NCBI RefSeq assembly: GCF_032854445.1
Contig: NC_088295.1
Span: forward strand, 3,476,501-3,540,500
Reading direction: 5' to 3'
DNA from: Liolophura sinensis
Lineage: Eukaryota; Mollusca; Polyplacophora; Chitonida; Chitonidae
DNA: 64,000 nt
Notes under the pieces: generated by a model
Told to the model about the DNA's origin: nothing
The model's database searches: none
Seen by the model: only the letters and a program-made list of their open reading frames with translations
Made by a program: the position numbers and the translations under genes
Part shown: one piece after another, positions 1 to 64,000 of the stretch
Layout: each line of letters starts with the position of its first letter
How positions within the stretch are numbered: position 1 is the stretch's first letter

Positions 1-287
1 TAAAACTGATTGTGTTTGACATACACTAGATGAAGTACAGTGTTACCCCAGCTTTCATTAGACAAGACTGACATCCTCATAGATAGATACTCCCAAATGA
101 TGGCCCTTTCTCTGCCTCACGCCATTACAAATTACCAGCTCTACTCGCACAGCATGCCACTTTGAGTTTCACCTGGCAAAAGTCGGGGAATGTAAATAGA
201 AGCGTAACCTCCTATCATACTCTAAACAGCAAACATTGTATTTCAAAATTTATGTGTCAGAAATCCTGCTTCTCTGCATGTACATAC

Positions 288-3200
288 ATCCCCAATCATG
301 ACAGCCTTGTCAATGGAAACTCCTAATTCATCCAAAGCTGAGGTAAAAAATGAGGCCTCTGGTTTCCCCACAACTTCTGCAGTGACACCAGCAGCATACT
401 CAAGTCCTGCCACAAATGGTCCTAAAGTCACAAGAAAACACTTCATCTCGCTTAATAATATCAATGAAAGACCGCAGAACAATGGCCAACTTACAAGACC
501 TAGCATATTGTGTAACTACTGCGTAATTTGTGGAAATGTTGATTTTACCTGAAACTTAACAACATAGTTTATTTAGTAACAAGGATCACCTAAAAAGAAT
601 GCTTGGAATCTGTTGTCAGAATTCAAGTGCAAAACCAATTAAGCCAGCAAGAATAACCCCTTTACATTCTGTATTTCTGTTTTCCTTATTTTGCCTCGAT
701 AATCATCAGAAATAAAAAAGAAAATATTTGAGCATTACTGACAAACCTGGCCCAAGGGCTAGTCCATCAGATCTCCTGTAGTATCTTGCCTTATGAATGC
801 CAATGAGAGGTGCTCCTGTTAGAAGTAGCCTGAAACACAAGATGCATGTCACTGATGATAACACCCTATCCCATGGTCAACAGGAGCCTAACACATGAGG
901 TACATGTCACTGATGATAAAACCCTATCCCATGGTCAACAGGAGCCTAACACATGAGGTACATGTTACTGATGATAACACCCTAGTCCACAGTCAACAGG
1001 AGCTTAACACATGAGGTATATGTCACTGATGATAACACCCTAGTCCACTGTCAACAGGAGCTTAACACATGAGGTACATGTCACTGATGATAAAACCCTA
1101 TCCCACAGTCAACAGGAGCCTAACACACGAGGTACATGTTACTGATGATAACACCCTAGTCCATAGTCAACAGGAGCCTAACACACGAGGTACATGTTAC
1201 TGATGATAACACCCTATCCCACAGTCAACAGAAGCCCAACACATGAGGTACATGTCACTGATGATAATACCCTAGTCCACAGTCAACAGGAGTGTAACAC
1301 ATGAGGTACATGTCACTGATGATAATACCCTAGTCCACAGTCAACAGGAGTGTAACACATGAGGTACATGTCACTGATGATAACACCCTATCCCACAGTC
1401 AACAGGAGCCTAACACACGGGGTACATGTTACTGATGATAACACCCTAGTCCACAGTCAACAGGAGCCTAACACATGAGTCAACAGGAGTCTAACACACG
1501 AGGTACATCTCACTGATGATAACACCCTATCCCATGGTTAACAGGAGCCTAACACAAGAGGTACATGTTACTGATGATAACACCCTAGTCCATAGTCAAC
1601 AGGAGCCTAACACATGAGGTACATATCACTGATGATAACACCCTAGTCAACAGGAGCCTAACACATGAGGTATATGTCACTCATGATAACACCCTAGTCC
1701 ACAGTCAACAGGAGCCTAACACATGAGGTACATGTCACTGATGATAACACCCTATCCCATGGTCAACAGAAGCCTGAAACATGAGGTACATGTCACTGAT
1801 GATAACACCCTATTCCATGGTCAACAGGAGCCTAACACACGAGGTACATGTTACTGATGATAACACCCTATCCCATGGTCAACAGGAGCCTAACACATGA
1901 GGTACATGTTACTGATGATAACACCCTAGTCCACAGTCAACAGGAGCGTAACACACGACGTACATGTCACTGATGATAACACCCTAGTCCACAGTCAACA
2001 GGAGCCTAACACATGAGGTACACGTCACTGATGATAACACCCTAGTCCACAGTCAACAGGAGCTTAACACATGAGGTACATGTCACTGATGATAACACCC
2101 TATCCCATGGTCAACAGGAGCCTAACACACGAGGTACATGTCACTGATGATAATACCCTAGTCCACAGTCAACAGGAGCCTAACACATGAGTCAACAGGA
2201 GCCTAACACACGAGGTACGTGTCACTGATGATAACACCCTAGTCCACAGTCAACAGGAGCCTAACACATGAGGTACATGTCACTGATGATAACACCCTAT
2301 CCGATGGTTAACAGGAGCCTGAAACATGAGGTACATGTTACTGATGATAACACCCTAGTCCACAGTCAACAGGAGCCTAACACACGAGGTACGTGTCACT
2401 GATGATATCACCCTAGTCCACAGTCAACAGGAGCTTAACACATGAGGTACATCTCACTGATGATAACACCCTATCCCATGGTCAACAGGAGCCTAACACA
2501 CGAGGTACATGTTACTGATGATAACACCCTATCCCATGGTCAACAGGAGCCTAACACATGAGGTACATCTCACTGATGATAACACCCTATCTGATGGTCA
2601 ACAGAGGCCTAACACATGAGGTACATGTCACTGATGATAACACCCTATCCGATGGTCAAAAGAGGCCTAACACATGAGGTACATGTCACTTATGATAACA
2701 CCCTATCCCACAGTCAACAGGAGCCTGAAACATGAGGTACATGTTACTGATGATAACACCCTAGTCCACAGTCAACAGGAGCCTAACACACGAGGTACGT
2801 GTCACTGATGATAACACCCTAGTCCACAGTCAACAGGAGCCTAACACATCAGGTACATGTCACTGATGATAACACCCTATCCCATGGTCAACAGGAGCCT
2901 AACACACGAGGTACATGTCACTGATGATAATACCCTAGTCCACAGTCAACAGGAGCTTAACACATGAGGTACATGTCACTGATGATAACACCCTATCCCA
3001 TGGTCAACAGGAGCCTAACACATGAGGTACATGTCACTGATGATAACACCCTATCCCATGGTTAACAAGAGCCTAACACACGAGGTACATGTCACTGATG
3101 ATAACACCCTAGTCCACAGTCAACAGGAGCCTAACACATGAGGTACATGTCACTGATGATATCACCCTATCCCAAGGTCAACAGGAGCCTAACACACGAG

Positions 3201-6200
3201 GTACATGTCACTGATGATAACACCCTATCCCATGGTCAACAGGAGCCTAACACATGAGGTACATGTTACTGATGATAACACCCTAGTCCACAGTCAACAG
3301 GAGCCTAACACATGAGGTACATGTTACTGATGATAACACCCTATCCCACAGTCAACAGGAGCCTAACACACGAGGTACATGTTACTGATGATCACACCCT
3401 ATCCCATGGTCAACAGGAGCCTAACACATGAGGTACATGTTACTGATGATAACACCCTAGTCCACAGTTAACAGGAGCCTAACACAGGAGGTACGTGTCA
3501 CTGATGATAACACCCTAGTCCACAGTCAACAGGAGCCTAACACATGAGGTACATGTCACTGATGATAACACCCTAGTCCACAGTCAACAGGAGCCTAACA
3601 CATGAGGTACATGTCACTGATGATAACACCCTATCCCATGGTCAACAGGAGCCTAACACATGAGGTACATGTTACTGATGATAACACCCTAGTCCACAGT
3701 CAACAGGAGCCTAACACATGAGGTACATGTCACTGATGATAACACCCTAGTCCACAGTCAACAGGAGCCTAACACATGAGGTACATGTCACTGATGATAA
3801 CACCCTATCCCATGGTCAACAGGAGCCTAACACATGAGGTACATGTCACTGATGATAACACCCTAGTCCACAGTCAACTGGAGCTTAACACACGAGGTAC
3901 ATGTCACTGATGATAATACCCTAGTCCACAGTCAACAGGAGCCTAACACATGAGTCAACAGGAGCCTAACACACGAGGTACGTGTCACTGATGATAACAC
4001 CCTAGTCCACAGTCAACAGGAGCCTAACACATGAGGTACATGTCACTGATGATAACACCCTATCCCATGGTTAACAGGAGCCTGAAACATGAGGTACATG
4101 TTACTGATGATAACACCCTAGTCCACAGTCAACAGGAGCCTAGCACACAAGGTACGTGTCACTGATGATAACACCCTATCCCACAGTCAACAGGAGCCTA
4201 ACACACGAGGTACATCTCACTGATGATAACACCCTATCCCATGGTCAACAGAAGCCTAACAGACGAGGTACATGTTACTGATGATAACACCCTAGTCCAC
4301 AGTCAACAGGAGCTTAACACACGAGGTACATGTCACTGATGATAATACCCTAGTCCACAGTCAACAGGAGCCTAACACATGAGTCAACAGGAGCCTAACA
4401 CACGAGGTACGTGTCACTGATGATAACACCCTAGTCCACAGTCAACAGGAGCCTAACACATGAGTCAACAGGAGCCTAACACATGAGGTACATGTCACTG
4501 ATGATAACACCCTATCCCAAGGTCAACAGGAGCCTAACACATGAGGTACATGTCACTGATGATAACACCCTATCCCATGGTTAACAGGAGCCTAACACAT
4601 GAGGTACATGTCACTGATGATAACACCCTAGTCAACAGGAGCCTAACACATGAGGTATATGTCACTCATGATAACACCCTAGTCCACAGTCAACAGGAGC
4701 CTAACACATGAGGTACATGTCACTGATGATAACACCCTATCCCAAGGTCAACAGGAGCCTAACACATGAGGTACATGTCACTGATGATAATACCCTAGTC
4801 CAAGGTCAACAGGAGCCTAACACATGAGGTACATCTCACTGATGATAACACCCTATCCCATGGTCAACAGGAGCCTGAAACATGAGGTACATGTTACTGA
4901 TGATAAAACCCTAGTCCACAGTCAACAGGAGCTTAAATCACGAGGTACATGTCACTGATGATAACACCCTAGTCCACAGTCAACAGGAGCCTAACACACC
5001 CTATCCCACGGTCAACAGAAGCCTGAAACATGAGGTACATGTCACTGATGATAACACCCTAGTCCATGGTCAACAGGAGCCTGAAACATGAAGTACATGT
5101 CACTGATGATAACACCCTAGTCCACAGTCAACAGGAGCCTAACACACGAGGTACATGTTACTGATGATAACACCCTAATCCATGGTCAACAGGAGCCTGA
5201 AACATGAGGTACATGTCACTGATGATAACACCCTAGTCCACAGTCAACAGGAGCCTAACACATGAGGTACATGTCACTGATGATAAAACCCTATCCCATG
5301 GTCAACAGAAGCCTGAAACATCCGGTACATGTCACTGATGATAACACCCTATCCCATGGTCAACAGGAGCCTAACACACGAGGTACATGTTACTGATGAT
5401 AACACCCTAGTCCACAGTCAACATGAGCCTAACACACGAGGTGCATGTCAGTGATGATAATACCATTCCCTGTGGTCAACAGAAGCCTGAAACATGAGGT
5501 ACATGTCACAGATGATGATACCATTCTCCGTGGTCAACAGAAGCCTGAAACATGAGGTATGTGTCACAGATGATGATACCATTCCTTGTGTCACAGATGA
5601 TAATACCATTTTTCATGGTCAACACAAGCCTGAAACATGAGATATGTGTCACTGAAGCCTGAAACAGGAGGTATGTGTCACTGATGATAATACCATTCTC
5701 TGTGGTCAACAGAAGCCTGAAACATGAGGTATCCACTGTCAACAGGAGCTTAACACATGAGGTACATGTCACTGATGATAAAACCCTATCCCACAGTCAA
5801 CAGGAGCCTAACACACGAGGTACATGTTACTGATGATAACACCCTAGTCCATAGTCAACAGGAGCCTAACACACGAGGTACATGTTACTGATGATAACAC
5901 CCTATCCCACAGTCAACAGAAGCCCAACACATGAGGTACATGTCACTGATGATAACACCCTATCCCATGGTCAACAGGAGCCTAACACATGAGGTACATG
6001 TTACTGATGATAACACCCTAGTCCACAGTCAACAGGAGCGTAACACACGACGTACATGTCACTGATGATAACACCCTAGTCCACAGTCAACAGGAGCCTA
6101 ACACATGAGGTACACGTCACTGATGATAATACCCTAGTCCACAGTCAACAGGAGCTTAACACATGAGGTACATGTCACTGATGATAACACCCTATCCCAT

Positions 6201-9200
6201 GGTCAACAGGAGCCTAACACACGAGGTACATGTCACTGATGATAATACCCTAGTCCACAGTCAACAGGAGCCTAACACATGAGTCAACAGGAGCCTAACA
6301 CACGAGGTACGTGTCACTGATGATAACACCCTAGTCCACAGTCAACAGGAGCCTAACACATGAGGTACATGTCACTGATGATAACACCCTATCCCATGGT
6401 CAACAGGAGCCTAACACATGAGGTACATGTTACTGATGATAACACCCTAGTCCATGGTCAACAGGAGCCTAACACATGAGGTACATCTCACTGATGATAA
6501 CACCCTATCCGATGGTCAACAGAGGCCTAACACATGAGGTACATGTCACTGATGATAACACCCTATCCCACAGTCAACAGGAGCCTAACACATGAGGTAC
6601 ATGTTACTGATGATAACACCCTATCCCACAGTCAACAGGAGCCCAACACATGAGGTACATGTTACTGATGATAACACCCTATCCCATGGTCAACAGGAGC
6701 CTAACACACGAGGTACATGTCACTGATGATAATACCCTAGTCCACAGTCAACAGGAGCTTAACACATGAGGTACATGTCACTGATGATAACACCCTATCC
6801 CATGGTCAACAGGAGCCTAACACATGAGGTACATGTCACTGATGATAACACCCTATCCCATGGTTAACAAGAGCCTAACACACGAGGTACATGTCACTGA
6901 TGATAACACCCTAGTCCACAGTCAACAGGAGCCTAACACATGAGGTACATGTCACTGATGATAACACCCTATCCCATGGTCAACAGGAGCCTAACACACG
7001 AGGTACATGTCACTGATGATAACACCCTATCCCATGGTCAACAGGAGCCTAACACATGAGGTACATGTTACTGATGATAACACCCTAGTCCACAGTCAAC
7101 AGGAGCCTAACACATGAGGTACATGTTACTGATGATAACACCCTATCCCACAGTCAACAGGAGCCTAACACACGAGGTACATGTTACTGATGATCACACC
7201 CTATCCCATGGTCAACAGGAGCCTAACACATGAGGTACATGTCACTGATGATAACACCCTAGTCCACAGTCAACAGGAGCCTAACACATGAGGTACATGT
7301 TACTGATGATAACACCCTAGTCCACAGTCAACAGGAGCGTAACACATGAGGTACATGTCACTGATGATAACACCCTAGTCCACAGTCAACAGGAGCCTAA
7401 CACATGAGGTACATGTCACTGATGATAACACCCTATCCCATGGTCAACAGGAGCCTAACACATGAGGTACATGTCACTGATGATAACACCCTAGTCCACA
7501 GTCAACTGGAGCTTAACACACGAGGTACATGTCACTGATGATAATACCCTAGTCCACAGTCAACAGGAGCCTAACACATGAGTCAACAGGAGCCTAACAC
7601 ACGAGGTACGTGTCACTGATGATAACACCCTAGTCCACAGTCAACAGGAGCCTAACACATGAGGTACATGTCACTGATGATAACACCCTATCCCATGGTT
7701 AACAGGAGCCTGAAACATGAGGTACATGTTACTGATGATAACACCCTAGTCCACAGTCAACAGGACCCTAGCACACAAGGTACGTGTCACTGATGATAAC
7801 ACCCTATCCCACAGTCAACAGGAGCCTAACACACGAGGTACATCTCACTGATGATAACACCCTATCCCATGGTCAACAGAAGCCTAACACACGAGGTACA
7901 TGTTACTGATGATAACACCCTAGTCCACAGTCAACAGGAGCTTAACACACGAGGTACATGTCACTGATGATAATACCCTAGTCCACAGTCAACAGGAGCC
8001 TAACACATGAGTCAACAGGAGCCTAACACACGAGGTACGTGTCACTGATGATAACACCCTAGTCCACAGTCAACAGGAGCCTAACACATGAGTCAACAGG
8101 AGCCTAACACATGAGGTACATGTCACTGATGATAACACCCTATCCCAAGGTCAACAGGAGCCTAACACATGAGGTACATGTCACTGATGATAACACCCTA
8201 TCCCATGGTTAACAGGAGCCTAACACATGAGGTACATGTCACTGATGATAACACCCTAGTCAACAGGAGCCTAACACATGAGGTATATGTCACTCATGAT
8301 AACACCCTAGTCCACAGTCAACAGGAGTGTAACACATGAGGTACATGTCACTGATGATAACACCCTATCCCAAGGTCAACAGGAGCCTAACACATGAGGT
8401 ACATGTCACTGATGATAATACCCTAGTCCAAGGTCAACAGGAGCCTAACACATGAGGTACATCTCACTGATGATAACACCCTATCCCATGGTCAACAGGA
8501 GCCTGAAACATGAGGTACATGTTACTGATGATAACACCCTAGTCCACAGTCAACAGGAGCTTAAAACACGAGGTACATGTCACTGATGATAACACCCTAG
8601 TCCACAGTCAACAGGAGCCTAACACACCCTATCCCACGGTCAACAGAAGCCTGAAACATGAGGTACATGTCACTGATGATAACACCCTAGTCCATGGTCA
8701 ACAGGAGCCTGAAACATGAAGTACATGTCACTGATGATAACACCCTAGTCCACAGTCAACAGGAGCCTAACACACGAGGTACATGTTACTGATGATAACA
8801 CCCTAATCCATGGTCAACAGGAGCCTGAAACATGAGGTACATGTCACTGATGATAACACCCTAGTCCACAGTCAACAGGAGCCTAACACATGAGGTACAT
8901 GTCACTGATGATAAAACCCTATCCCATGGTCAACAGAAGCCTGAAACATCCGGTACATGTCACTGATGATAACACCCTATCCCATGGTCAACAGGAGCCT
9001 AACACACGAGGTACATGTTACTGATGATAACACCCTAGTCCACAGTCAACATGAGCCTAACACACGAGGTGCATGTCAGTGATGATAATACCATTCCCTG
9101 TGGTCAACAGAAGCCTGAAACATGAGGTACATGTCACAGATGATGATACCATTCTCCGTGGTCAACAGAAGCCTGAAACATGAGGTATGTGTCACAGATG

Positions 9201-12200
9201 ATGATACCATTCCTTGTGGTCAACAGAAGCTTGTAACATGAGTCATGTGTCACAGATGATAATACCATTTTTCATGGTCAACACAAGCCTGAAACATGAG
9301 ATATGTGTCACTGAAGCCTGAAACAGGAGGTATGTGTCACTGATGATAATACCATTCTCTGTGGTCAACAGAAGCCTGAAACATGAGGTATGTGTCACAG
9401 ATGATGATACCATTTTCCATGGTCAACAGAAGCCTGAAACATGAGATATGTGTCACTGAAGCCTGAAACAGGAGGTATGTGTCACTGATGATAATACCAT
9501 TCTCCGTGGTCAACAGAAGCCTGAAACATGAGGTATGTGTCACAGATGATAATACCATTGTCCATGGTCAACAGAAGCCTGAAACATAAGGTACGTGTCA
9601 CAGATGTTGATACCATTCCTCGTGGTCAACAGAAGCCTGAAATAGGAGGTATGTGTCACAGATGATGATACCACTCTCCATGGTCAACAGAAGCCTGAGA
9701 CATGAGATATGTGTCACTGAAGCCTGAAACAGGAGGTATGTGTCACTGATGATAATACCATTCTCTGTGGTCAACAGAAGCCTGAAACATGAGGTATGTG
9801 TCACAGATGATAATACCATTTTCCATGGTCAACAGAAGCCTGAAACATGAGATATGTGTCACTGAAGCCTGAAACAGGAGGTATGTGTCACTGATGATAA
9901 TACCATTCTCTGTGGTCAACAGAAGCCTGAAACATGAGGTATGTGTCACTGATAATGATACCATTCTCCATGATTGTTGTGTAATCCCGTACTCAAGAAT
10001 CCTTCACTTACATGATGGCAGCTAGTTTTATAGCATCTATAACTGCTCCTTGTAGCTGTACTGTAACTACTGGATGTGTGCAGCTACCCAGCACTCTGCA
10101 CAGCATCCACCTTTACAGGGAGATAACTCCTGAGGTAAACTATGCATGACAATCCACACATTCAATTTCTACAACTAACAACAGATGCTAAAGCACACAC
10201 TATGCAGATAGTTTGCAAGTAGTTGTTGATTTTTGTATTTTTTTTTATTATTTTTACTTTATGTAGACTTGTTTGGAGCATAATTTTGGCATTTTCACTA
10301 CAATGTTTTCTCTTCCAGTTTTATCTGTGTTGAGATTAGCTACCAATTGTTTCATTTTCTTACCCTACAATTCCTCTTAACTTATTTAAAAAGTAAAAAT
10401 CAGAGAAAATTATTCCATCTGGCTACCTCATGCAAGCTATGTGATATAAAACCATCAACAAGAGATCTCACCGAAAAGCCTTGTTCATCTGCGAGTAGTT
10501 GAACTGACTGGGTGCTAATCCAACGACAACAGCATTGGGGGTGTCCTGAGCCACACCTTTGGAGATACAACAATAAAGTACCAGCATGAAAATTGTGAAC
10601 ATGAATTACAGAAATGGACTCACAAAATATTGTTTCTTAACCACAATAAAATAAGTCTAATACTCTTGAGTATTAGAGTATACTACGTGTATATCTAATT
10701 GGTTTGAATGTATACATGCATATGAAATAATACATCAATAGTGCATTGCAGGATGGGATATCAGGACGGGATATCAGGAATTGTCAGCTCCAGAGAAGTG
10801 ATGTTCAATGAGTCCCTGAATTTGTATGTCATTGCTCAGCTAGACATCATTTGGATGTTTACTTTACCAATAAGCAGACATTAGAGAGCAAGCAAAGGGA
10901 TATCACTGCTGTAGAGGAAATACATGTGATTGCTGGACATTAGCACAAGATCGATGGCTTTTGCCTTGTGAATATGAGAAATTATTATACAAGCGGAATG
11001 TTGCTTTGCTTGAGTGCGTTATTGGTGTACATCACGTTTTGCAGATGATCATTTGACTGTGTACTGACTATTGGAAACCAAGCATCTCCATGAGAAACAA
11101 TAATATGTAATGACGAATGATGTATAATTATGAATATGTATAATTATTGTATCATAAACGCAATCTTATGATTGACTAGAGTCTAGACGTCATGGCTCAT
11201 GTTGATGTGCAGAAAACAATCCGTGTACGAAAGCCAACAATATAGGCAATTTTCATGTAAACATTCACTTTAATGATTCGTGTAGAATACCGTTCAGAGC
11301 AAAACCTCATATTTACAATCAAAATACTCTTTTGTTTTCTAGAAGAATACATGTGAGTTATTTGAACAATGATGTTAAGAATTACAAAGATGTCTGCATG
11401 GCCTAGTGATTAGCATGCTTGCACAACTCAATAACCCTGGAGCCTCTCACCAATTTTTCCTTCCCATCACCATCGTGTAAGTTACATATTCTCTGTTAAG
11501 TCTGGAGTAAAACTTCAATCAAATAAATAGATAAATAAACACGAGTTACCAACAAAATCTTCTTTGGCCGTGTCCTCTAGCAGCAGCATAGGTTGGAGTT
11601 TCCTATGCTCTACAAGGCACCTGGCAGCTGTTAGTGAAGTGAAAATCTCTTCAGGTTTAATATCAAAGCCCAGTCCGTGTAGTCTCTCCACCAAATGTTG
11701 CTTACACTCTTTTGTTGTATTGGTTACAAACTTGATCTTGATCTCTGACTTTCTTAATCTGAAAGTGAACAGATATCCAGTGAATTATCTTCATGTACAA
11801 CAGTAACAAGAAAACATCAATGTAAAAAAGATCAGTATACATGTAGCAATAATGGGACATCCAGTCTGTGTATATTCCATCCATACATGTAGCAACAATG
11901 GGACATCCAGTCTGTGAATATTCCGTCCATACATGTAGCAATAATGGGACAACCAGTCTGTGTATATTCCATCCATACATGTAGCAATAATGGGACAACC
12001 AGTCTGTGTATATTCCGTCCATACATGTAGCAATAATGGGACAACCAGTCTGTGTATATTCTGTCCATACATGTAGCAATAATGGGACAACCAGTCTGTG
12101 TATATTCAATCCATACATCATAATCATGATAAAACAACATATACCATTAGGTCAACCTTTTAGTTACAGACCTAACTATTCTCATCTCAGGTGTACAATT

Positions 12201-13069
12201 TAGTTACAGACCTAACTATTCTCACCTCAGGTGTACAATTTAGTTACAGACCTAACTATTCTCACCTCAGGTGTACAATTTAGTTACAGACCTAACTATT
12301 CTCACCTCAGGTGTACAATCTAATTATCACGGCCTCTAGGATTTGAGGGAAATGTATCATACATACAGTAAACTTTTGCTTTTTAATTGTTTCTTATCTT
12401 TATGCAATCAAAGAGATCCAGACATAGTACCTTTTGATACACCCAGTATATGCTATGAAATTATATAGTATCACTGTTTTACTGTCACACGCACTGAATG
12501 CCTTTCACTGCAGATCAACCAAGGTGCGTCAAGTATAGTGACAAAGTGGAGGGCGGCTGCTTGATGATCCCTGCTCTGTCGTCATGTTTTCCCCTCTCAT
12601 AACCACTCTAGATCAGCTGAAAACTTCTGACCCACCTATTGATCAAGGTCTTCATAATCAAATGATAACGTTTTTATTGTACCAAGCGGTCAAGATTTAA
12701 TAACATATTTCTATATACCCAGCCCCACTTCCATGAGGAAACTCAACAGTTATCTCCCCCTAGTCCAACCAACTTAAACACCAATGGTTCTATCAACTGC
12801 CATTTATGAATGACGATTGATTTACTTCGTCACGATTTAATGCCTTATAACTGTTCTTCTACACTCTCTTAAGGAAATATTTTATAAGATAATCTTAATA
12901 AAAAAAGTATGAATGGTGCACGCTACAAAAGTAAAGCGCCAACTCAACTGCAGACTCTGGCATTACTGGCCTACCGTTGAAGAGCCTTCACAGATCCCGG
13001 GACTACGGCATCTTCCACGTGCAATGTGCCGCTTAAATCAACCAAGGCAGCTTCTATTTTACTGCTCAT
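288..13069 (-). CDS. HDHD2: HDHD2, HAD-like hydrolase domain-containing protein 2 (3' end outside window)
   Basis: Coding exons in transcript order are 13069-12975, 11758-11550, 10556-10472, 829-747 and 421-288. All have AG/GT borders and phases that join without a break into 202 residues; human HDHD2 is about 259, so the last ~57 lie left of the window. HAD motif I is DLSGT near residue 11, with Ser in place of the second Asp, as in vertebrate HDHD2. Motif II is FVTNTT, the motif III lysine is in VVGKP, and motif IV begins as MIGD at the last border. The cap region includes [19 protein letters not shown] and [12 protein letters not shown]2 is a poorly characterised cytosolic-type phosphatase; similarity here is clearly higher to HDHD2 than to LHPP. 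The start ATG at 13069 opens the conserved N-terminus; an in-frame ATG at 13165 would add 32 residues. Intron 3 (830-10471) is almost entirely a 58-bp tandem array. Confidence 0.93.
830..9972. repeat. 58-bp minisatellite filling HDHD2 intron 3
   Basis: About 155 head-to-tail units of roughly 58 bp, each with GATGATAACACCCTA, then a block reading either AGTCCACAG or TCCCATGG, then GTCAACAGGAGCC and GAGGTACATGT. Two main unit types are intermixed. A third type (ATACCATTCTC, GTCAACAGAAGCCTGAAAC) occupies 5450-5735 and 9080-9972. The first unit overlaps the exon 4 acceptor at 823-832. The array contains a multi-kb internal duplication (see findings). It has no coding significance. Confidence 0.97.
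9973..10471. other. HDHD2 intron 3, unique remainder
   Basis: Non-repetitive, AT-rich intron sequence between the end of the 58-bp array and exon 3. I see no exon, RNA gene or mobile element in it. Confidence 0.7.
10557..11391. other. HDHD2 intron 2, unique sequence
   Basis: AT-rich intron between exons 3 and 2, continuing to 11549 through a SINE copy. There is a short doublet, GGATATCAGGA, near 10755-10775. Nothing else is recognised. Confidence 0.65.
11392..11540 (+). mobile_element. Short tRNA-headed SINE copy, internally deleted
   Basis: It begins with a tRNA-like A-box region (GGCCTAGTGATTAGCATGCT) and includes GGAGCCTCTCACCAA, which is also found in the fuller SINE copies at 42259-42503. 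It ends with AAACTTCAATCAAATAAATA, the same style of A-rich tail. The B-box part is missing or degenerate. It lies in HDHD2 intron 2, opposite to the gene. Confidence 0.65.
11838..12120. repeat. 46-bp minisatellite in HDHD2 intron 1
   Basis: Six units of 46 bp with key blocks ACATGTAGCAATAATGGGAC and CAGTCTGTGTATATTC. Because 46 is not a multiple of 3, the same unit is read in all three frames, which produces overlapping spurious reading frames on the minus strand. It starts about 80 bp upstream (in transcript terms) of the exon 2 acceptor. Confidence 0.93.
12157..12320. repeat. 40-bp minisatellite, four copies
   Basis: Four nearly identical 40-bp units: TTTAGTTACAGACC, then AACTATTCTCACC, then TCAGGTGTACAA. 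Copies start at 12161, 12201, 12241 and 12281. The first unit differs by one base (CTCATC for CTCACC). Read on the HDHD2 sense strand, the later copies contain a donor-like CTGAG|GTGAGA. Confidence 0.95.
12321..12974. other. HDHD2 intron 1, unique part
   Basis: Ordinary intron sequence between the 40-bp array and the exon 1 donor (12973-12974). No repeats or RNA genes recognised. Confidence 0.6.
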
Positions 13070-13886
13070 GGCACGTCTGCCGGGCAGACTTATGGTCAAA
13101 GTACTGTACCAGCTTTTAAAAACTAATAATTTCGATCTGACATCAGTCCAGGCACTCCGGTGCATTTGGCGAAATTGCAGCTGGCGCTCTTCTGTTTCTG
13201 AAGTTAACAAATGAGGCCTTGCAAACAGTGGGGTAAGACGTTCATCAGTTCACGTGGCCATTCACACAGACTGTGATAGGTGGTTCCTGTACGGAAAAGG
13301 TTTGTACCTCACGGATAACTGTACATATATCACTGAGAATGTGCTAAAATTCCAGAGCTTACATTCCTCAGTTAGGTCGTTTATTTTATAACCACCTAAC
13401 CTGTTTCGAATAGGTAACGGAAACTGGTATCTGTATGACTGTTAATTCAGATATAGCCTCGAAAGACTCCAACTCCTTTTCTCATACTCGGCTGGCGTCG
13501 TTGGAGTTTCAACGCTTACAGTGCTAATTTCATACTCAACCAATGTCCAGGCCGACTGTCGTTGTCATCGAACAAGTCTCGTGCAAGTAAAAGACACCAA
13601 CCTAAAACCCTGCTTTCCACACCCACCGCACTGCCACTGTTATGTCCTTAGTCGATTTGGAATAGGGTTAAAACGAAATAGGCAAAGCCTAAGACCGAAC
13701 ATAGTGTGTATCCCTAGGGTATCTATACTGTTTTAGGCAAATTAAAAATAAAATGTTATCTACATTTTACAACAGCCAAAATAGTAAACAAAGAATGTGT
13801 CAAATGTGTATTTGTGTTGTTGCATGAAGAATTAAAAGGAGGGCAACAGGGGAAAAAATAATAATTTTGGAAGTCATTGATTTATC
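13070..13886. promoter_or_regulatory. Divergent HDHD2 / AEN-like upstream region
   Basis: The HDHD2 start codon (13069, minus) and the AEN-like gene (plus) face away from each other, so their 5' ends must lie between about 13.07 and 14.96 kb. No TATA box or CpG-rich core was convincing, and no non-coding first exon could be placed. A shared bidirectional promoter is inferred only from the layout. Confidence 0.35.
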
Positions 13887-14056
13887 TAGTTATTTATTTA
13901 TTTGATTGATGCTTTATGCCGTATTCAAGAATATGTCCCTTTATATGACGGCGGTCAGCATTATGGCGAGAGGAAACGAGGCAGAGCATGGGGGAAACCT
14001 ACGACCATCAGCAGATTGCAGACCTTCAGACATATAGTCGGAGAGGAAGAGAAGTC
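13887..14056 (-). mobile_element. Truncated SINE copy, family A
   Basis: In plus-strand order it has the tail (TTTATTTATTTGATTGATG, GCCGTATTCAAGAATATG), then TATGACGGCGGTCAGCATTA, GGAAACCTACGACCATC and GGAGAGGAAG. This matches the body and tail of the fuller copy at 42259-42503, but the tRNA-like head is absent (5' truncation). Confidence 0.75.
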
Positions 14057-14961
14057 ATTGAAATGTGATGCTGGATTTGTAGTAAATGTATGGCATGTAT
14101 GATACAAACTTAGTGAAAACATAGATCCTTGGCATTGAAATAAGAATCCGTTGTAGACTGTGCATACTGGTAACATCCATGTTAAGCTAGCACCTCCTGT
14201 ATAAATCAGTCTGGATTGTCTTAAACTTGTGTGGCCTTATACACCAACAGTGATTACTGTCCATGCTCTGACAGGAAACTATGATATCTTTAATTTGCAC
14301 GTTAATGTTCATTTTTATATACAGAGAGCATAGGTGAACTACATGTATGAATAAAGTTGAAGAATGTGCTGCAAAACCTGTAACTTTCTTATAGACTGGA
14401 TTGGTAGATAGCTGCTTTAGAGATGTAATTCACGATACAAAATGACAGGTGGGCTATATGGGGAGTATTGTGAATGGTAGTGAGCAATTTTTATGTTAGA
14501 CATAAAAAACCGTTGTGTAATTAGTTAAAAAAGAATTTGAAAAGAGGTAGCACATAAATTCCCTGCATGTGCAAATTGTATGCATTTACCTAAAGAGTTT
14601 GTAGTGAGAACATTGCAACCTCTGACCATGCTGACCATGTGGCATCAACCAAAGATACATATTACTCTACAACAGATACTTCATGAAAGGATGATGAACA
14701 AACATTTGTCTTTCAATCATTTAGACAGTTATGAAAATCGTTTGCATTGCTCATGCTATCCTTATGTGAATATACCATGGAAGGATGTGTTGCACTGTGA
14801 TGGTTTGACAACGGTTTTCACACTTACCTGAACTTGATACTGGAATAGATTCAACACAAAAAAAAGATTTGGTTTTCAGAGTGATAGACAACGTAGTGCA
14901 AGAAGGATTTTTATAATGGACTCCAAAATAAATTTCATGCATTCCTTTTTTTTTCCCACAG
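14057..14961. other. Region upstream of the first recognised AEN-like exon
   Basis: AT-rich sequence. It should contain the 5' UTR, or the intron preceding the first recognised coding exon, of the AEN-like gene. No exon could be identified with confidence. It ends in a strong pyrimidine tract and CACAG at 14957-14961. Confidence 0.5.
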
Positions 14962-17900
14962 AAACCTGAAACCTTCATTGAGGGGCATCTCGTGTTCACA
15001 GTAACCTGTATTAAGATGTTACCACTGTGTATTCTAGCTGATAGTGATATAGATGAAGAGGAACTGAAGCCTGTCATACTGAAGATCCAGAAAAAGTTAC
15101 GCAAAGCTAAAAAGAGGAAAAGAGCCTCAGATTCTGTCAAATCTTATGATGGTTGTTTGTGCAATCAGCTGGAACCTCATAGATGTATTTCTGGCAGTGT
15201 GTCCAACCCCAGTGATTCTGGCACGCATGAGGATATGAAAGTGGCTGGTGAAGGCACTGACAGTGGACATACAACGAATGTGACATTACGTAACCTCAGG
15301 CTAGCTCAGTCTGATCGTGAAAAGGTTAAATCATCAGACGTTTACACCTGCTTGACTTGTACGTGTAACCATGCTTTTCTTGCAAAGCGTCAGAAGTTGA
15401 CTATCAATGGAGAGTTCTCGAAAGAAAGAAACTCAATTCGCCGAACTTGTGATCGCAAAAACACTGAAAATACCTTTGTATGTGGAGCGTCTGTATCAGA
15501 GAGTGTGATCTCTGAACCTGAGGCTAATGCTGTTGAACCCTCTCACATCACCATCATAGACCCCAGCGAGCCTGCCAACCTGGTGGCCCTGGATTGTGAA
15601 TTTGTAGGAGTAGGCCCTAGAAAAACCAGTGCTTTAGGTAAATATTGACTCTTTTCAGATATTTTGTTTTGCCTTTACATTTACCAGTCTGGTAATAATG
15701 TAGCCTTTTGTTGTAATTTTTGCTACATGGTAGACTTACTTGTGATATTCTATTTTAATACATGTAAAATAATCTTTAATGTAACCGTGGACATTTTGAT
15801 GACTATCTTTATACTCGCTGATTGAGGAATAATATTTATTATTACATGTATTTACATTTGTCAGTCGTTTCATTGTTAAATGCTCTCTGAAAAGAAGTGT
15901 GAAGTTGTAAAGCTGTGTAGAGTTACTCTGCTTTAGTGATCACTCATATATCCTAAACTGAAGGACAGCACCTGGCTAATGTTTAAGTCTGCTGAAATAC
16001 TATGATTTAAAGTATCTCAAACCGGCATTAAATATTTTCTTAGATTTTTTTTTTTCAACCCAGTAAGGTTTAGTGAAACTTCATCTTGACACAGCTTCAG
16101 CACATCTCCATTATCAAGAGCAAGATGATCTGTCCTGTTTACACTAGCTCTCTAACATTGAAGGTATTGGTATAGAATAGTCTAAGCAGTAGCCTGTGGC
16201 AGATATGAATTGTGGACTTTGGCAATGAAGGCCCAAGTGATAAATATAATTTTCTTGGAAAGTAGACATACTGGAAGAATATTTCTTCCACTGCTTGAAC
16301 TGTTGATACAGTAGGCCTACTACACTGTATATCATTTACAAGGAATTCCAGCGACCCTGTTTAAATAGCCTGGCTGCAGATGCACAGCCAGCCACTTCTG
16401 GGTAATTCAGGGGGTTGTGCAGATGATTTTGACCCCAGTTAAATGTTTTCAAAATTGCAATAGGATTGTTGTACAACTACATGTATAGATTCATGGTCAA
16501 TTCTGAGAGTGAGTGAGTGAGTGCTTGGGGTTTAACGTCGTACTCAGCAATTTTTCAGTCATATGACGACGAAGGAATCCTTAGGGTGCATGTACGTGTA
16601 ATGTGCCTCCTTGTTGCAGGACGGATTTCCACCGCTCTTTTATTTAGTGCTGCTTCACTGAGACGACTTACCGAAGGCAAGTAAGCCGCCCTACCCGAGC
16701 CATTATACTGATACGGGTCAACCAGTCGTTGCACTATCCTCTTCATGCTGAACACCAAGCGAGGAAGTTACAACTTCCTCTTTTAAAGTCTTAGGTGTGA
16801 CTCGATCAAGGATTGATCCTGGACCTGAAGCAGACGCTCTACCAACTGTGCTATTTAATTCTGAGAGAAATGGTAGATAAATCAAAGCACCACTGGGGCT
16901 GATGAAAGCATTCGATTGTCGCTGGATTTTATACTTCAGTTTTGTAGTGGTGGCTTCTAAGATGAAAGCAGTGCTGACCTAGTTTTCACAGACCTCAGAG
17001 AAGCATCTCGGCTTGAAGATGAGGTTTCAATAATTTTACTGTATTTTATAAAGTAAAACAGAAAAAAACATCCCTTGTATGCAAGAAAGACGAAGGAATA
17101 AATTTTAATGTCTTTGGTTGTAATAAATTCAGAGAGAAAAAAATTCTATCGTAGGATTTAATTAACTTTAAGCATTGCCTGGTGAGATGCCATCTTCTTA
17201 TTCCCTTGAACCTTGGGCATCCCTAATGAATTTTGCTCTGACTGTGATATTTGTTATTTAGAAACTGCTGACGAAAGGCTAAAATGAATGACAAAAATGT
17301 ATTTGTTGCTTTGGTCGAGATGGTATGCCGCTGTCTGACATAATTTCTGACACCATCGTTAAATATTGCACGGCATGTGAATCAAATGGTTTTACATCTA
17401 TGGTGGTCCATAAATGACACAGACCTGCCTCTGAACCCATTGTGAAATGGCCCTTGGGCTGCATGTAGCTAAATACTTGTGAACGATCTCCAAGTGGTGC
17501 TTTATGCAGGAGTTTTGTGTTGTCATATGGCACTTCATGGAGTGCATGGGTAAAGGCTATACATCTCAGCTTAGGTGACTCAGTCTGATAGAAACGTGTT
17601 TGACTGGATAAATTTCTCAAGATGGCTGCCTCAGCTCACATCAGCCATTTGTACAGTAATGTCATTTTGTTCTACATGTTATTTGGTGAAATCTAATTAA
17701 AATACTAAAGTATGATACTTTTCAGAAAGCTTGAATATCCTTCTTTCGATAGAATTAAATTTTAGCCAGTTGCTGTCTTGTTCTTTAAAAAAAACACCTT
17801 TGCAGACTAACATTCAATCACCAACTTTGGATAACTGTTGGGGGTTGGGAATTGTGAGAATTTGATTGAAATGCTAATTTTATGGAAATGCTAATTTAGA

Positions 17901-20900
17901 TTATTTGGGAAAATATTGTGCTTTATCTCTGATTGTCACAGATTGTGATTTTGGGATAATGATCTGCTTATCTGTATCCATTCTCAGGACGTTGTTCTAT
18001 AGTGGATTTCCATGGCAATGTGATACTGGATATCTATGCCCTCCCCGATGAAGATATCACAGACTACAGAACCCGCTGGAGTGGAATTCGCAAAAAACAC
18101 ATGCTGTCTGCTGTGCCATTCAAGTGTGCCAGAGCAGCCATCCTCAGTGCTATAAAGGTATGTCTGAGCAGGTAGCATCCCAGCTGTCTTGTTTTGTTAC
18201 CATCTTATGATAGGTATATGTTTGTGTCTGATTTATTGCTGTGTTGTCTCTGCTAGTAGTCTACTGTCTGAGTTCTGTCATTATCAGTGTGACTGCCTTA
18301 ACACTACATCTGTGCTTGCCTGGCAGAGTGGTTCCTGGTTAATATAGCCGTTGACTCAAATGACGTGTCTGTGTTTTCTTCAGTAGAATGGTTTCTGGTT
18401 AATACAGCCATCGACCCAAAGGACATGTCTGTGTTTTCATCAGTAGAATGGTTTCTGGTTAATATAGCCATTGACCCAAAGGGCTTGTCTGTGTTTTCAT
18501 CATTAGAATGGTTTCTGGTTAATACAGCCATCAACCCAAAGGACGTGTCTGTTTTTCATCAGTAGAATGGTTTCTGGTTAATATAGCCATTGACCCAAAG
18601 GGCGTGTCTGTGTTTTCATCATTAGAATAGTTTCTGGTTAATACAGCCATCGACCCAAAGGGTGTGTCTGTGTTTTCATCAGTAGAATGGTTTCTGGTTA
18701 ATACAGCCATCGACCCAAAGGGTGTGTCTGTGTTTTCATCAGTAGAATGGTTTCTGGTTAATACAGCCATCGACCCAAAGGGTGTGTCTGTGTTTTCATC
18801 AGTAGAATGGTTTCTGGTTAATATAGCCATTGACCCAAAGGGTGTGTCTGTGTTTTCATCAGTAGAATGGTTTCTGGTTAATACAGCCATCGACCCAAAG
18901 GGTGTGTCTGTGTTTTCATCAGTAGAATGGTTTCTGGTTAATATATCTGTTGACCCAAAGGGCTTGTCTGTGTTTTCATCATTTGAATGGTTTCTGGTTA
19001 ATATAGCCATCGACCCAAAGGACGTGTCTGTGTTTTCATCAGTAGAATGGTTTCTGGTTAATACAGCCATCAACCCAAAGGGTGTGTCTGTGTTTTCATC
19101 AGTAGAATGGTTTCTGGTTAATATAGCCATTGACCCAAAGGGCTTGCCTGTGTTTTCATCAGTAGAATGGTTTCTGGTTAATAAATCCGTTGACACAAAG
19201 GGCGTGTCTGTGTTTTCATCAGTAGAATGGTTTCTGGTTAATATATCTGTTGACCCAAAGGACGTGTCTGTGTTTTCATCATTTGAATGGTTTATGGTTA
19301 ATATATCCGCTGATTCAAAGGGCGTGTCTGTGTTTTCATCAGTAGAATGGTTTCTGGTTAATAAATCCGTTGACACAAAGGGCGTGTCTGTGTTTTCATC
19401 AGTAGAATGGTTTCTAGTTAATATATCTGTTGACCCCAAGGGCTTGTCTGTGTTTTCATCATTTGAATGGTTTATGGTTAATATATCCGCTGATTCAAAG
19501 GGCGTGTCTGTGTTTTCATCAGTAGAATGGTTTCTGGTTAATAAATCCGTTGACACAAAGGGCGTGTCTGTGTTTTCATCAGTAGAATGGTTTCTAGTTA
19601 ATATATCTGTTGACCCCAAGGGCTTGTCTGTGTTTTCATCAGTAGAATGGTTTCTGGTTAATATATCCGTTGACCCAAAGGGCGTGTCTGTGTTTTCATC
19701 ATTTGAATGGTTTCTGGTTAATATATCCGTTGACCCAAAGGGCGTGTCTGTGTTTTCATCAGTAGAATGGTTTCTGGTTAATATAGCCATTGACCCAAAG
19801 GGCGTGTCTGTGTTTTCATCAGTAGAATGGTTTCTGGTTAATACAGCCATCAACCCAAAGGGTGTGTCTGTGTTTTCATCAGTAGAATAGTTTCTGGTTA
19901 ATATATCCGTTGACCCAAAGGGCATGTCTGTTTTTCCATCATTTGAATGGTTTCTGGTTAATATATCTGTTGACCCAAAGGGCTTGTCTGTGTTTTCATC
20001 AGTAGAATGGTTTCTGATTAATATATCCATTGACCCAAAGGGCGTGTCTGTGTTTCCATCATTTGAATGGTTTGTGGTTAATATATCCGTTGACCCAAAG
20101 GGCGTGTCTGTGTTTTCATCAGTAGAATGGTTTCTGGTTAATATATCCGTTGACCCAAAGGGCATGTTTATGTTTTCATCAGTAGAATGGTTTCTGGTTA
20201 ATACAGCCATCAACCCTAAGGTCGTGTCTGTTTGTCATAGAAGAATGGTTTTTGATTAGAATGGTTTCTTGTTATTTAAACCACGAATTGCATGGTGCAA
20301 TGGTTTATTGCTGTAACTGTTCTCTAAAGGCATACTGAGCTTGTCTGGTGGTTTCGTGTGTAGACGTTTGCACTTGTACACAGAATTGTATTAGATTCTA
20401 ATTTATCTGCTTATTACTGTTCATTCCTTTATGTTTTGTTTTTTGGTCTGGCAGGACAAAATTGTGATAGGTCATGCCCTTTTCAATGACTTTAACGTCC
20501 TCAACATCCAGCACCCATGGGGACATGTTCGTGACACTGCCAATTACAAGCCCCTGAGGATGAGGAGTAACCATGGTGATGGGCAGAGAGTGTCATTGAA
20601 GAGACTTACTAAGGCTTTATTAGGTAACTGTCTCCCTATTATATACTCTGTGTTGATTTTACCACAACTACAAAAAGTACAGCCACAGTGATCAACAGAC
20701 ATACGTAAATTTTGTGAAACATTAATACATTAGAATAATACATAATACTACATAACAGTAAATTAGAAATGGTACTTGTTGAGAGTTTAGAGCAAGGAAA
20801 CAGGACTGGTTGGCCTGTGTCAGCACAATGTGACTGGGTGTAGTGTCATGTCCATTATGTTCGGCATGATTCTTGACTGACAGCAGCACTTTGGCTGCAG

Positions 20901-21499
20901 GGAGTTGCCCTGCCAGACGAAGAAACAATGTATGTGCACATACCTAATGACTACTCATCATCATATGACTGAGAAATTGTCAAGTATGACATAAACCCTG
21001 AGTATAAACCCTGGTAAGAGACCCACGACCATCCGCAGGTTGCTGAGAGACCATGCCACATACGGCCTGAGAGGAAGCCAGCACAAGCTGGACTTGAACT
21101 CGCAGCAGCCACATTGGTCAGAGGCTTCTGGGTCATTGCGTCGCACTGGCATGCTAATGGCCTCTGCTATGGAGGCCCCTAGACAGTTTTGTTTCATTCT
21201 TTTGTTACACCCAGAATCATAAGTTTATTTTCTGTATCCTTTTACACTTGGTAGACAGGGACATTCAAACTGGAGAGCATTGCTCAAGTGAAGATGCTCG
21301 TGCAGCGCTTGACCTCTACAAGCTTGTCCAATCAGAATGGGAAGAGATGTTATTGAGTAGGAAGGCGCGACGCTGTCATAGAACGGTGACTGTACCTCCC
21401 AGACAACGGTCGTTGGATAACTACAGCAAGTCCTACTTGGGGGATGAGTTCTGGCCGTCCCACCTATTTGAGCTCTCTGGTCATAGCCAAGCCTTATGA
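14962..21499 (+). CDS. AEN: AEN/ISG20L2-like DEDDh 3'-5' exonuclease
   Basis: Coding exons: about 14962 (or 15016/15038) to 15637, 17988-18157, 20455-20623 and 21255-21499 (TGA). All internal borders are GT/AG and phases agree. From the first in-frame ATG (15016) the product is 401 residues. A basic cluster [11 protein letters not shown] (residues 26-36) looks like a nuclear or nucleolar signal. The exonuclease domain shows motif I LDCEFVG (Asp193, Glu195), the family hallmark [14 protein letters not shown], motif [10 protein letters not shown] (His271, Asp276) and motif III HCSSEDA (His329, Asp334), so all DEDDh residues are present. The C-terminal [11 protein letters not shown] resembles the end of vertebrate AEN, which favours AEN over ISG20L2; one ancestral gene for both is likely. 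Expected role: nuclear 3'-5' RNA/DNA exonuclease. The true 5' end is uncertain: acceptors at 14961 and 15037 are both possible. Intron 3 holds the 60-bp array. Confidence 0.9.
15638..17987. other. AEN-like intron after first recognised exon
   Basis: A 2.35-kb intron from donor 15638 (GTAAAT) to acceptor CTCAG at 17987. It contains one full SINE copy at 16503-16857; the rest is unique AT-rich sequence. A 113-codon open frame on the minus strand (17620-17279) has no recognised similarity. Confidence 0.75.
16503..16857 (-). mobile_element. tRNA-derived SINE, family B, near full length
   Basis: Read on the minus strand it starts with a tRNA-like head: A box TAGCACAGTTGGTAGAGCG and a B-box-like GGATCAATCC. 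A body of about 250 bp follows (AAGAGGAAGTTGTAACTTCC, then GAGCGGTGGAAATCCGTCC). The tail is CATATGACTGAAAAATTGCT, then ACGACGTTAAACCCC, then a (CACT)n run. A second copy lies at 52229-52570. No protein is encoded. It resembles SINEs known to be widespread in molluscs; I cannot assign the exact family name. Confidence 0.85.
18322..20270. repeat. 60-bp minisatellite in AEN-like intron
   Basis: About 32 units of exactly 60 bp with blocks GTGTCTGTGTTTTCATCAG, TAGAATGGTTTCTGGTTAAT and GACCCAAAGG. The variable part is ATAGCCATT, ACAGCCATC, ATATCCGTT or AAATCCGTT. The unit lacks stops in one frame on each strand, so it is open for 560 codons on the minus strand and 408 on the plus strand. It lies wholly between donor 18158 and acceptor 20454 of the exonuclease gene, so it is intronic. 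Each unit contains an acceptor-like TTTTCATCAG on the sense strand. Confidence 0.97.
20953..21180 (-). mobile_element. SINE copy with family A body and family B-like tail
   Basis: Body blocks CCCACGACCATCCGCAGGTT, GAGAGGAAGCCAGC and GGACTTGAACTCGCAG (B box in reverse) match family A at 42259-42503. The plus-strand left end CATATGACTGAGAAATTGTC is the tail of family B (16503-16857). It sits in the last intron of the AEN-like gene, on the opposite strand. Confidence 0.75.
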
Positions 21500-21730
21500 C
21501 AGAAGTACTGGCTTCTTGTTATGTACTGTGTAAGCAGTAAGCTATTGTTAAGGATCTATGACCTCATATTTAAGTTTTACCAGATTGTGATTTATATCTG
21601 AAATCATCTTTTGTGTTGATGTTGTGAGAAATTTGTGAGAGATAAAGTTTGTGTTTTTTGAGGGAAGTGGTTGTATTATCTATTACTGTAACTATCATCA
21701 TTGATATTATGTGGGATTGTTTACAGAGCT

Positions 21731-21736
21731 ATTAAA
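21731..21736 (+). terminator. Candidate poly(A) signal of AEN-like gene
   Basis: ATTAAA lies about 230 bp after the stop codon at 21499 and just before the 77-bp array. No AATAAA occurs earlier in the 3' flank. Position only; not confirmed. Confidence 0.35.
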
Positions 21737-21773
21737 ATCAAGCCCTAACTAGTTTACATATAGATGTACCTTT

Positions 21774-24350
21774 GTCAGGCACCCGGTGGGCTGCTGTTAC
21801 CTCCATGCCCTCCCTGGTTTCCTCTACCATAGCTCTGTCTGAGCTTTGGCGGGTACCTGGTGTGGTCCAGTGGTTACCACCAGGCTTTGCTTGATTTCCT
21901 CTACCACAGCTCTGTCAGAGTTTTGTCGGGCACTGCCAAGCTCTGTTTGGTTTCCTCTACCATAGCTTTGTCTGGGCTCTGTCGGGCACCCAGTGAGGTG
22001 CTGTGGTTACCTACAGGCCCTGCCTGGTTTCCTCTACCATAGCCCTGTCTGAGCTTTGTCAGGCACCTGGTGTGGTTCAGTGGTTTTTTCCAGGCTCTGC
22101 TTGGTTTCCTCTACCATAGCCATGTCTGAGCTTTGTCAGGCAGCTGGTGAGGTGCTGTGGTTACCTGCATGCTCTGCTTGATTTCCTCCACCCAAAACCC
22201 TATCTGAGCTTTGTCAGGCACCTGGTAAAGTGCTGTGATAACCTCCAGGCTCTGCTTGGTTTTCTCTACCATAGCCCTCTCTGAACTTTGTCGGGCACCT
22301 GGTGAAGTACTGTGGTTTCCTCTACCATAGCCTTGTCTGAGCTTTGTCGGGCACCTGGTGAAGTACTGTGGTTACCTCCAGGCACGGCTTGGTTTTCTCT
22401 ACCTTAGCCCTCTCTGAACTTTGTTGGCCACCTGGTGAGGTGCTGTGGTTACCTCCAGGCTTTGCTTGGTTTCCTCTACCATAGCTCTGTCTGTGTTTTG
22501 TCAAGCACCTGGTCGGTTCCAGTGGTTACCTCCAGGCTTTGCTTGGTTTCCTCTACCATAGCTCTGTCTGTGTTTTGTCAAGCACCTAGTGAGGTGCTGT
22601 GGTTACCTCCAGGCTTTGCTTGGTTTCCTCTACCATAGCTCTGTCTGAGCTTTGTCGGGCACCTGGTGAGGTGCTGTGGTTACCTCCAGGCTCTGATTGG
22701 TTTCCTCTACCATAGCCTTGTCTGAGCTTTGTCGGGCACCTGGTAAAGTGCTGTGGTTACCTCCAGGCTTTGCTTGGCTTACTCTACCATAGCTCTGTCT
22801 GAGTTTTGTTGGGCACTGCAATGCTCTGTTTGGTTTCCTCCACCATGGCCCTGGCTGACCTTTGTCAAGCACCTGGTGTGGTCCAGTGGTTACTTCCAGG
22901 CTCTGCTTGGTTCCCTCTACCATAGCCATGTCGAGCACCTGGTGAGGTACTGTGGTTACCTCCAGGCATGGCTTGGTATCCTCTACCTTAGCCCGCTCTG
23001 AGCTTTGTCGGGCACCTGGTGAGGTGCTGTGGTTACCTCCAGGCTTTGGTTTCCTCCACTCATAATACTGTCCAAGCTTGTCAAGCACCTGGTCGGTTCC
23101 AGTGGTTACCTCCAGGCTTTGCTTGATTTCCTCTACCATAGCGCTGTCTGGGCTTTGTCAGGCACCTGGTGGGGTGCTGTGGTTACCTCCAGGCTCTGCT
23201 TGGTTTCCTCTACCATAGCCCTCTCTGAGCTTTGTCGATACCTGGTGAAGTGCTGTGGTTTCCTCTACCATGGCCTTGTCTGAGCTTTGTCGGGCACCTG
23301 GTGAGGTGCTGTGGTTACCTCCAGGCATTGCTTGGTTTTCTCTACCTTAGTCCTCTCTGAGCATTGTCGGGCACCTGGTGAGGTGCTGTGGTTACCTCCA
23401 GGCTTTGCTTTGTTTCCTCCACTCGTAACACTGTCCAAGCTTGTCAAGCACCTGGTCAGTTCCAGTGGATACTGCCAGGTTTTGCTTGGTTTCCTCTACC
23501 GTAGCCCTGTCTGAGCTTTGTCGGTCACCTGGTGAGGTGCTGTGGTTACCTCTAGGCTTTACTTGGTTTCCTCTACTACAGCTCTGTCTGAGTTTTGTCG
23601 GCACCTAGTGAGGTGCTGTGGTTACCTCTAGGCTTTGCTTGGTTTCCTCTACCATAGCCCTGTCTGAGCTTTGTCGGACACCTGGTGAGGTGCTGTGGTT
23701 ACCTCTAGGCTTTGCTTGGTTTCCTCTACCATAGCCCTGTCTGAGTTTGTTCGGACACCTGGTGAGGTGCTGTGGTTACCTTTAGGCTTTGCTTGGTTTC
23801 CTCTACCATAGCCCTGTCTGAGTTTGTTCGGACACCTGGTGAGGTGCTGTGGTTACCTCTAGGTTTTGCTTGGTTTCCTCTACCATAGCCCTGTCTGAGT
23901 TTTGTTGGACACCTGGTGAGGTGCTGTGGTTACCTCCATGGTTTTCTCTACCATAGCCCTCTCTGAGCTTTGTCGGGCACCTGGTGAGATGCTGTGGTTT
24001 CCTCTACCGTAGCCCTGTCTGAGCTTTGTCGGTCACCTGGTGAGGTGCTGTGGTTACCTCTAGGCTTTATTTGGTTTCCTCTACTATAGCTCTGTCTGAG
24101 TTTTGTCGGCACCTAGTGAGGTGCTGTGGTTACCTCTAGGCTTTGCTTGGTTTCCTCTACCATAGCCCTGTCTGAGCTTTGTCGGACACCTGGTGAGGTG
24201 CTGTGGTTACCTCCAGGCTCTGCATGGTTTTCTCTACCATAGCCCTCTCTGAGCTTTGTCGGGCACCTGGTGAGATGCTGTGGTTTCCTCTACCATAGCC
24301 CTCTCTGAGCTTTGTCGGGCACCGCCAGGCTCTGTTTGGTTTCCTCTCCA
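21774..24350. repeat. 77-bp minisatellite downstream of AEN-like gene
   Basis: About 33 units of roughly 77 bp with blocks GTTACCTCCAGGCTTTGCTT, GGTTTCCTCTACCATAGC, CTGTCTGAGCTTTGTCGG and GCACCTGGTGAGGTGCTGTG. Units vary in length by deletion of parts. Short reading frames in it on both strands are repeat artefacts. Confidence 0.96.
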
Positions 24351-25165
24351 TGTCCTCAAACTTCCGTACATATAGCCTCAGTGGATGTCCCCAAACTTCC
24401 CTGTATATAGTCTCAGCTGGTGTCTCCAGACTACCCTGTATATAGTCTCAGCTGGTGTCTCCAGACTTCCCTGTATATAGTCTCAGCTGGTGTCTCCAGA
24501 CTACCCTGTATATAGTCTCAGCTGGTGTCTCCAGACTACCCCGTATATAGTCTCAGCTGGTGTCTCCAGACTTCCCTGTATATAGTCTCAGCTGGTGTCT
24601 CCAGACTACCCTGTATATAGTCTCAGCTGGTGTCTCCAGACTACCCTGTATATAGTCTCAGCTGGTGTCTCCAGACTACCCTGTATATAGTCTCAGCTGG
24701 TGTCTCCAGACTACCCTGTATATAATCTCAGCTGGTGTCTCCAGACTACCCTGTATATAGTCTCAGCTGGTGTCTCCAGACTACCCTGTATATAGTCTCA
24801 GCTGGTGTCTCCAGACTTCCCTGTATATAGTCTCAGCTGGTGTCTCCAGACTACCCTGTATATAGTCTCAGCTGGTGTCTCCAGACTACCCTGTATATAG
24901 TCTCAGTTGATCTGTCTCCAAACTTCCCTGTATATAGTCTCAGCTGGTGTCTCCAGACTACCCTGTATATAGCCACAGTTGATCTGTCTCCAAACTTCCC
25001 TGTATATAGCCTCAGCTGGTGTCTCCAGACCTCCCTGTATATAGCCTCAGTCGATGTCCCCAAACTTCCCTGTATATAGTCTCAGTTAGTGTCTCCAGAC
25101 TACCCTGTATATAGCCACAGTTGATCTGTCTCCAATCCTCTTGTGCATATGGCCTCAACAGGTCT
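24345..25165. repeat. 35-bp minisatellite
   Basis: About 22 units of 35 bp with blocks GTCTCCAGACTACCCTGTAT and ATAGTCTCAGCTGGT, directly adjoining the end of the 77-bp array. Later units (24900-25165) diverge to ATAGCCACAGTTGATCTGTC. Each unit can fold into a short stem (AGTCT..CTGG / CCAG..AGACT). Confidence 0.96.
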
Positions 25166-25613
25166 CCCCAACTTCCGTTTACATTTCCGTCCATTTAAGT
25201 CCCATTTTGCAGTTTTAGTTTCCTCCTCGCTCACGCCGATATTCTAGCTTCTATAGTTAATTTCACGTGTCAATTCTTTCTGCATCTAATTCGTGTCCAT
25301 GCAAAAAAGTATCGTGTAGACAACCTGGGACCGGTGAAGAGGATTAGCCGAATCCGTTTAATTACCACAGAAAGGACTTGTTAAGAGAATGTCTTTATTC
25401 GTATAACTGTACATGACATGTATTCATAACTAAGAGTGTACTAATGTAAAAGTATAAAGAATAACGAAACCAATATTGAAAACGTGAGCAAATACATGTA
25501 TGACAAAATATTCATTTTACATAAAAATGTAAAAAAAAAAAATTTTGTAAATGTTATTCGTGAATTATTTCTAAATTTTCTTGATCTTGAACACATGTAA
25601 TATTAAAAACGTA

Positions 25614-25671
<58 letters not shown>

Positions 25672-26802
25672 TGTTTCCCTGGTGTAACTTATGTACGTAA
25701 ATAACACACGTTATACAGATATATCCTTGAGAGAAATCTGATTATTCCTTTTGATAAAAAATGTTTGATACTTGTCCTTATGTCGTGTGATCTCTTGTCT
25801 GTTTTACCATATATTTTAACACGCACCATTTGGTATTTTGATGAAATTTTTGTGTCTGCTAAATAACAAGGGCATGTACGGAATATAAGTAAGAAGTGTT
25901 TCTGCAGCCGTGAGTTGTGTTGTATGAACTATTTAGGCATATTAAGTGTGTTTACGTGTGTTATTATAAACTATTCAGGGGCCGAGGCTAATAAAATTGA
26001 ATTTGTTTATTAAGTGAAGCACCACTGGTTTGTAAACCATATAAGCATGTAACTGAATAGGTTTATCGTATCCACAGCGCACGAATGATGGTATAGACCA
26101 TTTGTCAGCGCTCAGAAGGTTTACTATCACCTGCCCTATAAAGCTGAAAGTAATCGAATGAATGTACCGTAATGTGTGCACCTCTAATCTTAGGCACGGT
26201 TGTGTTCTTGTGTTGTAGATAGTCATCACGGGTACTGAACCTCAGTGATGTATCACATCTTCAGCAATTTACCAGTGTAGTCAAAGTGCAGACAGGTAGC
26301 CCTATGAGTGGCAATTGTCTGAGGGCTGGATGGCACTATAACTAGCAGAATGTGAATTTTAAGCTTTGAGTACGAATAACCTATGCTTCATATCCCCATA
26401 AATGGTACATCATGCCAAGTATGTGTGTGTTGTCTTAACCTACTTTAGCTTGTCTATTTACCACACACACCTTAACCTGAATGTTGGCGTCCGCCAGCCA
26501 ATCCTACAAGCGTAAAAGCTAACAAGGAAATATATATGTCCCTACATACGTGACCAAAACGATGGGAAAGTTTTTACGCCTTAAGTAAATGGGGTCGGAG
26601 TAGTGTAACCTGTTCTACACTGCTGTCTTTGCGCTGACGATTTGTGGGCACATTGGTGACGTAGTTCTTATGTATTATAAGACAACACTTGTCAGTCTGG
26701 CTTGGACCCGAATCCTCAATTCGTGGTAAAAAGATACCCAATTATTATCACATATTTTCTAACAAATTGAATAGCTATAAATGCACATAATATCTAGAGT
26801 AT
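25166..26802. other. Convergent intergenic sequence / transporter 3' UTR
   Basis: AT-rich sequence after the 35-bp array and before the stop codon of the minus-strand transporter. It includes an (AT)n-(GTAT)n microsatellite at 25613-25673. Minus-strand AATAAA words at 26011-26006 and 25399-25394 are candidate poly(A) signals for the transporter. No gene recognised. Confidence 0.6.
25613..25673. repeat. (AT)n-(GTAT)n microsatellite
   Basis: A run of AT dinucleotides passes directly into about eight GTAT tetranucleotides. Compound simple repeat. Confidence 0.97.
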
Positions 26803-29800
26803 CTATAGTTTGGTATCTCTGGTTTCTTGCTCCACGACCTCGGAGTATGGTGGGGGTTGTATGGTGGAGCCGTTCCTTACACCGTCTTTCTCCGCCGCTT
26901 GTCTCTCCTTTTCCAAAGCTGAACTTATTCCGGCCATGGCCGGATTGTCATAGGACTGCTTCTCAGCATCTGGCTGCTTTGTGCCCGAGGATCGTCGTTC
27001 CTTCTGTAAGACACCAGAAAGCAATGCACCATGTATTTAGCACGTGAATACTCGGGTACCACCGCTTGGCTGGCTGTTTGTAGGTTTGGAAAAATAATTG
27101 ACTTTTATCCTTCTATAATAAAATAAGCTAAATATGTAAAAAAAAAAAAAAAAAAAACATGGTAGGATGATGCTGGGCTGTGTTCCACTTATGTGGGGTT
27201 GTGGTTGTAGGCGGGAGGTGGGAGGGCGTTGGGTTCGTACAACGTGAGCTTTCACACAAAATGTTATTATCGGATAATATGTTGTTGCGCCAAACTCATA
27301 CGTTTGACTGATAGACAGGGGACAGACTGTTTTCGAAAGATAGATGACGAGAACATTGTCAGGCTATGCCCTCGTATTTCTCTCCTGGTGGCTGGAGTTA
27401 GTTAAGTGGTACAAGCAAACACATCCGTCTTTGCGACATGCGAATCTTACATTGCTGTGATCGATGCCAAATCGGAAAGGTTTTCTCCAGCTGTCTGGCA
27501 GGAATGGGCAGAGGACGTCCATCAGTGGGCAGATCAGCTTGGGGTCGAGATCCTTAGGCCTGGTAAAACCTAACACAAACAAACGACAGGGTTAACAGCG
27601 GTGGCGCCTCCTTCACCGACAAGTTTGTGTACCATGTACCGGGGGTGAAGAAGATGTACATATCAACAAATACACATATAGGTGTACACAGACAAACGTG
27701 GTAGGGGTGTATATATCGACTTGTGTCTTGTCGGTACGTCGGTATGTCCACCCCTATCATGTATATGTTTTTACATGGAGGTGAACATATTGACAAGACA
27801 CATAGAGATGAACATACCTACAAGACAAATGGAGACGGACATACCGACAACACAAACAGGGTTGGGTATACTGATCAGACATATAAAGACGGACATACCA
27901 ACAAGTCAGGCATCGACGTAAACAGAAGCCTACCAACACAATGCAAAGGTGGACACAAATAGGTGGACATACCGACAAGACACATACAGGTGAACATACC
28001 GACAAAACACACAGATGGACATACCGACAAGACATATAAAGGTGGACATATCGAAAAGATGCATACAGGTGAACATTCCGAAAAGACACATACAGGTGAA
28101 CATACTGACAAGACGCTTACAAGTGGACATACCAACAAGACACATGGAGATGGACATGCCAACAAGACACATGGAAGTGGACATGCCGACCAGACACATA
28201 GAACTAGACATACCGACAAGACACATGGAAGTGGGCATACCGACAAAACTCAGAGGTGGACATACTAACAAGACACATGGAAGTGGGCATATCAGCAAGA
28301 CACATGGAGATGGACCTATCGACAAAACTTAGAGGTGAACATACTAACAAGACACATGGAAGTGAGCATATCAACAAGACACATGGAGATGGGCCTACCG
28401 ACAAAGCACAGAGAGATGAACATACCGACAAGAAACATGGAAGTGGGCATGTCAACAAGACATATGGAGATGGACATACCGACAAGATACAGAGAGGTGG
28501 ACACACCGACAAGATACATAGAAGTAGACACACCGACAAGACGCCTTGGAGATGGACATACCGACAAGACACATGGAAGTGGGCATACCGACAAGACACA
28601 GAGAGGTGGACATACCAACAAGACACAGAGAGGTGGACATACCGACAAGACACAGAGAGGTGGACATAACGACAAAGCACATGTGGGTGGCCACAAAAGG
28701 GCTTTACAGCGGCAAGATACGAATAACGTTGTATATGCCGGCACAGTCACAGAAAGTGCAAGTGAAATTACAAAAAGTATCCTGCAGGACATAGGTGGAC
28801 ATACCGCGCTTTACATTACTGACTAGCAGAAAGAAACAATACACTAGCGGGAAAAGTGAAAATTCGGTCCGAAAGTACAGAATCTGCTTTATAATACATG
28901 GGCCCTCACCGTCAAATGATTAATATACCTTAGCTTACATACAATATATATATATATATTGGATAAAACTATGTAGATTTGTAATCAAGGTTGACCTCTG
29001 GGTGCCACTCGTCGACAATAACAATATATTTTCTAGCATTACCTGGTCAGTACCAATCATTGTGAATTTCTTACCTGTCGCACAGCTAACGAGGAGCCCG
29101 ACGACAACACAGGTAAGGACAGCGATAGCGCTATACCACAGGTAGGACACGGTGTACAGGATGTAGTCAGGGGAGCTACAATAAACCAATACAGACACGT
29201 AAATAACGCGTCTTACTTCAGGGGTGTCTGAGATTCCTTGGCATTTTCAGCATTGATGAACATCTGTTCGTTGAATATAAACTGTTAGTCAGCACGATTT
29301 ATTTGACCATCATTTGGCAGATGACCTCACGTCAATATCCATTTTCACAGTTCTTTATCATCAGTTACATTACATACACTTACATACACACACATGTACA
29401 CACAGACATCTACACTCATATAGCCTGTACTCACTGTGTGGTGGTCTCCATGGCTGCCAATGTGGTGGTCTCCGTGACTACCTGTGTCGCTGCCTCGGTG
29501 ACCCCCGCCATTGTGGAGGTCATTGTCATGTTCAGTGTGGTGGACACCGTTGTGCTGGTTAGGTTCCAGTTGCAGGCTATCGTGCTGATGTTTGGTGGGG
29601 TGGGCCTGATGGGTGGTTTGTACACCTGAGCTCCAATACCGATCCAGAAGAGGAAGGCCAGGCTGGAGAAGAGACCAGCATACGCTCCCTGCCAGGTGTA
29701 ACCAGTAGATACAGTCATCAGTAAACCAGCAATTAACAGTAGGCCTATCTTGCTATCAACTCACACTCGTACAACTAGCTTACATCCGCACTGTTACCTC

Positions 29801-32800
29801 ACACCCGTAGTATTAGCTCATTACTATTAACTCATCTGTAGGCCTACTATGAGTTTTCTTCCGTACTATTAGCTCACACGTGTGCGACACTTCTACGTTC
29901 CTCAGCCCAAATAAGCAATACTCATTTTCAGTACAAACACTGAAGTTCCACAAAAGAATTTATGAATGATATCCATCGAAATACTTCTTTTTCTGTGCAG
30001 ACGTTACATAAACAAAAAGGACTGAAGACCAAGAATTCCTCTGTGAAAGATTTCAGGGTGCAATTTTTGGGATTGCTTGTCTCCTTATTTACTCACATAT
30101 GCGTTGGCCCAGGGAAAAATCATGCCCAGGGTGAACACTCCCAGTAATGGTCCAGCTATCATCCCGAACAGTGAGAGAGCAGCCTATACCGGGAGCAAAA
30201 TTACCTCAATCAATTGTCACATTTATTTATTTAGTTGAATGGTGTTTATCACCAATCAACAAGCTAAAGCCGTCAAACCAGAGAACAACCAACAGCTCTC
30301 AGCATGACTGTCCTCACATATAAGGTATTATTTACGACCTCATTCTCAATATAACATAGTTAAAATAATATCGTGAAAACATTCTCAGACAATGTCTGTA
30401 AAGAGTGGGTATATTTCTACTTTAACAGTCTTTCAGTTAACACAAAGACAGTAGAAATGGTGTAATTACATTGAAAAAATAAAGAGACAATACGATGTTT
30501 TCTGAGTGACATCAGAACAGGCTATACCACTGCTAAAACTATTAAGTTATGTATGGCCGATTTTTCTGTTATTCCAGCAGACTACTTTTGTTGGTATAAC
30601 GGTGTACCGTGTTGCCAGTAGCATAATATTATGTTACAGTAAAATAATATTCTAGCACCTCTCTGAAAACATAATGCCGTGTTAAATTTAAAGTATTAGT
30701 TTTTAGAGCAAAGGAGAAAAACGTACCTGTAACACACCACCCAACAGAGAGGCCACGTACGATAAAGCCAGGCACACGACCCCACACACAACAGCTGTAA
30801 CGACCAACACACGGCATGTGCAATTAGCAGTGAAACACTGAGGTCCATTAAACTGAAAAGCACCGTTAACTAAGGTCACAAATATGACAGCACTCCATCG
30901 TACAGGACGCTATAACTTGTAACTTGTACAATCTTGGTCCCCATCTATAAGGCAATCCTAGCATTTAAAATGTGTTAATTATTGCCCTGAGAGCCGTTAT
31001 GTGGAAGCTAATACAATATCGAACTAACGCCAAATGGATATTAAGTTGCTATGAATTGGTGAAATCTCTATATTACTCATAATGCTGATACGGTAGCCTG
31101 TCCGAAAAAAGCCAATTCAACACCTTTATCATACAAACGTATATATTAAGCCTGACATATACGAAGTACGATGACAAGACATGCTGGATTGTAGACTTAC
31201 CCAGAATCCTGCTAACTGTCATGGCTGTTTTTTCATTCATATCCTTGATGAAGTACTGGCTAATGACATCGGTGAGTATTACAGCTGACAGAGAATTCAG
31301 GCCTGATGAGATCGTGCTGAGACAAATACACGGCGTCAAAATTAACTACATATATTCGATGTTACATCAAATGTCAACGTGAGAAGACAATATTGGAACT
31401 CATAAATTCAAAATTACATTTACCTTTTCAGCAAATTCACCTTCAATTTACAACTACATTAACAAGAACTGTTATTTCACAGGCCAAACCCATCAATATA
31501 GAAAGCATGCTTCACAACGGAATGGACAAAATAGTTAACACTGACGTTGCTTAGATCGACAAGTACTCAAATGACCAATTGAGCGCATCGCTTTTCCACA
31601 AATACAGTGTCTAGAACTATTATATATGACCATATTCGTATGTAAATGGTACGGTAAGCAAGGTCGCAGTAACAAATGACACAAATGGTTTTCCATATAG
31701 CTTAGGCCTACCTCAGGGCGCCAGAGAATAGACAGGAGATGAAGAGTCCGGGAATGCCGGGAATCTTTCCTAGGACGTCCATCACAAACAGTGGGTAGAG
31801 CTGGGGGCGGGAGTGGTGTAATCAGGGTAAGGTGGGGGTAACAATGCTATGCATCATAAACAGGAAGGCTTGGTACAACAGTTATTACTTATTATTGCCG
31901 TTTATTTATTTATTTATTTATTTATTTATCTATTCTCCAGCGAGAGCTAAGTTGGAGCGGTGGCCTTATTGGGCAGAGGCCGATCGGCCGTGGAGAGAAC
32001 AACCCTTTACACAAATGAGCCAGCCTGAACCGTTATTTGTTCACATCAATGCACGACAGTAAGTGGCAGGGTCGAAAAACTCACCTGGTCGGACGCAAAG
32101 ATGAGTCCAAAGGCTTTGGGGTCACATTCACTGTAGAAGGCGTAGATAACGATTCCGATCAGACAGCAGAGATACAGGATGAGGCAGAGTCCCGGGAAGT
32201 TTAGCCATAGCGAGCTGAAACGATCACAATACTCCAAGTAATGCATAGGTGCGCACTGAAACGCTGACAATGCTGCGAGTAATACATAGGTGTGAACTGA
32301 AACGATAACTACACCCCAAGTAATGCATAGGTACGAACTGAAACAGTCACAATACCACAAGTAATGCATAAGTGCGCACTGAAACGCTGACAATGCTGCG
32401 AGTAATACATAGGTGCGAACTGAAATGGTAACAATACCCCGAGTAATACATAGGTGCAAAGTGAAACGGTAACAATACCCCCAAGTAATGCATAGGTGCG
32501 AACTGAAACGGTGACAATACCGCAAGTAATGCATAGTTGCGTACTGAAACGGTAATGTATACGTGAGAAGAATAGCACACAATGCCAAGAGCAGAACACA
32601 ATGGGGCAGGTAATGTATAGGGAAGAACCAAGAGTAGAACACCATACTCCAAATAATGTATAGGTGCTAGCCAAGAGTAGAACATACTGAATACTGCAGG
32701 TAATGTATACGTGAGAACCAAGAGTAGAACATATTGAATACTGCAGGTAATGTATGGGTGAGAACCAAGAGCAGAACACAATACTCCAGGTAATGTATAG

Positions 32801-35800
32801 GCGTGGGCCAAGATAAGAACACAATACTCTAGATAATGTGTAGGGCTAGGTGGGAGTCAACGATGAAACACAGTACTCTAGATTATGTACAGGCCAAGGT
32901 GCGAGTCAACGATGGGACACAATACTCCAGGTAATGTAAAGGCCTAAGTGTGAATCAACGATGGGACACAATACTCCAGATAATGTACAGGCTTAGGTGT
33001 GAGTCAGCGATGGGACATAATACTCCAGATAATGTACGGGCCTAAGTGTGAATCAACGATGGGACATAATACTCCAGGTAATGTACAGGCCTAAGTGTGA
33101 ATCAACGATGGGACACAATACTCCAGGTAATGTACAGGCCTAAGTGTGAATCAACGATGGGACACAATACTCCAGGTAATGTACAGGCTTAGGTGTGAGT
33201 CAGCGATGGGACACAATACTCCAGGTAATGTACAGGCCTAAGTGTGAATCAACGATGGGACACAATACTCCAGGTAATGTACAGGCCAAGGTGCGAGTCA
33301 ACGATGGGACACAATACTCCAGGTAATGTACAGGCCTAAGTGTGAATCAACGATGGGACACAATACTCCAGGTAATGTACAGGCCTAAGTGTGAATGAAC
33401 GATGGGACATAATACTCCAGGTAATGTACAGGTCTAGGTGCGAGTCAATGATGGGACACAATACTCCAGGTAATGTACAGGCCTAAGTGTGAATCAACGA
33501 TGGGACATAATACTCCAGGTAATGTACAGACCTAAGTGTGAATCAACGATGGGACATAATACTCCAGGTAATGTACGGGCCTAAGTGTGAATCAACGATG
33601 GGACACAATACTCCAGGTAATGTACAGGCCTAAGTGTGAATGAACGATGGGACACAATACTCCAGGTAATGTACAGGCTTAGGTGTGAGTCAGCGATGGG
33701 ACACAATACTCCAGGTAATGTACAGGCCTATGTGTGAATGAACGATGGGACACAATACTCCAGGTAATGTACGGGCCTAAGTGTGAGTCAGCGATGGGAC
33801 ATAATACTCCAGGTAATGTACAGGCCTAAGTGTGAATCAACGATGGGACATAATACTCCAGGTAATGTACAGGCCTAAGTGTGAATCAACGATGGGACAC
33901 AATACTCCAGGTAATGTACAGGCCTAGGTGCGAGTCAACGATGGGACACAATACTCCAGGTAATGTACAGGCCAAGGTGCGAGTCAACGATGGGACAAAA
34001 TACTCCAGGTAATGTACAGGCCTAAGTGTGAATCAACGATGGGACATAATACTCCGGGTAATGTACAGGCCTAAGTGTGAATCAACGATGGGACACAATA
34101 CTCCAGGTAATGTACAGGCTTAGGTGTGAGTCAACGATGGGACACAATACTCCAGGTAATGTACAGGCTTAGGTGTGAATCAACGATGGGACACAATACT
34201 CCAGGTAATGTACGGGCCTAAGTGTGAATGAACGATGGGACACAATACTCCAGGTAATGTACAGGCCTAAGTGTGAATGAACGATGGGACATAATACTCC
34301 AGGTAATGTACAGGCCAAGGTGCGAGTCAACGATGGGACACAATACTCCAGGTAATGTACAGGCTTAGGTGTGAATCAACGATGGGACATAATACTCCAG
34401 GTAATGTACAGGCCTAAGTGTGAATGAACGATGGGACACAATACTCCAGGTAATGTACAGGCCAAGGTGCGAGTCAACGATGGGACATAATACTCCAGGT
34501 AATGTACAGGCTTAGGTGTGAGTCAACGATGGGACACAATACTCCAGGTAATGTACAGGCCTAAGTGTGAATCAACGATGGGACACAATACTCCAGGTAA
34601 TGTACAGGCCTAAGTGTGAATCAACGATGGGACATAATACTCCAGGTAATGTACCGGCCTAAGTGTGAATCAACGATGGGACACAATACTCCAGGTAATG
34701 TACAGGCCTAAGTGTGAATCAACGATGGCACATAATACTCCAGGTAATGTACAGGCCTAAGTGTGAATCAACGATGGGACACAATACTCCAGGTAATGTA
34801 CAGGCCTAGGTGCGAGTCAACGATGGGACATAATACTCCGGGTAATGTACAGGCCTAAGTGTGAATCAACGATGGGACACAATACTCCAGGTAATGTACA
34901 GGCCTAAGTGTGAATCAACGATGGGACACAATACTCCAGGTAATGTACAGGCCTAAGTGTGAATCAACGATGGGACACAATACTCCAGGTAATGTACAGG
35001 CCTAAGTGTGAATGAACGATGGGACACAATACTCCAGGTAATGTACAGGCCTAGGTGCGAGTCAACGATGGGACACAATACTCCAGATAATGTACGGGCC
35101 TAAGTGTGAATCAACGATGGGACACAATACTCCAGGTAATGTACAGGCCTAAGTGTGAATCAACGATGGGACACAATACCCCAGGTAATGTACAGGCCTA
35201 AGTGCGAGTCAACGATGGGACACAATACTCCAGATAATGTACGGGCCTAAGTGTGAATGAACGATGGGACATAATACTCCAGGTAATGTACAGGCCTAAG
35301 TGTGAATCAACGATGGGACACAATACTCCAGGTAATGTACAGGCCTAGGTGCGAGTCAACGATGGGACACAATACTCCAGATAATGTACGGGCCTAAGTG
35401 TGAATCAACGATGGGACACAATACTCCAGGTAATGTACAGGCCTAAGTGTGAATCAACGATGGGACACAATACTCCAGGTAATGTACAGGCCTAAGTGCG
35501 AGTCAACGATGGGACACAATACTCCAGATAATGTACGGGCCTAAGTGTGAATCAACGATGGGACATAATACTCCAGGTAATGTACAGGCCTAAGTGTGAA
35601 TTAACGATGGGACACAATACTCCAGGTAATGTACAGGCCTAAGTGTGAATCAACGATGGGACACAATACTCCAGGTAATGTACAGGCCTAAGTGTGAATG
35701 AACGATGGGACACAATACTCCAGGTAATGTACAGGCTTAGGTGTGAGTCAGCGATGGGACATAATACTCCAGATAATGTACAGGCCAAGGTGCGAGTCAA

Positions 35801-38800
35801 CGATGGGACATAATACTCCAGGTAATGTATAGGCCTAAGTGTGAATGAACGATGGGACACAATACTCCAGGTAATGTACAGGCCTAAGTGTGAATGAACG
35901 ATGGGACATAATACTCCAGGTATTGTACAGGCCTAGGTGCGAGTCAACGATGGGACATAATACTCCAGGTAATGTACGGGCCTAAGTGTGAATGAACGAT
36001 GGGACATAATACTCCAGGTATTGTACAGGCCTAGGTGCGAGTCAACGATGGGACATAATACTCCAGGTAATGTACGGGCCTAAGTGTGAATCAACGATGG
36101 GACACAATACTCCAGGTAATGTAAAGGCCTAAGTGTGAATGAACGATGGGACATAATACTCCAGGTAATGTACAGGCCTAGGTGCGAATCAACGATGGGA
36201 TACAATACTCCAGGTAATGTACGGGCCTAAGTGTGAATGAACGATGGGACATAATACTCCAGGTAATGTACAGGTGCGAGCCAGGGGTAAAACGTGTCTT
36301 AGACATTACGGTTACTGAAATGGGCATGTAAGATGTCACATTCTGATACCCCGATATATCTTTCCTTCTTAATACAGGCCCTTCCATTATTAAACTCGTC
36401 GTCATATGACTGAAAAATTGTTGAGCACGACGTTAAACCCCAATCACTCACTCACTCACTCCCTTATTAAACTACTCTATTTTACATTTGGACATTTCTC
36501 AACAAAAACACGGCATTTCGGAACACTTCATTGTGTTAATTATACACTGAGCTGTTCCCAGTATTAAAGTATTGAACTGTACTTCTTGTTATCAAACGTT
36601 TTTATCTACCCCCACTCCACCACCTTCTAACACATATGCACAATTTTTTTATCCTCTGTTGGAGATTTCTTCGTTATAGGCTATTGTCTATGAGATTTTC
36701 CGCAATCTCGCTTACATCTGTGCTCTCCTTAGTGTGCCACAGGTACACGCCCGCTGTACTTGGGCCTGATTTGTGCCGTATATTGCCACCCAGGTAAAGG
36801 TACCGCCCACCACCAGGGCCCAGAAACTGTGGCGTACAGCAGGGTCAGGGTCAAAGCTGGAACAAAACATCATGTATCTTGAGTACCTGATACTGCAGAT
36901 TTGACCAGTTCATTCAGTTTTCATCAATTCAAGAAATAAGTGCAATGTTGTTGAAGATATTTCGCATACAATTACTACAACTCGCATTGGCAGATGTGTT
37001 ATGATTACGGCCGATATAAAGGGAACAACTCTGTTATACCTAGCATGCGCGTAGATGTAGGCCTGTATCGCATGTAAAAGCGTGCATGTATTAACTCGCA
37101 TGTATTCTAGAAATGCCTAGAAACAATTTGTTCAGTTTAATGAGGGACAATGATAATACGTTTCTGTCGGTTATCTGTAATAAGGAGACATTTATATGGT
37201 ATGTACTGAATCTGAGATCCTCACTCAGTGAAGTAGACCCTGTGGTTCTCTGCAGCGATTTGCCAGGCGTTCTCGAAGCCTCCCTTAACGATGCTGCCCT
37301 GAATGAGGACAGCGATGAGCCCAGCGAACATCATGCTGGCCTGGAATGCGTCCGTCCACAGCACTGCCTTCATCCCTCCCTACAAGAGACAGACAGGTAG
37401 CATAGCTTTAATACAGGTATTCACACAGTGCTGTAAAATCGCGACACGTTTTCTTACAGATTTAATCCTTCCGTGTATTTGTATGCATGTAGTTAGGTGA
37501 CACGCTGATTTATACACACAGAAATAAACTGTTAAATTTAAAGGTCATTAACATAATCCTGTATAATATAATTCTGTTTTAAGAATGTACAACTATGTAG
37601 CTCTAAGTCATGTAAAGACTGTAACAGGGAACACAAAGAATTTCTTCAGTAAGAGAGTGACATACCAGTGTAGTGTAGAAGATACAGACAACTCCCACCG
37701 AAATGACTGATCCCCACAGGGTGAAGCCCGTCACTACAAAGAGAAACCCTCCAAATATAGCCAAAACACATTAACCTATATAAACACAACACATGCAAGT
37801 GTGATTACAGATGAAAGTCCATTGTTACCCGTAGTGTTCGTCTAAATGAGTTGTTTTTTGCACATAAATCCTGTTTACCACGGCCATAAGGCAGCGTACG
37901 AAGGAATGAAGGAATTCTATGTTTTAATTCACGTTGCATCGATAGTATAACAGCCACAATGTGGCGAGAACGTGCTGACCTAGAAGCAAAGTTTGAATCG
38001 TTTGAGACCTAAATTGAAAGTTGTATTATGTGCAGTTTGACATTACAGTCGACATCTTTTGATACATTTCTTTAGAAAAAAACTGGAGTACTGATTAGCA
38101 CAACTAATCTCGTTGTGGACCTGGTTCCGACTGATCCAGGCCTTGCTTGGCGGGATACAGGATGGTATGGCATGCGGAAGTCCAGGAGTATTTACAGACA
38201 CGGTTAGTAGATTAACACGAGGCAATAACACCCTCTGAGTAGAGCTATGTTAGGTAAGAGGTCACGGATAAGAGGGGTTACACTGACCTGCGTTAAGCGC
38301 CAACGATGGGGCATACAGGACGATGGCCATGTACAGCAGCTGAAACGATGCACACGTCATAGACTTTAGTGACACGGTCAGTACCAAGATATTTGGTCAG
38401 GTCTAAATATGGTTTAAAAGATAACACCTAACAGTATATTTACCTCGCTATGAGGTCACCGTAGTATGAGTGAAATATAATTGAGTATAGCATAAAACTC
38501 CAATGAAATAAATAAATGAATATATTCGCCTAAAGCACATACTGAGAGCTGCTATCTTTAAACAGGTCAAGGAACTGAGCTCAATAAATCCAGATCTTTG
38601 AGAAAAAGACAAAGAATAAAGATTATTACACTGAGTTTATTTTCTCTACCAGCAATTCAGCTCCATCATCTTACCAAATCGTTTAAGGTGTAATTGTACT
38701 GCTCGGGATTCACGTTCCATGGGTTATACACTCTTCAGAATTCACAACCTGTTCATATACACCCTAATGCTAGTGTTTTAAAATGTTTAAACACTGCTCG

Positions 38801-41800
38801 TAATCTGAAGTATGTTAATATTTACAGCTCAAGGTTTTAAGCGTGTCCATATACTGTTATCTCTGTTCTCTGTGTATAGCGAGAATGAATTCTTTTATTG
38901 TAGCAGATTATTCTGTTAAATACAACACACGTCTTCTATAAATTTAACATAACCATTCCAATAGACTAGCAGAATATCATGTCGAATATCACAGAATGTT
39001 GTGTTATAATAACAGAATACATTCCAGCATAACTTAGACAACAAACTTCCTGCTAAATTTAACAGATTAATTTTGGTAAAAATAAGGTCATTCCATGTTT
39101 TTGTCTGTTAGTGCATGGATTGCGCAACAGTGTGTTTGTGGTTTTATCTTATGCAGGTGTCGACAAATTCCGTTCACGATCTAATCTGGTACTTTATCCG
39201 TGGGAGGCCAACACAAACCCCAATTTACATGTAAATTAGGCGGTATTCACCACACAGGGGATCTAGCCTCAATCCACAAAACTAGCGGGAATTCTTAACG
39301 ATCATACTACATATTCGCTTGAAGGGATTAAATTGGCACAGATATTGTGCTCTTATCCGTATTAAACTATACACTCAGTCATAATTTAATTATGAAGTAA
39401 CCAAAGAAAAAAATTTAAACTGTCATTTAAAAAACACCGTTTTCCTGCACATTGACAGATTTCTCCTGGGCATAAATTTTAATAGCTCCTTGAAGGTGAC
39501 TTTAGCTCATTTTCTGGAAACACGTTTTCTGAACAGCCGATGCTATTTAGCATTCTACTGAGTTATTGGGTCTTCTTTTTATACCCTCTGCGTAAAAACC
39601 AGTGCCCTGCAAGACTCATTCAACAAAAAAAACTGCAATATTTTGGTGTTGGGAATAGTCAGAATGGAACCCTTAGATATGGCAGGACTGTATCTTTTCG
39701 CATACCCAAATGTTAGGTGACACGTTTGTCATGGCTGCTGAAATAACTTGCCCTTTATTCCATACATTTCAACGCTTATATTCCATACATTTTATTCTTT
39801 GATATAACATTAACAGTTAAGTTAACACCCTTTGCTATTGTCTATATCATATACTGTTACTCACCATCTGTATGCAGAAGGTAATAGAGCCGGCCGTCCG
39901 CACTCCTCGACTAAACCGCTTTTCTAGATACTGAAATGACGAAAATTGTAACAAATCTGGGACTAGATTCGAAATACTGCTTATGCTGATTTCATGGCTA
40001 AATGACGTAAGCTCAAGATGTACAACATAGATCACAATCGTGAAAATGGAGTTTTCCCTTCGTAAATGACGTCTCCTTGTCACCATATTATACGTGTTAT
40101 TCGTACAACACAAATAGCGAATATTCTCGGGGATTTTCCCCCGTGAATGGCGTCACCTTGAGAAAATACAATACAGTTGGTGCATATTGACGAGGATTGT
40201 CCTCCGTGAATGGCGCCACCTTAGGGAAATATAATACAGATGATGCATATTCACGAGGATTTTCCTCTGTGAATGGCGTCACCTTGGGAAAATACAATAC
40301 AGTTGGTGCATATTGACGAGGATTGTCCTCCGTGCATGGCGTCACCTTAGGGAAATACAATACAGATGATGCATATTGACGAGGATTGTCCTCTGTGAAT
40401 GGCGTCACCTTGGGAAAATACAATACAGTTGGTGCATATTGACGAGGATTGTCCTCCGTGCATGGCGTCACCTTGGGAAAATACAATACAGTTGGTGCAT
40501 ATTGACGAGGATTGTCCTCCGTGCATGGCGTCACCTTGGGGAAATACAATACAGTTGGTGCATATTGACGAGGATTGTCCTCCGTGAATGGCGCCACCTT
40601 ACAGAAATACAATACAGATGATGCATATTCACGAGGATTTTCCTCTGTGAATGGCGTCACCTTAGGGAAATATAATACAGATGATGCATATTCACGAGGA
40701 TTTTCCTCTGTGAATGGCGTCACCTTGGGAAAATACAATACAGTTGGTGCATATTGACGAGGATTGTCCTCCGTGCATGGCGTCACCTTGGGGAAATACA
40801 ATACAGTTGGTGCATATTGACGAGGATTTTCCCCCGTGCATGGCGTCACCTTACAGAAATACAATACAGATGATGCATATTCACGAGGATTTTCCTCTGT
40901 GAATGGCGTCACCTTGGGAAAATACAATACAGTTGGTGCATATTGACGAGGATTGTCCTCCGTGCATGGCGTCACCTTACAGAAATACAATACAGATGAT
41001 GCATATTCACGAGGATTTTCCTCTGTGAATGGCGTCACCTTGGGAAAATACAATACAGTTGGTGCATATTGACGAGGATTGTCCTCCGTGCATGGCGTCA
41101 CCTTACAGAAATACAATACAGATGATGCATATTGACGAGGATTTTCCTCTGTGAATGGCGTCACCTTAGGGAAATACAATACAGATGATGCATATTCACG
41201 AGGATTTTCCTCTGTGAATGGCGTCACCTTGGGAAAATACAATACAGTTGGTGCATATTGACGAGGATTGTCCTCCGTGCATGGCGTCATCTTAGGGAAA
41301 TACAATACAGATGATGCATATTCACGAGGATTTTCCTCTGTGAATGGCGTCACCTTAGGGAAATATAATACAGATGATGCATATTCACGAGGGTTTTCCT
41401 CTGTGAATGGCGTCACCTTGGGAAAATACAATACAGTTGGTGCATATTGACGAGGATTGTCCTCCGTGAATGGCGTCACCTTAGGGAAATACAATACAGA
41501 TGATGCATATTCACGAGGATTTTCCTCTGTGAATGGCGTCACCTTAGGGAAATATAATACTGATGGTGGGGTTTTCCTCTGTGAATGGCGTCACCTTAGG
41601 GAAATATAATACAGATGGTGGGGTTTTCCTCTGTGAATGGCGTCACATTAGGGAAATATAATACAGATGGTGGGGTTTTCCTCCTTGAAAGACGTCACTT
41701 TAGGAAAATACCATACAGATGCATATTTACGCCGAAAATTCTACGTAGAATATTTAGAAGATGTAGATGTAGGAAGATGTAGGCTCACGGAAAGAAACCA

Positions 41801-44800
41801 TAGGATATACATCACACTGGTGGATGTAAATGTGAGTGATGGATTTCCAGGACATTCCCCCGGTAAGTTGTATATGGTCAGTGATGCCTCTCAAGTCAAA
41901 GAATATGAGTTTAGCCTTTCGGACAATGGCTTGAGAGATGTGAGTTACACACCGGCAAACGGCATTACATAACGACACCATAATGTAGAAGACTGAGCAT
42001 TAATTTGGCCCCCTTAAACTCGCATATTAAGATGCTCGATCGTTGATATATTACAAACGTTCTTTGTGACAATAAGCGGTCGATGACACTGTCTAAAAGG
42101 ATTCCAGCATTGTGGTGCACATATATGTACGCCACGCGCGGGAAAGTTCGTCAATAACCTTCCAATGGTAATTCGTTTTCTCCAGACAATCTCCACCTTT
42201 ATATAAGCTATAAATTTGATAAATCATATTTTGTTGAATGTTATAGGCCCATTTCCTTGATTTACGCCGTACTTAAGAATATTTCACTTATACGACGGCG
42301 GCCAGCATTATGGTGGATGGAAACCGGGCACAGCCCTGGGGAAACCCACGACCATCCGCAGGTTGCTGCCAGACCTTCCCACGTACGGCCGGAGAGGAAG
42401 CCAGCATGAGCTGGACTTGAACTCACAGCGACCGCATTGGCGAGAGACTCCTGGGTCATTACGCTGCGCTAGCGCGCTAAGTAACTGAGCCACGGAGGCC
42501 TCTCCCCTTTGCTTGAACAAGTACTTCTATGCTGATTTCTTGTCCCATTTTGTACATGGTGCTTTATAGGTATGCTAATTAATACCTCTTCTGGATTGAA
42601 ATACGTGTCTTTTAGCATGCTGAACAAACGCCACGCTCAGCTGAACATCTGATACAATATACATTTTCACAATATAGCCTCTTAGTATGAGCTATAAAGG
42701 CATCAGAAAGAGGGATGTTTTCTTACAGATACAGAGCAATTAACGAATGCAGATATCTAAGCACCCCTCAGCTGTATTATCTTGCACAAAAGATTTCCCG
42801 GGTGTAAGAACTGAGGTGAGTCAGGTACACCGTGGCCTTAGCACTTCTAGGGACAATCATGGCGGACCCAGGATTACATAACAGTGAGGATTTATACCTC
42901 CAGGCTTTCTTCTACACCTGAATCAGTTCAATCAAAAACCAGGCTGGAGCTTAGAGGTGTGTTGTGCCTGGGTAAAATCTAGACGTTGGGCATGTAAAGT
43001 TATAAATGTCTTTTGTGTTGTTTTGGGGGTTCTTGTATAATGCCGATCTCACCCAGAATTCGAACACGTGCATCGTGAGCACGTATTTTATGTTATACAA
43101 GCTTTGTCAAGCATATCGGTCTGAAAGCAAAAACGCAAGAGAGCTGACATGTGAAGTCATCTACGGCGTTATTTTGGTGGCACGATGCTCACAGTTATAC
43201 CTGCTGCATAGGTAACAAGTAATAAATACAGGTATCTTGACATGATGTAACCATCTACTATCAGTACAGACCACAAAAACCAAAGTCAAATTTTAAAAGA
43301 CAACTATGTTTTAACACTGTTCCATTACAGAATTTAGAAATTCCATGAGAGTTTATCACAATTCCTGTTCTCATTCCAATGAGAGTGGGGCTCACTTTGC
43401 CGTTTTTTCACCCAGAACAAGCAATTGCAAGAGTCTCAGGAATTGGAGAAATCCAACATATTCTGCTATTATGTCACCTGGACAAACTGATCTTTATTTC
43501 ACCAACAGTTTGTTGATACATGTAGTTACATTTACCCGCAATCAGAAATAACCAATACAGCCACTCAGGGCAGACGACAGGAAGAATCGGACAACACAAG
43601 CGCTTTCCACTCCCTCTTCGAATGGGGTCGACAAACACGACAGGTACAGCTATAGCTGTTGGTTTGCTCTCATAAAAATAATGTCAAAATACATCTTCAA
43701 GGAGTTCTACCGCCTCCTAAAGTTGGTCAGTTCCGTGGTTATTAAGTATATTCAGTCACTATACACCGCGTTTGCTTGGCACGTCAGAAGACTTTCTGTT
43801 TACATAAATAAATTTGCCAAAATGACAATCTCGCCTACCAGGAAGCTACGTGCAATGTAAATAAAGTTACAAAATAGCGTGCAATGTATGGTATATGTGG
43901 ACAGTTATCATTGTTATGGTTAGAAAACGAAGTACGCCAATACGAGGAATGGCTGTCGCGTTTTATGGTTGGCTTTCCCGACAGTTTTATATGGTTAAAA
44001 GGTCAAAGGCCGATCCAACAAAGCCATTTCTGACTTAAATCAAAATGTGAAATACTTTCTTAAGGTTTTTATAAATTATAAATTAATATTGTGTCCACTT
44101 GATCAATGTTATCTTAATACAAATGTGTCCAAAATTCAACTTTCAGAACCAAACACAAAGCATTCTAGAGGGCTTTTAAATTTTGACTTAAGTTGGAAAT
44201 GGCTTTGCGGAATAGGCCCCTATATGTCTAGCGAAGAGAGAGAGCAGTATGTCTGTTTTGCATGTATGTCTAGCGAATAGATAGAGCAGTGTGTCTGTAT
44301 ACCTGTGTGTCTAGCGAATAGATAGAGCAGTGTGCATGTGTGTCTAGCGAACAGAGAGCGCACTGTGTCTGTATACCTGAGTGTCTAGCGAAGAGATAGA
44401 GCAGTGTGTCTGTATACCTGTGTGACTAGCGAACAGATAGAGCAGTATTTAGGTTTTGCCTGTATGTCTAGCGAAGAGACAAAGCAGTATGTCTGTATGC
44501 TTAGCGAAGGAACAGAGCAGTATATCTACATCTCTGTATGTCTAGCGAAGAGACAGATCTAACAGTATGTATGTATACCTGTATGTCTAGCGAAGGGAGC
44601 AGTTTGTCTGTATGACTGTATGCCTGTTTGTCTGCATGTCTAATGAAGAGACACAGCACAAGATGTCCGTATGCCTGTATGCCTGTGTGTCTGGCGAAAA
44701 GACAGACCAGTTTGCCTGTATGCCTGTATGTCTTGCGAAGGGACCAGTAGGTTTTTAGATTGAATGTAATTTTAAGGCAGAAGAGAGATTATAACGAAAA

Positions 44801-47800
44801 GCCTGTTTTAAGGGCAAAGAGTCTTGAGGTTGATCACTGCAGCCCTTCTATTAAAAGGCTTAAGCCTGACTGTGACGACAAACATATAAAACCAGTGTTT
44901 CTCTCTGACAAAACTACCATCCCAGTATTGTCTCAACATTGGGCTACTCGCATGTCTACCGTATGTGTACCCCAAAGTGGACGGTCTATTTCATCAGATA
45001 GACTGCCTAAGCTTTCGGATTTAACGAATCAAACAAAGGATCCTGCGTTTCAAATTTCAAACTATTGAGTGTATGACGTCACACATCACGGGATCTCCTC
45101 ACAAGATGAAAATGCCTTGTTACCACGAGCTATGCCATGTCAGCGTAAAGCGATTATAAAGAGGCGCACATGCACTGTAAGGGATATGCGTAAAACTGAG
45201 ACGGTTATGGTTATGACTGTATAGGTCACACAGGGTCGGTGTATAGGCCACACAGAGTCGGTGCGTAGACCACACAGGTTCGGGGTATAGGTCACACAGG
45301 GTCGGTCTATAAGCCACACAGAGTCGGTGTATAGGCCACACAGGTTCGGGGTATAGGCCACACAGGGTCGGGGTATAGGCCACACAGGGTCGGGGTATAG
45401 GCCACACAGGATCGGTGTATAGGCCACACAGGTTCGGGCTATAGGCCACACAGGGTCGGGGTATAGGCCACACAGGATCGGTGTATAGGCCACACAGGTT
45501 CGGTATATAAGCTACACAGGTTCAGAGTATAGGCCACACAGGTTCGGTATATAAGCTACACAGGTTCGGGGTATAGGCCACACAGGTCCGGTATATAAGC
45601 TGCACAGGTTCGGGGTATAGGCCACACAGGTTCGGGGTATAGGCCACACAGGATCGGTGTATAGGCCACATCGGTTCGGTATATAAGCTACATAGGTTCG
45701 GGGTATAGGCCACATAGGGTCGGGGTATAGGCCACACAGGTTCGGTATATAAGCTACACAGGTTCGGGGTATAGGCCACACAGGTCCGGTATATAAGCTG
45801 CACAGGTTCGGGGTATAGGCCACACAGGTTCGGGGTATAGGCCACACAGGATCGGTGTATAGGCCACATCGGTTCGGTATATAAGCTACATAGGTTCGGG
45901 GTATAGGCCACACAGGGTCGGGGTATAGGCCACCGAGGGTCGGTGTATAGGCCACACAAGTCTGGTATACAAGCTAAACAGGTTCAGGGTATACATTGTT
46001 TACTGATCAGACAACTCTTGTAACAGGCCTACTGTAGTATTCTCGTAGTCTCATACATCGTGCCAGCCTGCTCACACCGGATTTTTCGTTTCCCTGATGT
46101 TTAACAATAGTTAAAATGTTTAACATCACGAGATATATGGATAACAACTTCTGTTTATTTGGAAGCGACGTATTATAGACACTAATACCGTTTTCAAGCA
46201 TGAAAACTAATGGTCTGATACACTATGACCTGGTTGTTCAACTAGTCGGACTCCATCAAGACAAAGGGGTATAACTGACACTGGCGAGAGAAACAGAAAG
46301 AGCCGTGTACACAAATGAAAAATTAACGAAATGTGGTATGATTTGTACCTCAAAACTTTAACCCTTAAATATTCTTTGACATTCTCGTTTCAAAACAGTT
46401 TAACGAAAACCACCGTTGTCCCCCATCCTCCTTTTCAAAAAAAACAAAGCCCATTACCCTACGGACAACAGCCAATGAGAATGAGACATATCTAGAGAAT
46501 ATGTTTTTATATCTGATTCAGTTTAAAACTCTATATTGGATTATGTCATCATTTAACTGTGCTACATTTCATACACCGCGACTGTAAAGATGTAGAGCCT
46601 AGGATGAATTGTTCTCTCATCCACATTTACATCATACACAGACATATATCTGATACACCCCATCTATACAATGTCAAAAAACTTGGCAAGTCCGCATTGT
46701 TACATACCTATTCACCACAAACCCTTTACTCTGGGTAAGAAACGAAGACCAAAACAATAGATTGTTGTATTGGATTGACTTCATGAATTACACGGATCTG
46801 CCTCGGGGTATTACAGCTTTATGACCCATTGCACGGCTAATTACGGGTACAGCGAATGTGAACTGGATCAAAAATAGGTTTTCACAGCGACATGTAAGAA
46901 GTTGTCATAAAAACTTTAAAAAATCGTTTCCATACGACGTATCCGCTTTCGAAATACCTCGATCTTTTGGAACAAAGATGTGGAAGAGAAGCTGCTGTTA
47001 ACTGTATCCTGTCCCAGACTTTAATTTTGTTACCTCCTTTCTATCTTACATATAGACATGTTTCTTTTAACAAAATTTGTTACATACCGAATGGAACTTA
47101 TAAGGGGGATACTATGTGCTATCCCCCACGAGGCCATAGCAATGGCCATGTTCCTTACTCGAATAACTATTACTGTAGTGCGCAGATATTCATATGACGG
47201 GCGGGTCTACTGCGCTACAGAGGCAGGTCAACATACTTCTGTCGTGGGTATACTAAAGCAGCTTTATCCTAGACTACACAGCCCTAAATTGCCCTTAATG
47301 AGACGGGGCATGAGCCTTCTTAGTGTTTCTTAATGCATTCATAAATATCCAGATGTTCGAGCACTATATGGACGTGTTTTGGAGCGAATTCAAATGCTAC
47401 CATCAAGTTCTGAACAATGTTCTGTACCGACTCGACCTGAACATTTAAACAAAAAAAAAGGTATCATGTAACACATTACGGCTCAATGAAACCATTTGTT
47501 CATTTCCCGGACTTATTTAAAGAATTCCAAACCTTGTTTCATTAAGTTACTGAAGGATTATTAAATGTAAGAATAAATCTGGAATGAACAAGGCACTTAC
47601 TTCGTAGGCGCTGGTCACATTAAGGTTGTAGAAGATAGGGATATAGACATGAGCAGCCCCAAACACGACGAACAAGTAAGAAAGGCCTATCCAGAAGTAC
47701 ATAGTGCCGTAGTTGTACATCTCGGCCGGGGTTCCGAGCAAGGTGATAGCGGACATAAAGCTGGCCAGGAGCGACAATGCCACCACCAAAGGGTTCATGT

Positions 47801-47975
47801 TAGATCCTGCCAACAGAAACTCCTTCGTGTTCTGCCGTTTTCGATCCTTGATGGCATAAAACACCCCGATTCCTGCAGATCCACTCAACATTGCTCCGAA
47901 GAGAACATAATCAAGCCAGTGAAAAGTGTTTTTCTGACCCGACCTAAAGCTGATAGATTCATCATAGTCCGACAT
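26803..47975 (-). CDS. SLC5A8: SLC5A8-like sodium-coupled monocarboxylate transporter, complete
   Basis: Fifteen exons in transcript order: 47975-47601, 39930-39865, 38339-38288, 37733-37666, 37379-37225, 36856-36716, 32214-32085, 31800-31712, 31316-31201, 30794-30727, 30183-30097, 29688-29435, 29175-29075, 27569-27451, 27003-26803. All have AG/GT borders and matching phase; total 2,022 nt, 673 residues, normal SLC5 length. TM1 is near residues 21-42; [19 protein letters not shown] (about 66-84) is the SLC5 core. [32 protein letters not shown] and [20 protein letters not shown] are family blocks. A Thr-rich extracellular loop (about 480-534) has N-glycosylation sites near Asn482, 491 and 502. 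The tail has SYDNPAM (compare DNPAF in SLC5A8), PPPY (657-660) and a terminal DTKL like the PDZ ligand of human SLC5A8. Likely a plasma-membrane Na+-coupled monocarboxylate carrier; SLC5A12 or SLC5A5/6 are the alternatives. Start: first ATG before the conserved N-terminus; upstream in-frame codons lack ATG. Confidence 0.93.
27138..27157. repeat. Poly(A) run
   Basis: An A homopolymer of about 20 bases in transporter intron 14. No adjoining retroelement body was recognised. Confidence 0.9.
27775..28710. repeat. 27-bp minisatellite in transporter intron 13
   Basis: About 34 units of 27 bp: GGACATACCGACAAGACACA plus a variable TGGAAGT or GAGAGGT. As 27 is divisible by 3 and units carry few stops, several overlapping frames stay open on both strands; none is a gene. 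It lies between exons 13 (29175-29075) and 14 (27569-27451). Confidence 0.95.
30222..30262 (-). mobile_element. SINE tail fragment
   Basis: TTTATTTATTTAGTTGAATG then GTGTTTATCACCAATCAAC resembles the terminal tail of the family A SINEs read in reverse. Only the tail remains; in transporter intron 10. Confidence 0.45.
31899..31932. repeat. (TTTA)n microsatellite, possibly a SINE tail
   Basis: About seven TTTA units in transporter intron 7. These SINEs end in such runs, but no SINE body can be recognised beside it. Confidence 0.8.
32215..32553. repeat. 41-bp minisatellite abutting transporter exon 7
   Basis: Nine units begin at 32215, 32256, 32297, 32338, 32379, 32420, 32461, 32503 and 32544. 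Each starts with CTGAAAC or a one-base variant and contains AGTAATGCATAGGTGCG. The first CTGAAACG is the exon 7 splice acceptor itself, read in reverse (CGTTTCAG on the sense strand; exon 7 begins at 32214). So every unit carries a copy of the acceptor. Confidence 0.93.
32554..36275. repeat. 49-bp minisatellite in transporter intron 6
   Basis: About 70 units of 49 bp with blocks CAATACTCCAGGTAATGTAC, AGGCCTAAGTGTGAATC and AACGATGGGACA, preceded by transitional units at 32554-32830. The shared core AATACTCCA.GTAATG shows it descends from the adjoining 41-bp array. Variants include GGTGCGAGTC and AGTGTGAATG. Intronic, between exons 7 and 6. Confidence 0.97.
36396..36463 (+). mobile_element. SINE family B tail fragment
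   Basis: CGTCATATGACTGAAAAATT, then GAGCACGACGTTAAACCCC, then a (CACT)n run. It matches the 3' end of the family B SINEs at 16503-16857 and 52229-52570; 5' truncated. In transporter intron 6. Confidence 0.8.
38462..38522 (+). mobile_element. SINE tail fragment
   Basis: GAGTGAAATATAATTGAGTA then AAAACTCCAATGAAATAAAT corresponds to the tail of family A SINEs. 5' truncated; in transporter intron 2. Confidence 0.55.
38523..39864. other. Transporter intron 2, unique part
   Basis: AT-rich intron sequence to the exon 2 donor. No gene, repeat array or RNA recognised. Confidence 0.65.
40115..41690. repeat. 63-bp minisatellite in transporter intron 1
   Basis: About 24 units of 63 bp with blocks TGAATGGCGTCACCTTGGG, AAATACAATACAG and TGGTGCATATTGACGAGGAT. 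Two unit types alternate irregularly: TGATGCATATTCACGAG with TTTTCCTCTGTGAATGG, and TTGGTGCATATTGACGAG with TTGTCCTCCGTGCATGG. Last units (41560-41690) are shortened to about 45 bp. Open for 481 codons on the sense strand of the host gene (21-residue repeats), but located inside intron 1 between exon 1 (47601) and exon 2 (39930). Confidence 0.96.
41691..42258. other. Transporter intron 1, unique segment
   Basis: Unique sequence between the 63-bp array and the SINE. Nothing recognised. Confidence 0.6.
42259..42503 (-). mobile_element. tRNA-derived SINE, family A, near full length
   Basis: On the minus strand: tRNA-like head with A box TGGCTCAGTTACTTAGCG and B box GAGTTCAAGTCC. The body has GCTGGCTTCCTCTCCGGCC, GCGGATGGTCGTGGGTTTCC and ATAATGCTGGCCGCCGTCG. 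The tail is TATAAGTGAAATATTCTTAA, then GTACGGCGTAAA. It is similar to V-type SINEs reported as widespread in molluscs (RUDI-like, from memory). Lies in transporter intron 1, same strand as the gene. Confidence 0.88.
42504..44216. other. Transporter intron 1, unique segment
   Basis: About 1.7 kb of unique sequence with no recognised exon, RNA gene or repeat. Confidence 0.55.
44217..44755. repeat. About 41-bp degenerate minisatellite
   Basis: Around 12 imperfect units containing TGTCTAGCGAAGAGA, AGAGCAGTATGTCTG and TATACCTGTATG. On the host-gene sense strand each unit has a pyrimidine-rich CTCTGTCTCTTCGCTAG, acceptor-like, followed about 8 nt later by a donor-like CAG|GTATAC. In transporter intron 1. 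Confidence 0.9.
44795..45068 (+). other. Unidentified open reading frame of about 90 codons, possible element fragment
   Basis: An open frame ending TGA at 45068 with mixed, hydrophilic composition (includes KRLKPDCDD and LSQHWATRM), unlike the repeat-derived frames around it. It has no ATG at its left end; an acceptor-like AAGGCAG precedes it at 44774-44780. It lies on the strand opposite to the transporter, inside intron 1. I recognise no family. It could be a remnant of a mobile element or chance. Confidence 0.25.
45215..45995. repeat. 22-bp minisatellite
   Basis: About 35 units of 22 bp: GGGGTATAGGCCACACAGG plus TTC or GTC. Variants are GGTATATAAGCTACACAGG and GGTGTATAGGCCACACAGG. A block of about 185 bp (45525-45710 and 45710-45890) is repeated nearly exactly. 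Because 22 is not divisible by 3, several frames appear open on the minus strand; they are artefacts. In transporter intron 1. Confidence 0.95.
45996..47600. other. Transporter intron 1, 5' part
   Basis: About 1.6 kb of unique intron sequence up to the exon 1 donor (GTAAGT at 47600-47595). No gene recognised. Confidence 0.6.
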
Positions 47976-48106
47976 CTTGCTATCACAGTGACTTCTACTG
48001 TCAGTAAGTGAGTTGTCCAAGCAACGTCTTAACTTCCCGTATAAAGCTTAACTCCCGTGCCTCTTATACAACATGGTAGCTTTTAGTTTTGGTGGGTATA
48101 TCCAGT

Positions 48107-48300
48107 GGGTATATACGATGGTGTGGTGAGCGCTAGGCTGGCTGGTCAAGTCTCGGGTTACAGGTTCACTCCCCTGGACGAGAAGTCGGGCTGGACAGCT
48201 GCAGAGAGCGTTAACCTAACACACTCTGACGTGACGTTAACAGACTGCAAGCCTCTGCCTCAAGCAAAGTTTACTCCGCAAACTGGTGCCTGAGATGGGA
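48107..48300 (+). mobile_element. Possible tRNA-derived SINE or tRNA-like fragment
   Basis: GTGGTGAGCGCTAGGCTGG resembles an A-box region and GGTTCACTCCC a B box, about 35 nt apart, as in a tRNA-derived head. A unique body of about 120 bp ending near AAACTGGTGCC follows. Only one copy in this window, so the SINE call is tentative. About 130 bp upstream of the transporter start codon. Confidence 0.4.
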
Positions 48301-49544
48301 GGTATATTTGCAAAACCAAGCACAAAGTATGTTTGTTTTGGTAATGAAGCCGACGTGGTCGTGTAATTAGTAGACCAGTTGATGGGGTGTTGGAGTAGAG
48401 TCCAGTGTCCCTTGTATCAGAGAATTCGGACGTTTCATCTGTCTCCAGAAACCGTAATTCTTGTCTTTTGTATACACCAGTGTATACTGCAATGAGAACT
48501 TATATCAGCTCACATAACAGTCTTGCGCACGCATCCACTCTAAAAAGAGTTTTTGTCACCAACTGTCAAGTTGCTCTCTGACAGGGTGGTGTGTTCTCAA
48601 TAGCTTAAAGATTAAGTGCAATGATTTAATCTAGTACACATGCCATCGTAAGCGCAAAATCCGACCAAAATTCGTCGACATTCTTTCAATTTCAATATAT
48701 TATCTGTACCAGTGTGCTTACTCAAGATATATTTATTAGCCATATATATACATATCTGGCCAAATGTTGTCCTTTGCTCGGTATTTGAATGTGCATAAGC
48801 AAACCAGTTCTAGGCTAAGCCATGCATTAGACAGTATATAGCGACACCGGTGTTCAGGGAGTAAGGTATTTGTGTAAGGTATCATCGGGACGTAGAGCCG
48901 TATCTAACGTGTTACGGCTTTTACCTTACATAGGACAGCACGAGCTATGGACACTAAACCGCACTTTAGACTGTAACAGCGTAAGGCATTCGCACCAGAC
49001 TTACTACATAGATAGAAGAAAAACTATCCCCCACCCCCACCTCTGCATCCACCTCCATGTTTTCCCATCTTGTGCAAACGTTCTGACATGGGTATGAAAA
49101 CACTCCACAGACAAGGGAGCTTCTAGATATTCTGCCTGACCCATTTTGAAATATATCTCCTGCAGCGCTTTATTACGTGTTAAATTGTTTACCTGGCTGA
49201 CATTAAAATCCAGTTAGATCAGAGGCCATTCGTACTTAAAACGATTGTAGGTGTACTCTGTATCTACCTTTACAAGAGACGCGCCAGCCAGGAGTACACT
49301 GCTTTTCACACGTTAGTCTTTGTCCTACACGACATATGGATTCCCGTGTAAAAGTTGCCAGGCAATCTTAAAAACAACGCCCCCCCCCCCTCCCCCGTCC
49401 TGTCGTCGGTGTTTATAACTATTCTTCGGCTTAACATGTCCTTTAATTCATAACGTTGTCATTTCCTTTCACCTAACGTGGTGTACATTTGAAGTCGCTT
49501 ACTTTCTTCAACTTCCTACCCTCTCGTAATAATAAGTATCGTGT
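48301..49544. other. Intergenic sequence upstream of transporter
   Basis: Unique sequence, including a C-rich homopolymer-like run at 49380-49398. No gene recognised. Confidence 0.6.
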
Positions 49545-51475
49545 TCCTCTCTGTACTACCATCCTGTCGTCTTTGTAAAGGTCCATATCTCTAAAGTGAA
49601 GTCTTGTTCCTCTCTGTACTACCATCCTGTCGTCTTTGTAAAGGCGTGTCCTCCAAGTTACATGTCCCTAAAGTGAAGTCTTGTTTCTCTTTGTACTACC
49701 ATTCCGTCGTCTGTGTGAAGGTTTGTCTTCCAAGTTACATGTCCCTACAGTGAAGTCTCGTTTCTCTCTGTACTACCATTCCGTCGTCTATGTGAAGACT
49801 TGTCTCCCAAGTTACATGTCCCTAAAGTGAAGTCTTGTTTCTCTTTGCACTACCATTCCGTCGTCTATGTGAAGGCTTGTCTTTCAAGATACATGTCCCT
49901 AAAGTGAAGTCTCGTTTCTCTCTGTGCTACCATTCCGTCTTCTGTGTGAAGGCTTGTCTTCCAAGTTACATGTCCCTAAAGTGAAGTCTTGTTTCTCTCT
50001 ACTACAATTCCGTCATCTATTTGAAAGTTTGTCTCCCAAGTTATATGTCCCTAAAGTGAAGTCTTGTTTCTCTCTACTACAATTCCGTCATCTATTTGAA
50101 AGTTTGTCTCCCTAGTTACATGTCCCTAAAGTGAAGTCTTCTTTCTTCCTGTACTATCATTTCGTCGTCTATGTGAAGGCTTGTCTCCCAAGTTACATGT
50201 CCCTAAAGTGAAGTCTTGTTTCTCTCTGTGCTACCATTCCGTCGTCTGTGTGAAGGCTTGTCTTCCAAGTTACATGTCCCTAAAGTGAAGTCTTGTTTCT
50301 CTCTACTACAATTCCGTCATCTATTTGAAAGTTTGTCTTCCAAGTTACAAGTCCCTAAAGTGAAGTCTTGTTTCTTCCTGTACTACCATTCCGTCATCTG
50401 TGCGAAGGCTTGTCTTCCAAGTTACAAGTCCCTAAAGTGAAGTCTTGTTTCTCTCTGTACTATGATTCTGTCGTTTATGTGAAGGTTTGTCTTCCAAGTT
50501 ACATGTCTCTAAAGTGAAGTCTTGTTTCTCTCTGTACTACCATTCCGTCATCTGTGCGAAGGCTTGTCTTCCAAGTTACAAGTCCCTAAAGTGAAGTCTC
50601 GTTTCTCCCTGTACTATGATTCTGCGTCTATGTGAAGATTTGTCTTCCAAGTTACATGTCCCTAAAGTGAAGTCTTGTTTCTCTCTGTGCTACCATTCCG
50701 TCGTCTATTTGAAGATTTGTCTTCTAAGTTACATGTCCTTAAAGTGAAGTCTTGTTTCTCTTTGCACTACCATTCCGTCTTCTGTGTGAAGGGTTGTCTT
50801 CTAAGTTACATGTCCCTACAGTGAAGTCTTGTTCCTCTCTGTGCTACCATTCCGTCGTCTATGTGAAGATTTGTCTCCCAAGTTACATGTCCCTAAAGTG
50901 AAGTCTTGTTTCTCTCTGTGCTACCATTCCGTCTTCTATGTGAAGGGTTGTCTTCCAAGTTACATGTCCCTACAGTGAAGTCTTGTTTCTCTCTGTGCTA
51001 CCATTCCGTCGTCTATGTGAAGATTTGTCTTCCAAGTTACATGTCCCTAAAGTGAAGTCTCGTTTCTCTCTGTACTACCATTCCGTCGTCTATGTGAAGG
51101 CTTGTCTTCCAAGTTACATGTCCCTAAAGTGAAGTCTCGTTTCTCTCTGTACTATTATTCCGTCGTCTATGTGAAGGCTTGTCTTTCAAGATACATGTCC
51201 CTAAAGTGAAGTCTCGTTTCTCTCTGTGCTACCATTCTGTCGTCTATGTAAAGGTTTGTCTTCCAAGTTACATGTCCCTAAAGTGAAGTCTTCTTTCTTC
51301 CTGTACTATCATTTCGTCGTCTATGTGAAGGCTTGTCTTCCAAGTTACATGTCTCTAAAGTGAAGTCTTGTTTCTCTCTGTGCTACCATTCCGTCGTCTG
51401 TGTGAAGGCTTGTCTTCCAAGTTACATGTCCCTAAAGTGATTTCTTGTTCCTCCCTGTGCTACCATTCTGTCCTC
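49545..51475. repeat. 77-bp pyrimidine-rich minisatellite
   Basis: About 25 units near 77 bp with blocks AAGTTACATGTCCCTAAAGT, GAAGTCTTGTTTCTCTCTGT, ACTACCATTCCGTCGTC and GTGAAGGCTTGTCTTCC. It shares only the period, not the sequence, with the 77-bp array at 21774-24350. Intergenic. Confidence 0.96.
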
Positions 51476-52228
51476 TATGTGAGGGCATGTCCTTCGGGTT
51501 CCAGTTATTCTCTTGTCCCATTAGTGTTGATAGCAATTCAGTTACCACTCCAATCTACGCCATTGCCGCTGCATGTTCCTTAAGTAATGTCTTATTCTTT
51601 GCTGACTATTCTGGCCGCTCATTGTGTTTCTTTTCCCTGAAATATCTTATCCCTTCAAGCTGAATCTAGATTTCTGATCACTGTGTCTTTTAAACTGCGT
51701 CCTAATATTTTCGTCATCCAGTCCACTGAACAATATGATAAAGCGATTCTGCCTTTTACTTTCTCTAACGATTATCTCGTCCACTAACTTCTTGTTTTCT
51801 CCTCAGTGTCCAGATGTGTACGCTGGACATAGAGACCTATCCGTTCTTTATATTTCTGTTATTATTCCTTCCTCGATCTGAAATGGATATTTCTAAATAT
51901 CATTTAAATTACTTTAGATTTTAAATATTTTTATTACATATCATTAAATTTTCTGGTTTAATCGTCTTCCAACTGATGGCATATCAACAAATAGCTTTTC
52001 CACCATAGCTTTCAGCTTACATGTAGCTGGGAACATAGGCAGCCGATCGGAGGTAGTAAATAAACTACCCTGATTTCCTTCATGTATACCGTCCTTCGTT
52101 TAGGCGTTGCAATGGTTCGTTATGCGTTATCAAGATGTAGTCCTCACCAGGCCCGATCATTCTCATTCACTAAACGGTATAGTGACGATCTGCTAGCTTT
52201 AAACAATCCATATAGAGCAAAGGCTGTA
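51476..52228. other. Intergenic unique sequence
   Basis: AT-rich sequence between the 77-bp array and a SINE. No gene recognised. Confidence 0.6.
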
Positions 52229-52570
52229 TCTACCCGCCTTCGCGGGGAGCGGTAGATCCAGGATGAATCCTGGGTCGAGTCACACCTAAGGCTTTAAAAG
52301 AGGAGGTTGTAACTTCCTCACTTGGCGTTCAGCATGCAGGGGAAAGTGCAACGACTGGTTGACCCGTATCAGCATAATGGCTCGGGCGGGGCGGCTTAAT
52401 TGCCTTTGGTAAGGCGTCTCAGTGAAGCAGCACTAGATAAAAGAGCGGTGGAAATCCGTCCTGCAACAAGGAGGCACATTACATGCACTCTATGGATTCC
52501 TCCGTCGCCACATGACTGAAAAATCGTTGAGCACGACGTTAAACTCCAAGCACTCACTCACTCACTCATG
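52229..52570 (+). mobile_element. tRNA-derived SINE, family B
   Basis: It starts near GGGGAGCGGTAGATCC with B-box-like GGATGAATCC. The body includes AAGAGGAGGTTGTAACTTCC and AGCGGTGGAAATCCGTCC. It ends with CATGACTGAAAAATCGTTGA, ACGACGTTAAACTCC and CACTCACTCACTC. It aligns along its length with the reverse complement of 16503-16857; the A-box end is altered or truncated. Confidence 0.87.
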
Positions 52571-52944
52571 CAGATATAGCCTTCGGTTTTGTATGAGCAG
52601 TATGAACAGTTTTTTCCGTGCTTAGGCCTGATGTACAACCTGATTAAAGTAGTCCATGACAGTTAGAACTGGTCAGTTCATCGAGCTTGCGGTCCATGGC
52701 GTGTGTTCGTGTCACCCGAGCTGCTCTGTAACATTTGCATCGCGTCCTCATCGTTCAACAGCCCTAACCTACGTCGGATAACAGCGTGTCAGTCTCCTGT
52801 CACCAGGGCATGTACAAATCTTATTGGCAGGTCCTGGCGCGTTAGAGGAACTAGTTCCTCCAAGAAAACTCATTTGTTTACAGAAATTGATGAAGGTTAG
52901 AACCTTGGCTTTCCTATGAGTGATCAAGCTAATTAAGGTTTAGC

Positions 52945-53008
52945 ACGCACTCTTCAGTCAAAATTGTTAAGTACGACGTTAAACCCCAAGCACTAACTCA
53001 TTCACTGG
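52945..53008 (+). mobile_element. SINE family B tail fragment
   Basis: AAAATTGTTAAGTACGACGT, then TAAACCCCAAGCACTAACTC, then ATTCACTGG. 5' truncated copy of the family B tail. Confidence 0.7.
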
Positions 53009-55715
53009 ATTTAAAGGACGCACTTCCAGGCGGTACATCTTATCTGAACCTGTCTTTGTACAAAGACCAAAACCGTTTCTTCTCTCACAGACTTCAGGAC
53101 AAGAAGAATTGTTTTAATTCTGACATTGTAGGGTCCTGCATATGGTATGCACAGATCTCGCCATGTAGCATTTGTTAGATCCTGTGTGTTGTATGACGAT
53201 TTCAATCAACGTCACAAGCTATTACTGCAAACACTAGTGTGCCAGCATTATTCCATCAAACGCCTTCACTTCAAGTCTCTTAAATATTATAATGAGTATT
53301 ATTCTCTTGTAAGTAAATATGGCCAGAGCGTCCAGAATCTATGGCGCTCTGTCTCATGACTGAGTCTAATTCCGCTTCACCCGGGGCTAGGGGCTGTATA
53401 TTCATCGTGTTGAATTAGATCGCCACGTTGGACATATGAACAGTTGCAATCAACGCGCAACTGATATACACATTTTGTCATCTACCACTGATATTCTACC
53501 ATGGTACGCGATTTGAATACTGATTTCAATCAGCCGCCAAGAGCATACCTTGCGTCTTTCCAACATGACTGAAAATTATTCACTGCTTGTCTTTGCATGA
53601 TTCCGTCCTACTTTCTAACTTAATAGTATGGACTTTCTTAGGTCTTTGGTGGTTTGTGTTGTACGTCGTCTTGGGAATTGACCTTGCGATTAGTTAGTGT
53701 TATATGTCGTTTGGGGAATTGACCTTGCGATTATTGACCTGGAACGTCCTTATTGGTTAACGTCTGGTATGCGAATGTCTGTTTCCAAGCATAGACGACA
53801 CTCTCTTTCAAGTATTGCCTTATCAACAACATTCGAGGATTTCCGATTCATGTCCCTTAAGAGTTACCGGTATATTAAAACTAACAACATTAGAAGTTTT
53901 GTGTTCTGATATGCACAGTGTCTTGACCGTGGCTCGTCCCTAAGATCTTACATTCCGTGTTTGTTCCTAAACTACATCAGAAACGATAGTAGATATCTGG
54001 TCAAACATAACTAATGAAACATGGCTACATGTCATTCATACTTCAGTCAGCATTGGTCATTACAATGCTGAAGTTGGAGACTTGGATACGCCTCAAGCGC
54101 TCCTCTATCCCTCCCCAATTCTACTGCACACACAAACACAACTCCAGAATGAAATTCATTATATTTCTAGGATATATATGTATGCTGAGTTCAACGAGGC
54201 TATGTATTGTGAACCAGCGGTGTTCTGTACAAGCTATACCATGCAGAATATTCAATATGTTTTTATTCTCTAGATCATTGAAGGTTTCACAAGAACTCAT
54301 ATTTCAGTATATATATATATACAACTTAAAGATAAATAAATTTTAAGTCAATCGAATATTACATATACCAACACCGGAAATACATGTTAACCTTGCTCTT
54401 TTTCGCTGTCAAGTTTTATCTTGAAGAGAAGAGTCATTATCCGGGTCACGTAGTGCAAGTGCGAGTCCGTTATTTGGGTGACTTAATAGGTTTGTTAACG
54501 TTATGAGAGCGCACGACAAGATCATCAGTGGACGGATTGTAGTTCACTATCGTCAGAGAATCTTCAGAGAACAGTACATAAGGTGTCGCTACATTTGTTC
54601 TTCTAACATGGACAGTCATCTGTTAAGAACGAAACGCTGCTGAAATGATGGCCACATCAAGCACTTTTTTCATTCAGCAGGAAGTCTTGAACTCTGAGAA
54701 GTCAAACGTGATATGTCCCATGACTAGTACATACAACTCGAGCAAGAATGTTCATTGTTTGCCAAGAAAGCGCAACCCACTCAAAGCGCAACCCACTCAA
54801 AGCGCAACCCACTCAAACCATCAGGGCTCAAGGATATCAGTCGCTGTAACAATTAAAATATATACCTGACGTTTTATTTGTTTCATTAATCAAAAAAAGA
54901 GGTTTTAAGTTTTTCGCCATTGCTCATCCCCATATGTAATTTTAAGAAGCAATAATGTGTCACCATCAAAACGGGAAATAATCTACACAATGTTTATGCT
55001 TCGAATGAAAAATGTGCCTCTCAATAAAGGTGTCCCTCCAAATCAATGGCAGCAACCTTTTCAACTATACATAACGAGAAAGCTTTGGAAACTGAAGAAC
55101 TCCTTTCAGACTAAATTCGCCATGCTTGTACAACTGTCATACATCAATATATATACGGGGTCACAATTTGTCAACCGTCATCAGAAAAAGTAGGTTATAT
55201 TCACACCTGAGAATTAAATCTTGCTGGGCTATAGTTTTCGGGTACCTAGCTGTACTCTTCTGACGTGGTCAGACAAAGAAATACGTGCCGACATAAGTAA
55301 CTACACAGCAGTGCAGCTCGCTATGTTGGCCACGATGCTAGGACACGTCCTCAGTAAGGCAGACAATGAAACCTACGCAGTCTGGCTGATATGTTGAATA
55401 ACTGTCAAAGCCTACATCAATGTCAATCAGCTGGCATCAAGCCAGATCGTTTAAAGCCCGGTAAAAAGGTGCATGTCAACCTATGAGACCAAATACACAA
55501 ATAACAGGCAAACTATACAGTTTGAAACATGTACATGCATGCTTTCGTATAAATATTCATGTGTTTATTGAATGTGTAATCCGCATTACAAATGTATTAT
55601 ATGCCTTGATTTTTACATCGCTGAATTATTGCCGAGGTAGTCTAAATCCATTACCATTCATTCTATTCCGCATAAAATTGCAAAAGTAAGATTCATTTTC
55701 TCCGTATAACTACCC
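53009..55715. other. Intergenic unique sequence
   Basis: About 2.7 kb, AT-rich. One small tandem repeat: three copies of the 16-bp unit GCGCAACCCACTCAAA at about 54771-54819. Short open frames have no recognised similarity. No gene called. Confidence 0.55.
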
Positions 55716-56955
55716 TATATAGCAGAGCGTGTATCAGTTCTCCACACAATTACAGCAAATTACAGAAGCAATATTCACCTTCTCTCCGTATAACTACCCT
55801 ATATAGCAGAGCGTGTATCAGTTCTCCACAGTTCCCACCGATATACAGAATATTCCCTTTGTCTCTATGTAATGATTCCAGATTAGATAGCGCGCGTCAG
55901 CTTTCTCCAAAATTACTGTATAATTTCACATGCAGTACTCACCTTCTCTCCACATAACTATACCCTATGTAACAGAACGTACAATACGCTATGCAATGTA
56001 TCAGTTCTCCACACAATTACGGCAAATTACAGAAGCAATATTCACCTTCTCTCCGTATAACTACCCTATATAGCAGAGCGTGTATCAGTTCTCCACAGTT
56101 CCCACCGATATACAGAATATTCCCTTTGTCTCTATGTAATGATTCCAGATTAGATAGCGCGCGTCAGCTTTCTCCAAAATTACTGTATAATTTCACATGC
56201 AGTACTCACCTTCTCTCCACATAACTATACCCTATGTAACAGAACGTACAATACGCTATGCAATGTATCAGTTCTCCACACAATTACGGCAAATTACAGA
56301 AGCAGTATTCACACTCTCCCCACATAACTATCATATTTGACAGAGCGTGTTTCAGTTCTCCTCACAATTACAGCAAATTACAGAAGCAATATTCACCTTC
56401 TCTCCATATAACTACCACATTTGACAGAGCGTGTTTCAGTTCTCCACACAATTACGGCAAATTACAGAAGCAGTATTCACACTCTCCCCACATAACTATC
56501 ATATTTGACAGAGCGTGTATCAGTTCTCCACACAATTACATCAAATTACAGAAGCAGTATTCACACTCTCCCCACATGACTATCATATTTGACAGAGCCT
56601 GTATCAGTTCTCCTCACAATTACAGCAAATTACAGAAGCAGTATTCACCTTCTCTCCATATAACTACCATATTTGACAGAGCGACTATCTGTTCTCCACA
56701 CAATTACGGCAAATTACAGAAGCAGTATTCACACTCTCCCCACATAACTATCATATCTGACAGAGCGTGTATCAGTTCTCCACACAATTACGGCAAATTA
56801 CAGAAGCAATATTCACCTTCTCTCCATATAACTACCATATTTGACAGAGCGTGTATCAGTTCTCCACACAATTACAGCAAATTACAGAAGCAGTATTCAC
56901 ACTCTCCCCACATGACAGTTCGACATTTACGGAGGATTACAGAAGCAACATAAGA
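55716..56955. repeat. 84-bp minisatellite with 267-bp higher-order duplication
   Basis: Units of about 84 bp with CACAATTACGGCAAATTACA, GAAGCAGTATTCACACTCTC and TTTGACAGAGCGTGTATCAG. The left part has two nearly identical 267-bp blocks (55744-56010 and 56011-56277) built from three diverged units. The right part is a simple 84-bp array, open for 231 codons on the plus strand (28-residue repeats). No gene context; treated as non-coding. Confidence 0.95.
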
Positions 56956-57659
56956 AGGAATAAAATGCTATGAGTTTTTAATCACTCAACATTAGAGTTG
57001 ACTTCCTGCTAGATTACAGAGTACACAAATGTAAACTTACAATCGTTTATTTAGGGCAGGGCAGATTCACTCACCCAGTTTTCTGAATGAGGTCCTAAGG
57101 TTGAGGTGTTTGACCTTGACCTCAAAACTCAGCATAAAGTTTCAGAGGGCACCAGAGTGCCCAGAGTAAACCAATGTCGTTTTCATATACATGTACCGGT
57201 CTAACTTCCTACAAAGTGAGAGCTGGATTCGAGCTTGAGATGTCTTTGGTCTGGGGACAATTAATAGTAAAGAGCACAATGGTTAATCCCGATATGCCAA
57301 CAAGGGCTACTCTTTCAGTTCTAAAAAATTAGATTTTTGTATCTACGTTGCTGCTTGATAATTTAGTATTTTTTTTTTAGTATCAGCTGATTCAGGTGTT
57401 GATCAAATAGTTCTAAAGAGCCTGTATTTATGGAGTCAAAATTTACATTAAAACCCATCAGAATATTAGACACATTAGAATTCAGGCTATATAACTGGCG
57501 CTAGCAAAGCTGTGATAAACTGTGAAAGTGAATTATATACCATTGTGAGATAAGTGGTCTCCTTCAATCACTTAACCTGGTCAATCCCACGAATAGCCTG
57601 GTTTACCCCGAGGAAGTTAGAGATGGAAAGCCTTAACAGTGTTTTTCTTCCCGCACAAA
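56956..57659. other. Intergenic unique sequence
   Basis: About 700 bp between the 84-bp and 51-bp arrays; nothing recognised. Confidence 0.6.
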
Positions 57660-58690
57660 CATGTACATAGGCTTTGCTAACAATACAGGCCAAACCCTAT
57701 GTATAAATCATATGTACATAGGCTTTGCTAACAATACAAACCAAACCCTATGTATAAATCACATGTACATAGGCTTTGCCTACAATACAAGCCAAATCCT
57801 ATGTATAAATCATATGTACATAGGCTTTGCTAACAATACAAGCCAAACCCTATGTATAAATCATATGTACATAGGCTTTGCTAACAATACAAACCAAACC
57901 CTATGTATAAATCATATGTACATAGGCTTTGCTAACAATACAGGTCAAACCCTATGTATAAATCACATGTACATAGGCTCTGCTAACAATACAGGCCAAA
58001 CCCTATGTATAAATCATATGTACATAGGCTTTGCTAACAATACAAACCAAACCCTATGTATAAATCATATGTACATAGGCTCTGCTAACAATACAGGCCA
58101 AACCCTATGTATAAATCATATGTACATAGGCTTTGCTAACAATAAAAGCCAAACCCTATGTATAAATCACATGTACATAGGCTTTGCTAACAATACAAAC
58201 CAAACCCTATGTATAAATCACATGTACATAGGCTTTGCTAACAATACAAACCAAACCCTATGTATAAATCATATGTACATAGGCTTTGCTAACAATAAAA
58301 GCCAAACCCTATGTATAAATCACATGTACATAGGCTTTGCCTACAATACAAGCCAAACCCTATGTATAAATCACATGTACATAGGCTTTGCTAACAATAC
58401 AGGCCAAACCCTATGTATAAATCATATGTACATAGGCTTTGCTAACAATAAAAGCCAAACCCTATGTATAAATCACATGTACATAGGCTTTGTAACAATA
58501 CAAACCAAACCCTATGTATAAATCAAATGTACATAGGCTTTGCTAACAATACAAACCAAACCCTATGTATAAATCATATGTACATAGGCTTTGCTAACAT
58601 TACAAACCAAACCCTATGTATAAATCATATGTACATTGGCTTTGCTAAAAATACAAACCAAACCCTATGTATAAATCACATATATTTAAT
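57660..58690. repeat. 51-bp minisatellite with hairpin at each junction
   Basis: Twenty units of 51 bp: ATGTACATAGGCTTTGCTAA, CAATACAAACCAAACC and CTATGTATAAATCA. Each junction has the perfect inverted repeat CCTATGTA / TACATAGG around an 11-nt AT-rich loop. Open for 286 codons on the plus strand (17-residue repeats) until a one-base deletion near 58491. Intergenic. Confidence 0.97.
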
Positions 58691-58761
58691 TTTGTACAAT
58701 AGGTATGGTTTCTACTCATAACCTTGCACCTTCGCAAAGCTACAGTGTATCAAACATTGTC

Positions 58762-58783
58762 GAACAAACAAACAAACAAACAA
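58762..58783. repeat. (CAAA)n microsatellite
   Basis: Five CAAA tetranucleotides in a row. Confidence 0.9.
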
Positions 58784-60254
58784 TTATACAGTTCAACAGT
58801 GTGCTTTTATTTCAGATAACCTCTTAGGTAAGTCCCAAGACTAATAGTTCACACATGGGTATATAAAATGTAGAATACAGTACTACATCACAAAAGGAGA
58901 ATGGCCCCCAAAGTGAAATAGGCAAGTGATAATGTCAATAGTTTCAACAGCCTCACAGTTTGAATATAGGGTTCATCACAAGCTTTACTTTTATTCATGA
59001 TTTCTGAATATAACAAAACAGCCTAGAAGGCTACAATATGAAATGAGGGACCAATGAAGCAGGACGAAAATGATACCCGATGAACAAGGCCAAAATGTGC
59101 ACCATTCTTGTGCATGTGAATATATATCTGTATACACCGCTCTTTTGTTTGGCCTGTTTATATATTACTCTAACCACAAAATAAATGTTTTCTCATATCA
59201 AAAACCCATATGGCTGTTTCACATCAATATAAAATATGATAATTTTTTGTGGTGATTGTCCAAAAACAAAATCAATAATAATAATCACATAAATAATAGT
59301 AATTACAGGCAGCATAAAAAGGACTCCCAAGTGAACAGCTCTAATAGTCATGACAACCATTTACGAAACTAGAAGCTAGTGTTGGTATTATCTTTATTAA
59401 CAAGTTAACAAGTGCCAATGTATGTACGACCAAGAAGAGCTTATCCATTTAATTTCCTCAATCAAGTGTGTCTAGAGCACTTGAAGTATACATGTTCCAC
59501 TAGCCAAGCAACAAACAAAATGAAAGGATTGATACATGTATATGAATTAATAACCACAAATATAGATCTGTATGTTTTATATTTTGTCTGCAATAATTGT
59601 CTTGTTTAAGGTACTGTATAAACAGGATTTAAAATATATCACATGCTATTGTTTGGACAAGGAGATCAGGACACTGACAAAAGCATGATCACATTCAACA
59701 GTCATTTATCATAATAGAGGATACATGTATCCATTCCAAAGTCATGATGCAAAATAATTTGGTTCAGTGATACGCTTATTGCACTTTCTTTAGTCACATC
59801 TCAAAATAAAAAAACAGTTCAGAAAACTGGTGAGATAACATGATCATTTTCATTGATAAAACAGGTAACGGTTCTTATCACTGTAAAAAATTTATTATTC
59901 CACTGCTGGTGAAAATGATCATTCACACATAATCTGCCAAGACAAAGGCAACACGGTTCACTTAGGTTGGGAGAAAAAAATGGGGCTTAATTCTGTCACT
60001 ATGTTGCAAGTCTATCAATTGAATAGGTCTTATTGCAATTACTTTGATGCATGTTTTTTCTATACTGTTGATATGTCGTCTTTGTGGTGAAAATGTCAAG
60101 AACTTTTTCTTCTTGATGCATGTAAGGTATAAATATTGCACACTGCACCAAAGGCATACTTGACTTCCAGATCGAATAGAGAACACTATCTTGAGCAGTT
60201 GAATTATCTGCACATGTAATATACTGACTAACGTTGTTGTTTGTCTATCCAATA
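58784..60254. other. AT-rich non-coding region, possible 3' UTR of a gene to the right
   Basis: No exon recognised on either strand. A minus-strand AATAAA occurs near 58806-58811. The region to the right edge is uniformly AT-rich and lacks SINEs, which would fit a long 3' UTR of a minus-strand gene beyond 64 kb, but this is a guess. Confidence 0.3.
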
Positions 60255-60905
60255 ATGAGCATTGTTATTTGTCTATGCAATGAGTGTTGTTTTTGGTTTA
60301 TGCAACAGTGATCAGTGTAGCTATATCTATATATTCAATAATGAGCAGTTGTTCGCATTATTGAAAAGCATCATTTTTTTCCTCTATGCAATGATCAGGT
60401 CATTTTCGTCTATGCTCTGATGAACAGTTCAGTTTTTCCTATGCAATGGACAGCGTCATTTTTCGTCTATGCGATAATGTACACTGCCATTTTTATCTAT
60501 GTGATAATGTAGTCATTTTTTGTCTATGCAATAATTTGGTCACTTTTGCCTGTGCAATAACTTAGTCATTTTTTGTCTATGCAACAATGTAGTCATTTTT
60601 TGTCTATGGGATAATGTAGTCATTTTTTGTCTATGCAACAATGTAGTCACTTTTGCCTGTGCAATAACTTAGTCATTTTTTGCCTATGCAACAATGTAGT
60701 CATTTTTTGTCTATGCGATAATGTAGTCATTTTTTGTCTATGCAATAATGTAGTCACTTTTGCCTGTGCAATAACTTAGTCATCTTTTGTCTATGCAACA
60801 ATGTAGTCATTTTTTGTCTATGCGATGATGTAGTCATTTTTTGTCTATGCGATAATGTACAGTCATTTTTTGTCTATGAGATAATGTACACTGTCATTTT
60901 TTGTC
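60255..60905. repeat. 27-bp T-rich minisatellite
   Basis: Regular 27-bp units from about 60490 (TCATTTTTTGTCTATGCAAT then AATGTAG), with degenerate units back to 60255. It alternates with CACTTTTGCCTGTGCAATAA. Unrelated to the 27-bp array at 27775-28710. Confidence 0.93.
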
Positions 60906-63900
60906 TACGTTATGTTGAGCCTTTTCATTTTTTTGTCCATGCCATGAGAAGCGTTTCATGTCTTGCAGAAAAGAGGCACGTAATAACAGATTTTACATGC
61001 CCGCAGTGTGAAAAAGTAAGCACTCAAATGAACCCAATTATTCACATGAAGGAATTTATTGAGATCCGATGTATTATGTTCACAGTATTTGTAACGTATA
61101 TGTGTTTGCGTCTCTGAAAAACAATCCTTGCATACTGATAATTATTATATGTTTGGTAAATTTCCTTGACAAAACCTAATCAAACATACATGCATACTTC
61201 CGTATGGTTTATGTTGGACCGTTTATCACATCAAACCAACAACCTATTGTTTTAACTTATCATACCATAGCTTTGCTCACCTTTTCTTTGGCACAATGAT
61301 CACATGATTCATATTGATCCGGCAAGACTATAAGTAACCCACTAACCTGCCCTCATTGCGCTGTAAGAGGCACAAAATTGTATTGGACATTTTAATAACA
61401 ATTAACAGCTGCAACACTCTAGCTGGTATTCACGCTATACTATGTTTCTTCACCTCTCTCTCCCTTTCATTAACTCCATTTATCTGTGATCTCTCTCTCA
61501 CTCTCTTTCATGCACACTTCAAAATGGTAATAAGTTAGAAATATATTAAAAAATATACCTTAATTAAAGACGCTAAGTTACATGTATGTTTAAATATAGA
61601 TATATTTCTGCTATGAAATATGCCAAAGTACACGCAATACAATAAGTGATGCTGCTCGACAATGTATTGCCTGTCAATATAGATAATCCGATGTCTCTTG
61701 TCACATGTACCAGCAACAGTATTACTTCAGTGAACAACACATACAGGTATACAACCCCCACATAGTTCACCTGCAGGACTGAACACAAACTCTGCCTATT
61801 CAGATGTCACAAAATGTTTCAACTAATATGAATATTTAAAAAAAAAAATCTGAGCCTTCAAATTTAGCTCATCGGTGTACATGTACCAAATTTCACAAAC
61901 ATTCAACACAGTGCACATCCTGAATTTGGTCGTTTCCATCAAGAAACAACTGGGAATTCTTTTATTTTGTAAATGTCTTATTATGAGGCTGATACATGAA
62001 ATCATTAAAACATGCCTCCACCACTGTTTCCCAGACAGTTTGTGTGACAGTGTGCGCTAAAATCTGCTTCCTGTCCATTTCTCTTTCCAACTGATTTGGT
62101 CAAGCATGTGGTAATGTCACAAATCAAAGATACTTTCATGCATCTTAGCCCTAGAATACAATCCAAGCCTCGTTTCAAGTTGCTTACTTAATATTTAATG
62201 CAACAAAATAAATGACAGTACCATGAAAGGCTATTTAACTTAACATTAAGCTAACAAACATTTATAAATTTCATTTATTTGATTGGTGTTTTACACCTTA
62301 AGAATATCTCCCCTATGCAATGGCTGAATAAAATAAGCATTGTTTATTTTTGTGCTGACCAGTGGCAACAAGCAACAACCATCTGTCCAAATAAATTTGT
62401 CCTATACTCAGAGTATGGTAGAGGGACTGTAACCTCAAACACTGATTTTTAATGTCTATAAGTTTTTTATAACCTCTTCATGCCTTCAGTAAGGCATAAA
62501 TGTGTATCAGGCAAAACATTAATCCCTCCATAAAACTGTAAACATATACCTACATGTACAACAAGGCCTAAAACCTAAACTAGGCAACACATGGACAGAG
62601 GCTATTTCTACGGTGAGACGAAAATTGAGTGAACTGTTCAAATTAAACAACGATGTGCAGTGGCAAACTGTAAAATATCTTCGATTTGGTAGCAAAGCTT
62701 AATACAATCCCACCTGCAGGGGACACATGAATTCCAAACTTCAGTTCGACACATGCAGCCCTTTTTTGAGATGCCACCTTAACATTTGCCTCAACACAAA
62801 AGGCAAAGTTGTGAAGTTATAATTTACAATATTTAATATGAACACACAGTATCTACAACAAAACATCCCCGCTTTTGCAGACACTTAGAACAGGATATCA
62901 GCAACGCTTGTGCTTTGTATGGACAGACTAAACAGGACACCATTATGCTATAGGACATTTCATGTGTTCAAGTTTAATGTTAACAAAGCCTAATATTAAC
63001 CAAACCTAATCTTAGCCAAGCTTAATGTTAACCAATATAAAGTGGATATGACCACATAATATACAAGTATAAAGCACATGGCAAAACAGCCACATTCTCC
63101 AAAAAATTTACAGATGAGATCAAAAAAAAAAAAAAAAAAATTATAAAAAATTAAAAATCGAGATGAATAAAACTATTTATTACACAGACACATTGTAGGA
63201 AACCTACAGAATTAAACACACACACACACACATATACATATATATATACATAGCGTAATTCATGGATACACTGGCCGATTATCTCCACACATATAAAAGT
63301 TTCACCAATTGGAGATGGTTATAACAGAGCAACGGAGTGTGATCAGCCTCCAGCTGTGGGTGTCTGGTGCACCCTGTATCTATTGGTCTCCACAGGAAGA
63401 TGCATACTTATACACACTCAAGCCACTGTGTCACTGTGGACATGCACATGTAAATGAAAGCTATGCCTCTAACAGGTGCATCACATTCACAGTCTGGTTC
63501 TCCCTTACCTCAAACATAACCAGATGCAAGGAATGATGGGATACAGTTTGTAGAAGAATCAACCGATATAAATGTGAATTAGAGGATGTATATATATATC
63601 TACAAACATTACCAGAGCTTTTGTGTATCTAGGACAGTTCTACTTCACAACATGATTGGTACAAAAATATGATCCCCCCAAAAAATAAATAAAGATTATT
63701 CCCCTTCAAATAATTTTATCCACAATAAACCTTGAATATTATTAATAAACTTCTATCATAGCACTAAATGACCAGCTGTGTAAACTTACTCTAGAGAAGA
63801 GACCAACTTCATACACATTTACTTTAACAGAATACCTCCAACCCTCAATTACCTACTAAACAATTACACTACATATGTAAGATTTGTACTCTCAAAGAAC

Positions 63901-64000
63901 ATCTTGCTAGTCTCTGTTTTTGATACAGGTATCTCAAATTAGTCAAGCTATCACACAGTACACTACAGCAGATATTACAGAGCTTTACATGACCTATGGC
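60906..64000. other. AT-rich non-coding region to right edge
   Basis: No protein gene or RNA gene recognised. It contains a poly(A) run at about 63123-63140, a (CA)n run at 63213-63230 followed by TA-rich sequence, and a SINE tail fragment at 62270-62312. Confidence 0.5.
62270..62312 (-). mobile_element. SINE tail fragment
   Basis: CATTTATTTGATTGGTGTTT, then TACACCTTAAGAATATCTCC matches the terminal tail of the family A SINEs in reverse. Only the tail is present. Confidence 0.55.

Follow-up and report, generated by a model that had tools for sequence, protein, structure and literature searches.

Minisatellites that extend across intron-exon borders are known from amphioxus, where they have been named mirages. 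In the parts of the published accounts cited here, mirages are described in the genes for Adh3, globins BflGb6 and BflGb9, troponin C, and PGBD5 (PMC3087553, PMC3902484), and their first description, in amphioxus Adh, is credited to earlier work cited in PMC3902484. The intronic array analyzed here, located in the HDHD2 gene of a chiton, a marine mollusc, and several other arrays from the same genome resemble mirages, as presented in those parts, in having a minisatellite-like unit across the border and AG or GT signals in many units, on the acceptor as well as the donor sides of exons. In BflGb6, the boundary of the cluster lies outside homogenization, similarly to what is proposed below for the HDHD2 border. 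The host, in contrast, is a mollusc, whereas the range given in the cited portions is that of cephalochordates; and whereas the BflGb6 haplotypes carry 6 and 3 units, HDHD2 has 158 rows at a single border, with an exon part that is short and eroded. The sequence-only reading of this locus knew of no described class of minisatellites seeded on splice acceptors; the amphioxus mirages, judging from the same portions, are that class. The HDHD2 array is a very large case of this known class, found in a phylum for which a literature search, restricted to open-licence papers, returned no report of border arrays. Lucina hemoglobin, considered as a molluscan precedent, was rejected as unrelated on the available part of its source.

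Two less closely related systems can be compared. The Rogers model of intron gain by tandem genomic duplication, named in the cited part of PMC3087553, similarly involves a duplication that includes splice signals, but HDHD2 gains no intron; instead, an existing border is multiplied. Human internal tandem repeats that alter gene structure, to the extent covered in the opening of the abstract of PMC2812944, are alike in that repeats affect exon structure.

The chiton genome, first published as that of Liolophura japonica (PMC11068029, cited in part) and subsequently corrected to Liolophura sinensis (PMC12441733), was searched as 609,464,459 bases in 632 contigs. One of these contigs, C99, carries seven COX1 copies spaced by ∼15.5 kb, either a mitochondrial concatemer or an assembly artifact; the single mtDNA contig is C632, whose genes are arranged in an ancestral molluscan order. 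The window, i.e., the whole 64,000-nt stretch of DNA under study, contains five exons of HDHD2 on the minus strand, identified by tblastn with the human HDHD2 protein as the query. Among solved structures, the joined exons are closest to 3hlt (E = 1.3e-75) and 2ho4 (E = 7.2e-74), and they match the TIGR01458 profile with 236 bits, compared to the cut-off of 175.95. The coding part of exon 1 (positions 12974 to 13072) and exon 2 (11548 to 11760) are given as the extents of the tblastn matches. Exon 3 (10472 to 10556, acceptor placed by eye) ends in AAG GCT TTT CG/GTGAG (the slash marks the splice position) in phase 2, which is compatible with exon 4. The latter (747 to 829, 83 nt, with the donor GT placed by eye) starts with its first base at 829 and reads G/CTA CTT CTA ACA, encoding LLLT; the true acceptor AG is at 831-830. 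Exon 5 occupies positions 288 to 421, with borders placed by eye, and the remainder of the gene is outside the window. Intron 3, from the end of exon 3 at 10472 to the start of exon 4 at 829, is 9,642 bp long and consists mostly of a 58-bp array.

This array, a minus-strand minisatellite of 158 rows at 830 to 9972, was delineated by TRF and wrap-around alignment and fills nearly all of the intron; in being a tandem array of minisatellite size, it agrees with the definition of a mirage. TRF found a period of 58 bp, with rows that jointly cover 845-9972. Wrap-around alignment to one unit placed the 158 rows at 9865 to 824 on the minus strand, and the optimal alignment reaches six bases into exon 4. 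Part of the array has been copied in blocks, since at a shift of 3,628 bp (window positions 4001-9668) the self-identity over 4001-6040 is 83%, compared to 67% at adjoining unit shifts. The border piece has at least 71 matches in the genome, all of them at this single locus.

Tandem arrays, 15 of which were counted, make up ∼43% of the window. Comparison by eye of these arrays with the five HDHD2 exons and the four exons of an ISG20L2-like exonuclease gene (15580-21352, plus strand) detected array contact only at the HDHD2 exon 4 acceptor; the next-nearest array to an exon, at 11837, is ∼75 bp from HDHD2 exon 2. Downstream of the ISG20L2-like gene, a 77-bp array at 21815-24351 has a unit with an acceptor-like TTTCCTCTACCATAG followed, ∼27 nt on, by a donor-like CTG/GTGAGG. 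A 63-bp array (21 codons) at 40131-41721 enters an open reading frame (41667-41972) that reaches GGTAAGT; this array is perhaps another one at an exon border. A Pfam search with seven open reading frames of the window returned no match for six of them, including 41667-41972, and the window also contains a minus-strand exon (47550-48020) of a sodium:solute symporter (PF00474).

The last unit of the HDHD2 array is a full 58-bp copy (887 to 830, minus strand) that ends in TTTCAG, the true acceptor, and is identical to the consensus in 52 of 58 positions. The sequence-only reading, which had put a 58-bp minisatellite right at this splice site, was correct in that respect, and the intron side of the unit, including the splice signal, corresponds to that of mirages. 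All 6 differences fall in columns 44-56, beside the splice site, and columns 1-43 do not deviate from the consensus. The border shares its TTTCAG with units of the CAG type, the predominant type at the distal end of the array. The resemblance does not stop at the acceptor AG but covers a further ∼12 nt of exon 4: positions 818 to 829 (minus strand) match the exon part of the consensus unit in 8 of 12 bases and encode LLLT, as does the unit.

The earlier reading had made its claim conditional on the similarity at the border being better than chance. In an AG-anchored comparison over positions -16 to +12, excluding the AG itself, the true site matched the best array junction in 19 of 26 positions, compared to a maximum of 15 for 55 control acceptors, which were rule-picked candidates from other loci; some of these, located in kinase genes that have long open frames, may not be real acceptors. 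For the 12-nt exon part alone, the best and mean scores of the true site were 9 and 8.0, with control maxima of 7 and 5.9, respectively. The similarity of the exon-side DNA is weaker than proposed: the AG-anchored exon-side match has a P value of 0.013 when GCT is included and 0.3 when it is left out. At positions +4 to +12, the best score was reached by 3 of the 55 controls and the mean by none; support for these bases comes from the codon match described next. When exon 4 was aligned locally with one unit, the result did not rise above shuffled sequences; only the AG-anchored test is informative.

Read in the frame of the exon, the unit is G CTC CTG TTG ACC, which encodes LLLT in 135 of 145 ungapped rows. 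The chance of such a codon match is ∼8e-5 by composition and ∼9e-5 in a genome sample (9 of 99,662 G-led 12-mers); the match was spotted post hoc, with the frame and the anchor being fixed by the gene. All four exon 4 codons differ from the unit at their third positions. Together with the consensus-like first 43 columns, these differences indicate that the border and the rest of the last unit have had different histories. Both human and mouse HDHD2 carry LLL at this position, the mammalian sequence being LLLD, which indicates that this coding sequence predates the array. The combined comparisons support homology between the array and the exon 4 acceptor.

The sequence-only reading had left two origins open: either the array grew out of the splice site, or the exon border was replaced by an array unit. 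In the latter case, an intronic array of the ordinary sort, containing an acceptor-like motif, would have reached exon 4, to which one unit would have been fused by a deletion or exchange, with the loss of the old acceptor. The weak exon-side DNA similarity past 3 nt speaks for such a capture, as does another chiton array, at locus L043, whose edge lies exactly at the AG without a clear exon copy. However, capture does not explain why the unit should encode LLLT in the frame of the exon or share LLL with mammals, and clear exon copies in arrays at three other loci (L050, L056, and L071, described below) demonstrate seeding from exon to array in the same genome. We regard capture as distinctly unlikely. 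The codon match, the mammalian LLL, and the exon copies elsewhere favor growth of the array from the border.

We therefore consider it highly probable that the HDHD2 array is a mirage-type minisatellite that grew by tandem duplication from the exon 4 border. A stretch reaching from the end of intron 3 across the first 12 nt of exon 4, or more, would have been duplicated in tandem through a replication or recombination error. The copy adjoining the rest of exon 4 would have remained the working acceptor, and the inner copies, being now intronic, would have been free to expand to 158 rows via duplications of units and blocks. The border itself would be kept by selection, outside homogenization. 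This reading draws on the observed homology through the splice site, the codon match, the unit count, and recurrence at other chiton exons; from these, we infer the duplication steps and their order, as well as the last acceptor being the sole one used. The weak exon-side DNA match beyond GCT and the separate histories of the border and the rest of the unit count against it.

The earlier estimate of about 150 acceptor-like AG/GC copies was close: 140 unit ends of this type were counted, 104 with TAG and 36 with CAG. In the exon-proximal part of the array (887 to 1772, minus strand), all 10 AG/GC unit ends are of the weak TAG type, whereas in the distal part (8650 to 9972, minus strand) 20 of 24 have CAG, like the true site. 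The nearest AG/GC decoy is at 887, the nearest CAG decoy at 1773, and the nearest one that matches the score of the true site at 2318. Scoring of the units, proposed earlier as a check, employed a weight matrix built from 29 acceptors, 26 of them rule-picked. On this scale, the matrix acceptors average 6.9 (each left out in turn), the true site scores 4.7, and the decoys have means of -2.9 for TAG ends and 5.2 for CAG ends; 29 of the 140 equal or exceed the true site. The array contains 465 other AGs, the best of which score ∼8, above the true site; the second AG of the unit (TTATCATCAG followed by TGAC, e.g., at 909) scores 7.9. Since AGs outside the AG/GC unit ends outscore the true site, the matrix does not predict usage, and strength does not explain the choice of acceptor. 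By this score model, the below-average true site, the second AG of the unit, and several decoys at L050 and L056 that score no lower than their true sites would also count against the duplication reading. The presumed use of the last acceptor alone would probably be due to exon 4 being defined from its own donor, combined with the weakness of the nearest AG/GC decoys.

The prediction that decoy use would shift the reading frame was only partly borne out: the added length is a multiple of three for 50 of the 140 decoys, and the remainder shift the frame. All 140 lead to a stop codon before exon 4, at a median of 7 codons in. This uniform outcome and the 29 decoys that score no lower than the true site might suggest that the array regulates HDHD2 through poison acceptors that draw splicing, with the resulting RNA being destroyed. 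However, the AG/GC decoys closest to exon 4 are weak, and the authors of the mirage studies, in the cited parts of their papers, report or infer undisturbed regular splicing (PMC3087553, PMC3902484). Such a regulatory function appears very improbable.

Recurrence of this structure was assessed in 80 loci, of which 30 were drawn from 138 kinase matches and 50 from 80 mitochondrial-carrier matches, with 16 overlapping pairs. Tandem arrays occupy 5.5% of these loci (13,694 of 250,495 bases). Arrays with a period of at least 20 and at least 2.5 copies numbered 34, in 25 of the 80 loci, or 31 after removal of three that were counted twice. Five of the 31, in 4 of the 80 loci, are border arrays, at acceptors as well as donors, and three of them contain a clear exon copy of 27 to 70 nt; none was detected in the 30 sampled kinase loci. 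In these four loci, the borders were placed visually, guided by the protein match and the AG or GT. At L050, in a gene that we take to encode a citrate-carrier-like protein, a single exon (1511-1721) has border arrays at both ends: an acceptor array with a 56-bp unit that includes 27 exon nt (26 of 27 identical in the row alignment, counted by eye) and a donor array with a 74-bp unit and 8 exon nt by TRF or 14 by wrap-around alignment. The L056 acceptor array (65 bp, 23 rows) includes 40 exon nt, with 39 of 40 identical, and the L071 donor array (131 bp) includes 70, with 64 of 70 identical, both counted by eye. The L043 acceptor array (61 bp, 16 rows) ends exactly at the AG by wrap-around alignment, while its TRF edge stops 19 bp before the AG. 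Exon sequence within the unit, as in mirages, is thus clear at L050, L056, and L071, compared to 8 of 12 nt with LLLT, and a DNA match beyond GCT at P = 0.3, in HDHD2. These copies indicate that exon-to-array seeding occurs in the chiton genome, as judged by sequence comparison. In the score model, the true acceptor is equaled or surpassed by 4 of 8 decoys at L050 and by 7 of 20 at L056.

The border structure recurs in the chiton, which raises the question of why borders are struck. The somewhat favored answer, compatible with exon-to-array duplication, is that no targeting is involved: minisatellites would start at random in an array-rich genome, and those at splice borders would survive with one outer copy staying intact. 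The abundance of arrays in the window and in the sampled loci fits this view, as does the fact that donors are struck, too. Under lenient random placement, 2.1 border arrays were expected and 5 seen (P = 0.056). Under a stricter rule, requiring 10 bp or more inside the exon, the expectation was 1.4, compared to 4 counted by wrap-around alignment (P = 0.05) and 3 when the edges were taken from TRF (P = 0.16). However, these counts are 2.1 to 2.9 times the expectation, in a small sample and with test limits (70 bp inside, 20 outside) chosen after the cases were known. Given the donor arrays and counts that are not clearly above random expectation, the data show neither a preference for acceptors nor targeting of splice sites, with P values of 0.05 to 0.16 depending on the edge measure. 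It seems doubtful, albeit conceivable, that mirages are present in chiton genes in large numbers, with a border-tied process, such as co-transcriptional breaks at intron ends, seeding them above chance, and with the spliceosome in many genes selecting just the final one among 10 to 150 near-identical acceptors.

The HDHD2 array provides a useful natural test of acceptor choice. The same can be said of L050 and L056, where upstream copies of equal strength in the score model are spaced, in most cases, by one or two units, and where the last acceptor alone is presumably used. Border arrays could also supply the material from which new introns or exons arise, a proposal made by the authors of the amphioxus globin study in the cited part of PMC3087553. 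The chiton cases extend mirages from amphioxus to a mollusc, which suggests that such structures may originate wherever minisatellites are common.
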